Positions 1-64,000 of a stretch of DNA of 64,000 nucleotides are shown here, piece by piece (positions within the stretch are counted from its first letter, which is position 1; each line of letters opens with the position of its first letter). The position numbers were made by a program, and so were the translations under genes. The DNA lies in contig NC_087075.1 of assembly GCF_026151205.1 (NCBI RefSeq), forward strand, positions 4,004,359 to 4,068,358, in the 5' to 3' direction. The stretch is from Bolinopsis microptera (lineage: Eukaryota > Ctenophora > Tentaculata > Lobata > Bolinopsidae). The notes beneath the pieces were generated by a model, which ran no database searches, was not told the origin of the DNA, and saw nothing but the letters and a program-made list of their open reading frames with translations.

Positions 1-1400
1 AACTTGTGACCGTGAAGGTGTATTGGGTGAGGAAATGCTGTGACAGAACGTATGATTATAGTTACTGATTTGTTTAGAGGCAGAGTCAGGACATCAGTGT
101 TGGGGTGAAGATCCTCCACTGGGTTGAAACTGTCCGCAATCATGGCTTTATGAGGTAAAACACTTTGTTTCCAAATTCCGTGGTCTATTGACCACAGGTG
201 ACCGTATTGGGGCACAAACTGGAACAAGAAATCTGCAATGTGGGTCTCTGATTCCGGTAGTCGAACTCTTTTGATCGTGGAGATCAGATTTGTCACGGAG
301 TTACAGTCATACTGTGGCATCTCGAACATGTCACAGTTCAGAATCTTGGCCTTGGTCATGTCCACTAGTTCCGTCTCTGGCGAGTCTTCTTGGTATGAGA
401 TACTTTCGTTCGCACGGATCCTGAGGACACCCATAATCCCTCTCTTCTGCTCTGCAGAAGGAGTCATTGCTCGAATCCAAACATTCTGATGGGGCTGAGT
501 TAAGTTGAAGTTGATCCGGACATCGTACCTTTCTCCAGCGCTGATCAGGATCACATCTGTTTCGTATGGTTCAACTGATCCTCCATCAGTTCCTACGACC
601 GTGAGTTTGTATCCATCAACACTAAAGAAATAGGAAAAGATTCCTCCTCCATTAATAACCCTAAACAAAATCTCCCCGTTTTGAACATCTATTATTGGCT
701 CTGCTTCTCCATTCAAGATACCAGATGTCCACCCGATAGCACCGCTGTGGTAACCCTCAAAATCAGGGAGAGGGCTGCGAACAAGACCTCCCATGGTTAA
801 AGGATGGTCGTAACCAGGAAAGTTCGGAAATAAATCCTTGTAAAAAAGTGATATTTCATTCCCACGAACATAAGACCCAGAAGTTGAATCATCTTTGGCA
901 CTGCTCCAACTTGCCGGTTGAACAATAAGAGGACCTCGTATGAAATCATGCCCAACAGGCACCATATTGGAGTGTCCATGCCACCAATACGTCCCTGGTT
1001 CTTCATCCACTACAAACTCATAAAGAAAGCTCTCCCCAGGTGCCACAGCACACTGGGTGAGCCCCACCACCCCGTCGTAGTGCTGGACCCCTCTCATCTC
1101 AAACCCGTGCCAGTGAAGACTTACTCCGTGGTCCGGTAGCTCGTTTGTAAGTAGAACGGACAGTCTTTCTCCTCTTCTCACGTTAATCGCGGGTCCCTTT
1201 ATGTTACCGTTTACTGTGTTAACGATCAAAGTCTTCCCGCCGACAATCTGTACATTTCGTTGAATCTTGAAGTGATATCGAGGCGGGTCTGATGTCTTCT
1301 CAAATTTCGCCATGCCAACTACCACAGCACAAATAATTACTAATAGCCCAACTATCAATAGTCCAATTATTTGCTTCCGTGTCAAATTCAACTTCATCAT
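1..1400 (-). CDS. Laccase-like multicopper oxidase, membrane-anchored (partial, C-terminus outside window)
   Basis: Multicopper oxidases oxidise phenols or metal ions and pass electrons to oxygen through a type 1 copper and a trinuclear copper centre. The frame runs from an ATG at 1400 (a second ATG follows directly) to the window edge without a stop, giving about 466 visible codons. An in-frame TAG lies nine codons upstream, so the start is well bounded. Residues about 10-32 form one hydrophobic segment after a short basic start, which suggests a signal anchor or uncleaved signal. Copper-ligand motifs are seen in order: HWHG near residue 97, WWHGHS near 140, and HPIHLHGHKF at the visible C-terminal end. 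The HCH-type type 1 motif must lie beyond position 1. No intron is visible in 1.4 kb. Substrate cannot be told; animal laccases include cuticle-tanning enzymes and ferroxidase-like members. Confidence 0.93.
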   Translation of the reverse strand, partial: MMKLNLTRKQIIGLLIVGLLVIICAVVVGMAKFEKTSDPPRYHFKIQRNVQIVGGKTLIVNTVNGNIKGPAINVRRGERLSVLLTNELPDHGVSLHWHGFEMRGVQHYDGVVGLTQCAVAPGESFLYEFVVDEEPGTYWWHGHSNMVPVGHDFIRGPLIVQPASWSSAKDDSTSGSYVRGNEISLFYKDLFPNFPGYDHPLTMGGLVRSPLPDFEGYHSGAIGWTSGILNGEAEPIIDVQNGEILFRVINGGGIFSYFFSVDGYKLTVVGTDGGSVEPYETDVILISAGERYDVRINFNLTQPHQNVWIRAMTPSAEQKRGIMGVLRIRANESISYQEDSPETELVDMTKAKILNCDMFEMPQYDCNSVTNLISTIKRVRLPESETHIADFLFQFVPQYGHLWSIDHGIWKQSVLPHKAMIADSFNPVEDLHPNTDVLTLPLNKSVTIIIRSVTAFPHPIHLHGHK

Positions 1401-2569
1401 GGTCGATCGATTAAGCAAACTAAGCTAACTGAGCAAACAACTGAAACAATGCCAAGATAACCGCTCACGACTGACTTGGTCTTCTCCGGTCTACGTATTT
1501 TGTGTCATCAACAATTACAGAATATTACACTACTGTCTTTGTGATACAGTTTGTTCCAAACTATCGCATTTCAAGAATGCCACCAAAGAGCTGCGTTTAA
1601 GTCTAATCTAATAATTGCCAAAATAATTTCAATTAGAATGCATTACAAAATTTAGCAGACACTCCTTTTGCAACTCCATTCGCAACGAATTCAGTTAGTC
1701 TTCCATTTCCCGAAAATTCCATTTCCCGAAAATTCGCGACTCAAATTCAATTTGATTGATCAAGATATAGCACCACAATTAGGAAGTGCACGATAAAAAT
1801 AAACTGATCAAATTTTTAAAATTTTTGTACCATTGTTATACCAAATTTGTCATACCTTTTTGAGATGATCAGCGAGTTTCGCCTAGGTGCCATATTCTAA
1901 TGCAGATGCGTGGCTTTTGGAGCTTCAGTAAGTGTAAAATTAGTCACGTAATTTGACGAAATTTGTTGATTTTCGTCGTATTATTCTGTTATATCATTGG
2001 TTCCTGGAATGAGATCATTCTGAAAATTTGTTAAGACCTTCCACTTCCAATCGGACTTTCAAAACTGTCCGAAAAACTTGTATTGGTGGATATCGGAGTT
2101 GATATATTTATGAAAATTTGGCAAAAAATTGGATAGAGGGAAAGTTACTCAATATGCATTTGTTTCAAGAATTTTGTGCTGGCCGAAATTAGCGCTAACA
2201 AACATCCTACAGTCGGCACGCACGGTTCACTGTCGATGGCGCACTACCTACCACAATCTCACAATGATAGGGTTAGGACTTAGGTTTTAGGGGGGTTTTA
2301 GGGGGGGGGGGGGGGGTTTTGGCTCCCGGACCAAAAACGGTCGGATATCAATTTATTTTATGATTCGCCGAGAGAATAATTTTGAGAAGAAAAGAGATCA
2401 GTCTCGAACGTAATATAACATAAATAAACTTTATAGTAAAATTGTTTTTAGAACGTATTCTCAAAACATTTTTTGTAAAATGACTCGTCTAGATGCAGTC
2501 TTATCTTTAAATTGGAGATAACTCACTAGCTGAACTAGCCCTTATATGTCGGATTAATCTGACCTCCAG
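1401..2569. other. AT-rich intergenic stretch upstream of the oxidase gene
   Basis: This stretch should contain the oxidase promoter and 5' UTR. It is AT-rich and holds a long G homopolymer near 2300-2316. No open frame with recognisable protein character was seen. Confidence 0.5.
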
Positions 2570-2911
2570 CATGCCATTTTTGTACTGTGTACGGCTAATT
2601 GCCGTGGATGCTGTGCTAATACGAAAATCGACACCTGCAAACGCCCATACTTACCAGACTTCAATGAAAAATCTGAAGGTGTCACAGGGCCGGTGCAGGT
2701 TCGTTCACATGATACTGACGAGGCTAGAACAAACAACTTCACGGAAACGCATAGCAGCAGTTTCTTATTCCCTCTCGATTATACTAGCAGAGAGGGACAT
2801 GTTTGCGCCACCATGACGAACCAAGAAGTTGTATTTGTTTCAAATATGCAACTACTTTACACAGTCGTACCTAATTTGGATGAATTCAACCTCTATTCCT
2901 ACAATATTTAG
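2570..2911 (+). CDS. Possible terminal exon of unknown gene, cysteine-bearing
   Basis: An open frame of about 113 codons begins directly after an acceptor-like CTCCAG at 2564-2569 and ends at a TAG at 2909-2911. The first part is cysteine-rich (motif CTANCRGCC, then a further TC). The middle is polar with an NFTE glycosylation sequon. Codon composition looks protein-like, but no family is recognised and no partner exon was found nearby. It could be a terminal exon, a decayed gene fragment or chance. A shorter overlapping frame on the minus strand shares the same bases. Confidence 0.25.
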   Translation, partial: HAIFVLCTANCRGCCANTKIDTCKRPYLPDFNEKSEGVTGPVQVRSHDTDEARTNNFTETHSSSFLFPLDYTSREGHVCATMTNQEVVFVSNMQLLYTVVPNLDEFNLYSYNI

Positions 2912-3149
2912 GTATCCCTTCAGAATGCAGATACAAAAGTATATCCCTCCGTTTACTCTCATCATGACGTAGAGCTTAAATTTTATCTGCCTCATTTTTG
3001 TGTAGTATCATGCTTGTTACTTAAGTGTTTTGTCTTGTTACTTGTTGTTAACTTAAACTCTTCTTATACGGACGAGGATGCATATGTCGTTTACTAAAAG
3101 TAAACGATTTGGTGCCGCTGCATATACTTATATACGAACACATATAAAT

Positions 3150-3545
3150 ATATACTTGTAGTTAGCTACGTATATAATTATAATAATACATATAAATATA
3201 TACTTGTAGTAAGCTACGTATAAAATTATAATGATACATATAAATATATACTTGTAGTAAGCTACGTATAAAATTATAATGATACATATAAATATATACT
3301 TGTAGTAAGCTACGTATAAAATTATAATGATACATATAAATATATACTTGTAGTAAGCTACGTATAAAATTATAATGATACATATAAATATATACTTGTA
3401 GTAAGCTACGTATAAAATTATAATGATACATATAAATATATACTTGTAGTAAGCTACGTATAAAATTATAATGATACATATAAATATATACTTGTAGTAA
3501 GCTATGTATATAATACATATAAATATATACTTTTAGTTAGCTACG
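3150..3545. repeat. 48-bp tandem repeat
   Basis: About eight near-identical 48-bp units, each with a core of ACATATAAATATATACTTG followed by a GTAGTAAGCTACGTATAAAA-like half. Because 48 is a multiple of three, the array is open on the minus strand and gives a 16-residue repeated translation. That reading is an artefact of repeat length, not a gene. Confidence 0.9.
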
Positions 3546-3717
3546 TATATAAGAATACATAAAAGGCACTATATCGGAGTGTTAAGTCGATTTAAAACCT
3601 TTGCGTTTATTTGATAAATCTGAATTATAGTATAATAAAAATAAATCTACACTATAATGTGGAAGGGTAAAATGACTTATTACTGAAATGGACATTGAAA
3701 GAACTAAATACTGATCA

Positions 3718-3811
3718 CTATAATGCATGGATTCATGGAAGTATCCAGATAGCCCAGTTGTTCGCAAACAATTCTGTTCGGGCTATCTGGATACTGCCTA
3801 ATGCATTATAT
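3718..3811. repeat. Inverted repeat with 16-bp perfect stem
   Basis: AGTATCCAGATAGCCC at 3740-3755 is the exact reverse complement of 3780-3795, with a 24-base loop. The outer flanks (ATAATGCAT at 3718 onward and ATGCATTAT near 3800) continue the symmetry imperfectly. It resembles a small foldback or MITE end-to-end hairpin. Confidence 0.7.
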
Positions 3812-5791
3812 AATTTAGGGGTGTCGTAACGTACAAAGGGTATTGTTGTTGAATATCGGCTCAACCTCAGTCAACGTGTTCATTACTAATTAAATCTTGT
3901 GGGCGAGGTGACGTCACATAATCCCTGTAACAGGTATGGTGACGTCATAGTCACGTGACCTCAGGCTATATCCCTGGCTATACCAATTAGATTTGTTTAA
4001 TATCATAAGCCCTAGAGATGAACAACAGGAACACTACTAGACTTGTAAGACCCTGTAGAATGCAGGTTTATCAGTTCATTGCAAGGTAAACTGATAAACC
4101 TACCTGCCCCGGTCATGTCCCCGCACTCTGTCCCGAACTATTCCGACTGCAGATCCCTGTATATTCCAATAATTAGATTCTAGATATCATGCCCCGCTAG
4201 TCTCTACAGCTCTACGAACAACAACAACACTATATAGACACTTAATAGCCAGGTTGGGAACACACCACAAGTTATTCTTCTGCCTCGTATTTAGTCACTG
4301 GTACCTGGCCAACTGTTCATCACCAGTTCATTATTAATCATGACCAGTGCAGGTACCTGACTATTCCTCTGTATATCCAACACCCTGACCCTGGCCCCTG
4401 TTCGTTAGTACCCCGAACTATTCCGACGCTACAGACCGATCCTCAATCCAGACAAGGTCATTGTCCAGCTGTGCCCTGGGTAGTTCACCCCGTTTAATTA
4501 ATATTTAGAGCCACTTTATATTTTATGAGATGAACTATAGCGTGATAAGACTTGTACCTGCCCTGATTCTGTTTGTCTTGAGTCTGCTCGGCGTTTTATC
4601 ACAAATACGATTTTGTCACAGCAAATAATTTGAAGTTGGTTTTCTAATTTTATTTGCTGTCGTCATACGGAGTTGTCTTCAGCTAGAAAAAGCGTCTGTT
4701 TGAAGGTTTTACGGGGTTGTATGTGCTCGATTCACGGTCGTATGTGAAAATTTCAAGTACGATCAGACCATTCACTATTAAAAATAATTTATTAATATCA
4801 AAATGAGACTGAAAGATTGGACAATAGTGAGTTAATGAATTTAAATTTGTCAAAGTGAGTCGAACGCAATATTTTATGATCATGCCTCTAACAAACTAAT
4901 GATTCAGACAATTGCGTTGTGTTAGTCATTTGCCTGTATAGACTATAGAGTCGGTCTTATAAATTCTCTACTTCTAAACTGTTGCTCATTACTTTGAGCT
5001 CACTGCTCAGTCTAGTTTCTTGTTTGGGCCATTCATCATTTCAATAAATCCAATGATACTACACCAGATTCAGAAAAAACAATAAATAAATTCCAATTCG
5101 TCACACTCTTCGCAGCCTTTTATACTATAGTTTCGTCTGTCTTTAAGCAGTCGTCATCAGTAATCCAGCGGCCATGTTGAATGCCATTTACTCAAATCAT
5201 TTGTTATGTAGTATTGTTGTTATGTAGTAGTGTTGTTATGTAGTAGTGTTGTTTGTTATGTAGTATTAGTAGTGTTGAATGCCATTTACTCAAATCATTT
5301 GTTATGTAGTATTAGTAGTGTTAGTGTTGAAAGTATTAAAACCGCTCAGACGAGTCTAGTTTCGTCAAAATTATTGCTTGCTCCTTTACCTTACGTCATG
5401 GACATAGAATATACGTGATCTCAATCGGTTAAATTGAATTTTCTCAACAATCTCTGTATAAATATAATTAAATATACCCGACCACGGATTAGTGTAGCGT
5501 CATGATATTTTTCTTTATGATTTTTGTATGTGAATAATTTATTACGAGCATACGAATATGTTGGTGATATCTTTTAAATTTTTGTTCTTTTGATTCAGTC
5601 CATATTATGTATTTATGCTATTTATTCGACTCTTGGGGCTTGATTCCCATTTTCATCACTTACGATCCAATTTAATTTAGTTTCCTAGATAAGCAGTTAA
5701 AATGTAACTGTTAAATGCACACAAGTTTAATGAGAATAAATCGGAATTTATCTTTTAAAAACTCAGGTGCTCTCACTGTTTGTTTAGCACA
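3812..5791. other. Gene-poor interval
   Basis: No convincing exon was seen. The interval carries several local repeats: GTGACGTCAC-like palindromes near 3908-3945 and a TTGTTATGTAGTA-rich simple region at 5200-5330. Its tail, GTGTTGAAAGTATTAAA, recurs at 43133-43151 and 43295-43311. It presumably includes the promoter of the gene that starts at 5792. Confidence 0.5.
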
Positions 5792-7004
5792 ATGATAAAA
5801 TTCCTGTTGCTGTTGACCTTCACCACGCTTGTTCGCACTGAAGAAGCCCCCCCAAATTCGGTCTTCCTAAATATGTTTGAAGATAAGTTCAAGATTCCAG
5901 AGTCTACCGTGGACACGGAAAGTCTCACTTTGTTTGATTGTGCGGATGCAACTGTGTACGACACAGAGAAGGTTCTAGCTCAAATTGATGAGGAAAGTGA
6001 GTATCTGTGTGCTTTTATCGCTTTCCAGATCAACAAAGTGGAGGGTGAAGGTATCCCTAACTACGCTGATGAAGCTGAAGCGACCAAACGATATCCTTTC
6101 TTCAAGAAATGTGTGAATGACGTGAAAGGATATAACGCAGAAACAGATCAGACACAGTTCGAAGTAAACTTCTTCTGTGACATGAGCGAGGAGGAGAAAA
6201 GCCCCTACTCTAGCGCTAATAATGGAGAAGATAGCTTTGGAGTTGGAGCAGGAATTGGTGCCTCTGGAGTTGGAGCCCCTGGAGAACCTGGATCGGAAAC
6301 TGAGGAAAAAGCCCCAAATTCTATGTTCGTAGATTTGTTTGGAGATAAGTTCAAGATTCCAGAGTCTACTGTGGATACGGAAAGTTTAATACTGGTTGAT
6401 TGCGGGGTTACTTCTGTGTACGACACAGAGAAGGTTCTAGCTCAAATTGATGAGGAAAGTGAGTATCTGTGTGCTTTTATCGCTTTCCAGGTCAACAAAG
6501 TGGAGGGTGAAGGTATCCCTAACTACGCTGATGAAGCTGAAGCGACCAAACGATATCCTTTCTTCAAGAAATGTGTGGATGATGTGAAGGGGTATAACGC
6601 AGAAACCGATCTGACACAGTTCGAAGTAAACTTCTTTTGTGACATGAGCGAGGAGGAGAAGAAGCCCTACTCCAGCCACACTGGTGGAAAAGACAGCTTC
6701 GGAGTCGGATCGGGTTACGATGGAGGTAATTTATTATAATTAATTATAATTATTTAAATCCTTTGCATTTTTTTCAAGATTCAGATGTTTGATATGAGAA
6801 ATCAGGACCACACAGAAATGCCTTGCGTATCACAAAAAACTGAAATTCTTGAAATGGTCAGCACATCTAAACTAACTAATTTTACGTAAAACTGAATTCT
6901 TCTCAGGAGCTTCGGAGACAAACGCTGCAGCGGAGACAAAAACCAGTTATATGATCGTTACCGCTGCTTTGGCAATCACTCTGAACCTCGTCCACGCTCT
7001 CTAA
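5792..7004 (+). CDS. Secreted, probably GPI-anchored protein with duplicated cysteine module (two exons)
   Basis: Exon 1 is 5792-6725, the intron is 6726-6906 (GTAATT..TTCTCAG) and exon 2 is 6907-7004; the join makes a GGA codon. The start ATG at 5792 opens a classic signal peptide (MIKFLLLLTFTTLVRT). The body is two copies of a ~125-residue acidic module, offset by 154 residues, each with the same order of four cysteines (DC..YLC..KKC..FFC). A Gly/Ala/Glu linker joins them. Exon 2 adds a short Ala/Thr-rich stretch and ends in a hydrophobic tail (MIVTAALAITLNLVHAL), the hallmark of a GPI-attachment signal. No known family was recognised. Inference: a cell-surface or extracellular binding protein. 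Nucleotide near-identity between the modules is unusually high in the middle (see findings). Confidence 0.8.
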
Positions 7005-7559
7005 ATTATTAGACAAATCATAGAACTGTTGTAGTCAAACTGTTTGAATAGTTTAACTTTGGACCACTTTCACCGTTTCAATCGAAATGTTTTTATTGTA
7101 GTTTTGATTTCATGCAATGAATTCTTGATTAATAATGATTTTAACATTCGATGAATGGTACGTCGATTCAAAATATCATTTTGTAAAAAATGTGTTGATT
7201 TATTGAATTGAGGAATATTTATTATAAAAAGTTTTAAAAATAAAAGCTTTTCACTGAGGGTCGAAAAATATAATTTATAACTGTAAATATTATGAACCTC
7301 AGATTTGTCAATGAAGGGAGAAATTGTCCAAATTATACAATAATTTTAATAGAAATAAAATTTGCAATATTTGCATACTCTCGTGTACGACACAAAGTTG
7401 GCTGTGTTCCAGAATCTTCCAAGCAGCAAGACTTCAACGTGCCCTTACCAGGCAGCACATCCAATTAGACTCCAGTATAGTATACTGTATACGCTATACT
7501 GCAATACAGTTTCACCAACATACTCTACCAAGTTTGAATCTACTCGTATAGTTCCATTA
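7005..7559. other. 3' flank and intergenic DNA
   Basis: AT-rich, with AATAAA-like polyadenylation signals near 7240 for the upstream gene. No exon was recognised. Confidence 0.4.
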
Positions 7560-8032
7560 GGGGCCATCTACTTAGGACGTCCGGCAAATAGGGAGGGGTG
7601 GTTTTGGAATTTCGGACAAATCCGGACAGGGGGAGGGGAAGGGTGGTTTCTGAAAATCCGGACATCCGGAAATTTTGGCAGAATTAACGAAAAAGTCCCA
7701 TTTATTTCAACTCTTTGACACTAATTACTTTGTTAGTTTAGATCCCTGTATATTGAACGAGTACTTAAATGTACTTAAATATTTAAATGGAACTGTGCTA
7801 AATTTGTTCGACACTAAATGTATTATTTTCTATTTAAGTAACTACACATTTTATTAAAAAAAAATTTGAGTTGGTTTTATTTGTACTCTTAAAAGTAGCT
7901 GTAAATCCGGACGTCCGGGGGAGGGGGGGGGGGGGGTGGTTTTGAATATTCGGACACACCCGGACAGGGGGAGGCCGGAGGGGGTGGTATGAAAATCTGC
8001 GATTTTGGAGGACGTCCTAAATAGATGGCCCC
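7560..8032. mobile_element. MITE with GGGGCCATCT ends and TTA target duplication (PIF/Harbinger-like)
   Basis: The ends are inverted: GGGGCCATCTACTTAGGACG at the left and the matching CGTCCTAAATAGATGGCCCC at the right. A TTA trinucleotide flanks both sides (7557-7559 and 8033-8035), the target-site size typical of PIF/Harbinger. Subterminal G-rich segments with CCGGACATCCGG-type palindromes repeat inside. There is no transposase frame, so it is non-autonomous. Confidence 0.75.
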
Positions 8033-8514
8033 TTACCGAGAATAAAAAGACGTAATTTATCACTTACACAATGGAATGTTCTACCAATAAGTAAACTTTC
8101 AGCAAACAATCTACATACAGCTATAAATTCTGAATATTAAACAAATTTCGCTAATCGCTTGATAGAGACTCTCTAAAAGAGATTACCTCAAATGTTTTAC
8201 ACTAGGCTTTCATGATGTAGTTTTACGAAGAATTCATACCTCATATATTGTATGCCTTCCTCCGTTTCCAAATGTAACATTTTTTAACAAGCACCTATAA
8301 ATTAACATACGAAATTTATATTACAATATTCATTTTTATAATTCATGTTATAAAGTAACATACGACTACCCACTGCAGGGACAAAAGGAAATCGCGGCAT
8401 GTGCGGAATCGCGATTTTTCCTATTATTTGCAACAAATTTTATGTATAGTCTTATGTATAGTCTTTTAAAATAATCGCGATTTTCTTTTGTCCCAACCAA
8501 CGTCTCACACTCAG

Positions 8515-11500
8515 GGCAGAGGAGGTAACGGACCATGGGCTACCTTCACAGTCCACAGTCGGGGACCTAATATTGCACTGTCTCTAGCTGCTCATCCTAA
8601 AAGGTTCCTGGCTATCAAGGAAAACATGCTCACTGAGGTTAGCACATCAGGGATTAGGATAAATTAATAGTTGATAAATTTAATTATCATTAATTGATAA
8701 TTTATCAATAGTTGATAAATTGTCAATAGTTGATAAATTATCAATACCTAGTCGATAAATAATCAATAGTTGATAAATTATGAATAGTCGATAAATAATC
8801 AATAGTTGATAAATTATCAGTAGTTGATACATTATGAATAGTTGATACATTATGAATAGTTGATACATTATCAATAGTTGATGCATTATCAATAGTCGAT
8901 AAATAATCAATAATTGATACATTATGAATAGTTGATACATTATCACTGACTTACTGACTTAAGTCGGCTTCTTGGTCCGAGCAACTACAATTCCTCGCCA
9001 CACGTCGCGGTCAAGCATAACAGATCTTATCGCTTCAACACAGGAAAGGCTGGTGCCCTTCTTTAGCATGTCCAGAAACGTAAGGTGGGGCCTCCCCGGT
9101 CTCCTGTATCCATGCTGAGGGTCCCAGAACAGAAGTTGGTTTGCCAGAAGGTCGTCATGCCTGGCTACATGTCCAGCCAGTCTCATTCTTCTGGAGGCTA
9201 TCATCGCTGATGGCTTGGGGATGTTGCCGTATGAATCACTGTTGTTGATGATTTGTGGCCAACGTATGTTCAAGGCCATCCGGAGCATTCTAGTGTAGCA
9301 TCCATTGATCCGCTTAGTCATGGATTGGCTTATCGTCCAAGCTTCAGAGCCGTACAGGAGTACGGGCTCAACCGTTGCTCGAAAGACACGGATCTTTAAG
9401 TCCCTGCGCATTCCAGACTTCCAGGTTGTCTTTAACTGATGACAGGCCCCCCATGCCTTTGCTTTCCTAACATCAAAGTCCTTTTCCGCACTCATTATTC
9501 TGCTTCCAAGGTAGACAAAGTCATCTACTTGCTCTATCTCCTGCCCACTTGCTGCTTTAATGACGGTAGAGTCAGACTCAGAGAGATTGACTCTGATGTA
9601 CTTCGTCTTACTCTCGTTGAGGTGAAGTCCAACGGAGTTAGCAGCCAGCTCCACACTGAGGAAAAGATCTTGCGCTTGCTCTGCGGTGTCTGTTGTCAGT
9701 GCAAGATCGTCAGCAAAGTCGACATCTGTCATCTTAACTGCTGGGTATCTCCTGCTTCTTCTGGGGTTGACAGTGAAGCCCAGATCTTTGCCTCTAAGTG
9801 CTGTTGTCATCACATAGTCAATGACAATCACGAAGAGGTAGGGCGCCAGTGTATCTCCCTGCATAACTCCAGCAAGTATAAGGAAAGCTTCAGTCAGACC
9901 ATCCTCCGTGATGACTCGTGCCATGGTTTCCTTGTACATAGCATCTATCAGCCTAACAATGGGCTCTGGTATCCCATATGCCAGGAGTATCTTCATCAAT
10001 ATACCCCTATGAATGCTATCAAAGGCCTTCTTAAAATCGATGAACAAGAGAAGGGCGGTCAGGTTTTTGTCTCTAGCCCCCTCCAAGATCCTCCTTAGAC
10101 ACAGAATGTGGCTGGTGGTACTGCGTCCCTCCCGAAATCCGTTTTGGTTGATCCTCAGGATTTTCTCCATCGCTGGTTTGATTCTGTTAAGGATCATACG
10201 ATTCAGGGTCTTACTAACAATGGACGTAAGAGCGATTCCTCTGTAGTTATCCACTTTAGTTAGATTACCTTTCTTTGGCACAGGCACGATGTTGAGTTGC
10301 CGCCATTGATCAGGGATTTTTCCATCAACCAGAGCGCTGTTACAGAACTCTAGAATCAGGTCGTCCATGTCCACTCTTTTGAGAATCTCTGGAGCTATGC
10401 CATCATCACCATAGGCCTTACCCTCCTTGATCTGCTTCCTCGCCTCCGCTAACTCCTCCCTGCAAAACAGACCAGTCTCTATATCCTGCTGGGGGTGGAT
10501 GGTTTGGATAACTATTTCCTGGTCAGGTACAGATGGTGGTTGACCCAGGAGCTTAGTGAAGTGGTCCTTCCAGCTCTTCAATCTCCCCTCTGCACTACCT
10601 CCATCAACCAGGCTGCATGGCTTGCTTTTCCTGCCATTTATGTCATTAATAAGGTCCCAGCTTTCCTTATTCTTGCACCTGTCAGCAGCATCCTCAGCCC
10701 GCCTGATCCGAGAAACAAGAGTCTCCTCATCAACCTCTTTGTAGCTCACTGCAAGTGCATCCTTACACTCCTTAACTACCTCTCTACTCTCCTCTGTAGG
10801 ATTCTCATGATATGCGTCTTTGGCCTGAAACAGAGTTCTCCTCCTCTCCGATACCCTAGGATCTTGGGAGGGGTTGTTACGTTGTCTTCTTGGGATGGGC
10901 TTAAGCAACTTATGATTGGTTGCTTTCACGGCATCCATAAGCTTTCCGTACTGAATCGTGGGATCGTTCTGCTCACTAGATTCTTCCTCCAGTAGCATAG
11001 AGAATCTGTTTTTCACCTCCACAGAATACAAGGCTTGCAACTCCTTATTCTCTTTGAGCAGTCTGTAGTCATATCTTACTACTCTAGGTGCATTCTGGCA
11101 CTTTCGCAGGCTGAGTTTGACTGAACTAACTACTAGACGGTGGTCCGACCCAAGAGAGTTAAAAGAATTGGAGACAACAGTGTCCTTGACTGAGTTACGC
11201 CACTTCTTCCTTATCAGGATGTAATCAATCTGACTCTTGCTCAGTGTTCCGTCAGAGAGATACGTCCATAGTTTACCGGGACGTTTCTGGAATCGGTGGT
11301 TAGTTGCCTCAAGGTTTCCCTCCAACAAAGTATCCCTGAGAAGCGATCCGTTTCTGTTGGATACTCGATGCCAGTACCAACCTGAATCCTCCTCATTCAA
11401 TCTGCTAAGATGGGCGTTAAGATCACCAACAACCATTAGCAGATGATGGGCTGGTACCTCTCCTAATGCAGATCTTAGTCCCTCGTGAAAGTCCTCTGCC

Positions 11501-14500
11501 TCTTCATTTGATGCTGCTTCAGTGGGACTGTACACCGTTATTACTGTAAGCCGTGGGTTTCCATCAAAGGATATGAGAAAAATTCGCTTCCCAAAAGATT
11601 TCATGAGACTCACTGCTTTGTAGGCCTGCTTGGTCAGCATAAACCCAACTCCACCAGTAGCAGCTTGTCGGGTGTTTCTCCAAGCAGGTGTGGTCACCAG
11701 GTGCACACCCTTCTCAAAACTCTGGATCTTGATCTCCTCCTCATGCACAATCCGGTGCTCTTGTACCCCTAAAACTGCAACTCTACTCTCAAGGAAGAGC
11801 GATGCTAACTTTATCCTCTTATACTGTTCCCTAACAGTACGAACGTTCAGTGTCCCGATGAACGTTTTCCTACTACACGACACAACGCTGCCACTATTAC
11901 TGCTCTTCTTTTCCGGTTCTGTACTTATCCTGTTGTGTTGTGATGGGTACGACAGTACATCATCGCCTGGCCCTCCCAGATTGGGTTTTAAGCCAACCAA
12001 GTCATAAAACTGCCGACCCTCCACAAGATTCGTGTTAGGGGCTTTAACCCTAGTGCTGTTTAAATTCATCATATTTGTTTTTCAAATAGCTAAATGACCC
12101 CATGGAGTCCCCTCCATGGTGGCAAATGGTCATTTCCCAAAGCCACGCTACCGGAACATTTGGGTTTGAACCGCAGGAACATCAACTTGAGTTGAACTTT
12201 TTATCAGACTTTAACCAATCGAACTGTCTGCTCAGGGTAAATGATGTGGTGAGTTCTTCTTCTTCTTCTTCTTCTTCTCCGACACTACCCGAAGGTAGCC
12301 ACTCCTGTCCCTGAGCTAGGGGGGCTAGGGTGTCAGCATAAGCTAAACTTTTGCAGGAGCTAGCCCTCTCCCTGACTGCCCGTTACCCCGGGTATGGGGG
12401 GTCATCCTTTCCACCAGAGCGTGGTCCAATCATTTGGGTCGTAGTGGAAAGTCAGAGGATATAATGACCAACACCTCCAGCTGATGCTCCGCACCTCTCT
12501 TCTTCAGAGGCTAGGAGTTCGAGAGACAACTGACGTTCCTATCTTGTCTCTCCGGGGGTCAGCTATCTACCCGTCGCCCATCCTGATTCTTGCCTGGAGT
12601 TCACCACCATCCATCGTCCAGTATCCAGTCTTCACCACGTGGAGGCATCAGGAGGACTTGTTGCAGAGAGGCTAAGGTCGACTTATTCGACTAGGTACTG
12701 ACAGGGTGGCACTAGCGGGGTACCTCCGATTCACAGCCCTGGCTTTTATAGTGAGAGCACAGAACTGCTAGTCAGCGGTGATCTTTTTGATCACCTACGC
12801 ATCTACAACCATTGGAAGACTAAAAATATACATTATCAATAGTTTATAAATTATCAATAGTTGATAAATTATCAATAGTTGATAAATTATCAATAGTTGA
12901 TAAATTATCAATAGTTGATAAATTATCAATAGTTGATAAATTATCAACTATTGATAATTTATCAACTATTGATAAATTATCAATAGCATATATAATAATC
13001 ATTTCGATTAATAAGGAACATTTAAAAAACCTTTAATATAAATAAAGCCTCGTATCTTAACAAGTAATAACTAATGTAACTCAGGGTACTGGTGGCAAGT
13101 TCTGTACGCTGATTGTCAAGCACGATCCTGGTGACGGGACTGTAACTCTTGGTGAGTGAGGTTTTCATTCAATGATCAATTTATTTCATAGTATAGACTA
13201 TAGATTCGTGATGTCTAATTTTGCGTTTTAGGTGTGGGTCTATATGTTATGCTTCTTCTGTAAATTCACTACTTAGACTGTTGATGTAATTTCTGATTTA
13301 GGGAGGAGTTATTGCTCGTTCTATGACGTCATCATCATCTATGAGTATGACGTATCATTACTGGAAACACACATTCAATAAACTTCTTTTTGCTTATGTA
13401 TGTTTCATTAACCTGCCCTTTAACGATTACTCCTTGTCCAAGATATATGGCACCGGTGTATTGTAGGGACTACCGGTGTAAGATCCAACAGCATCTTGTT
13501 CTCTTCATTGTGCTGATTCCGGGAAGCATTCTCTTTACGCTCTAATAATAATCATATTAAAAATCGAGAAATCGGTCATTTAAAAATGAGTAATTATAGG
13601 CCTGTTTATGATTGCAGCACCAAAATATATGGCGCTCCCACTAATTACTAAATCGCTTGATCATTGAAAGTAATTATAATTGATGTATTCTACTAGTCTT
13701 GATCGCTGATTCCAAATCACCCATCCCATGAAATAGTAGATATGCCGATATGGATCCTTGAAATGTTATAAACACGTGACATGATAGTACAGGGTGTTTC
13801 AAGATTTTTTGAAGGAGTAAATTAAATGAAATCGGTTTGGAAATACTTGTTAGGTCTAACATTTTTGTTATTTTTTGCAGAATTGTGTCAAAACCCATTT
13901 TTTTCACAATTCTACAATCTTGTGCAGAACACAAATTCTATTGCGTAGGGCTAATGCTATGGTTGTGGTAAGGGTTGTCATGGTTATGATTAACTTCCGG
14001 GTTATGGTTAGGTTCGTTCGGCTGCAAAACCGTTAATCCAAGCCACGTGATAATTATTGGGCTAGTGAAATAATATGAGTGTCAGTGTATAATTTATGTA
14101 CATTGTACATCAGTAAGTAATTCAATAATAACCTTACGAAGTTAAAACACTGTTCAAAAGTTATTTGTTTTATTTTTATTTGGATTCGAATGTCAAAGTT
14201 CAAATTTAGGTCTTTAGATCGACAACTATGGTAACTATGGTAACTATGGCATGGCATAGTTGACTGTGACAGAAAGTCAGATAAAGATGACACAGGTTTT
14301 AGAATGATAAAACTCATTTAATTTTATCACAAACCGTACATTCAAAAAGGTTTAAAATTTTTACATAATTTTTAATCTTTAAATCTGCCTGGAGAATATT
14401 TCAACAGTCGCACTTTTTGTACGACAGAATTTCTTATTAGGTCTTATTTATAGCTGTTCGGTAATGTGATTAGAGTGGTATCAATTGTCAATACTGTGAA

Positions 14501-17500
14501 AATACACTTCTGACTGATAGGCAGGTATGGTTAAAGTTTAAACCCGTCCACAGTTATTGAAAATATAAACGTTAACTACCACTACCAGTTCGGTACCGGC
14601 TACTAGACTTCCCAAAATTCTAGTACGATCTACGAAGATTTCACTATAGTATGAGACCAGCTTCAAACTTAGCTCGACTTGGTTCTCTGGAGTCTGGCGC
14701 TTCAGCTGGCGATGTCAATTTCAATTGTCTTGAACTTCTCATCGCTGCTCCAGTTTTTTCTCACTCTTCCTCCCTGAGCTGGGACTGCCATGTCTGCTTC
14801 CCCCGGAATACCTGGTGTTAGCTGAGGAGGAGCGCCTCCTTAGTATCTCTTCTCTTCTGTTGGACTGCAGCTGTTCCAGCTCCTTATCAGAAACACCGTC
14901 ACCTGCCGTTAGCTTCTTCCACAGGTTACTCAACCACATCTGCATCTCATCAGTTCGGGTAAAGTATACCACGGGGTTGAGAGCAGATTTCAGGGGCAGG
15001 AGAATGTAAGTGGAACACAAACTGAGGAAATCAGGAAGTGTGAAGCTGTCTCCGGAGAAGCCTGCCACTAACACCATAAGGTTCCCCACGTTGAAGACGC
15101 AGTAGAAGAAACACAGCCAGATTACAGTGTGGGTGGTGTGTTTCCGCTCCTCGTTATCGTGGTCTTCAGACTGGGCGGATTTCAGCTTTGACAAGGTGAG
15201 ACAACACGTTCCCACAATAACAGCGAACATGCTAGCCAGGATGATGAACTGAAGGATGAACGCCACGGTGTAGCTCGTTCTGAATAAGTAAGGTCCGATC
15301 TCCAGAGATGAAGTCAGGACCGTGAAGAGGACGACTGATATAGCCATAGCAAAGGCGTCCAGCAAATAGGAAGTCCATATTGTATTTATAAACCGCGTAA
15401 TGGCCATCATGCAGGTCAGAAAGCCAGTAACCTGAACGGAAGACATGAGGATCATAAATATGAACCAGTAGCCAGAAGGAATCTTGAACTCGTCAGGAAA
15501 CAACATGAGTTTGCCGTGGATCAGGAAGAACATGCTTGAAACACAGACGAGCAGATCAAAGAAGTTGAGCATCTTGTAGACGTATCTGGTGCAGCTCTCT
15601 GCTGTTTGAAGCTGGTACTTCTGGCTCCGGAAATACCCCATGGTACATATGGTAGAGGCGATCCCAAAACTGGATATCACCCCGCTGGTGTAGGTGAGGA
15701 TTATGTCCATTGTAGGGGTCCTGCTACTTAGATTCCCCATCCTGACTCAGCTTTCAAAGTGGACGTTTATTGAAAGTTGCGCAAAAACAATATGCAAGAT
15801 AACTGTTATCCGGCGTTATAAATATATCAAAGGAAGAAAAATCAATCTCTCCACAGGGTTGTGTGCTCAGGATCACGAGCCAGAAAGGTTGCCGCTACTT
15901 GGCAACCACAATGCCAGTTTAATTGAGTCCCTTTTGTCCGGGCTGGGATGCAGTCAATAGCCAACTCCTGGTTTAACATAGTCTCTTTCTGTGGAGGAAG
16001 GTTGTTCGCATTGTGGAGTACTTAGACCATGTTATGCGCCCACGTGTTATGAGGTCACGTGGTATGTGCCCTCGTGTTATGATGTCACATGGGCCATATA
16101 TGTGACCTAGACAATGAATCCTGCATTTAATCAAATAAAGCAACTTGAACAGGTAAATCCAATGGTATACGTTGATATCTGATTGTGATACGGATATGAA
16201 GTACAGAGCTGCTTGTTCCAGGAGATAAAGCAATACTATTTATTTGTTCAAACTCAATTAAAGCTTTGCTTGAAGCTTGAAGTACGGCTGCTTTTTGAAA
16301 ATTGATGCAATTGTTCCTAGTCATTGGAGTATATTAGCATTTTAAACACTTAATTAAAAATACAATATGGCTATTAGTGAAGTCGGCATTTCATAAAAGC
16401 AACTAAAATCGACTTATTAACTTCTTTGATATTTTTTTGATTAACTGTTCCAATGTTGTACGGTCAATAAAGTTGATCATTGAAGCATTGGGAAACATGA
16501 CGCAACGATCAACATGGAACAATGAAGAATCGTGAAAAATTGAATAGAAAGGTAAATAAGGCTCCAGTCTCCCCTGTGTTGACATGAAAATAAATTAGAT
16601 GGCTACCAGATACGAATAAGAAAGAAAGGGCGTCTCCCGGCTTTCAATTAACTTTAAGTAGTTTCTTCCTCGCTGATTTCATCAATTTCCAGACAACAAT
16701 TGTTGTCAATGGCACATCTGTTTCAAATTCAAGGTGAACAAACAGTTTAAATGCTAAGTTGAGGAACAGACATCCATAAAATGTGAAAGATACGAAACTG
16801 ATAAAAAGTTTGAAAGATCATCAATGGAGTAATGGCCATGGTGTAAGTAAAACCTTCGTGGAATTTGGTTCGAGATAACAGATAATTTGAACCAAACCAG
16901 ATCAAAATGGAAGTAACTCTGCAGTCGGGAGACCTTTCTCAGAAAAAAAAAAGAAAGTACCATTTAGTGTTTTTATGAGACCAAGGAGACCTTGCCATGC
17001 TCAAAAGAAAAAAGTAGTACCATCTAGGTTATAGCAACTTGTTTCATCTACTTTCGTTGTAATAAAGTGAGCTCAGAAAGCTCAGATCATTGCGTACCTA
17101 CTAGTTCACCTAGACACCCCCCCCCCCCCCAGTATGAAAAAGTCTTGGAATTGATACCTGGCCTTCCTGAAAGAAGATACACGAGAGGATGGAGAAGGAT
17201 ACCTTTTTAAAAACGACTCTGCAAATTTGGCGAAAGCAGAATGTATTTCACAATTCCATTACACTGAACGAAACTAAATCGTACCACCAAAAACCATCCC
17301 TTCCACTGAACGTCGAGTTGAACGATCAAATAGTTTCATTTGAAGATCTCCATTGTTTAGCAGCCTGCCACTATTATGAATGTTCATTATTCGTCATTGG
17401 GCTGAAATTAAAACTCGTGGAAACATCCATTCCATTGTTTTCCATTTGCACACAAATTTTCTTACAGAAAAACGCTACTTCTAATAATAATATTCAAATG

Positions 17501-20500
17501 GGTAGAGAAATCCTCCATCTTCAAAACAATAAGCTAATTAAATTTCACGCCACAGTGAAATATTTTCTAAAAACTTAAATTATCTTCTTTTGATTGAGAC
17601 TTTTAGGGAGCTACAGCAACAACGTCGTTCTAGCAACAACAAAAAACAAGCCATAATGATGAATCGTATGCCCCCATCTATATTGATATGTTTTTCGTTG
17701 GAGCAATCATGTATGTACAATCAGTGATATATATCGTTTGATAAAGTAGGTCGATACTTGGTAGGCCACATCTTCGAAGCATCTTATCAACTAGTTCCAT
17801 GTAAAACATAAACAATTTGCAAATACACCAAACACTGTGCGTATGTCCGTTCTTGGACATACTATGTATGTTGAAATAAATTATGTTAATTATGTTGAAA
17901 TAAATTATGTTGAAATAAAAATTATGTTGAAATAAATTATGTTGAAATAAATTATGTTGAAATAAATTATGTTGAAATAAATTATGTTAAAATTAATTAT
18001 GTTGAAATTAATTATGTTGAAATTAATTATTTGCTGTACGTTTTAGTCTGAGTTGCCATTGCGTTCAGGACAAGTACGATAAATTACAATTTGACCAGAA
18101 TTAATAATTCAAAATATCTTTTAAAATTTGTATATAAAATTCGGTTTTCACTGTATGTTTGTTTAAAACAAGTAATATGCAGAATGATTATTTTAATGCG
18201 GATAATTGTAATCAAGATAAGATAAAATACATGGTAGATGTGGATTCTCAACTAAAATACATGATACATGTGGATTCTCAACTAAAATACATGATAGATG
18301 TGGATTCTCAACTAAAATACATGATAGATGTGGATTCTCAACTAAAATACATGATAGATGTGGATTCTCAACTAAAATACATGATAGATGTGGATTCTCA
18401 ACTAAAATACATGACAGATGTGGATTCTCAACTAAAATACATTATAGATGTGGATTCTCAACTAAAATACATGATAGATGTGGATTCTCAACTAAAATAC
18501 ATGATAGATGTGGATTCTCAACTATTCCCTGCTACTAGAGTATTATTTAGCGGTTTTTTTCGATTTCAGGATTTTAGGTTAAATTCGCAGTGGCAATGGC
18601 CGGAAGGGGCCTTTATAGTTATAAAGAACGTGATATTTGGCCCTCAGATTTAAAGGAGAATGCGTACATTTTGCCCTCAAAATATATTCTTTAAAGAAGA
18701 ATGCACAATTTGTCGCGGAGAACTGAAAAAATTGCGATTTGTCACGGAGATTGGAAAAATCGAGATTCCGCAAGTGCCGCAATTTCCTTTTGACCTTGTT
18801 ACAAGCGTTCCATAATACAAAATGTGCATCACCATTCACTTCTTCCCTCTGCTGAAAGTTAACAAAAGTACCTCACCACCCCACGAGAATCCACATCTAT
18901 TAATCGTCTACACATTAATTCAGTCCAAATATTATAGGCACAGGCCAACATGTAAGTTCTACAGTTTCCTAAGTGTATCCTTTTTACCTTTAGTCCAGGT
19001 ACTCCATGCCAACTTGTCGATTGCATTTTTCAAATCCATCTTGGGGGCAGTTATTGCAAGATCCTCTAATCCAATGTTAACTTTCATCTTTAGGATATCT
19101 TTTGTGCTGTATGCTACACCGCTGACCTTTATTCCCTGCACTTCTTGCTTGCCACCGGAAATTTTCACCATGACCGTCGAGCCACAATCCATTTCGAGGG
19201 GCACTTTCTCGAAGGGCTTCATGGCAGATATCCGGGTCTCCGGTCCAGTACCAACTTTGTATGCCACTTCTACTTTTTCTGGCCTTGAACTATCCACCCA
19301 GGATAATTCTATTTCACTTATAGCACAGATCTGCTTTAGATCGATCTCAAACCAGCTATCTTCGCTGTTTCCACACCATAAGGTCGACTTTGTTCCATCC
19401 ACCAAAGCTTCCGGATCAGAACTTCCCGGGCTTGCTGTTACTGGTTTACCTTTCGAGACATTAATGATAACATCGAGATTAATCCCGAATACTTTAAAAT
19501 GTCTTATCCGGATGTCTATGTTTGATTTAGATTTTTTTACATCAACCTTTATTTTAGTGGTTTTTATTTCCCATCCATCAAGATGGATCCAACGGTTTGC
19601 CTCAATTTTGTGATCTTCTTCCGTCCTTACACTCTTCACTAAAACATAATTGTTTTCCTCCGACATTGCATATATATCGTACTCTTCTGGCATTCCTTTC
19701 TTCGACCATTGCATCCTGATCTCAGTTATTGATGAAGGCTTCACAAGATCTATCTCAAAATCGCCTGTTTCTTTGTTGCAGTAGGCAATCTTATTCCTCT
19801 TACTGTCAGTTAGCTGTGCGGCAGTTTCCCCGAAGCATTCTGAAATGACATTCTTTTCCAGGGCAATGTCAAAAATATCTTTGTCCTTTTTCCGCTGTGC
19901 TAAAACGATTGGTAACAGTTCACTTATCACTGTTGCTTTCTGTAGACTCGGCTCCATAATCGCAACTTCGAGATCCACCCATGCAGCAATGTTGTAAGGG
20001 CACCTTGTTGTAGCATCTTCCAATATATTGAACCGATCCCCAGGGTTCGCTAGCATACCTAATATTCTCATCTTTTCCGACATTCTATAGTCCTTCAGAT
20101 TCTTTTGGGCTTCATTCATAACTGGGAAGTAATATGCTCTCTTGTTCCACGTATATTGTACTCTTGGAGGCATATTGGATTCAGCCGTCCAGCCGGAAAG
20201 ACTATTTCCGAGCTTCCAAGTTCCATTTCTGTACCACATGTATGCGCTATGGCCAGGCTGGTGAACATGAGCCGCCGGAACACCAAATGCCTGACAGAAA
20301 CCTACACGGAAACTAGATACGGCACCACAGACCCCACCTATTTCATGGAACGTTTTGAGCGTTAGGGGCTGATAATAGTAGTAAACAGCCCCAGCAAAAA
20401 TCCTTATTCCATCTTTGTTAGTATTGTCGTACGAAATCATATTCAACCCACCCATTCCTATCATTAAGGGGTCATCATAGCCCTCTCTTATATTCTCCCT

Positions 20501-22516
20501 TGCCCAAACTTGCTCCTCTTCACTCTGGTATGAGTCCACCACGTAGCGAAGATGCCAGGCAGATACCTCAAAAAATGGTTGGAGAAATTTCCCTTCTTGG
20601 CTCCATTTCATGTATGCCTGGTAGCGAGACACCCCATCCACTTCGTTTCTGCCCGTTGGTTTTCTACCTCTTCCTGTCATCACTAGTGTTGAATGTGTGA
20701 GGGCTGTTGCAACTGCTAGTCTCAGCCTTAAAGAGTCCTCTTTGATGCCAGGATCTATTTGAATCAGATGTCCCAGTATATACAAAGCTTTGCGGTATCG
20801 TTTGTCGTAGACATCACCTGAGGTCATTAACATTTCTAATGGTTCTCTATTTGATAAAATCCAGTTCAGTGTTTCGTCACCGAAGTGAAGAATTTGTCCA
20901 GTGTCTTGAATATTTTTCATAAGCCACCATTGGAAAATTGCCAGTGATCCCTCAGTTGAGTCAGCATACGATTTTATCTGCTGAAGAATTTTTCCATCTG
21001 CCTTTTTTTCGATTTCTTGTTTAAGTCCATTCAATCTTGCCTGAAACTCCATCAGTCCTGGTCGACATGTAATAACCTCAAAGTCAGCCCCGCAGCCTTT
21101 GCTAACCCAAATTACTCTCCCGTCAAACCCAAAGCTTTTCCACAATTGGCATTTTTTCTTCGATGTAATAGCTTTCGTCGTCATGCTTATAACTCCAATC
21201 ATTCTTCTTTCAAAATATCCGCCTTTTTTCCGATTTTCTAGATGAACAATCGTACTGTGTGGCTCACAGCTACCTTCAGTGTCGTTTGTTGGTACCGAGT
21301 AGTCATCATCATCCTCGAAATCTGTCAAAGATTCTACCTCCCACATCCAAGCATCGTCCTCGGAATCTTCACCACCCAGGTAACTATCCTCGGTGTCATA
21401 ATCCTCATCTTGCTCATACTCATCTTCAGGATCTTCTTTCTGGCTATAGATGGATGCGATGCAGCAGACTACTAATATTGCAGTCAGCTGACACAGTCGT
21501 CTCATCTTCTCAGCTTGTCTACAGGAGTATAAACAGTATAAACAGCGTACTGGAGGGTTCAAAAAAAGGTTAAATTTAATTGTGGTAAAGTTGCTTATAT
21601 AATACGCGGATAAAGGTACGTGGGTGCTATATAGTTTGGTCTGCACTCTGCTATATAGTCTGCTACATAGTTTGGTTATAATAATGGAAACGTTTAGAAG
21701 TTCAGTTTAAGGTGCACCATTAACCCTGGCGGCTATAAGGCTTGTTCTCATAACTTTAATTGAGTACGAGCTTCTCCAAGTCCAAAGTCATTTGTCACTC
21801 AATATGTTCTTTGTTTCGTTTTTGCCAAAAAAACTTTCCATAAATTGGCATGGCTGAACTTTGACTATATTTTTGAGTCTCTGCATAAATTATGTTTAGT
21901 CGGGATTGTTAACTATGTCTAATCAACAGCCCCGACAAAAATGCTAAAAGATAATGATGTGCTCCTTGTTCGTCTGAGCTAAACTATTTATTATGACACT
22001 CAAAACACTTTTAATTACGAGTAAAACTGAGCTAAGTAGAGATAGTGTGATATTATTCTTTTGTTATACATTATATAAATTTATAATTAATTTATAATTA
22101 ATTTTACGACGAAGTTGAGTACAAAGGAACGGCCACACCACTCATGATTAATTTTCCCTGCCACGAAAAGAGAAAAGGCATGATCATATCGCTCTCAAGT
22201 GGAGGCAAAATGAAGCGGACGCAACATATAACTATAAGTGAGGCTAAATGTTGCAAAATATGCGGCGGATTTTTTCAATTTAAGGTCGGTCTTTCTGTGT
22301 TGGTGAGCAGCTGCTCAAATGCATCATATCATGGGGTAGGTTTAATACTTTTTTTCTATAAGAACAAACGAGTAATTTTATAGATCGTTACAATTTATTT
22401 CTATTTCAGAGTCTGCCGAGTACCGCACCCAATATGTAGGAATACGTTCCAGTGGGGACTTTAAAGAGCCAGACCAGACAAGGCCAGGGTATAACGCCAA
22501 ATTCTACGTCAACTAG
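8515..22516 (+). CDS. Beta-trefoil-like gene, three 3' exons with very long introns (5' part not found)
   Basis: Exons 8515-8637, 13085-13151 and 22410-22516 each have clean acceptor/donor signals (TCAG, GTTAGC, GTGAGT). They join in phase (0, then 1) and end at a TAG. The encoded segments share a spaced pattern: GxGG, then an aromatic strand FTVHS/FCTLIVKH, then L(S)-rich turn, then a hydrophobic FLAIK/YVGIR strand. This alternation resembles the repeated units of beta-trefoil domains such as fascin/FGF-type folds; the fold is inferred. Upstream exons coding the start were not identified. Intron 1 contains a complete LINE. Intron 2 (9.2 kb) contains two intronless genes on the opposite strand. 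If exon calling is wrong, the three pieces could belong to separate decayed copies, but the matching phases and motif continuity argue against that. Confidence 0.6.
8662..8946. repeat. 18-bp minisatellite (ATAGTTGATAAATTATCA), diverged side
   Basis: Variable copies of an 18-bp unit that is itself nearly palindromic (TTGATAAATTATCAA). It lies immediately beyond the 3' end of the LINE. The same unit, better preserved, lies beyond the LINE's 5' end at 12830-12988. Confidence 0.85.
8951..12829 (-). mobile_element. Full-length APE-type LINE (non-LTR retrotransposon)
   Basis: The element reads on the minus strand. A GC-richer 5' region lies at 12073-12829, one long ORF at 8959-12072, and almost no 3' UTR follows before AT-rich minisatellite. 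No separate gag-like ORF1 is evident. The 5' leader contains a (TTC)n run near 12256 and a GATCA..TGATC hairpin near 12777-12795. It sits in the first intron of the trefoil-like gene in antisense. Both flanks are the same minisatellite, so a target duplication cannot be distinguished from the array itself. Confidence 0.85.
8959..12072 (-). CDS. LINE polyprotein: AP endonuclease plus reverse transcriptase
   Basis: A 1037-residue uninterrupted frame. The N-terminal endonuclease/exonuclease/phosphatase domain (about residues 70-320) shows the expected series GTLNVRT, GVQEHRI, VGDLNAHL, SQIDYIL and GSDHRLV. The reverse transcriptase (about 530-800) shows KVDNYRGIALTS, motif A FIDFKKAFDSI, motif B GVMQGDTLAPYLF and motif C FADD. 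The tail carries a GYRRPGRP segment usual in RTE/CR1-like LINEs. It nicks target DNA and primes reverse transcription there. All catalytic motifs are present with no stop or frameshift, so the copy may be recent or still active. The clade cannot be fixed by eye. Confidence 0.93.
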   Translation of the reverse strand: MMNLNSTRVKAPNTNLVEGRQFYDLVGLKPNLGGPGDDVLSYPSQHNRISTEPEKKSSNSGSVVSCSRKTFIGTLNVRTVREQYKRIKLASLFLESRVAVLGVQEHRIVHEEEIKIQSFEKGVHLVTTPAWRNTRQAATGGVGFMLTKQAYKAVSLMKSFGKRIFLISFDGNPRLTVITVYSPTEAASNEEAEDFHEGLRSALGEVPAHHLLMVVGDLNAHLSRLNEEDSGWYWHRVSNRNGSLLRDTLLEGNLEATNHRFQKRPGKLWTYLSDGTLSKSQIDYILIRKKWRNSVKDTVVSNSFNSLGSDHRLVVSSVKLSLRKCQNAPRVVRYDYRLLKENKELQALYSVEVKNRFSMLLEEESSEQNDPTIQYGKLMDAVKATNHKLLKPIPRRQRNNPSQDPRVSERRRTLFQAKDAYHENPTEESREVVKECKDALAVSYKEVDEETLVSRIRRAEDAADRCKNKESWDLINDINGRKSKPCSLVDGGSAEGRLKSWKDHFTKLLGQPPSVPDQEIVIQTIHPQQDIETGLFCREELAEARKQIKEGKAYGDDGIAPEILKRVDMDDLILEFCNSALVDGKIPDQWRQLNIVPVPKKGNLTKVDNYRGIALTSIVSKTLNRMILNRIKPAMEKILRINQNGFREGRSTTSHILCLRRILEGARDKNLTALLLFIDFKKAFDSIHRGILMKILLAYGIPEPIVRLIDAMYKETMARVITEDGLTEAFLILAGVMQGDTLAPYLFVIVIDYVMTTALRGKDLGFTVNPRRSRRYPAVKMTDVDFADDLALTTDTAEQAQDLFLSVELAANSVGLHLNESKTKYIRVNLSESDSTVIKAASGQEIEQVDDFVYLGSRIMSAEKDFDVRKAKAWGACHQLKTTWKSGMRRDLKIRVFRATVEPVLLYGSEAWTISQSMTKRINGCYTRMLRMALNIRWPQIINNSDSYGNIPKPSAMIASRRMRLAGHVARHDDLLANQLLFWDPQHGYRRPGRPHLTFLDMLKKGTSLSCVEAIRSVMLDRDVWRGIVVARTKKPT
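12830..12990. repeat. 18-bp minisatellite (ATAGTTGATAAATTATCA), conserved side
   Basis: About nine near-perfect units, with the last two switching to the inverted phase (ATCAACTATTGATAATTT). It abuts the 5' end of the LINE. Confidence 0.9.
13152..14738. other. Intron sequence, no further gene seen
   Basis: Part of intron 2 of the trefoil-like gene. AT-rich; the last few hundred bases are the likely 3' UTR of the antisense GPCR. The short open frames here lack protein-like composition. Confidence 0.5.
14739..15740 (-). CDS. Class A (rhodopsin-like) G-protein-coupled receptor, intronless
   Basis: 333 residues, seven hydrophobic segments. The N-terminus has an NLSS glycosylation sequon. TM2 holds FFDLLVC, with Asp at the position of the conserved class A Asp. 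TM3 ends in MAITRFI, so the canonical DRY is reduced to TRF while the Arg is kept. TM7 ends in ALNPVVYF, a good NPxxY. The C-terminal tail (about 60 residues) is rich in Ser/Arg, with likely phosphorylation sites. Ligand unknown. The gene is a single exon lying antisense in intron 2 of the trefoil-like gene, about 3.2 kb from the transglutaminase-like gene on the same strand. The start at 15740 is the only ATG ahead of TM1. Confidence 0.9.
   Translation of the reverse strand: MGNLSSRTPTMDIILTYTSGVISSFGIASTICTMGYFRSQKYQLQTAESCTRYVYKMLNFFDLLVCVSSMFFLIHGKLMLFPDEFKIPSGYWFIFMILMSSVQVTGFLTCMMAITRFINTIWTSYLLDAFAMAISVVLFTVLTSSLEIGPYLFRTSYTVAFILQFIILASMFAVIVGTCCLTLSKLKSAQSEDHDNEERKHTTHTVIWLCFFYCVFNVGNLMVLVAGFSGDSFTLPDFLSLCSTYILLPLKSALNPVVYFTRTDEMQMWLSNLWKKLTAGDGVSDKELEQLQSNRREEILRRRSSSANTRYSGGSRHGSPSSGRKSEKKLEQR
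15741..17867. other. Intergenic/intronic interval between two antisense genes
   Basis: Probable GPCR promoter on the left. Contains short GTGTTATGA(G/T)GTCAC repeats at 16044-16090 and a C homopolymer near 17116-17130. A 129-codon frame at 17189-17578 was judged unconvincing. Confidence 0.45.
17868..18030. repeat. ~16-bp tandem repeat (AATTATGTTGAAATAA)
   Basis: About ten short units of a 15-17-bp AT-rich motif with small length changes between copies. Confidence 0.85.
18226..18525. repeat. 30-bp tandem repeat
   Basis: About ten units of a 30-bp sequence built from TGGATTCTCAAC and TAAAATACATGATAGATG. Single-base variants mark copies 1, 2, 7 and 8. The frame through it is open only because the unit is a multiple of three. 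Confidence 0.92.
18959..21505 (-). CDS. Secreted transglutaminase-like protein with two discoidin-type (F5/8 C) domains, intronless
   Basis: 848 residues from the ATG at 21505, chosen because it opens a good signal peptide (MRRLCQLTAILVVCCIASIYS); an upstream in-frame ATG would add 47 residues ahead of it. After the signal comes a very acidic stretch (about 23-75). A cysteine-bounded module follows (about 80-150, with IWVSKGCGADF) that recalls DUF3011. Then there is an alpha-helical region and a transglutaminase-like core with GGVCG (Cys393) and GHSAYMW (His419) as the expected Cys/His pair. Two beta-sandwich regions (about 595-710 and 725-845) resemble F5/8 type C carbohydrate- or lipid-binding domains. 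Likely an extracellular, matrix- or glycan-bound enzyme or binding protein; true crosslinking activity is not established. It lies antisense inside intron 2 of the trefoil-like gene. Confidence 0.82.
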   Translation of the reverse strand: MRRLCQLTAILVVCCIASIYSQKEDPEDEYEQDEDYDTEDSYLGGEDSEDDAWMWEVESLTDFEDDDDYSVPTNDTEGSCEPHSTIVHLENRKKGGYFERRMIGVISMTTKAITSKKKCQLWKSFGFDGRVIWVSKGCGADFEVITCRPGLMEFQARLNGLKQEIEKKADGKILQQIKSYADSTEGSLAIFQWWLMKNIQDTGQILHFGDETLNWILSNREPLEMLMTSGDVYDKRYRKALYILGHLIQIDPGIKEDSLRLRLAVATALTHSTLVMTGRGRKPTGRNEVDGVSRYQAYMKWSQEGKFLQPFFEVSAWHLRYVVDSYQSEEEQVWARENIREGYDDPLMIGMGGLNMISYDNTNKDGIRIFAGAVYYYYQPLTLKTFHEIGGVCGAVSSFRVGFCQAFGVPAAHVHQPGHSAYMWYRNGTWKLGNSLSGWTAESNMPPRVQYTWNKRAYYFPVMNEAQKNLKDYRMSEKMRILGMLANPGDRFNILEDATTRCPYNIAAWVDLEVAIMEPSLQKATVISELLPIVLAQRKKDKDIFDIALEKNVISECFGETAAQLTDSKRNKIAYCNKETGDFEIDLVKPSSITEIRMQWSKKGMPEEYDIYAMSEENNYVLVKSVRTEEDHKIEANRWIHLDGWEIKTTKIKVDVKKSKSNIDIRIRHFKVFGINLDVIINVSKGKPVTASPGSSDPEALVDGTKSTLWCGNSEDSWFEIDLKQICAISEIELSWVDSSRPEKVEVAYKVGTGPETRISAMKPFEKVPLEMDCGSTVMVKISGGKQEVQGIKVSGVAYSTKDILKMKVNIGLEDLAITAPKMDLKNAIDKLAWSTWTKGKKDTLRKL
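21506..22409. other. Promoter region of the transglutaminase-like gene and remaining intron
   Basis: Minus-strand TATA-like AT-rich sequence lies near 21590-21610. ATAGTCTGCTA-type short repeats occur at 21630-21680. No exon was recognised before 22410. Confidence 0.4.
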
Positions 22517-23542
22517 TTGTAAGTTACCTTCTCTTTCTCTTTCTTAATCAGTTTATTTTTAAGTTTCTCGTCCCGGTTTGTTGGTTTCTTTATCACTAAA
22601 CCATTTTTCTATTATAATTTATATTTCTGTACCAAAATCCTCAAAATGTACAGAAAAATATCGTCATCTGGTGGAGTTTCATGAGCATTACCCGAAATAA
22701 AACTTTTTTAGGAAATGAAAGTGCGATCAGATCACTTTTCTTGAATATTGATCCTCTGCCCCACGGTTTGCTCCTCAAGGAGTAGTTTCAGAACTGCTCC
22801 TTCTCTTGAATTCAGATATAATACGTTTTAAAGCAATTTACACGAGAGTATAATGATAATTATAACCAGTTTAATCTTGTTCAGCGTCATCGAAAATGTA
22901 GGGTTACAAGGTTTTCCCTTCGATTTTCATCCTTAAAAAAATCCTTCTATTTTCGATTCTCTGGGCGAGCTAACGCCCCGCTCATATCACTTACAAGTTA
23001 AAATGGAACTTTCACTTCAAAACATGTTTTGTGATTATTATTGTGCTGACTGATACCCTATCCAGCGCGTTTCTCATATGACTCCATCCTTATAACTCCA
23101 TCCTTATGACTCCATCCTTATGACTCCATCCTTATGACTCCATCCTTATGACTCCATCCTTATGACTCCATCCTTATGACTCCATCCTTATGACTCCATC
23201 CTTATGACTCCATCCTTATGACTCCATCCTTATGACTCCATCCTTATGACTCCATCCTTATGACTCCATCCTTATGACTCCATCCTTATGACTCCATCCT
23301 TATGACTCCATCCTTATGACTGCATCCTTATGACTCCATCCTTATGACTCCATCCTTATGACTCCATCCTTATGACTCCATCCTTTGAGCTTAGATTACA
23401 TCCTTTATATCCACTAAAGAGTAGTTTTAGTCACGCTGACTGCAGTATTTTTCTCTTGCATTTCTTAGTCCCGTGTAAAATAAAATGCGTCACATCACCG
23501 AATTCCAAGCAGTATCCTGATCAAATTTCTCTCATATCTTAA
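22517..23542. other. 3' flank of trefoil-like gene and intergenic DNA
   Basis: No gene seen. Contains the 14-bp array listed separately. Confidence 0.4.
23084..23386. repeat. 14-bp tandem repeat (ATGACTCCATCCTT)
   Basis: About 21 almost perfect copies, with one C-to-G variant (ATGACTGCATCCTT) near 23318 and an ATAACTCC variant at the left end. The uniformity suggests recent expansion. Confidence 0.95.
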
Positions 23543-26209
23543 CCCATTAGGGACGATAGGGTCGTTTACGACCCACCTTTTCTAGAGGCTATAGAGGACA
23601 AACCAAAATACTAAACGCCACGAATCTTTCGCACATATGCTCAAAATTTATTGGGCTACATTATTGACTTTCCAGTCGAGACCCAATTAATCACTAACAA
23701 TTAAATAATTAGACTAATTAGTCGTCATAATTGGAAAATATTTAACTTAACTTCTTGCCTTGATTGGGACATTAAAACTTTATGTAGGCTTATTTTTTTG
23801 AAAACAAAATAGTTGCGGGCAACGATTTCCTTGGCACAAATGAAAAGCCCGTGATAATCAAATGTTCACAAACAGAGCTAGACGCTGTTTACTAACTGCG
23901 GTCGCATACGACCCACTCGTCCGGGTCGCAAACGACCCATCACGGTTTTTCGGCTATTACTTCTGAAACAAAGACGTTAGGATAAAATAAAAACTGTAGC
24001 ATAAGTTAAAAACGTATGGTCAATACTGTGTGACTCTAACTTTTCAAAAATAGAGAATTTGGGTCATTAACGACCCACTCGGCTCACTTGCTTATTACTA
24101 CATTTGTCCATGTAACTTCTTGAATTCAGCCTAAAACATGACATCATAAGTGCAAAATCGCCTCTCAGCAAGTGATTATCATCATAAACTGCGAAAAATC
24201 GGTTAAATGGGTCATTAGCGACCCACTAGGACCACAAAATTGATTAATTAAATATAATGTTGTCAAACTTTTACAAATATTAGTATAAAAACATATTATA
24301 TCTTGGTCATTACTCCTGTACGTTGATTTAACTTCTTAAATCGATCAACTGGGTCAATAACGACCCACTCGGAAGTTGAACCACTTCATTAATTATCAGT
24401 ATCATGCTGTTCCACCATCAAGAAAGACACTCGTAGGTCTTAATTCCACACAAACCACGGTGGCTGACAACTAGTCCTTCTGAGATCCAGGGCCAACTGA
24501 AGGGCAGTCATCACTCATCAAAGAGCTGCGAGAATAACACGACTGCATATGCCTGGAGTTGCGTCCTGACTATGGTGCGTGGAAATCTGTACCGAAAGGA
24601 CCGTGGCCGTGTCGCAAAAGAAAAGGAGATCGGCCCTCGTTCCTAACTTGCTAGGTAATAGCCATGCTGTTGTTGTTGCTTATTAGATTCTGTTACCTTT
24701 TTCGTCAATTTCGAATCTTGGTAAACGACCTGCTACAACTCACCGCTTGAGACCCAGGGTCCCACGGTGATCAGATCATGTCACTCAAGAAAAATCCCCT
24801 GAACGAAGTTTACGAGATATCCTGTATCCTTGGGTAAATACTGAAAGAAGAGCGGTCAAATTGCATATTCTAATCCAACATGCCAATCTGTTTGACATTC
24901 CTAGAAAGTACAAGAATAACTAAACAACTGCTGCATTCAGATGGCTAAATCTACAGCTCTGTGAAGAAGGACAAGGAAAAAGTACCCCCCCCCCCCCATC
25001 TGGCTGGCGGTGCTGCAACCTGCAATCTCTCAGACAACTACTCCGTTGTGGGTAACAACCCCGCAACAACGAGGCAGCTTTCAAAACGAAACCAAGTATT
25101 ACGTAATCGGCCGAGAGGGAGGGGGGTTTCCAAATGATTACGCTAGTGTAATTTTGACATAATAGCTATGTGGTGAGGGGCGGGGGGCGGGGCTAAAAAT
25201 TGTCCAATAAGTGATTACGTAATATTATGTCAATGTGAACGGCCCCTAAGAAGTAAAGAAAGGCAGCTGCGAAATGAGTAGATGCAGCCATCTGAAATCT
25301 GAATCCAGCAGTTGTATAGTTCTTCTTGGACTTTTTAGGAATCGGGAAAAGATAGGCATGTTGTTTGTTGTCTCACGACATTACGGTCGTGTACTAACAG
25401 CTGATAAACTCACCTACCTATCAATCCAATTCTGTCCATTATTCGTCAGTGATTGGGTGACGTGATCTACAGATCACCTTGAGACTCCAGATCTCAGGAG
25501 GGCTAGTGGTCATCCACCCGTGGTTTGCGTGGAATTAAGACCTACAAGTGTCTTTCTTGATGGTGGAACAGCATGATACTGATAATTAATGACGTGGTTC
25601 AACTTCCGAGTGGGTCGTTATTGACCCAGTTGATCGATTTTAAAAGTTAAATCAACGTACAGGAGTAATGACCAAGATATAACATGTTTTTATACTAATA
25701 TTTGTAATAGTTTGACAACATTATATTTAATTAATCAATTTTGTGGTCCTGGTGGGTCGCTAATGACCCATCTAACCGATTTTTCGCAGTTTATGATGAT
25801 AATCACTTGCTGAGAGGCGAGTTTGCACTTATGATGTCATGTTTTAGGCTGAATTCAAGAAGTTACATGGACAAATGTAGTAATAAGCAAGTGAGCCGAG
25901 TGGGTCGTTAATGACCCAAATTCTCTATTTTTGAAAAGTTAGAGTCAGACAGTATTGACCATATGTTTTTAACTTATGCTACAGTTTTTATTTTATCCTA
26001 ACGTCTCTGTTTCAGAAGTAATAGCCGAAAAACCGTGATGGGTCGTTTGCGACCCGGACGAGTGGGTCGTATGCGACCATAGCTGTATCTTTTAAAGTAA
26101 ACGAGATACAGATTAGCTTATTTGGATATCTCATTTTTGCTGTAATGTGACCTAGTGTGTTAAACGGCATCAAAATCGGCAAACTTTAAAACTCGTCGTC
26201 CCTAATGGG
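23543..26209. mobile_element. piggyBac-like foldback element (TTAA target, long inverted repeats)
   Basis: The ends are CCCATTAGGGACGA and its reverse complement TCGTCCCTAATGGG, flanked by TTAA on both sides (23539-23542 and 26210-26213), the signature of piggyBac-type transposons. The arms, about 0.7-0.9 kb (23543 to about 24460 and about 25540 to 26209), are near-complete reverse complements. The middle holds degenerate, partly inverted coding relics (for example a frame with IPRKYKNN near 24890) broken by stops, and a GC-box-like segment at 25085-25255. Each arm carries several GGGTCGTTAACGACCC-like palindromes. No intact transposase, so non-autonomous. Confidence 0.85.
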
Positions 26210-26213
26210 TTAA

Positions 26214-27274
26214 AGTTAGTGGAGTGATGACCCTGTATTTTTATGAGGTAATAGTGTCATGTTCTGTTCTGATAACGATAAGGCTAAAAGTTTCAACTTG
26301 CACTTCTTCGTGGCAAACGTTCTTACCAACTACAAATACTTACTTACTTGGGTAACTTGGGTTAAGTTGGGTTCCGAGCTAGAGTGCTACCAGGCCAAGA
26401 ATGTCTTGCATCTCCACCGCCAAGTAGTAGCGCGTCAGAGACACGTGCCACCGGCCCACTCCAGCATTGATTTCCTGTTCTGTCCAGTGTACCCAGGTGT
26501 TGGTGGAGTGTCAGGGAATTCATTGAGGAAGCATCAAGAGTAGGTTTGAAAGTGGTCAAGGTAAGGAGGGACTTGATGCTAGGAGGGACCACGTTGTACA
26601 GTGCAGTACTGTTGGAATAATATTTATATAGTTTTACTGATTTTTCTTAAATTCATTATATTCATTTTCAGAGACGCAGATATTTGCGACATCAATCACT
26701 TTCTGGATTAACATTCATGGCCATGAGTAGTAATTGCACCCTTGATTTTTGCTTTAAAATAATATCTTTTAATACTCTTATAAATTTTATTGTTTTAGCT
26801 GATTTTTTTTTCAACGAATCATCTGAAGACTCGTATTTTTTATTGCAATTAATGTGCATGTGATCTATTAGCCGTTTTGAGAATCAAAAGTATTTTAAGC
26901 ATCAGGGCATGACACCAGTAGTGTTTGTTGTTTTTATCCACAGAAACGTAAATGATTTTTATTTTCATATGATTTAATAATAGTTATCAAACAGTATGTT
27001 TTTATTTTTGCTTTTAAAAGATTCATTTTTACCCATCTACACCGCTTGTTTCTCTTGCTAGAATTACCACTAACTATAAGCTTGTTACTGTTTTCCAAAA
27101 ACTGTATAAATACATATTTCCATTTTAAAATTGTATCATTAGTAAGAATTATGTTTTTCTACTGTCCCCAGATCAATCAATTGCACGTCTTAAAGTTAAG
27201 ATTTAAGCTAAATTAATCATTGTCATTAACTGGTAACTTAAACTACTAACTAATTAAAACTATTAACTATATAG
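26214..27274. other. Interval with a GC-richer repeat-like segment and possible stray exon end
   Basis: 26330-26640 is notably richer in GC than its surroundings, is open on both strands for short distances, and may be the tail of an interspersed repeat. At 26672-26711 a short frame follows TTTTCAG and ends DINHFLD then TAA; it looks like a terminal exon but no partner was found. The rest is AT-rich. Confidence 0.3.
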
Positions 27275-27409
27275 CAAGATGTATGACCTGGTGCAGAACA
27301 TGGGTCAAATCCCACCTTGTGATAGTTTCAAACAGGGTCATCAGAACGACGGATCAGGTCACTTGTGGTGTGTAATAGCTAACACTCCCCACGGACAGAT
27401 CCAGCAAAG
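27275..27409 (+). CDS. Isolated exon, possibly DM9 (DUF3421)-like
   Basis: Bounded by an acceptor ATATAG and donor GTACGT. The frame encodes a NMGQIPPCDSF..GSGHLWCVIA..HGQI pattern that recalls the G-IP-A and LYV-RA strands of DM9 repeats, a fold found in invertebrate lectin-like and natterin-related proteins. The match is by eye and modest. No neighbouring exon completing the domain was found before or after, so this may be one exon of a larger gene or a relic. Confidence 0.33.
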
Positions 27410-27539
27410 GTACGTGACCGTCAGATTTTTGAGGAGGAGCTTTTCTGCTGCAGAAAAGCTCCTCTTCAAAAATTACTATTATTTCTTTTTGAATTGAAAT
27501 ATAGTTTTGTTTTACTATACATTTATAGTAAACTGTAGC

Positions 27540-28030
27540 CGAATAGAGGCCGTATGGTGGCTGTATTAGAGGCCGTATAGTGGCCGTATGGTGGCTGTAT
27601 TAGAGGCCGTATAGTGGCCGTATAGTGGTCGTATGGTGGCCATATAGTGGTCGTACAGTGGCCGTTTAGTGGCTGTATGGTGGCCGTATAGTGTCTGTAT
27701 AGTGGCCGTATAGTGGCTGTATAATAGTGGCCGTATAGTGGCCGTATAGTGGCCGTATAGTGGCCGTATAGTGGTCGTATGGTGGCCATATAGTGGTCGT
27801 ACAGTGGCCGTTTAGTGGCTGTATGGTGGCCGTATAGTGTCTGTATAGTGGCCGTATAGTGGCTGTATAATAGTGGCCGTATAGTGGCCGTATATTGGCC
27901 GTATAGTGGCCGTATAGTGGCCGTATAGTGGCCGTATAGTGGCAGTATGGTGGCCGTATAGTGGCTGTATAGTGGCCATATGGTGGCCGTATTGTGGATG
28001 TTTAGTGGCTGTATTAGGGTTCGTATTAAA
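27540..28030. repeat. 12-bp tandem repeat (GTATAGTGGCCG) with higher-order units
   Basis: Roughly forty imperfect 12-bp copies. Two large blocks of about 165 bp repeat in order (27626-27740 and 27772-27880 share the same variants), so a second level of duplication has occurred. Long frames on the minus strand are repeat artefacts. Confidence 0.9.
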
Positions 28031-29089
28031 GAGGCTGTAAAGTGAATAAAGTGCAAACCAAATCTGTTGATTGGGTGTGGCCTCTGTAATAGCAATACCC
28101 ATGAACGTATAGTATATTGTGTAATTAATTTTTGCTCTAATGAATTACTTTTAACATTTTTATGTGAGCTATTAATGAAAAATTGGCAGGTTCAGCCGAC
28201 ATCGAATAAATTCTTTATACTTTTATAACAATCTTGCCATATTTCTCAAAGCACGTTTAGTTTCATTAACAATTTCATGAAAACCCTACAATCTCATGAA
28301 AATAATTCAAAACACATGAGAAAAACTTTATTATCACAGGAACAGAGAAATTCACTGATATTCAGACAGTATGCCAATAATTTATAATGATTGCATAATT
28401 ATAAGTTCATCAGAGCTATGCCCGACTACATATTACGCACCACATCGAATGAACTTATGAGATGACACTGCAAGTACATAACACCTCATATGCCTAGAAC
28501 GAACTTATTAAGATGACCACTTCTAGAACTGTGTTCGCTGGGCAATATATCTTTATTTCTTAATAAATTTTGCATGTGCTGAGAATTTTCGTTAGAGTTA
28601 TTTAAACTTCTTCTGGTCTAATCAAGTCTTGTTAAGCAGCTAGACTTAGTGGGAGTAGCTATATTTAGACACCTCATAGGATGGCATTACTTAATGATGT
28701 GCATTGGAACACAATAGATTAATAGATTGGAATCTGCAACCATGGTTACAGAGCTGCTTCCCTTGAACATTTGTACATTTCTTTAGTTTTCTCAACAAAG
28801 TGAACCCTAGTATTCTCCTATTTTCTTGGTATGAATCTTGTGTATCGCTATTTTTCGCAGTTTAGTCTCCAATCTTGAATCTATAAGTAGCTTGGTTCTA
28901 TAAATAGTTTGGTTCTAAATCTGTTAATAGTTTACCAACTGCTACTGGTTGTAGTTCTGACAGTTTCACTAATTTACCACCTGCTAACCTGCTTGTTTGT
29001 ATAATTAGCTTGGTGATAAAGTTCTGATAGTTTTAATACTTCACTAATTTATCACCTACCCGCCAGTCATTTCTCGTTCTCTTCCTACG
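28031..29089. other. Intergenic stretch upstream of the cysteine-rich gene
   Basis: AT-rich. 28880-29060 has loosely repeated TAGTTTGGTTCTAAA and CACTAATTTA(T/C)CACCT segments and likely includes the promoter and 5' UTR of the gene at 29090. No exon seen. Confidence 0.4.
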
Positions 29090-30421
29090 ATGTCCCGGAG
29101 CCTACTGCTGATCACGCTGTGCCTCATTTTATTAATGCTGGTTAATCCAGGTGACTAGGTTACTAGGTTACTAGGTTACTAGGTTACTATGTTACTAGGT
29201 TACTAGGTAAATAGGTTACTAGGTTACTAGGTTACTAGGTTACTAGGTTACTAGGTTACTAGGTTACTAGGTTACTAGGTTACTATGTTACTAGGTTACT
29301 AGGTTACTAGGTTACTAGGTTACTAGGTTACTAGGTTACTAGGTTACTAGGTTACTAGGTTACTAGGTTACTAGGTTACTAGGTTACTAGGTTACTTGGT
29401 TACTATAGTTAATCCAAGTGACTTTATTTAGTTCATTTACTTATTACGTAAGTCAGCCTAAGGGGTAGAGAGTTTGGAATAGCTATAATTTAAAAATGAC
29501 CAAAATCTGGTTTATGTAATATGTGAACTATCCCCTTAAATTTCTGACGCAAATTTTGCACTTTCAGGATACCTCCTTTAATTTGATATTGCTTAATTAA
29601 TAATGTAATCGGAATATTAATTATTCAATTAGTGTCAAATTAATATTTTCCTTCAAGATGTATCATTCGGCAAAAGTTTATCAGCTTCCTATTTTGTTTC
29701 TATGAATAATTTTACAATTCACACTGACAAGCAGTTTTTCCTTTCAGGACTAGCAAAGAAAAACAAAAAAAGGAGAAACCAAAACAGATATGATGTATGA
29801 AATTTTAAGCTTGATAAGTAATCCTTCAATATTCCAGTGTACTATATATAAGCTGGTTTATTCACTTTGCCACAATGAACCATTATAAATCAAAATGTTA
29901 AAGCTTTAAAGACATCACTTTTCAAATCAAAACATCCGCAAAAAATTTAGTCCAGTTTGCATTCGTTAAACGAACATCATGATCTCTTTATGGATTATCG
30001 CAAGTTTATTAATCAAGCTTCAATTACGAAATAAGATGTAATCTCCACAGAATCTGACAAGCTGCTCAGGACATCAACTACGGGGCATGAACTGCGAGTG
30101 TCTAGCTTCTAACTATAACATGAGGGGGTGTCCTGATGATTTAAAAAAAGGTAATATACTTTCTGTATACAAAATGGTAACCTGGTAACCTTGTAAACTT
30201 GTAACCTTGTAACTCGGTAACCTGGTAACATGGTAACCTTGTAACCTTGTAACCTGGTAACCTGGTAACCTCATGGTATTGAATCCTCCTTCTCCCGCCT
30301 AGGTTCCAAACAGTGCATCCACTATGAAACCTACTGCAAAAGCTCCAAATTATCAGCAGCAAAACAGGGTAAAATGTGTTGTCAAGCTATCCTTTGCAAT
30401 ATCAACCTTAAAAACTGTTGA
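29090..30421 (+). CDS. Secreted cysteine-rich protein, four exons, 108 residues
   Basis: Exons 29090-29150, 29748-29794, 30051-30150 and 30303-30421 join in phase (1, 0, 1) with normal donors and acceptors (GTGACT, GTATGA, GTAATA; TTTCAG, CCACAG, CGCCTAG). Exon 1 is a signal peptide rich in Leu/Ile. Exon 2 adds a strongly basic Lys/Arg/Asn segment with an RR pair that could be a processing site. Exons 3 and 4 carry ten cysteines, enough for five disulfides, including a CEC and a CC, and the chain ends in Cys. No family was recognised; secreted growth, defence or venom-type peptides can look like this, but function cannot be assigned. Intron 1 begins with an 8-bp minisatellite at the donor itself, and intron 3 holds a related array. 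Confidence 0.72.
29151..29405. repeat. 8-bp tandem repeat (GGTTACTA) starting at a splice donor
   Basis: About thirty copies of an 8-bp unit. The first intron base of the cysteine-rich gene, in GTGACTAGGTTACTAGG, is already part of the array. The related motif recurs at 36909-37290, 42280-42340, 44455-45478 and 61445-61580. Confidence 0.93.
30173..30273. repeat. 8-10-bp repeat (GGTAACCT/GTAACCTG) in intron 3 of the cysteine-rich gene
   Basis: About ten imperfect copies of GTAACCTG/GTAACCTT. The unit is the reverse-complement class of the GTTACTAG arrays and close to the array at 30930-31121. Confidence 0.85.
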
Positions 30422-30886
30422 TTTGACGAAGTTGGGAATATAAACGGTAGTGGAAGAACTGTGGAAGTACTACCAATACCATAACTTCATAATGTAACAA
30501 TAGCAGATGTTGAGCTTACTGATCACGTAATTTATTGACAATAATTTTAGCCGCTTTGGAATTTCTTGGAAGAAAAATTACATAATCGTGATCAATGAAT
30601 TTATCCACAATAGCATTTTGACGATTTCATAAACGTGCGATTTTTAAAAGTGTTCATTTAACAAATATATACTTTGTAAATGTAATATTAGAAATAGTGT
30701 TTGAAATGTTGTTTATCTAATGTATATGAAAAAGTTTACACCGTGTTGACTGTTGACGTATTGCAGAAAGATTGCATATTGCAACAAACATAACGAAGAC
30801 ACACGGTAAAATTGTATTTTAACTTATCCCGCGGCGCGCGCAGGATACTGATAAGTAGATAACAATCCAAAGTAGTAAACTTGTAT
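30422..30886. other. Intergenic stretch between convergent genes
   Basis: AT-rich apart from a CGCGGCGCGCGC block at 30830-30841. No gene seen. Confidence 0.4.
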
Positions 30887-31159
30887 CAATCAGACGTCTA
30901 GGACCCCGCATTTACAGCAAGTTTTTTGACCTGGTAACCTGGTAACCTGGTAACCTGGTAACCTGGTAACCTGGTAACCTGGTAACCTGGTAACCTGATA
31001 ACCTGATAACCTGGTAACCTGGTAACCTGGTAACCTGGTAACCTGGTAACCTGGTAACCTGGTAACCTGGTAACCTGGTAACCTGGTAACCTGGTAACCT
31101 GGTAACCTGGTAACCTGGTAACAATCAGACGTCTAGGACCCCGCATTTACAGCAAGTTT
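30887..31159. repeat. 10-bp array (GGTAACCTGG) bracketed by 38-bp copies of a gene's stop region
   Basis: About nineteen copies of CTGGTAACCT at 30930-31121. Both sides carry the same 38 bases: 30887-30924 and 31122-31159. The right copy is the real last coding exon of the zinc-finger gene, including its TGA; the left one is a duplicate. Confidence 0.92.
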
Positions 31160-33017
31160 GTGTCGTGGAACTGTTTTCATTCTGACACTGTTTACAGGTC
31201 CAAGAGTAGGATGGTGGCCCTGAAGCAAATATTTGTATATAATTAATTACACCAGCAAATAAATCGTGTATAAACATATTTTCTGATTTATTGATTCTAT
31301 GGCAGCTAAACTTAAAGGGTTGGAAGAAAACTAAATAATCGGCATTGTCATCATTAGGAAGCCAAACATGAAGCGTTTTCTCCTTATCAATCACTAAGAA
31401 AATTACACGACAAACTAAGATAAAAGATCATTACTTGGTTGTGGAGTAGAAGATGAAGAGGATCCTGGAGCAATAGAAGTAGAGGGTCGTGGAGCAGAAG
31501 AAGAAGATGACTGAGGGGCAAAATGTTGTCTGGAATTAGTCGGTCTTCTTGATCTGCACTCGGCGCAATCTGAGAAGTATTTGGTTCAATGTCATTGTGT
31601 CTGTGAATAAACAAGCGAAGGAATGAAGGGTATTGAGTCAAGGAAAGTGTAAGGCCAAGGGGTTATCCGTTATGGAAACTCACTGTTTCCACCGTCAGTA
31701 TTGATTCTTCCACACCCAATACATATCCACTGGGTAACCTGGGAAGATAAGCATGATTCCCAAAACAATTAGACGAACCAGATGTAAAATTTTCAGATGA
31801 GACCCTAGCGTTCATTTTAATGTCCGTTCAAACAATGTCCGACAAGGTAGTTAAATTAAACACATTAACTGAATGCCTTTGATCAAGCGTTCATTTTTAT
31901 GTCTGTTGAAAATTATGCCTGTTCACGCATTGTCCGGTAAAATAACGTCCGATAAGGAATATGACATATCAGCTTATTAGGCACTACGTCATCAGTGCAC
32001 CTACCTGAACAGGTGTTGGACGCTTGGTCCTACACATCACACAGACAGTGTTACGAGTGCTGTTCACTGTTGTGCAGCTCAAACAGGCCCACTGTGGTGT
32101 GTCACCTTTCGAGGATCTGAGTTGACAAATTAAAATATAATTATAAGGTACATTTTTAAAATTCCTGATAGAATTTCCATGGTGAAAAATGAATTTTAAA
32201 TGCTGATAAAAAGGGAAACTCTAGAACTCGTTGTAAGTATAAAATGTACTTGGAATTGTTGGCTCCAGGAGCGGAGGAAGAAGTGGTAGGGACCGGTTGA
32301 TCGTTTATAGGTTCGTTTACGAAGAAGTAACATTTGCAGCAGCAATCAGTCCGAGGTGGATTAGCTGTTCTACATCGGGGACAGTACCAACCACCACTGA
32401 AAGAGGAGTTGTTGTTGGTTCAGTGTTCATGACTATGTGACAGCATATTAACTGGCTTAAGTCGAGTTACACTTGTATTTAATGATAGTCCCTTATTTAA
32501 TGACAGTCCTTTATTTAATAATAGTCCTTGCCGATTTTTAGTGGTTTGCTACATTCCAACGCAACGTTTTTGCGGCAAAATCAATTCTTACTCAAAAGTT
32601 GTCTTTCTCAAGTTAATGCAAAAACAAGGAAAATGTAATTTACTAACGCAGATGTGTATACAACGGTAGTTCTCCTCACTCCTCCGTAATAAGCTCCTCC
32701 GTAGTATCCAGGTCCCCAGCCAGGGTGTCCGGGCCCCCAGCCTCCGCCATGACCCCACCCTCCTCCGTGTCCGCCCCAACCTCCTCCCCCGTGCCCGCCA
32801 TGTCCGCCTCCGTGGCCGCCACCGTGGCCGCCTCCGTGGCCGCCTCCACCACCACCTCCTCCTCCCCCCGCCTCCACCTCCTCCACCTCCTCCGCCTCCG
32901 TGTGCCTGAAAAAATATCGTTTTAATTTTGTTCAAGTCGAACTCGAGTTCGGAGACAAAAACTGTTACCAAGGTGTCTGCAAAACCACAACCTAGGGATG
33001 ATTTGACTTACAACCAT
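31125..33017 (-). CDS. Gly/His-rich protein with four RanBP2-type zinc fingers
   Basis: Minus-strand exons 32648-32905, 32250-32396, 32005-32116, 31684-31738, 31435-31569 and 31125-31219 join in consistent phase and end at TGA. The first large exon encodes a Glu-rich start then GGH/GGW/GYYGG repeats. Then come four fingers fitting W-x-C-x2-C-x3-N-x6-C-x2-C: WYCPRC..CCKC, WACLSC..CVMC, WICIGC..CAEC (split between two exons) and WTCKQC..CCKC, joined by Ser/Thr/Pro linkers. Such fingers bind ubiquitin, GTPases or single-stranded RNA; Gly-rich plus RanBP2 finger layout recalls FUS/TAF15-like RNA-binding proteins, but no RRM is seen. The start is uncertain: an ATGGTT at 33012-33017 with donor GTAAGT and an 8-base microexon near 32974-32981 would fit the phase. 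Confidence 0.75.
31790..31960. repeat. TGTCCG-motif interspersed repeat in a zinc-finger gene intron
   Basis: Contains CATTTTAATGTCCGTTC and related phrases (TGTCTGTT, TGTCCGGTAAAATAACGTCC). The reverse complement of these phrases occurs at 56705-56790, 57480-57530 and 59140-59180, so it is a diverged member of that family. Confidence 0.5.
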
Positions 33018-33057
33018 ATTAGGCCCGTCCTCAAACTATCAGAACCAACTCAGATGA

Positions 33058-33249
33058 TCAGATTGTCAAATTTAACACATTAAATACAAAGTATAACGAA
33101 TAACAATTAACAGAATAACTACTGTCTAATAAGTTGTACGGAGAGAGTGTACATCTTGATACTGTAACTGTGTTAGTTGCAGTGTTAGTTGTACAAGCTA
33201 AACACGGAGTCGTGAGCCAACAACCACGGTATTGTTTAACTACTGTCAT
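33058..33249 (-). pseudogene. Possible degenerate zinc-finger exon upstream of the zinc-finger gene
   Basis: A 63-codon frame contains CLACTTNTATNTV..SRC, which resembles the second finger of the downstream gene (CLSCTTVNSTRNTV..VMC) in order and spacing but lacks the WxC spacing. It may be an old duplicate of that exon or a chance match. Confidence 0.25.
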
Positions 33250-33271
33250 TTTCCGCTCATTTACATTTTCT

Positions 33272-33382
33272 AATTGATGTTTTGGGACAAAGTGAGAGTC
33301 TCAACTCAGTTTTTCAAACAAACAGTTGTCGACGTTTCGGCCCACTGAGTGGAAACTTTCACTTTGTCCCAAAACATCAATT
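33272..33382. mobile_element. Short foldback/MITE with 23-bp perfect terminal inverted repeats
   Basis: AATTGATGTTTTGGGACAAA (left, continuing AGTG) is repeated inverted at 33360-33382. The 65-base middle contains GTCGACGTTTCGGCCCACTG, a phrase often seen in retroelement-derived hairpins. No coding capacity. Confidence 0.75.
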
Positions 33383-34640
33383 ATATGATCGACCCACTCA
33401 AAAGAGCGAAAAAACAGATTCTGATTAATATCATTTATGAGTATTGCTGAAAGCACAGTGTAAGGCCTACACGGACCGCCTCTAACTAGCCAATCCCTGT
33501 TTACATGCCGTGTAGCAGGGGACTAGAAAGATATATATTATATTTTCATGAAAAACCGCTCCATTGCATATAATATAAAGCCAAAGTATTCATAATAAAG
33601 TTTTAACTTGTCACTGATGTCATTTTCCCCCCGAAATATTCATTTTTCGGTAAAACGTAAATGTGTGATTATATTAACCGTAACGCTCAGATACTATACT
33701 ATTACTATTTACGCTCAATTACTAATACACAATTAAAATACGATTTTATTAAAAAGAAATAAATTAAATCAAATAATTTTGTAATTCTATAAGTATAATA
33801 TCTCTGCAGTGCACTGTAAATTGATAAACAGAACAGCAATTTAGTAATAGAATAATGGATTGTACACGACTAGCGTGTAAAAACTCAAACTCAACGTCAA
33901 ACGTGACGCGTAACATTTCAAACAAAAACAGAAATGGCGGACAATTTTATAGTGCGCGTGTTTGATCGTCCACATGTTCGATTTGTTCCAGAATAATCTT
34001 GCGCATGCGGCAAGTACGATTTTATTATTATGACCAAGGATCAACCGAAACCGCTTTTTTGGACTGGCAATAATCTCATCATATTTAGCATTAATAATAA
34101 TTTCGAATGTTCGTTTCATCTTGATGCTCGAGAGTCACTGTCGAAAGTAAAAACAGCTTATGATTTTTAAGGCATTGAATACAAATTAAGTTGATTTTAT
34201 CATCAATTCATATTTCAGCTGTATTGAGAAAAGACAATTGCAAAGAGAAGTCCTTTTAAATTCTTTAAGTCCTTCTAAAGTCTTTAAGTCCTTTTATATT
34301 CTTTAACGTGATAACTGATAAAGTTAATTCCAATAAGAACTTTAAAAACATTGAACAATTATCTACAAATATAATTCAATTGGTTAATTCTTGTTATTGA
34401 TTATTGAAGGTTGCATAAGCAGTTATTGCCAAATTAGTGTCCGACTGACATTTATTTTTCACAGTCACAATAATACACGTTTTTGTGGCAATCATAACTG
34501 GTTAAGTCTCTAATTAGTCATATCTGAATTTCTGACTGCAAAGTTATTTTTCAATGATACTGGATTCTATCCGAGGGTCTCTATAGAGATCACGACAGTG
34601 TCTACTTACAACACAACTCTACGGATACAATGTTATAATG
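33383..34640. other. AT-rich intergenic stretch
   Basis: No exon recognised. A 92-codon minus-strand frame at 33841-34119 has no family resemblance and was not called. Confidence 0.45.
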
Positions 34641-34654
34641 TACGGAATTTTATA

Positions 34655-35820
34655 ATGACTGACTGAAAGAAGACTGAAAGAAGCTGGCAGCATGTTAAAA
34701 CGGCAAGTTATTGTAATATAGCAGTGTTGTTGACTGAAAGAAGACTGAAAGAAGCTGGCAGCATGTTAAAACGGCAAGTTATTGTAATATAGCTGACTGA
34801 AAGAAGACTGAAAGAAGCTGGCAGCATGTTAATACGGCAAGAAGACTGAAAGAAGCTGGCAGCATGTTAATACGGCAAGTTATTACACTGAAAGAAGCTG
34901 GCAGCATGTTAATACGGCAAGTTATTGTAATATAGACTGAAAGAAGCTGGCAGCATGTTAATACGGCAAGTTATTAGACTGAAAGAAGCTGGCAGCATGT
35001 TAATACGGCAAGTTATTGTAGTATAGCAGTGTTGTTGACTGAAAGAAGACTGAAAGAAGCTGGCAGCATGTTAATACGGCAAGTTATTGTAATATAGCAG
35101 TGTTTTATAATGACTGACTGAAAGAAGACTGAAAGAAGCTGGCAGCATGTTAATGACTGACTGAAAGAAGCTGGCAGCATGTTAATACGGCAAGAAGACT
35201 GAAAGAAGCTGGCAGCATGTTAATGACTGACTGAAAGAAGCAGGCAGGATGTTAATACGGCAAGAAGACTGAAAGAAGCTGGCAGGATGTTAATACGGCA
35301 AGAAGACTGAAAGAAGCTGGCAGCATGTTAATACTCTGCAAGAAGACTGAAAGAAGCTGGCAGCATGTTAATACGGCAGGTTATTGTAATATAGCAGTGT
35401 TGTTGTTCTGAAAGAAGCTGGCAGCATGTTAATACGGCAGGTTATTGTAATATAGCAGTGTTGTTGTTCTGAAAGAAGCTGGCAGCATGTTAATACGGCA
35501 AGAAGACTGAAAGAAGCTGGCAGCATGTTAATACGGCAGGTTATTGTAATATAGCAGTGTTGTTGTTCTGAAAGAAGCTGGCAGCATGTTAATACGGCAG
35601 GTTATTGTAATATAGCAGTGTTGTTGTTCTGAAAGAAGCTGGCAGCATGTTAATACGGCAGGTTATTGTAATATAGCAGTGTTGTTGTTCTGAAAGAAGC
35701 TGGCAGCATGTTAATACGGCAGGTTATTGTAATATAGCAGTGTTGTTGTTCTGAAAGAAGCTGGCAGCATGTTAAAACGGCAAGTTATTGTAATATAGCA
35801 GTGTTGTTGTTCGTGTATCT
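34655..35820. repeat. Tandem array carrying copies of the cyclase stop-codon region
   Basis: About twenty variable units built from GACTGAAAGAAGCTGGCAGC, ATGTTAATACGGCAAG and TTATTGTAATATAGCAGTG. The last unit (35770-35820) is the 3' end of the guanylate cyclase coding exon, stop codon included. Other copies repeat that stop region on the minus strand. Units vary by loss of the middle or right blocks. Confidence 0.93.
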
Positions 35821-38800
35821 GGATATTTCTTCACTACTGTTCCTCTCTCCAATCAGCCAATGTGTCTCCATCTCCCCTTTTCCCTGCAAACAAACAATAG
35901 ATCACTTTCACTTTCACTTTATTGCACACAAGATACTGAAGAACAGCTTTTAGTTCACCACTATATAAAAGCTTCATACGTTTTTCGACCAAATAGTTAT
36001 TAAATGTTCACTTCACAAATTTTAACCTTGACGAAGATAATGCCTCTTTTAGATATGAGAAAACCTTCCTCCAGGATGACACCACAAACGTCTGTGATTT
36101 GTATTCTCATGCCTGTTGTATTATTTCATTAAATTTGAGTTTTTAATATAAAAACAATTAAGATATAAGCAGATTGTCAAAAAGACGTGGCTTTCACAAA
36201 CAATTAAACAGAAAAAAAATCAAGAAGGTCCAAAACTTCAACTCTTTTGCAAGTGCACCTAAACAAGACGATTTCATTCTAGCAGCAGTGTTGACGGTGT
36301 CTCCGAAAACACAGAATCTGGGTAACTTTACTCCGATAATCCCAGCTGCACATGGTCCTGTAATAACGTTGTCTGGTCATAACAAATGTATATCAACCCC
36401 GTAGTTATGATAAATACACTGGTAAAGTTAAAAGTGGTTTCCAACTGCAAATAACCAGAGTCGTCTCGAATACAATCGATAACAAAAACGTTCACTCTTG
36501 CCTCTTTACCAAATTTAAGATAAAGTACAGACCTGAATCCCACCTGTCACACTTGATCCCGGCATCCTCTTCTTGCTGGGACACTACAACTTAGAGGTAA
36601 ACTAACCATATAAATGCTATCCTCTTCCAGTCCCTAAAAAAACAAAAAACAAACCTGAAGCGATGCCCTGTATGAGCCTAAAACAGACAAAATCCCCATG
36701 AACACCCAGCTGCAGACCCCGACACATAACACTCCTCAGTCCCAGAGCAGTGAGCGCTATCTCCGAGCAGTGTTTGGTTGTGGGACTTCTGTCAGGTAGA
36801 CCCGATACCACCAAACACTCTCCTGCTGCTGTTTCTATTTCGTTTACCTTGTGGGATTCAAGCACCTGGTGGAGGGGCTGTGTTGGAGCATTGTTAAAAC
36901 AAAACACTTATAGGTCACTAGAATTGGTTACTAGGTTACTAGAACTGGTTACTAGGTAACTAGAACTTGTTACTAGGTAACTAGAACTTGTTACTAGGTT
37001 ACAAGCACCTGGTGGAGGGGCTGTGTTGGACCATTGTTAAAGCAAGACACTTTTAGGTCACTAGAATTGGTTACTAGGTTACTAGAACTGGTTACTAGGT
37101 AACTAGAACTTGTTACTAGGTAACTAGAACTTGTTACTAGGTTACAAGCACCTGGTGGAGGGTACTGTGTTGGACCACTGTTAAAACAAGATACTTATAG
37201 GTCACTAGAATTGGTTACTAGGTTACTAGAACTGGTTACTAGGTAACTAGAACTTGTTACTAGGTTACAAGTTCCTGGTGGAGGGTGCTTTGTTTGACCA
37301 TTGTTAAAACAAGTCAAACAAGTGACTAGGTGAGGGGGCGGGCCGCAGCACTCTTGTTGTCGGAACCTATCTACAGTAACAACTATAATCTGGTTGGTAT
37401 ACTGAGAAACCTTGAGGTAGATCCATGAGCAAACAAAGAACTATGATGACGAAGTATCTCGATTTCCTGTCTGTCAAAGAATTTATTGTCGTCAAAACAA
37501 GATATACTTATTGAAACAAGTAAAGTTAGGTTAAGTAAAAAGTACTTTTATATTAAATAAAGATTTATTTGAATTGTAGATTGGTTCTTTAAAGATTTAT
37601 GGAGAGGAATTACGACGGAATGTAACGTCAGGGTATGTTGTATTGATCTGAATACTTAAAGGAAGGTAAACCATATTTGCGCATATCATTAAGAAACTGA
37701 CCCTGTCTCAACCACTTGCCATAATACAGATATCCACACTTGTCTTAAATATGAGTGCTTATTTCCTCACCAGTGAAGCAGTAATACTCACCAGTCATCA
37801 GTGTCTACATTAATTAATATGTAACGTGCATTATTGAAAAATATTAGAATTTTCTTGTTACGCTATAAATGAGAAAAAATAATCTTACACAGTTACACAA
37901 CTAAAAGTTTGCAATTTACCTCTGCAATCCTCGTGTAAAACGCCTCTAGGAACCGCACATAAGCAAATGGACTCATATCTCGTGCAGCTAACCGCTGTGA
38001 CGTGAGTTTTCTTTAGACTAAACTAATTATAATCAAATAATTAAGTAATTAACTATTGTAGCAAATTTTCTCATCTTTAAACGTTATCCACGTGTAATAA
38101 TACATATTATATATATATTATTAAACGAATGAAAATGTTTCATCTAATAACTGCGGAGTCAAAAATTTTAACAAATTAGTAATAAATTAGTTAATCATTG
38201 GATCAGTCTCTTACCTGGAAATCAGCTAGATCTGCGAATAGAACTGTAGCACTCTGATAACTTCCTACATACGGTGTGTTGGTTTCACGGCACCTGCAAA
38301 ATATTTATAGGTTTAAAAATATATTATGTATAATGTTTAGTAATGTAAAATGTATTTATATCCACCAGCGTGCGCTTTTTCGCATAGCGGGCTCTCGCCA
38401 GCCCGCTGTCAAAGGGCCCGATATCTCTACAGCCCGCTCATGATATAGCCCGCTAACAAGTGACATTTAATTTGACCAGTAGCAATATAGCCCGGAGTTC
38501 TCTAAAATATTTTCAGTTTCTGTATCGTCTCCATGTGAAATTCCTTATTACACTGACTATATATACATTTTATTTTTGTGTCCGGTAGGGCTGCTCATGC
38601 AGCTCGTGAGCAGATGACATGATACTTTGATTTATATCAAAGTTATCATAACACACTACATAATACACATCAGCACTATAATCCCCCTATATTATTGATA
38701 TTCATCGTCACTGACATTACATCCATTATTCCCACGGCCCAGGAATGCAGTGCATCTCCAGCCCCTATATACGACACAGCCCTTTATGATTGGCTTACAT

Positions 38801-41800
38801 TGAACACGTGACGTGTTACCATGGTTACAACAATTAGTGGCGACCTTTTCTAGAGTTGACTTTTATACAAGCTCCATTGTTTATTTATAAAATTATATAT
38901 TAACTGTAATACGCCCGCTGGTGGATATAATCCACATCACCTCGACCCGCGGGCGGAAAAATCGTATAGCACTCGGGCCCGATGGGCCCTCCGTGCTATA
39001 CGAAAATATGTCCTCCTCGGGCTAGCGCCCTCGGGGACATATGAAATATTGCACGCGCGTGCGCGTGCAATATTTTGTTCCGCCCGCGAGTCTCCGGTGA
39101 TATGTATATATATTGGAGCTTAGTTTCATTCAATTATTCTGTTAAACTTCTTTGGTATTTTAGTGACCGCAGTTTACGATCATTAGCATTTTATGGAGTT
39201 AAGTTATTGAGTTAAGTTTTAGGGAGACGAAGTTGATGAATGAACTTTGTTTGAGAATTTAATTGGACTCTGACCCCTGCAGGTCTGTTAGACCCACAGG
39301 AATTGAAATTAAATTATAAACTTTGGAGGACAATAACCTTCTCATTTCTCAGTTTCTTCTCAGTTGCCACTTAAGCGTTCATACACGACACATCTTACAA
39401 CACTTACCATCATCCTACATTACACATTCTGATTCCCCCGGCATCCTCCCGTAGGACTGCCATACCCCAGAGGTAGGCAAAGCTGAAAGCATCCACATGC
39501 TATCCTTTCGTGGGCCACCCAGGCTACACAGTACACAATAGGGCATAACCTTCAAATTTCCTTAACCACACAATATGGCATCATCCGGAACAAACCTTCT
39601 AATTTCCTTAACCACACAATAGGGCATCATCCGAAACAAACTTTTTCATTTCCTTAACCACACAATAGGGCATCATCCAGAACAAACCTTTTCATTTCCT
39701 TAGCCACACAATAGGGCATCATCCAGAACAAACCTTCTCATTTCCTTATCCACACAATAGGGCATCATCCGGAACAAACCTTTTCATTTCCTTAACCACA
39801 CAATAAGGCATCATCCAGAACAAACCTTTTCATTTCCTTAACCACACAATAGGGCATCATCCAGAACAAACCTTTTCATTTCCTTAGCCACACAATAGGG
39901 CATCATCCAGAACAAACCTTCTCATTTCCTTAACCACACAATAGGGCATCATCCAGAACAAACCTTTCCATTTCCTTAACCACACAATAGGGCATCATCC
40001 AGAACAAACCTTCTCATTTCCTTAACCACACAATAGGGCATCATCCAGAACAAACCTTTCCATTTCCTTAACCACACAATAGGGCATCATCCGGAACAAA
40101 CCTTCTCATTTCCTTAACCACACAATAGGGCATCATCCAGAACAAACCTTTTCATTTCCTTAACCACACAATAGGGCATCATCCAGAACAAACCTTTTCA
40201 TTTCCTTAACCACACAATAGGGCATCATCCAGAACAAACCTTTTCATTTCCTTAACCACACAATAGGGCATCATCCAGAACAAACCTTTTCATTTCCTTA
40301 GCCACACAATAGGGCATCATCCAGAACGAACCTTCTCATTTCCATAACCACACAATAGGGCATCATCCAGAACAAACCTTTTCATTTCCTTAACCACACA
40401 ATAGGGCATCATCCAGAACAAACCTTCTCATTTCCTTAACCACACAATATAGGGCATCATCCAGAACAAACCTTTTCATTTCCTTAACCACACAATAGGG
40501 CATCATCCAGAACAAACCTTCCCATTTCCTTAACCACACAATAGGGCATCATCCGGAACAAACCTTCTCATTTCCTTAACCACACCATAGGGCATCATCC
40601 AGAACAAACCTTCTCATTTCCTTAACCACACAATAGGGCATCATCCGGAACAGCAGCGCCTCCGACATGTCGTTTTGCATTTTCAGTACTTTCATTGTCG
40701 TCTTCGTTCTTTCGCTTTGAGCCTGTGAGAGGAGCCGAGCTTTACACCAACATACAAATTTATTAATACTCATTGATTTCATACAATTTGTTTAAAATGG
40801 ATTTTACCGTAAGGTCTGTACTATTCACTTATTGGCCCATAAAATATTAAAATCGCTAAAATATTCAAAATCTCTACTATCAGATCTACACCTTGAGGTA
40901 CAGATAGATTTGTTTTATCTTTCTGATGTCGATGACAGCAAAAACAGAAAGAACAAGGCATAGTATGATGAGGACAACTTCTGTAGCGTACTGGTAGAGG
41001 ATAGCTTTATTGATAAGACTGGTCATGTTCTCGTTCACTGTGAAGGCTACTGCATCTTGGATCGCTTTTATGTGCTGAAGGTGAAGTAATTACAGATGTA
41101 ATTCGGACAGTTTTAGAGCTTATTATTTAAACTTCGTGAAAATTCAATACGGTTCAATATAATCATATTACTATATAGCAATGCACTATTTTGTACAAAT
41201 TGTCACATGGTATCCTATCAACTCAGCAGCTATAAAAGTATAAACACGCAACATAATCATAGTAGTATGAATGTAATAACTAATATATGCTACTAATCAA
41301 TATTACAGGTAGTAAGTTACAAATACGTATTATAATGTTACATACCATTACTAAAGTACTAAGTTACTACTAATCACGGTCCCTTGCAGGTATTAAATCT
41401 ACAAACCCACCTCATCGTAGCTCATGCCGATGTTAATCCAGAACAGAGCGATCTTGTGGGACTGCTCCACCGGTGCATTGTCTCTAATCTGCTTGAGGAG
41501 AGTCCTCAGATCACCGCTGAAACGGCATTTTAATTGGAAGTAGTCATGGAAACGGTATTATTAAACATAGTTTGGATTTTTATTCCGATAAATAAGTCCA
41601 ACTTCAAAGCAGCTGTCTTACTAAAGAATCTCCTAATCACATTGAAGACATTGTATACTACTAGTTGATAGTTTATATTACCATGAAGCAGTGTATTAAC
41701 AATAACGTAAAAGACTTTGTGTTTGGAATGATGGTATATCATGTTTGATATTTCATATTATATAATATTGGTAGCAGTGGACAATGTCCGTTACCTCTGT

Positions 41801-44800
41801 ATTGTGCTCTGCCAATTGCAACACTTGAATTACTTTATTGTATAATTATACTGTTTGACACTTTTTAGTAACTGCAGAAGATGCATCTGACCATTTTCAA
41901 TAGTTCCTACTTTTAGTTTTATCATGTTTGAAATGTATACCTGTATTTGAACAGAGACTGGTATATTTTCGATCTGATTGAGTCCCCGCCATAAATTTGG
42001 GAGAATTGCAGTGAATAGTCGTGCAGCTGAAACGAGTGTTAGTTAGAAAAATAATGCTTGTTCGATTGGTTTTAGCCAGTAGATACTTAGATAGTATACC
42101 AGAATATTTTGAAGTAATGATACATCTTCTGCATCATTAACCCAACATAATGTTTAAAGTGATTCCGATGATAAATCCAAGAAGTGTCCAACATAGCTGG
42201 CATGTCAAAATGAGCCAGATGTAATATTAAAGCTACATTCAAAGCACCAATAAAGAGGGATTGTATGTCGAGGGAGATAGTTACTAGGTTACTAGGTTAC
42301 TAAAACTCACCTAGGTTACTAGGTTACTAAAACTCACCTTCAAAGCACCAATAAAGAGGGAGTGTATGTCGAGGGAGATGGTTCCGTTCATGAAGTACAT
42401 CACTCCCACGCTCTCTATCAAGAAGAGCTGGTACCTGCTAAAGATGATCGTCTCGTACGTGACCTGCAGTTATTAGAACTGGTTACTAGGTTGCTAAAAC
42501 TCATCTTAATTTTTTAAAAGACAAGACTAAAAAAGACTAACAAAATCGTCCACTCGAGGTACAACAGATTCCTTACTGTGAAGCTTAACAGAATTGATTG
42601 AAATGATTACCTTGGTAACCTTGGTAACTCATTTAAAAAAGTTAAGACTATAACCAATCACTTGACTCACCAAAGTGTTCCACACAAGTGAAAAAGAACC
42701 ACCCTGTAACGACTGAATTACTCCTTCATAAATAATCTTAATCATGATGTGATAAGCTTTAAAGGCCTCTTCTGCACGCAGCCTCTGTGCGTCAATAAGT
42801 CCCCGTAGCTTCTCCAAGTCCGCTATAAATTCAAGCTTACTCGCGTAGTTGGTTTCAAGTGTCTTGGGCCACGTTGATATGAGAGCTGAGAGATAAAAAT
42901 ATCATTTAGAATATTTTAAAATGGAATTTTGTGTGGACAAGGTTATTAGTAATTAGTATTACTATGATATTTTGGAGAGGTTCACTGTTTATCAGTCTCA
43001 TGATAAGATAATAATTTTAGGGATAATATCCGGTAGTAGAGACTAGGTAGGAAAAGTGAAACTACTGTTTAGGAGGAAACGCGAGCTTTAAGTTTGCTAC
43101 ACTTTTATCAGGCTCAAATTATTTGTTATATAGTAGTGTTGAAAGTATTAAAGGTTATTAATACTTTCAACACTACTATATAAAAAATAATTTGAGGCTC
43201 TAATGATGTAGTTTTACGAAGATTTCAAGCCTTATGTTGTGTGTTTCCTTTCGTGTTCAAAAGCATTATAAAGGTTATTTGTTATATAGTAGTGTTGAAA
43301 GTATTAAAGGTTATTAATGTATCACAATTTCTCTCTTGGAATTACAAAAACCAGCTTCATTTCTTTTAATAATCTGACCTAAAGATTCGTTGCTCTTTAT
43401 TCTGAGGTCACTGACAACCACAACTGGGTAGTCGAGGTTTCCGTATATGTACATCATAGTCCACAACATCTCAGCATTCAGTCCTTCTACTGCTTTAGAA
43501 AACTGAAATAAAATAGTCAAGTAAAAATAAATAAATTAGTCCCTCATAAGCTTTAGGAAGCTGAAATGTATTAGTCCCTTAGAAAATGAAATACGCTCAT
43601 ACAGGGTGAGTTGAAAATAGTGTGTGGAATGTAAAGATCGATAATTTTTTTTATGAAGGAGCAAATTTTGAAAGGTGTATTGCTATCAGTTCATAAACGT
43701 TACACATTTCATTGTTGCATCTCATTCGATTCTGACTCATAATTTGGATGATTTTTGGCAGTTTCCCAAAAATTCGTAAATTCGTCCTAATGGGGTTCTC
43801 AAATCGCGTGCCCTGAAAATCGAGTCTACAAATATATCTTCTCCTACATATTTTGCGCAATCACCCTGAAACTTTCAGGATATGTTCTAGGGATCATTTA
43901 GAAGAGATGAGCCAGACAAAATTTTGAGATAAGCCTTTAATACATTTTTGTAGTTCTTCAACTGATATAACAGTGTAGTGAGCTGAAAAATAAAGATAAA
44001 AAGTCATTAAAACTACTTTAGAAAAATAAAATAGAATTGATTAAAATATCCGCAAAGTTATTTAAGTAAAACTAACTTGTTGGCTGCTTCCCACTAGATT
44101 GTGATTAGCACGACTTTGTCCGTGCGACGTATTTCCCTGGAATACATACAATTATGTAACGTGATGGAAATATTTTAAACGGGTAATAACCTGTCCAAAC
44201 CCAGGATACATAACATGAAGACTTTGTTGTAACTTTGTATGAGAAGCATTAATACTGATAATTAAATAATATCCAGTTGAAGGAAAATAAATGAAACAGG
44301 AAGTTAGGAATATGGGCAAATGTTCGGCGTCAACACCATCTTCAGACTCAATAAATGTATTTAAATGTAGTTGTGAAAATAGTTTAAAACTTATTTTATC
44401 TATATTATATTTTTGTCTATCAATTTTTTTCTATTATCAATTTTTTATAAGGGTAACTTAGTAACTGGTTACTAGGCTACTAAAACTGGTTACTAGGTTA
44501 CTAGAACTGGTTACTAGAACTGGTTACTAGAACTGGTTACTAGAACTGGTTACTAGAACTGGTTACTAGAACTGGTTACTAGAACTGGTTACTAGAACTG
44601 ATTACTATAACTAGGTTACTAGGTTACTAGAACTGGTTACTAGGTTACTAAAACTGGTTACTAGGTTACTAGAACTGGTTACTAGGTTACTAGAACTGTT
44701 AACTAGGTTACTAGAACTGGTTACTAGGTAACTATAACTGGTGACTAGGTTACTAGAACTGGTTACTAGGCTACTAGAACTGGTTACTAGGTTACTAGAA

Positions 44801-47725
44801 ACTGGTTACTAGGTAACTAAAACTGGTTACTAGGTAACTAGAACTTATTACTAGGTTGCTAGAACTGGTTACTAGAACTGGTTACTAAAACTGGTTACTA
44901 GAACTGGTTACTAGAACTGGTTACTGGCACTGGTTACTAGAACTGGTTACTAAAACTGGTTACTAGAACTGATTACTATAACTAGGTTACTAGAACTGGT
45001 TACTAGGTTACTAGAACTGGTTACTAGGTTACTAAAACTGGTTACTAGGTTACTAGAACTGGTTACTAGGTTACTAGAACTGGTTACTAGGTTACTAGAA
45101 CTGGTTACTAGAACTGGTTACTAGAACTGGTTACTAGAACTGGTTACTAGAACTGGTTACTAGAACTGGTTACTAGAACTGGTTACTAGAACTGGTTACT
45201 AGAACTGGTTACTAGAACTGACTACTATAACTAGGTTACTATAACTGGTTACTAGGTTACTAGAACTGGTTACTAGGTTACTAGAACTGGTTACTAGGTT
45301 ACTAGAACTGGTTACTAGGTTACTAGAACTGGTTACTAGGTTACTCAAACTGGTTACTAGGTTACTAGAACTGGTTACTAGGTTACTAGAACTGGTTACT
45401 AGGTTACTAGAACTGGTTACTAGGTTACTAGAACTGGTTACTAGGTTACTAGAACTGGTTACTAGGTTAATATAGAACTGGTACCTGGTAGATATGGTAG
45501 CAGGAGTAACAAACCACCGCTAAGATGGGAATTATAATACAGACTATTATATTCCTGCTCTTCTTCTTGTACTCGAAACCTTTGTCGTCCTGTCACATGA
45601 TGTTTAATTCCAGTTACACCACAAGATACAAAATAGAATAACAAGGTCACATGTTACAGTAAGAAAAAGATTCAACGAACCCTTATACTTTACCGCGGCT
45701 GGTTCCTTTTTCTTAAACTCTGTGGTAAATTGTGGTTTTACAGTAGTGATAATTACGGTTATTCTGCCTCTTGATCGCTCAGTATAAATTGTAAAATAAA
45801 TTGTCTTACCATAATATATTGATCTTTATACGACCCGCTTATCATTGGTTATAATTCTAGCTGGTCGAGTCGATTAGTGGTAGACGGAGTCAGTATTTGA
45901 GAAAAGGTGGATACAAAGTCATATCAATCGTAGAAAATCATAGAGTTTAAGTTTTAAACAGTTTTATCGCAAAATATAAGAAAATACTTACATTCACTAC
46001 GCTGTCCACAATATCATTAAAATCATTTTGTATTTTATCCCAGGAATTTACTGAATCTGAAAAAATAATTTCATGATAATTTGATCGTTTGATAATGAAA
46101 CATATCGCATCAGGAATATGAGGAATAAGAATTTGTAAAATGAGATAATGACTGATCAGGAAAGCATGTCCACGAAATACTTGATAGTGATCGCATGGGG
46201 CCAACAATGCTGAGTGGAAGGGTTGAAGACAAATAATTAAAATTACCAGCAATCCTGAGTGAAAGGATTGAAGACAGATAATTAACTTTACCAGCAATAC
46301 TGAGTGAAAAGGTTGAAGACAGATAATTAACTTTACCAGCAATACTGAGTGAAAGGATTGAAGACAGACAATTAACTTTACCAGCAATACTGAGTGAAAA
46401 GGTTGAAGACAGATAATTAACTTTACCAGCAATACTGAGTGAAAAGGTTGAAGACAGATAATTAACTTTACCAGCAATACTGAGTGAAAGGATTGAAGAC
46501 AGATAATTAACTTTACCAGCAATACTGAGTGAAAAGGTTGAAGACAGATAATTAACTTTACCAGCAATACTGAGTGAAAAGGTTGAAGACAGATAATTAA
46601 CTTTACCAGCAATACTGAGTGAAAAGGTTGAAGACAGATAATTAACTTTACCAGCAATACTGAGTGAAAGGATTGAAGACAGATAATTAACTTTACCAGC
46701 AATACTGAGTGAAAAGGTTGAAGACAGATAATTAACTTTACCAGCAATACTGAGTGAAAAGGTTGAAGACAGATAATTAACTTTACCAGCAATACTGAGT
46801 GAAAAGGTTGAAGACAGATAATTAACTTTACCAGCAATACTGAGTGAAAGGGTTGAAGACAAATAATTAAAATTACCAGCATTCCTGAGTGAAAGGATTG
46901 AAGACAGATAATTAACTTTACCAGCAATACTGAGTGAAAGGATTGAAGGCAGACAATTAACTTTACCAGCAATACTGAGTGAAAAGGTTGAAGACAGATA
47001 ATTAACTTTACCAGCAATACTGAGCGAAAGGGTTGAAGACAGATAATTAACTTTACCAGCAATACTGAGTGAAAGGGTTGAAGACAAATAATTAAAATTA
47101 CCAGCATTCCTGAGTGAAAGGATTGAAGACAGATAATTAACTTTACCAGCAATACTGAGTGAAAGGATTGAAGACAAACAATTAACTTTACCAGCAATAC
47201 TGAGTGAAAAGGTTGAAGACAGATAATTAACTTTACCAGCAATATTGAGTGAAAGGGTTGAAGACAGATAATTAATATCAAATAACGGAGTAGTTCGCTG
47301 TTTATTAGTCTCATGATTGAAATACTGATATCTGGATATTATCCGGTTGGAAGAGACAAGGACAAGTGAAACAAGGAAGTTAGGAGTAAGGGCAAATTTT
47401 CGGCGTCAACGCCATCTTCAGGCTCAATAAATGTAATAGATTTGTGGTGTTGTAATTAGTTTAAAACTCATTACAAATCTATTACATTTATTGAGCCTGA
47501 AGATGGCGTTGACGCCGAAAATTTGCCCTTACTCCTAACTTCCTTGTTTCACTTGTCCTTGTCTCTTCCAACCGGATAATATCCAGATAACAGATAATTA
47601 ACTTTACCAGCAATACTGAGTGAAAGGGTTGAAGCACCGGGAGACTTGTTCTTTTCCCCTTTAATGTGCACCTTTTTCTTAGGGAGGAGCCGTCTCCGTG
47701 ACTTGTACAGCTTATTAATCCTCAT
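35785..47725 (-). CDS. NIT-domain receptor guanylate cyclase, 18 exons
   Basis: Makes cGMP from GTP at the membrane. Exons (minus): 47608-47725, 45992-46056, 45485-45589, 44077-44136, 43944-43982, 43346-43502, 42671-42885, 42338-42464, 41941-42026, 41411-41516, 40892-41074, 40610-40722, 38215-38293, 37920-37994, 36655-36865, 36259-36357, 36027-36112, 35785-35883; about 673 residues. A basic N-terminus leads to TM1 ([15 protein letters not shown]), then a NIT nitrate/nitrite-sensor region (exons 5-10), TM2 ([15 protein letters not shown]), a signalling helix ([10 protein letters not shown]) and a class III cyclase domain. The cyclase domain has LFADLADF (metal Asp), [27 protein letters not shown] and [12 protein letters not shown]. 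The usual second metal Asp of IGDAY is Glu (AGECL). The guanine-selecting Glu and Cys appear kept. No kinase-homology domain, as in NIT cyclases. Phases agree throughout except one extra base in exon 8 (about 42420). The exon 15 donor may instead lie about 53 bases earlier. Confidence 0.88.
36909..37290. repeat. ~115-140-bp tandem unit containing copies of a splice acceptor
   Basis: Three further copies of a unit made of GTTACTAG-type repeats plus a segment containing CAAGCACCTGGTGGAGG. That segment is the exon 15 acceptor and first exon bases of the cyclase gene (36858-36874), so each copy holds a decoy 3' splice site on the minus strand. Confidence 0.88.
37291..37919. other. Cyclase intron 14
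   Basis: AT-rich, apart from a GGGGGCGGGCCGC block near 37334. Nothing else recognised. Confidence 0.5.
38355..38931. mobile_element. Element with ATATCCACCAGCG inverted ends, GC-rich termini
   Basis: TATATCCACCAGCG at the left (about 38356) and CGCTGGTGGATATA at the right (to about 38931) are inverted. The left end has AGCGGGCT..AGCCCGCT hairpins and repeated AGCCCGCT. The middle is AT-rich with no coding. It lies in cyclase intron 12, immediately beside the hairpin cluster at 38948-39088; the two may be one element. Confidence 0.5.
38948..39088. other. GC-rich cloverleaf-like cluster of three hairpins inside an outer stem
   Basis: An outer stem (CGCGGGCGGAA at 38948-38958 with TTCCGCCCGCG at 39078-39088) encloses three palindromes. 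They are TCGTATAGCAC/GTGCTATACGA (38962-39003, with GGGCCC repeats inside), ATATGTCC/GGACATAT (39006-39042) and a perfect 15+2+15 palindrome (39044-39075, arm AAATATTGCACGCGC). The whole 141 bases can fold as a four-way junction on either strand. Confidence 0.8.
39532..40655. repeat. 46-bp tandem array made of the cyclase exon 12 donor junction
   Basis: About 24 units. Read on the minus strand, each unit carries the last ~37 coding bases of exon 12 (GGATGATGCCCTATTGTG and onward to GAGAAG) followed by the donor GTTTGTT. The copy at the right end is the real exon. Most copies have CTGG where the exon has CCGG; a few keep CCGG. Confidence 0.95.
42235..42337. repeat. Partial duplicate of cyclase exon 8 end plus doubled donor
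   Basis: 42238-42281 repeats, with few changes, the exon 8 3' end (CAAAGCACCAATAAAGAGGG and onward). Between it and the exon, the donor-side segment CTCACCTAGGTTACTAGG occurs twice with GTTACTAG units. It looks like an early or reduced version of the larger junction arrays. Confidence 0.85.
43111..43200. repeat. Inverted repeat (~41-bp arms) in cyclase intron 6
   Basis: The left arm contains ATATAGTAGTGTTGAAAGT and the right arm its reverse complement, with a 5-base loop and AAATTATTT/AAATAATTT outer symmetry. Half copies occur at 43275-43320 and near 5290-5340. Confidence 0.8.
44230..44345. repeat. Single-arm relative of the 47329-47589 foldback
   Basis: Shares AATATCCAGTTG, ACAGGAAGTTAGGA, GGGCAAATGTTCGGCGTC and CATCTTCAGACTCAATAAA with one arm of that foldback, but without the second arm. 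A further weak relative starts near 42985. Confidence 0.7.
44455..45478. repeat. GTTACTAG / GGTTACTAGAACT array beside the cyclase exon 3 donor
   Basis: A kilobase of interleaved 8-bp (GTTACTAG) and 13-bp (GGTTACTAGAACT) units. On the minus strand it starts six bases after the exon 3 donor, and the intron's own first bases (GTACCAGTTCTA) resemble the unit GTAACCAGTTCTA. Confidence 0.93.
46200..47275. repeat. 45-bp tandem array made of the cyclase exon 1 donor junction
   Basis: About 24 units. On the minus strand each unit carries the last 27 bases of exon 1 (CTTTCACTCAGTATTGCTG) plus 18 intron bases starting GTAAAGTTAATT. The unit is a multiple of three, so it is open in two frames. The original junction (47590-47635) is now separated from the array by a foldback insertion. 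Confidence 0.95.
47329..47589. mobile_element. Foldback element with 117-bp perfectly paired arms
   Basis: 47329-47445 and 47473-47589 appear to be exact reverse complements, with a 27-base spacer. The outermost bases are TATCTGGATATTATCCGG. Array sequence ACAGATAATTAA occurs on both sides (near 47265-47276 and 47590-47601), so it inserted into the 45-bp array, perhaps with that as target duplication. Perfect arms imply very recent formation. Confidence 0.88.
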
Positions 47726-48264
47726 CCTGAGTTGACCAATTAAGACGGAAGTTGTTTCGTTTTTTCAGCTGTGATATGAAGTTTAATTTGGTAAAATGCT
47801 AAATTAACTGTAATTAGTGCTTTAGTGATCCAAGACATTTTCGTCCATTTAGAATAATTCTTTTACTCAATCAATGATCAACTCAGTTTCTAAGTTTATA
47901 AATTCGTTTCCGTAACATAAAAGTAAATTGATAAGAATCTCAATTCTCAAATACTATAATACAACTGCCAGAAATGTAAACTTTTACTAAAACACGATAA
48001 AAAATCATATTAAAACCGATACAATCTTCGAAGGACCCGAGTGAATTCAATAGTAATAAAGTCTGCAGGTGACAGTAGTAAGGTTTTATTGGAAGCGCCT
48101 GTCAAAGTCTATGAACTTACACCAGCCATTATTAAAGTTCTGAAAAGTGTACCCGTAATCTGGTGGTCACGTGATAACACACGTGATAGCACTATTTAGC
48201 TCTCAGCGACACGTACTTATAAATATAAGACGTACAAACTATATAAGTATATATTACGTAATTT
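47726..48264. other. Probable cyclase promoter and intergenic DNA
   Basis: Upstream of the cyclase ATG at 47725. AT-rich. No open frame of note. Confidence 0.4.
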
Positions 48265-48796
48265 TCGGTGCACTGTGTAGTGGTGTGGTGTGTGGTGTGT
48301 GGTGTGTGGTGTGTGGTGTGTGGTGTGTAGTGTGTAGTGTGTAGTGTGTAGTGTGTAGTGTGTGGTGTGTGGTGTGTGGTGTGTGGTGTGTAGTGGTGTG
48401 GTGTGTGGTGTGTGGTGTGTGGTGTGTGGTGTGTGGTGTGTAGTGTGTAGTGTGTAGTGTGTAGTGTGTAGTGTGTGGTGTGTGGTGTGTGGTGTGTGGT
48501 GTGTGGTGTGTGGTGTGTGGTGTGTGGTGTGTGGTGTGTGGTGTGTGGTGTGTGGTGTGTGGTGTGTGGTGTGTGGTGTGTGGTGTGTGGTGTGTGGTGT
48601 GTGTTGTGTGGTGTGTGGTGTGTGGTGTGTGGTGTGTGGTGTGTGGTGTGTGGTGTGTGGTGTGTGGTGTGTGGTGTGTGGTGTGTGGTGTGTGGTGTGT
48701 GGTGTGTAGTGTGTAGTGTGTAGTGTGTAGTGTGTAGTGTGTGGTGTGTGGTGTGTGGTGTGTGGTGTGTGGTGTGTGGTGTGTGGTGTGTGGTGT
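48265..48796. repeat. 7-bp tandem repeat (GTGTGTG / GTGTGTA variants)
   Basis: About 75 copies of a 7-bp unit, GTGTGTG, with blocks of GTGTGTA copies recurring in groups of about five (48325-48360, 48440-48475, 48705-48740). The blocks indicate higher-order duplication. It is open in several frames as an artefact. Confidence 0.95.
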
Positions 48797-49339
48797 AGGT
48801 ACCAACTACCAACTTAGCACTGCTTTGACAGCACTATGACACTACCGATATATTGTTTTTTCGATAAAGATGTGACAAAGTTAAATTCAGATAATTTCTT
48901 ACTTTTATTTAAAAAACATTCTTGCATAATATCTATTTTTATTGATGTATACTGTATAGACAAGACGGGAGCGTTAGGGCTCTCATTGACAAATTTTTGT
49001 TTAATCCTGTTTGCTTTGATACACTGTTTTGAAAGCTTTGACAGCATTCTGACACTACTGATACACTACTTTGAAAGCAGTGTGGCATTCACTTTCAAAT
49101 ACATTTTTTAATGATTTTAAGGACAACTACCTACAATGCCGGTAATTAACGTTCGTCTGTTCTTTTGTTGATAGACGAGCAGTTAGGAATAATGTTTGAG
49201 GAAATCATGGGATTATCTGTGAATAAATTCGTATCAGGCGTTTACTGCAGAAATAAGTTTCCATAGTCCCAAAAATCACCTCAATAATTGATCAGACTGG
49301 ATCTATGGTGAAAAGTATTTTGAGCAATTATTCAGGCAT
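48797..49339. other. Intergenic stretch
   Basis: Loose repeats of AGCACTGCTTTGACAGCA-like and GACACTAC(T/C)GATA phrases at 48815-48850 and 49025-49085. No gene seen. Confidence 0.4.
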
Positions 49340-49349
49340 GAATTAGAAC

Positions 49350-50658
49350 TTGCTTGTACTTGTACTTGAAAAGGTCTCCTCCTAGTCGTTGGAGTGGCCT
49401 GCACCACATAGTAACTCCTTTCTCCGGTGTATTAGACCTCTCCAGTGAACCCTGTCTGTAGCTTGTTGTTCTGCATCTTCTATCGAGATGTTATCGACAA
49501 CTGTGAAGATTGCTGCATCCTGCTGGACACATGACAACCAGTTTTTCCGAGGTCTACCTCTTGAACTTTTACCATGCTTTGGGATCCAGTGCAGAAGATA
49601 GTTGGGTATTCTTTCTTCTGCCATCCTCACCACATGGCCAAACCATCGGAGTCTAGCTGCTCGCACGAAAGTATCAACAGGGGCGATGTTAGCCCGCTTA
49701 AGTACATCAGCATTTAGATACATGATAAAACCATTTGATTTTCAGGATTCTCCTCATATCAGACATCTATGATGGTACACCTCAAATCTTTTCATCTGCG
49801 TCTGTGTGGTATCCCATACCTCACTTCCATAAAGCAGTATAGTGAGAACAGCCGCTTTGTAAATCCTGATTTTAGTTGGAGTCTTGATGTTGCGACTGTA
49901 CCATATACTGCTGAGCTGATAGAATGCCCCAAAGGCCTTTTGAATTCGAGCTGATAGTTCTTTGTCAATTGTTCCATTCGCACTGATGATTGCACCCAAG
50001 TAAGTGAAATTGCTGACCTGCTGTATTGGGAGACCTTGATGTCCATAGTGTCGTCTTTAGAATACGGCCTCTGCGATGCACTTTTGCTGACAACCATGCT
50101 CTGTGTTTTGCCAGCATTAATCTTTAGACCCGCATAGGCACTGTATTTGCAAAGAAGGTCAGTGGTTTCCTGGAGCCCTTCTTTTGAGTTATCTAACATG
50201 GCCATGTCATCAGCGTAATCAGTGTCCAAGAGATGTTTCTCTTCTACCCCGGGGGCTGGCAGCTGTAATAAAGCCCCCTTGCTAATGACCTTGTTCAGTT
50301 CCATAAGGTATGCCGAAAAATTCAAACAAAAGTTGACTGGTGGTCCCTGTATATCACCTTGCCCAGTTCCCGAGTTGACATCAAACCAACCTGTAACCTC
50401 TCCATTGACCCTAACAGCACTAACTGTGTGAGTGAAGAACGCCTTCATAATTCTAATGTACTTGTCAGGTAAGCCGTAGTGTTGCATACTTCTCCAAATG
50501 AACTGCCTGTCAATCGAATCAAAAGCTGCTTTGAAATCAACAAAATTAATATACAGAGGGATATTATACTCAATGCATTGGTGTATAATACAGCGGAGTG
50601 AATAAACCTGGTCAATACATGAACGATTCTGTCTAAAACCACTTTGATTCTCCCGGAG
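49350..50658 (-). mobile_element. 5'-truncated, frameshifted RTE-type LINE fragment with 10-bp target duplication
   Basis: Reverse transcriptase from motif A (INFVDFKAAFDSIDR) through GTGQGDIQGPPV and the YADD box, then the C-terminal RLRWFGHVVRM and GRPRKNW segments typical of RTE-like LINEs. At least two frameshifts (about 50010 and 49740) break the frame. The 3' end is a short (ACAAGT)n tail. GAATTAGAAC flanks it on both sides (49340-49349 and 50659-50668). Inactive copy on the minus strand. Confidence 0.9.
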
Positions 50659-50668
50659 GAATTAGAAC

Positions 50669-51149
50669 CACGTTTCTATAATCATTATTGCATTCCAAAA
50701 TAAATGTCTTCATTTTCATTTTTCCTCCATTTATTTTAAAGTGTGCTGATAATGAAAACGAGTAGATTCGGAGTCTCTATAAAATCAAGTCTTGTGATGC
50801 AATAGTAGTCATGCTAAATAATATTCTATCCTGGAATTAGAATCCAATGAAATATAATGCGTATAATATCTTTTTAAGATTGACAGATCTTCCCCGACAA
50901 GTTCACCGAACTTATTCAATCAGGTTACAAAGAAATAGACCCAATGTTAAAAATACACCAAGCCCAAAAATATAATTCCTGCGCATGCCGGAGTTATGTG
51001 TGTTGTAATCATGCTAAATAATAATTTATCCTGGAATCCAATTAAATATAGTGTGTATTATATCTTTTAAGATTGATTATCGGATGAAATAAAGTCAAAT
51101 TCTTTAAAACAGTGTGTAAGAAACGTCTACCCCGACAAGTTCTCCAAAT
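50669..51149. other. 3' flank of the transporter gene
   Basis: Contains an imperfect direct repeat: CCCCGACAAGTTC.CC.AA.TTATTCAA at about 50890 and again at 51131, with the surrounding 200 bases related. The right copy overlaps the end of the transporter gene, so this is a partial duplicate of that gene's 3' end. Confidence 0.55.
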
Positions 51150-54100
51150 TTATTCAACAAAGTTACAAAGAAATAGTCCCAATGTTAAAAATACACAAAG
51201 CCCGGAAATTGCAGTTGGGATTTCACTCCCTTCATTCAACGACAGGGCTGATGCGATAGTCCCCAAAGTGGAAGCAGCGCTCATAACGATGTTGAAGATC
51301 TTAGCAGATTGTTCTCCGAGGTTACTGTTGTCCAAACTCCACTTTTTGTAAAGGTAGAACTTGCTGGCGGTGTACAGGTTAGCATGAAACGCCTCCCCTA
51401 TACCCATTAGAATCAATCAGTCAATCCTATCACCAATTGGTAGGTGAAGTCAAAGAATTTGAAATCACTTGTTGTGGCTCCAAATGCGACTACTGATCCA
51501 CAGTGATAGAGTACGTTTCCTATCGCCATTGTGGTGATGACATTAAGCGTTTTGATTCTACCAGCTAAAAAGCTCAATGTTAACGCAGAAATGAATGAGG
51601 TAATTCCCATGATGCGCAATATTTGTACGGCTGAAGAAAGGGACATGGTGGTGGAATACAAAATCCTTGCAGGCAGCACATAACGTATAAGATCACTTAA
51701 CGTATTATTCAGGAACAAGACTACATCGGGAAAGTAGAATGCAATTTTTTGTGACCAAAGCGAAATAGACTGAGGGCCGATGCTGTTAGTGTTACTTCGA
51801 TCGGTCAATTCTGGGGACTCCTTATTAGTGCCGGTGGAATCAACTTTTTTTTATTACTTTCTTTCACCTCTATGTTTGTTAGGAATGGAAATACTAAAAG
51901 AGGGAGGATGTTGAAGGAGGCTATACCAAAACCAACTAATACCCACCCACCAGCTACAAATAGCTCAGTGCCCAATATTGCTGAGAGGATTGCCCCAACT
52001 TGCATGAAACTGCTTATCAAGATCATTGTCTTCTTATCTTCCTTAAGATACAAATCTATTACCTCGCCCTGAAATTATTTTTAATAACTGTCCCTGCAAT
52101 ATAGAAAATTGATAAATCTATATTTGAAATTTTTGAAAGCTGCAAATCATATGCTTGACATAGTTTAAAATAAAAGTTAGAAAAAAACATATGGCTGCAG
52201 ATGGAATAATTCCTCACCTGGACAAACACATGCATTATGCCCATTGCAAACCCTTGAATACCCCTCAGTAATGCTATAGTTACGAAAATAACAGGAGCAT
52301 CACAGTTCATATCAATGAATACTTGAATCAAAGCCATCATGGAGGAGCAGGTAAGGTTCAAAAGGCTCGCACAAAAATATCTTTTGAAAAGTGACGCGTT
52401 TCTGATGGTTTTTGGTAGATAGTTGTAGATGTATGGGCCGGCAGGCGAAGTTATTAGAGCTGCAGAAATGGAAACAGTGCCTGAAAAAAACAGCGATTGT
52501 TTTGTACTTTTAGTTTTATATAATTGTTTAAACTCTTGAAATACCGCTATAGGTTTTCTAGTTTTAGCTTTATATAATTTTACTTGAGTTTAAACTCTCT
52601 AATGTCTCGATGCATTTTCCTTGGAACTACAGCTTTAATACGTGATGCGGAAATTTTTATGTTTGGAAGATGAATATGTATTATGTAATTTACCCAAAAC
52701 CCATAATTGGGTAGAGTGGACCGCTGCCAGTGCCAGTGTCTCTCTTTCCCGAACAAAAGTAAATGATATTAATTTGAATGACCGCCCGCAAATACAAAAT
52801 GACACAAATAATGAAATCGGTTGGTCGCTTTTCCCATTCATTCACGGCTTACGAATTGTAATAAGTTTCGATTAATTACATCAATCACATGCCGTAAAAA
52901 TCTCTTTGGGTTGCTTTCGGGTCGATACCTAGTATTTTGGGATAAGGGCGGTAGTTAGTGTTCAATTAGCTGATGTTTATTGAATCGTTATTCCGAGTAC
53001 AGCTGCCTTAGGGTAATTCTTCTGAAAGATTACTCATTACAATTCGTAAGCCGTGAATGAATGGGAAAAGCGACCAACTAATTTCATTATCTCAATCATT
53101 TTGTATTTGCGGACGGTCATTCAAATTAATATCATTTATATTTCGATACTAGGTATCGAAAGAGAAACTGGCAGCAGTCCACTCTACCCAATTATGGGTT
53201 TTTGGTCAATATCATCTCTTTTTGATTAATGTCAGGGTATACTTTACAAATTTATAACTAATAACTTCATTAATAAAGAGGTTATTTCGACGATTTCAAA
53301 ATTTCACCTTTGAAAACATTTCCTAGTGTTTCGCTAAGTATATCTGTCGATAATAACTGACTGAATATGTCACTTTATACTTTTTACTTATTCAAGTTGG
53401 CATTAAATTCATATTTAATGCCATTCAACTATCATGGGAAAGCAGAATCTAATCTAAATCACGAATGAGCAAAATTCTCACCTTTCGCACGTGAAAACGA
53501 AAACTTTGAGCTGACGTTGCGTGCGCTTCCAATATTGAATCACCACGACCGTAAATTTTTGCATATTTGTATTTATAATTATATACAGGGGGGAGGGGGG
53601 GGGGGGGGGGGCAAAATTCAGTCTGCAAACGTTGGCCTTAATATTAATAACTCAGTCACTAAGTGCCCAATTGAAATAATTATTTCTTGTATGACTTATA
53701 TTAGTACCACTAGCTGGTTCGAGAAATTTGTCAAATCTACAAATATTCGTGTTCATATTTTTCAAATGACGGTTTATTTTCGCATTTATTTGATAGTTTG
53801 GATGGTACCGCGACAATTGACCCCCCGACAATTGACCCCCCGACAATTGACCCCCCGACAATTGACCCCCCGACAATTGACCCCCCGACAATTGACCCCT
53901 ATGTAATTACACTGGGGTGCAATTGTCGCGAAATCTAGGTTTTAGTACGACAATTGACCCCCCGACAATTGACCCCTATGTAATTACACTGGGGTGCAAT
54001 TGTCGCGAAATCTAGGTTTTAGTACGACAATTGACCCCCCGACAATTGACCCCCCATGTAATTACACTGGGGTTAGCCTTAGGGTCAGGGTCCTGGATCA

Positions 54101-56533
54101 GGGTCCTGGGTCAGGGTTAGGGTTAGGGTTAGGCCGTTAGGGTTAGGGTTAGGGTCAGGGTCCTGGGTCAGGGTAAGAATTAGGGTTAGGCCGTTAGGGT
54201 TAGGGTTAGGGTCAGGGTCCTGGGTCAGGGTTAGGGTTAGGGTTAGGGTTAGGGTTAGGGTCAGGGTCAGGGTCAGGGTCAGGGTCAGGGTCAGGGTCAG
54301 GGTCAGGGTCAGGGTCCTGGGTCCTGGGTCCTGGGTCCTGGGTCCTGGGTCCTGGGTCCTGGGTCCTGGGTCCTGGGTCCTGGGTCCTGGGTCCTGGGTC
54401 CTGGGTCCTGGGTCCTGGGTCCTGGGTCCTGGGTCCTGGGTCCTGGGTCCTGGGTCCTGGGTCCTGGGTCCTGGGTCCTGGGTCCTGGGTCCTGGGTCCT
54501 GGGTCCTGGGTCCTGGGTCCTGGGTCCTGGGTCCTGGGTCCTGGGTCCTGGGTCCTGGGTCCTGGGTCCTGGGTCCTGGGTCCTGGGTCCTGGGTCCTGG
54601 GTCCTGGGTCCTGGGTCCTGGGTCCTGGGTCCTGGGTCCTGGGTCCTGGGTCCTGGGTCCTGGGTCCTGGGTCCTGGGTCCTGGGTCCTGGGTCCTGGGT
54701 CCTGGGTCCTGGGTCCTGGGTCCTGGGTCCTGGGTCCTGGGTCCTGGGTCCTGGGTCCTGGGTCCTGGGTTCTGGGTCCTGGGTCCTGGGTCCTGGGTCC
54801 TGGGTCCTGGGTCCTGGGTCCTGGGTCCTGGGTCCTGGGTCCTGGGTCCTGGGTCCTGGGTCCTGGGTCATGGGTCCTGGGTCAGGGTTAGGGTCAGGGT
54901 CAAGGTCCGGGGGGTCAATTGTCGGGGGGTCAATTGTCGGGGGGTCAATTGTCGGGGGGTCAATTGTCGGGGGGTCAATTGTCGCCCACCCAGTTTGGAT
55001 AGTTGTAATAATTGTAGCTTCTCAGATGACCGAGATACGAAACAAAACGAGTTTATTCATTACGTGTAATCAGAAGATTGGCTTACCTAATCACGTGATA
55101 AGGTCACCCCATGGCCCATTAACCACCCCGTTTAACATTATTGGAATCGTTAAGGCTGCCCAATAAAGGTGTCGTTTCACGGTGTCAAATAATCAATGAA
55201 ATCACCCAGTCAATTTTGTTAACGAGATACACAAAATGCTTGATAACTTCGTCATTTCTGATCTGTTTAGCCTCATTGTTTCATATCAGATGCAATATTT
55301 GACACCCTACCGTCTTTGAAAAAATTAGGCGTTCAGCATGTTCAAAAAGAACAATATAGGTGTTTTAATATTGAATGAGCGTGGTCTAAAATATTCGAAT
55401 TTCAAATTTTGGCGACGGACTCCTCGAACAAGTAGGTACAGTATGCCATTTGCAAAGCAACAACTCTCAAATATAAAACACAGCGGAGGTATAATAAGAC
55501 CCAACGGTTGCACACTGACTCCCCCCCCCCCCCCCCCCCATATAAAATATACAGGGTGGCCCAAAAGTAACTACCCCGCACGCAACCCTTTAGCTTTAAT
55601 AACTCACGTAATTGGTATCAGAATTGCTAAAAAATTTCAGAGAACATAGATATGGGTCAAACTTGAATTTCTTGAAATTTCTTAAAATTTTCATAAAATT
55701 CCATCAGTTACAGAGGGTGTGGCACACCACTTCCTCTTTTTCTCTTTTGTCGCCATAAATTGAGAACGTTTTAAGTTAGAGACATCTTTAACATCGAATT
55801 AGAATGTTATTGTTTTGACCTTAAACATGTTAAAATATGCCTGCTGAATTACTTTCGATAAGTCTTAATGCCAGAAAAACAGTAAAGGGGGTATAATAGT
55901 ATAGGGGGTAATTAGTATAGTGAGTATAATGGCGGCGGTCGTGCTTGCCAGCACTGTAAATGTAATTATCTCACTTACCTATTATGGTACTGAAGCCAGA
56001 TTGTTTAAGGAAGTCTAAATAAAATCCGGACGGATACAGCCGGGTCATAAATACGACGTACATTCCAAGGCAAGCAAAGATCACTATAGTCATCCGATGG
56101 CATGTTGTCATTTCTGCAAATTTTTTAACGCGAACGATATTCTCGTGAGCGGAAAAGAACAGAAACTAAACATTTACCCTCCGAACGTTCCTCGTCTTCT
56201 GATGACACCGGTTTGTCCTCATCGTTCCCTTCTGAAGTTTCACCAAAAACAGTAACTTCCAATGTCAGGCTAGAGTCTGAAATTACCATTTATCGTCAGC
56301 TTATTTGAAATCATTTCGCTTTGGAAATGTCATATTCAATAACAAAAATAATAATTTAACTCTATTTAACTAAAAAACTGCAGCAAGTAATGTAAATACT
56401 TTCAATTTTGCTAACCGTATATTTGCCATCCATGTTTGCTTTGAGCAGATTCACTTTCAGAATCATCGAAGTCTTCAACGTTTAAAACAGGATTTGCAAT
56501 GACCAAGTTTTCGTCTAAAATTTCTACTGTCAT
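51150..56533 (-). CDS. Major facilitator superfamily transporter, five exons, two apparent frameshifts
   Basis: Minus-strand exons 56416-56533, 56178-56276, 55979-56113, 52218-52480 and 51150-52068 join in consistent phase. The N-terminal ~75 residues are acidic and cytosolic-looking (DDSESES, SSEDEERSE). TM1 follows (TIVIFACLGMYVVFM), then about eleven more hydrophobic segments, the usual 12-helix MFS number. Substrate cannot be assigned. The last exon has two breaks. An 8-A run (T run at 51845-51852) would need nine A to keep frame. One base is missing near 51415, between GLTD and LMGIGEAF. These may be assembly errors, since both sides are well conserved in character, or the gene may be dying. 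Intron 4 (between 55979 and 52480) holds a foldback and a large satellite. Confidence 0.78.
52697..53202. mobile_element. Foldback element with ~167-bp arms in a transporter intron
   Basis: Arms 52697-52863 and 53036-53202 are imperfect reverse complements (for example ACGGCTTACGAATTGTAA and TTACAATTCGTAAGCCGT), outer end ACCCATAATTGGGTAG. The spacer is about 170 bases and contains GGTCGATACCTAGTAT, itself matched inside the right arm. No coding. Confidence 0.85.
53203..53811. other. Intron sequence
   Basis: AT-rich with a G homopolymer run near 53588-53612. Nothing coding. Confidence 0.45.
53812..54986. repeat. Composite satellite: inverted CAATTGACCCCCC flanks around TTAGGG, TCAGGG and GGGTCCT arrays
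   Basis: Left block: five CGACAATTGACCCCC units (53812-53896), then a ~90-bp higher-order unit twice (to about 54075). Middle: TTAGGG hexamers mixed with TCAGGG (54075-54310), then about 80 copies of the 7-mer GGGTCCT (54311-54888). Right block: five GGGGGGTCAATTGTC units (54908-54986), the reverse complement of the left block. One strand is G-rich throughout the middle. Frames through it are artefacts. Confidence 0.95.
54987..55978. other. Intron sequence
   Basis: Holds a C homopolymer near 55521-55540. Short open frames on both strands around 55325-55650 lack protein character. Confidence 0.45.
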
Positions 56534-57470
56534 GACTTTAACGATACAATGTAGCTGATTCTCCGTGAAGTAGCAGCACGTGGGCGCTAAAATAATGTAA
56601 GTTTTTCGACAGGAGACCCTAGAATAACTCATGCTGAATAGGAGAATTTTGCTACAATCACTGCAAGCTTTTAACTATTTTAACTATTTTACGCACAAAA
56701 AAGGGGCGCGGATCGAATGTACCTTAACGGACCTTATTTGACAGGACATTAAATGAACGGACATAATTATGAACAGACATTCAAATGAAAGCTTAATAAA
56801 GGCATTCAAAACCATCAAAAATACAAATTTTTTCATCTTTGTTTTGGCGTTTTTAAAATTTTAGCAGATAATTTGTAAACTAATTTTCCATACAATGAGC
56901 AAGAAAGGCCGTCGTGAAGCAGTAAAAATGTCAAAATATCTGTAGATCAGTGTCTATGATTATGAAAGTTTGAGACGGAGGATTGAAGTTTCCTAAATAA
57001 TAAACCATAATGCCGGTTAGAATTAACAAGTAGGCCGTGGGAGTGCTTTCGATAGTTAAGGAAATAGTTGGATTATTAAGTTTTAATATTTGCTTTATTA
57101 AAACTATAATCGAATAATATAAAGATAGTAGCTTGAAAAGCTGTGCCCTGCATGCTATATTAATATAAATCTAATTATAGGAAACCTGCTAGTCGAAAGC
57201 TTAATTCGAGGATTTTTTAAAAACAGTTATGTTCTAATTTCTCTTCGTCATCTATAGTGTGAAAAAAGTTAAAGACGCAGTCAAATTGCGATGAAATAAA
57301 TGCTATTTATATTATTTTATCGTCAATTCATCTCTTCCGACGTTAATTATAAAAAATCTAAAGCCTGAATCAAATTTCTAAAGATGCTATAATAGATGGA
57401 TATTCTTTTTCTGTAACCTTGCTAAAAATCGCGAGTTTTCAACTCTATTTTCGAGCTGTAATTGACACAA
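56534..57470. other. Transporter promoter and intergenic DNA
   Basis: Upstream of the transporter start. 56698-56970 is one copy of a dispersed repeat whose second copy is at 59140-59345. Confidence 0.45.
56698..56970. repeat. Dispersed repeat, copy 1 (direct-repeat partner at 59140-59345)
   Basis: Begins AAAGGGGCGCGGATCGAATG and continues through TTTTCATCTTTGTTTTGGCG to GTGTCTATGATTATGAAA. The start phrase recurs at 57470-57535 and the rest at 59140-59345. The two long copies bracket 2.2 kb that includes the 293-bp tandem repeat. Confidence 0.85.
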
Positions 57471-57529
57471 AAGGGGCGCGGATCGAATGTATCTTATCGG
57501 ACCTTATTTGACCGGACATTAAATGAACG

Positions 57530-58268
57530 GGGAGTTTCTGTTTCATTATCTTAAAATTTATTCCGCTTTTATTTTTATTCCCACTCGACTCTCGATTCCT
57601 TGCTAGCAGTCCGGTTAATTTAATACCTTTAGTGGGTCTCATTTAATCATTAGCTCTAATTAAAGAACCTCTCAGTCTCACCCTCTCAGATTTTCACCGA
57701 TCCGTTCATTTTTATAGCTTTATTATTTTTATCTTTTTACTACACTTACTAACAGTAACACGTGCATATTACAAAGGAGCAATAGTTTGCGGAGGCATTC
57801 TAGAACGGTATATATTTTAGCTTTCAGTTTCTGTTTCATTATCTTAAAATTTATTCCGCTTTTATTTTTATTCCCACTCGACTCTCGATTCCTTGCTAGC
57901 AGTCCGGTTAATTTAGTACCTTTAGTGGGTCTCATTTAATCATTAGCTCTAATTAAAGAACCTCTCAGTCTCACCCTCTCAGATTTTCACCGATCCGTTC
58001 ATTTTTATAGCTTTATTATTTTTATCTTTTTACTACACTTACTAACAGTAACACGTGCATATTACAAAGGAGCAATAGTTTGCGGAGGCATTCTAGAACG
58101 GTATATATTTTAGCTTTCAGTTTCTGTTTCATTGTCTTAAAATTTATTCCGCTTTTATTTTTATTCTCACTCGACTCTCGATTCCTTGCTAGCAGTCCGG
58201 TTAATTTAGTACCTTTAGTGGGTCTCATTTAATCATTAGCTCTAATTAAAGAACCTCTCACCCTCTCA
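57530..58268. repeat. 293-bp tandem repeat, about 2.5 copies
   Basis: Units start near 57530, 57826 and 58119 (TTTCTGTTTCATTATCTTAA) and are almost identical. On the minus strand each gives a short frame (MRPTKGTKLTG..), with AATAAA near its end. It could be a fragment of an interspersed element, such as a retroelement terminus, duplicated in tandem. No homologous protein was recognised. Confidence 0.88.
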
Positions 58269-59139
58269 GAAAACTCCGTTTGGAGATATTCCTTATTACG
58301 CTCTAAGTTATTAATTTTCCTTGTGTTTGAATCCTGTCACTTTTTAACTGTTTTTAGTTTTTGTTATTTTCGGCCGATTTCTGCACTTTTACACTGGGTC
58401 ATCATTCATAATTTCTGGGATTGAGACGACTTATATCAGCATTAAAGGAAGAGTTTGCTTGTCTGACTTACTTCATTAGACACTTCTGGTCAAGAACTGA
58501 ACAAGAACCAAATTCGAAAACTGGAACATCTAAATGACTCCGCAACCCAGGAATCAACTACTCAGTTATTATCGCTCAATAATCGGTTTGGTATCGACGT
58601 TACATACTTTATTATTTTTTTTTAAAAAGCTGATTTTAGAAACCAGGGAATTAAAGTTACCCTCCTAAGGCTAACATTAAATCGCTGATTTTATTTATAT
58701 ATATCACTTTTTTTTTGTTCTTTCTTTTCCTTCAAAACATTCCAGTACATTGTGCAGAAAGTTGGAGATGAAGCCGTAGTACGTACATGTAGCATTGCAC
58801 TGGATCGAACTTGCAGAGTGTGGTTTCCTCCAGTCTGCGCAGCGCGCTTATATAAACATACGCGGCGCAGATCGACTGGAGGAGATTGCACTGTGTAGGC
58901 TCCGGTGTAATGTGATATGTATGTAAGACGGCTTTACAAATTTTGGAAGCATGTAGGGATATATATCTGATACCAATCGTATATACTAAAAATACTCTAG
59001 CACAATTGTAACTGCAGTTTTACAGAACTCTAAATGCTTAATGAACACTCTTGCAGGTACCACCCGTATTCACACTCAGACCTGAGTTTAGTCATTTTCC
59101 GATACGAGATTGGGGACGGGTTCTATAAACAAACAAACA
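58269..59139. other. Repeat-derived interval with GC-rich hairpin
   Basis: TCCTCCAGTC at 58826-58835 pairs with 58874-58883, and inside it GCGCAGCGCGC faces GCGGCGC around a TTATATAAACATA loop. Nothing coding was accepted. Confidence 0.4.
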
Positions 59140-59345
59140 AATGAACGGGCATAATTATGAACAGGCATTAAAATGAACGCTTAATGAAGGCATTCAAAAC
59201 CTTCAAAAATGCACATTTTTTCATCTTTGTTTTGGCGTTTTTAAAATAATTTGTAAACTAATTTTTCATACAATGAGCAAGAAAGGCAGTCGTTAAGCAG
59301 TAAAAAATGTCAAAATATCTGTAGATCAGTGTCTATGATTATGAA
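59140..59345. repeat. Dispersed repeat, copy 2
   Basis: Matches 56750-56965 over its length, with scattered substitutions and a 13-base deletion after GGCGTTTTTAAAA. Confidence 0.88.
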
Positions 59346-59506
59346 ACTTGTGTAAAAACAACAGATACGAAATATGACCAGATTTTATGATCACATCACA
59401 GGTCATCTTCCTCAAATGGGTTATCGTGCATTAAATATTTCATGCCTAAAGCATCAGTAAAACCTGCGTTTTTAAAACAATTGTTTATTTGACCAGTACC
59501 TCGGTC

Positions 59507-61184
59507 CAGTGATGCACGCCGCCGCCGGACGCCGCCGCGCCGGCACATTTTCACACGCCGCCACGCCGATACCTCTCAAGTCGGCGTGGTGTGAAAATTT
59601 AAAAAAATTTCAAAGCAAATTTTTTTGGACGATACAATTTAGAAAAATATAATTTTAGGGCACATACCAGCTACTAGTTCTGAAATAGAAAGAGTATGGA
59701 GCCGGGGTCGATTTTGAACTCTAGGAGATCCAAATTTTCCAGCGACAATGTTAAGAATTTGATTTTTCTTAAATATAATTGGGACAATGTGAAGTCATCC
59801 CTGAATGTAACTGAGTAAACTGAATAATTTTTCTTTTAACAAAAGGAAGACCTTTTTCTTGTATTAGCCGTTTAATATGAACATTCCTATTTATTGAAAC
59901 ATAACAGGAATTAGAATTAACAGGAATTAACAAAATTAGGTCATGTTACAAAATTGATTCCAGGTATTGTAACACTTATAGTAGAGGCTCTTACGGGCAT
60001 TGGCTGCTTGATACGCTAGGGGCCCCAGATACACCTTACTAGACGTATTTTTGACCGTAGAATCGATTAAAAGTGGTTTCAAGATGATTGGACTGAGTTA
60101 GCGCGGTTGAAATCGCAAAAAACCGATTTTTAGGCCAAAAATAGGCCAAAAAACCATGTTTTTTGATAATTTGAGCAAGTTAATTTTGTTGGCATGTCGG
60201 CTAAACTTACATGAAGATAGCTAAAAGACAGCCGCACAAGATGGTATAAAAATAAAACAAATCCCTCTATTTTAGCGCAGGTGAAAATCCAAAAAAGTGG
60301 TAAAAATTTTGACTTTTTTGCTTGAAGTTTGAATAATTTTTTGCAGTTGTATTAAATCAACCCAAAAATAGTCACATCGTGTTTGCCTAAATTTTTCCTT
60401 TCCGAGAAGTACCCATTTCATATACTTTATCGAAGTTTGAAAATTGTCACTCCGCATGCGTTTTTGCCAAATTTTCGACGCGCACTACGCGCAAAAGCAT
60501 TTAGTTGTTATCAATTAGCACCCGCGCGTTCATCATAAATTTCAAACAGCTATAACTCAGCGAGATTATGTCCGTTCTAGCTCATATTTTCACACCAAAT
60601 ACAAAATAATGTGATCTTATTGCTGACAAAATATGAATATAATTACTCTATTTGCCTTAGAGTAATATACTGTCAAAGTTTAAAACGCGCATTGGTATAT
60701 CACGTGACTAATAAGGCCAAATTTATACTTCTTAACATATTATCGATCCTTAGACATCATACTATTGTGTCTAATTAGCGGTTAGGTCTCTAAACTCGTA
60801 GCAGAATACACGTCTTTTTGCCCGTAAGAGCCTCTACTGATACTATTAAAGTCATTATACTCATGAAAGTACAAATTAGAGTTTTCTGATGGTAGCATTG
60901 ATAATTGTAGTTCAGCGGGTGGATGTCGTATTTTATGGGGCTACTCGCTGCTATGAGGCCACTTCGTTACGTTCATCATCACATTCAGCCACTTTAATGC
61001 TGTAAAAACTACACTTATTACATCATTATTTCATGCGCGCACGTACGCCACAATTTTTGTGGGCCTGGAAATTCAAACCTAAATTTTGACAAAATTATGT
61101 TCCACGCCGCCGAACGCCGCCACGCCGGGCCATTTTGGGCACGCCGCCGCCGGTTGGCGAAAAATGAACCGGCGTGCATCACTG
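59507..61184. mobile_element. hAT-like non-autonomous transposon with 8-bp target duplication
   Basis: Ends CAGTGATGCACGCCG and CGGCGTGCATCACTG are inverted, matching the CAGNGNTGCA start common in hAT elements. Flanking octamers CCTCGGTC (59499-59506) and CCTCAGTC (61185-61192) differ at one base, the 8-bp size expected for hAT. Both ends are rich in CGCCGCC. No transposase frame. A second element sits inside (59980-60838). Confidence 0.88.
59980..60838. mobile_element. Nested element with 20-bp perfect terminal inverted repeats
   Basis: AGTAGAGGCTCTTACGGGCA at 59980-59999 is exactly inverted at 60819-60838. It is AT-rich, with GATTTTTAGGCC repeats inside and no coding. No clear target duplication was seen, so the superfamily is open. 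Confidence 0.8.
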
Positions 61185-61444
61185 CCTCAGTCCTGCATTT
61201 CAGTGTAAACTTTTTACAAGATGTGGAGGTAAATAATAACTCCGAAGAAGTGAACGAGGAAGCCGTAGATCAAGAAAGTTATCATGCCATAATGAGTAGA
61301 CAGTAACCGCTTACATAGTCCTAATATTCTATAAATTCACTCGACCTGAGGTGTGTAACAGATATCTGTAATACGTTTATTTGGGTGCCATTAAATCGCG
61401 ATCTTATGTCATGAGGCTTTTGAGGTGCAGGCTAAAAAGTTATT

Positions 61445-61580
61445 TATCGACTATTGAGGGTTACTAGGTTACTAGAACTGGTTACTAGAGCTAGGTTACT
61501 AAAACTGGTTACTAGGTTACTAGAACTGGTGACTAGGTTACTAGAACTGGTTACTAGAACTGGTTACTAGGTTACTGCAT
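61445..61580. repeat. GTTACTAG / ACTGGTTACTAGA repeat patch
   Basis: About ten copies of the same 8- and 13-bp units as the 1-kb array in the cyclase gene, 16 kb away. Confidence 0.9.
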
Positions 61581-61662
61581 AGAAGTGACAAAAATACGCT
61601 ATAGATCGTGAAATTGAGTGGCCACCCATAAAAGAAATGCGTACCCATATCTAAATAGAAAA

Positions 61663-62608
61663 TACCTTACTCGGGATTATCATGACCGGGATAAAGTGGC
61701 GGGTTTAGGGTAATTTCGCCATATTTTTCCCGAGCCACATTTTCACCGGTCGTTAATAAACCCGCCGACTCAGCTTTTAGGGTTCCCAAGGGGTATCATG
61801 GGTGCTCATATTTTAATCGTTGTCTTATATTCACTAAAGAAGACTATTGGGACACTTTTTGTAGGTTTTTCGACTTCATTTGGCTAAAATTGCAAAAAAT
61901 TCACCTTTTTGCCCAATCGGCTCAAAACACGAGGTTTAGTGGCTCCAATTTTAGTGACTGTTGGCCACGTGCCGTTGGAGATAAGTAAGTTATGCCATTT
62001 CTTCTTGATGCACGGCGGAGAGATAAGTGGGGTTGTTGAAGATATGGTGCCCAGGAGATCTCCTATACCAAGTGGGGGGTTGGAAATCAAGTTAAAGGCA
62101 ACGTTCAAAGCTGTCGCACCTTTAGCTGACAAAATGAAGGTACTCCTAAGAGCGGCATATGATTACGAGTTCCAGGCTCAGAAAAGGGGGGATGATGAAA
62201 GGGATGATCCAGATGAAGATAACGAAGATGATTACAACTTATTGGAAGACTAAACAGCTCTCCCTTTATCTTAATATCGATCTGGTTGTTACGCATCTAA
62301 TGTTAAAAATTATTTTCCATCTATAGTTTGATTAACCACGAGTCATTATTTCTGTCTACTTTCAACAATTATTGATAATTCGACTTGTTTCACAAGTTTT
62401 AGCAATGCGAAAATTTCTAAATTTGCTTATCTCTAATAAGGAAATTTACATCTGAGACAACATTTTTGAATCTAAAATTGAAAGGTTGGACACCGGTAAA
62501 ATGGCGACCGGGAAAATGTGGTGGGTTTTGAGCAATTTCGCCATATTTTTCCCGAACCATATTTTAACCGGTCGTTAATAAACCCGTCGTAATAATCCCG
62601 AGTAGGTA
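61663..62608. mobile_element. Transposon-like element with CTACTCGGGATTAT ends and subterminal direct repeats
   Basis: TACCTTACTCGGGATTAT (left) and AATAATCCCGAGTAGGTA (right) are inverted with one indel. Inside each end lies a direct, not inverted, repeat of about 90 bases (61690-61775 and 62510-62590), sharing TTTCGCCATATTTTTCCCGA and GGTCGTTAATAAACCCG. A TA dinucleotide flanks. It carries one coding remnant (61888-62253). Confidence 0.7.
61888..62253 (+). CDS. Transposon-borne coding remnant or terminal exon, 121 codons
   Basis: The frame opens after a TAA and lacks an early ATG, so it is a partial product or terminal exon. The core reads like a small folded domain (VTVGHVPLEISKLCHFF, RRSPIPSGGLEIKL) followed by an acidic tail (DDPDEDNEDDYNLLED) and stop. 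Segments with EIS..FF and SPIPSGGLE are, as far as I recall, found in proteins encoded by invertebrate DNA transposons and resemble HIRAN-like accessory domains; that link is tentative. It lies between the subterminal repeats of the element. Confidence 0.45.
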   Translation, partial: NCKKFTFLPNRLKTRGLVAPILVTVGHVPLEISKLCHFFLMHGGEISGVVEDMVPRRSPIPSGGLEIKLKATFKAVAPLADKMKVLLRAAYDYEFQAQKRGDDERDDPDEDNEDDYNLLED

Positions 62609-64000
62609 AAGTGTTTTTGATTGACATAAAATTGAAACTCAAACATTTAAATTTGAAAACGGAAATTTTTTAACAGCTTTACAGTTATGCGACTTCAGTT
62701 TTCACTTTTATTTGTAAACATTTTAATTCTAGTTTAGCTAAATTCAAAATGAAATCCGAAAGGGTTTAATTCAAAATCAAACTTAATCATTGCCATAATA
62801 ATGTTATGTAAATAATAAGTGATGATGTATCAAAAATATTATACCACAAAATTTAAATTTGTATCCTGCATGTGTATGTTTAACATTTTTTATTAAATAC
62901 TTTTAATAAAATCAGCGAGGCTATGAAAACCAACAATGGCACAAAGAGCGAAAACTCAACAGAAAATTAGGATTCTACAACCTCATCAAGGTAAGCTTCG
63001 GTTGCGAAACATACTTGTCGATCAACATACGGCCACAGCAGACTAGGAGACTTGCGCAACTCAGAATAAGCTCGCATCAATACAACACCGAAACAGGAAG
63101 ACACGGTGCATGCATCGCCATAAACTTTCGAATAGGATATGTAAACACTGTTCTACTACAGATGAGGAGTCACTCGACCTTCTTCTAGAGCTTCCTTTCC
63201 CCAATCATCGAAGATGAGCTTCATGTATTGCGCACTTGCCCTCTCTATGAAGATTTCCATCACTTTTTGTCCCCACAAAGTAAAACATTACTCTTCTCTA
63301 TGATATTGGAGAGATCTTCGTACACCCTATAACCATCGGTTGTAGGGTGCGCGAAGATCCCCTAAACAAATTCCTAAGAATAACAATATTGCCTAATATA
63401 AGACACTTTTATAAGAGTTTATTTAAATTTTTAGAAAATTAAATCTCATTTTGAAGATTTGAGGAGATTATTTTTTGTTTATTATAGCTTTATAGTGGAT
63501 TTAATTTTATTCTCATCCTCTTAGTCTTGTATACAAGACTATATACATATATACTTTTTGACTTTTGGGTAAATTTACTTTTTATATTGGGTCAGACATT
63601 ACATTGTAATTTGACTTTTGAATCGTTTAATCCGTTTTAGAGTACAGCAATAAATGAATACCTTAGGGCCAATAATTTTGGTTACCATAAATTTAGTCAC
63701 TAATTTTGCAAATTTTTAGTCTACAACAATTTTAGTCACATTTTTCGACTTTTCGAGACCATTTTCCATTCCATTTACATTAAGATTAAGAACGACAAAT
63801 TTAGTCTACCCCTTCTGAACACAGATTAAGCTGCAATTTATTACTCAGGAATTTCAGTAACATCAGATCCAGAGTTTGTATTGATGATTTATACATTTTT
63901 AATCTTATAAGAATAATAACAATATTGCACTTTGAACTGTAATCACATTAAGTACTTTTCCTGATTAAAATACAATTTTTTAAATTAATTTAAAAAATAA
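62609..64000. other. AT-rich tail of the window
   Basis: No gene seen. A hairpin (GATCTTCG..CACCCTA at 63313-63329 with TAGGGTG..CGAAGATC to 63359) is the only structure noted. Confidence 0.4.

Follow-up and report, generated by a model that had tools for sequence, protein, structure and literature searches.

Minisatellites copied from exon edges at splice junctions of the ctenophore Bolinopsis microptera

Several genes of the lobate ctenophore Bolinopsis microptera carry minisatellites whose repeat units are copies of the coding edge next to which they lie. We encountered them in a stretch of 64,000 nucleotides (hereafter the window; contig C4 of a genome totalling 264.65 Mb), where the neighbouring exon or coding edge proved to be copied in seven of the eight cases listed by the original prediction, the donor of exon 3 of a cyclase gene being the exception. 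The expectation that the phenomenon recurs across the genome was borne out by edge copies in other cyclases and in dynein, ADAM and Sushi-like genes. These arrays are probably best accounted for as splice-shielded junction minisatellites, or 'mirages'. The origin of spliceosomal introns is a long-standing question for which few sources have been caught in the act, and the copying of exon edges may help explain the birth of new introns.

Results

The cyclase gene of the window comprises 17 exons on the minus strand (47725..35785) that yield a single clean reading frame. Its two listed relatives are the Mnemiopsis leidyi protein P0001 (94% identical) and a Bolinopsis microptera paralog, P0002 (80%), whose gene lies within C2:4543200-4555000; the exon borders match both. 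An exon near 43944-43982 was discarded as false, being missing from P0001 and P0002. The exon numbering of the original prediction appears to include one false exon of this kind, so that its exons 8, 12 and 15 are exons 7, 11 and 14 here.

The donor of exon 1 (47608..47725, minus strand; protein alignment, reading frame and junction-copy count) seeds a unit of 45 nt, formed by the last 27 nt of the exon and the first 18 nt of the intron, which occurs in 24 copies including the original with at most six mismatches; the 23 further copies of the donor junction constitute an array in intron 1 (46201..47275, minus strand; TRF and copy count). Between the first 45-bp unit and the remaining array lies a foldback, MITE-like element (47288..47592, no strand assigned; self inverted match of 92%), partial copies of which are found at 44251-44412 and 42980-43062, likewise in cyclase introns. 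Exon 11 (40610..40722, minus strand; protein alignment and reading frame) similarly donates a 46-nt unit of 43 exonic and 3 intronic nt, with 23 copies including the exon's own at up to four mismatches (39556..40652, minus strand; TRF, paralog comparison and copy count), in an intron that is missing in the paralog. The part of exon 11 that seeds the array codes for residues retained in Mnemiopsis, which argues that copying proceeded from exon to intron. Beside the acceptor of intron 11, a stretch at 38353-38935 has 14-nt inverted ends, TATATCCACCAGCG, detected by eye; neither another copy within the window nor a longer inverted match turned up.

At the donor of exon 7 (42338..42463, minus strand; protein alignment and reading frame) the predicted partial copy is a lone intronic repeat of the last 42 exonic nt with two mismatches (42237..42278, minus strand; copy count), which comes after a short GTTACTAG-type stretch. 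The acceptor of exon 14 (36655..36865, minus strand; protein alignment and reading frame) was said to be present in three copies: the edge is indeed copied, with two ungapped matches including the true one and two more by eye, in 143-bp units of acceptor, exon sequence and GTTAC-type filler (36859..37313, minus strand; TRF and copy count; intron 13 is missing in the paralog), but the exonic part is 7 nt only. Likewise, the region of the cyclase stop codon is copied, with nine matches of a 30-nt stretch including the original (at most five mismatches) instead of the roughly 20 copies claimed; the last exon (35785-35883) together with the array of the stop codon and 3' flank, whose unit is 61 bp by TRF, occupies 34660..35883 on the minus strand (TRF, frame and copy count).

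The two neighbouring genes each contribute one case. In a gene encoding RanBP-type zinc fingers (Pfam E-values of 3.5e-7 for an upstream finger and 0.018 for the last), 37 identical nt of the stop region at 30888-30924 and 31123-31159 bracket a (ACCTGGTA)n array (30888..31159, minus strand; TRF, direct-repeat test and copy count). In a predicted cysteine-rich gene on the plus strand, whose model has no Pfam match, the 16-nt edge of the first donor at 29141 recurs with one mismatch at 29408 on the far side of a (AGGTTACT)n array at 29149-29405 (whole feature 29141..29423; TRF and copy count). The remaining case is exon 3 of the cyclase (45485..45589, minus strand; tandem-repeat and edge-score data), where a GTTAC-type array begins at intron base +3. 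The GTTACTAG-type array of this intron, itself missing in the paralog (44463..45482, no strand assigned; TRF and paralog comparison), does look like the beginning of the intron, yet it holds no exon sequence (edge score 6.0), and we ruled it out as an exon-edge copy. The eight cases had been called independent; seven show edge copies, but those at exons 3, 7 and 14, the zinc-finger stop and the cysteine-rich donor all involve one common GTTAC-type satellite, which often forms the filler between edge copies.

Several other elements were noted in the window. A spliced-leader-like sequence ending in AATTTGAG is present in cyclase intron 5 at 43113-43145, 43164-43196 and 43275-43301, as two full copies (one at 97%) and a partial one, in both orientations; it resembles the ctenophore spliced leader as given in the accessible part of PMC8527503. 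An open frame of 1040 codons at 8959-12081 looks by eye like the endonuclease and reverse transcriptase of a non-LTR element, and interstitial arrays at 54071-54883 consist of telomere-like TTAGGG-related and GGGTCCT repeats (TRF).

When 24 exonic nt were scored against their own intron, the donors of introns 1, 7 and 11 reached 24, 23 and 24, as against 14.5 or less for edges of the same length scored against foreign introns; interior windows scored up to 18.5 (intron 7) and 20 (intron 11), and the exon 14 acceptor edge, at 7.0, was inconspicuous in this 24-nt test. By TRF boundaries one of the five intronic array clusters of the cyclase spans a junction, versus 0.3 of 5 expected at random, a comparison that is post hoc since the gene was chosen for its arrays; exon sequence is shared by four of the five clusters (introns 1, 7, 11 and 13). 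A set of introns chosen irrespective of arrays (33 pairs, 32 of them solved; array period of at least 20) gave one junction-spanning cluster in nine, in a test that missed the two-copy duplication of the cyclase locus L009 and in which a few splice choices score poorly. In a further test, on 95 arrays from the sampled sequence, 10 were bracketed by direct repeats of their own flank versus 0.2 expected, several of the ten being nested or neighbouring repeats.

Of 46 adenylate/guanylate cyclase matches in the genome, 41 exon hits were examined, and four of these have exon-edge copies: L009, L013 and L023 by blastn, the first being the two-copy duplication, and L014 by TRF and sequence. Copies at C7:6603524 in L013 touch the acceptor AG with no exon and were excluded from this count. 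L013 and L014 arose by recent duplication, their blocks being 85.6-97.6% identical, and TRF finds 60 copies of the same acceptor edge in L013 versus 2 in L014 (25 and 1 in an ungapped count, which excludes indels). The donor edge ILYADLVGFTAMSST| of L026 is present in 36 copies; its exon lies outside the 41 examined hits and matches PF00211 below the cut-off (E = 0.035). Among the 73 myosin matches in the genome, 35 exon hits in four stretches were examined and none showed junction copies. Exon-edge copying is not universal and depends on gene or region, as the counts of 0/35 for myosins and 4/41 for cyclase domains indicate, although the sampled stretches are biased by gene family and do not represent a random genome sample. 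At the myosin locus L032 the profile match extends into satellite, and at L030 a myosin exon is tandemly duplicated (C3:9154012-9154203 and 9154255-9154485; 79% over 126 nt), making the pair candidate mutually exclusive exons.

The genome was also searched for arrays of the splice-donor words AGGTAAGT and AGGTGAGT, with two scrambled words, TAGAGTGA and AGATGAGT, as controls; an array was called where an 8-base word occurred three times at spacings of 25-55 bases. Raw matches (reversed letters in brackets) numbered 1418 (12) for AGGTAAGT, 1359 (197) for AGGTGAGT, 1020 (1026) for TAGAGTGA and 172 (384) for AGATGAGT; with the first control so near AGGTAAGT, raw pattern counts were dropped as evidence. 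As giant arrays dominate the raw numbers, distinct units were instead counted by eye in the places listed. Among these, units with a period of about 25 or more numbered 5 in 14.1 Mb for AGGTAAGT and 8 in 17.6 Mb for AGGTGAGT, compared with 6 in 69.0 Mb for TAGAGTGA and 4 in 163.4 Mb for AGATGAGT. Per Mb, these eye-counted units exceed the pooled controls 8.2-fold (P=0.0011) and 10.5-fold (P=1.4e-5), respectively; the control rate derives from the places of TAGAGTGA and AGATGAGT, the reverse control TGAGTGGA lying outside the place counts. An array of 24-25 bp at C1:12064195 was counted as 25, and arrays of 22 bp (C1:3114174) and 23 bp (C1:17645722) did not enter the rate. As single words outside arrays, the donor words are not commoner than the controls in 245,037 gene-biased bases (AGGTAAGT 10 and AGGTGAGT 4 versus 7-12), and AGGTGAGT is in fact rarer.

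We read the exon side of each of the 15 donor arrays at the places listed (7 + 9 - 1, one array being common to both words). Exon-edge copies are present in eight (L035, L037, L039, L042, L045, L048, L049 and L050), that of L045 being a match of 13/15 nt by eye. Two of the eight exons have clear homology, to dynein heavy chain (L037, E 1.8e-7) and ADAM (L039, E 1.3e-9); two are Sushi-like with matches below the cut-off (L035 and L042); and the other four are identified by an open frame entering the donor. No Pfam match was obtained for L043, L045, L047, L049 and L050, nor any Pfam or PDB match for the L048 exon. At L043 and L047 the array runs from the donor onward without an exon copy, L034 and L036 both have the same donor-bearing unit, within a dispersed element, and the exon side is ambiguous at L040, L044 and L046. 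The dynein exon adjoining the donor array at L037 also has a nearly whole duplicate upstream. By rough extrapolation from 8 arrays per 17.6 Mb, and with the two words accounting for 2 of the 48 donors observed, the genome would hold a few thousand such arrays.

Origin of the arrays and gain of introns

The plainest explanation would be coincidence: in a repeat-rich genome minisatellites land anywhere and some touch exons. Tandem repeats do make up 11% of the 182 kb of sampled cyclase loci, and junction-spanning clusters are as few as 1/9 in the 32 introns and 1/5 by TRF in the window gene. However, the units copy exon sequence rather than merely adjoining it, and donor-word arrays exceed their controls by the factors given above; we therefore consider coincidence improbable. 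An assembly artefact is scarcely credible: tandem arrays are difficult to assemble, but the copies differ mutually by 0-6 mismatches and other, unrelated loci show the same pattern.

We favor the proposal that these are splice-shielded junction minisatellites, which would arise in several steps. An ordinary short tandem duplication of about 20-150 bp would first fall across the border of an exon with its intron, or across an AG|GT inside an exon. The spliceosome would then pick the copy beside the intact exon and the extras would leave with the intron, the protein remaining unchanged; such shielding is suggested by the intact frames and the homologous proteins, and we infer that the exon-side donor is the one used in splicing. 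Freed from selection, the repeat could grow or shrink, a step seen as the copy-number difference between the duplicates L013 and L014 (about 60 versus 2). Introns would thereby lengthen, and some might originate where a piece of exon containing a donor-like AG|GT is duplicated. Finally, decoy sites that would otherwise be used first may become disabled, as seen once: in intron 4 of the paralog (L041, L028) the true acceptor is CTGCAG while copies in the array have CTGCAC or CTGTAC, so the decoy acceptors seem to be disabled. The copies are apparently harmless to their genes because splicing can remove them. The earlier claim that introns are expanded by arrays made from exon edges, leaving decoy splice sites, stands for most of the arrays.

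Alternatively, the copies might have a use: rows of alternative donors, or of in-frame repeats, could control splicing or extend the protein. Two frames of the 45-bp array of exon 1 stay open, for 463 and 431 codons, and the unit lengths of 45, 39, 54 and 57 bp are divisible by three, but those of 46, 44, 64, 61 and 143 bp are not and the Mnemiopsis protein P0001 is without the repeat copies, making this very unlikely. A weightier alternative is an active process that directs duplications to exon edges, such as breaks linked to splicing or R-loops, or template switching. The excess of donor words over control words of similar frequency in arrays and the 10/95 arrays bracketed by their own flank would fit such targeting; against it, no enzyme or signal was found, copying also affects acceptor edges and stop regions, and the myosins examined have none. 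We regard it as rather unlikely. Accordingly, of the predicted process that duplicates exon edges, edge-seeking is not shown and shielded tandem duplication fits the anatomy, but the 8-10 fold donor-word excess, which is not readily accounted for by purely random placement combined with shielding, leaves room for it. This enrichment suggests that junctions are favoured either at the start or in survival.

The comparison with the paralog bears on intron gain. Over the comparable part P0002 lacks introns 3, 11, 13 and 14 and has one intron of its own (a further C-terminal intron, beyond the stop of the window gene, was left out), so that 5 of 17 introns differ. Edge copies occur in three of the five discordant introns, namely intron 11, intron 13 (with 7 exonic nt) and the one unique to the paralog, intron 3 having an array near its start and intron 14 none; they also occur in three of the twelve shared introns (1, 4 and 7), those of intron 4 being clear in the paralog only (34-bp x10 array including the first 9 nt of the exon) and weak in the window gene (score 11.5). 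Discordant introns are thus not significantly richer in edge copies (3/5 versus 3/12, p=0.21; 4/5 versus 3/12, p=0.06, if intron 3 is counted). The donor side of intron 11 duplicates exon sequence and its acceptor side does not. In the paralog-only intron it is the acceptor edge that is repeated, as a polypyrimidine-AG with 12 exon nt. The site of intron 13 is read through by the cyclases L009, L010, L013 and L021 and that of intron 11 by L009, which favours gain; against gain, L011 and L023, two cyclases of greater distance, are interrupted by an intron only a few residues away from where intron 13 lies. Near-equivalents of intron 14 exist in L010 and L017, and its absence from the paralog may reflect loss. 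The direction of these changes is read from a few other cyclases.

This raises a broader scenario, which we put forward only tentatively and consider somewhat doubtful: in B. microptera, and perhaps in lobate ctenophores generally, junction duplication could be a standing genome-wide process, with possibly thousands of arrays, aimed or strongly retained at junctions and serving as a main current source of new introns. A genome with frequent, recent exon-edge duplications would allow the tandem-duplication route to be measured.

Relationship to known systems

Among the papers listed by literature searches, none dealt with exon-edge minisatellites in ctenophores. The original paper on amphioxus mirages reportedly concerned Adh3. 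The view that no genome-wide system of this type had been described needs changing, as mirages of amphioxus were already published: the available text of PMC3087553 describes tandem units spanning splice junctions, on the donor or acceptor side, in many copies with splice signals, reports them as harmless to splicing, proposes them as a route to new introns and gives 3 and 6 units in two haplotypes of BflGb6. The Bolinopsis units equally span the exon-intron boundary, and both ends are affected, with donors at exons 1, 7 and 11 and acceptors at exon 14, L013, paralog intron 4 and the paralog-only intron. They differ in belonging to another phylum, in reaching about 60 copies, in extending to stop-codon regions and in being backed by a genome-wide word test. 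The copy-number difference between the recent duplicates L013 and L014 may reflect the length instability of mirages. Mirages are hence not peculiar to lancelets and recur here in unrelated genes, the Bolinopsis arrays being mirages in a new phylum where they are apparently abundant.

Intron gain by tandem duplication has been reported in single or few cases, in the portions consulted of PMC3629103 for fission yeast, where two introns are composed of 24-nt tandem repeats, and of PMC2891723 for Drosophila. As there, a segment with a proto-splice site is duplicated in Bolinopsis; unlike there, gain is inferred from paralogs only and several arrays lie in shared introns. In human segmental duplications, internal tandem repeats modify the exon-intron organisation of genes (accessible sections of PMC2812944); they too are minisatellite-sized units that change the structure of paralogous genes, with some putative intron gains, but they lie within exons and introns of recent paralogs, whereas Bolinopsis units carry the exon edge itself.

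Finally, introners are mobile families that make introns genome-wide, one element entering many genes (as stated in the available part of PMC9860276). That introner-like transposons inserted the present introns complete with splice sites is a slight chance at most: foldback elements and GTTAC-type satellites do occur in several of these introns, and the unit shared by L034 and L036 is an introner-like exception, but elsewhere in the loci read the unit is the local exon edge, equal to the host exon and different from gene to gene.
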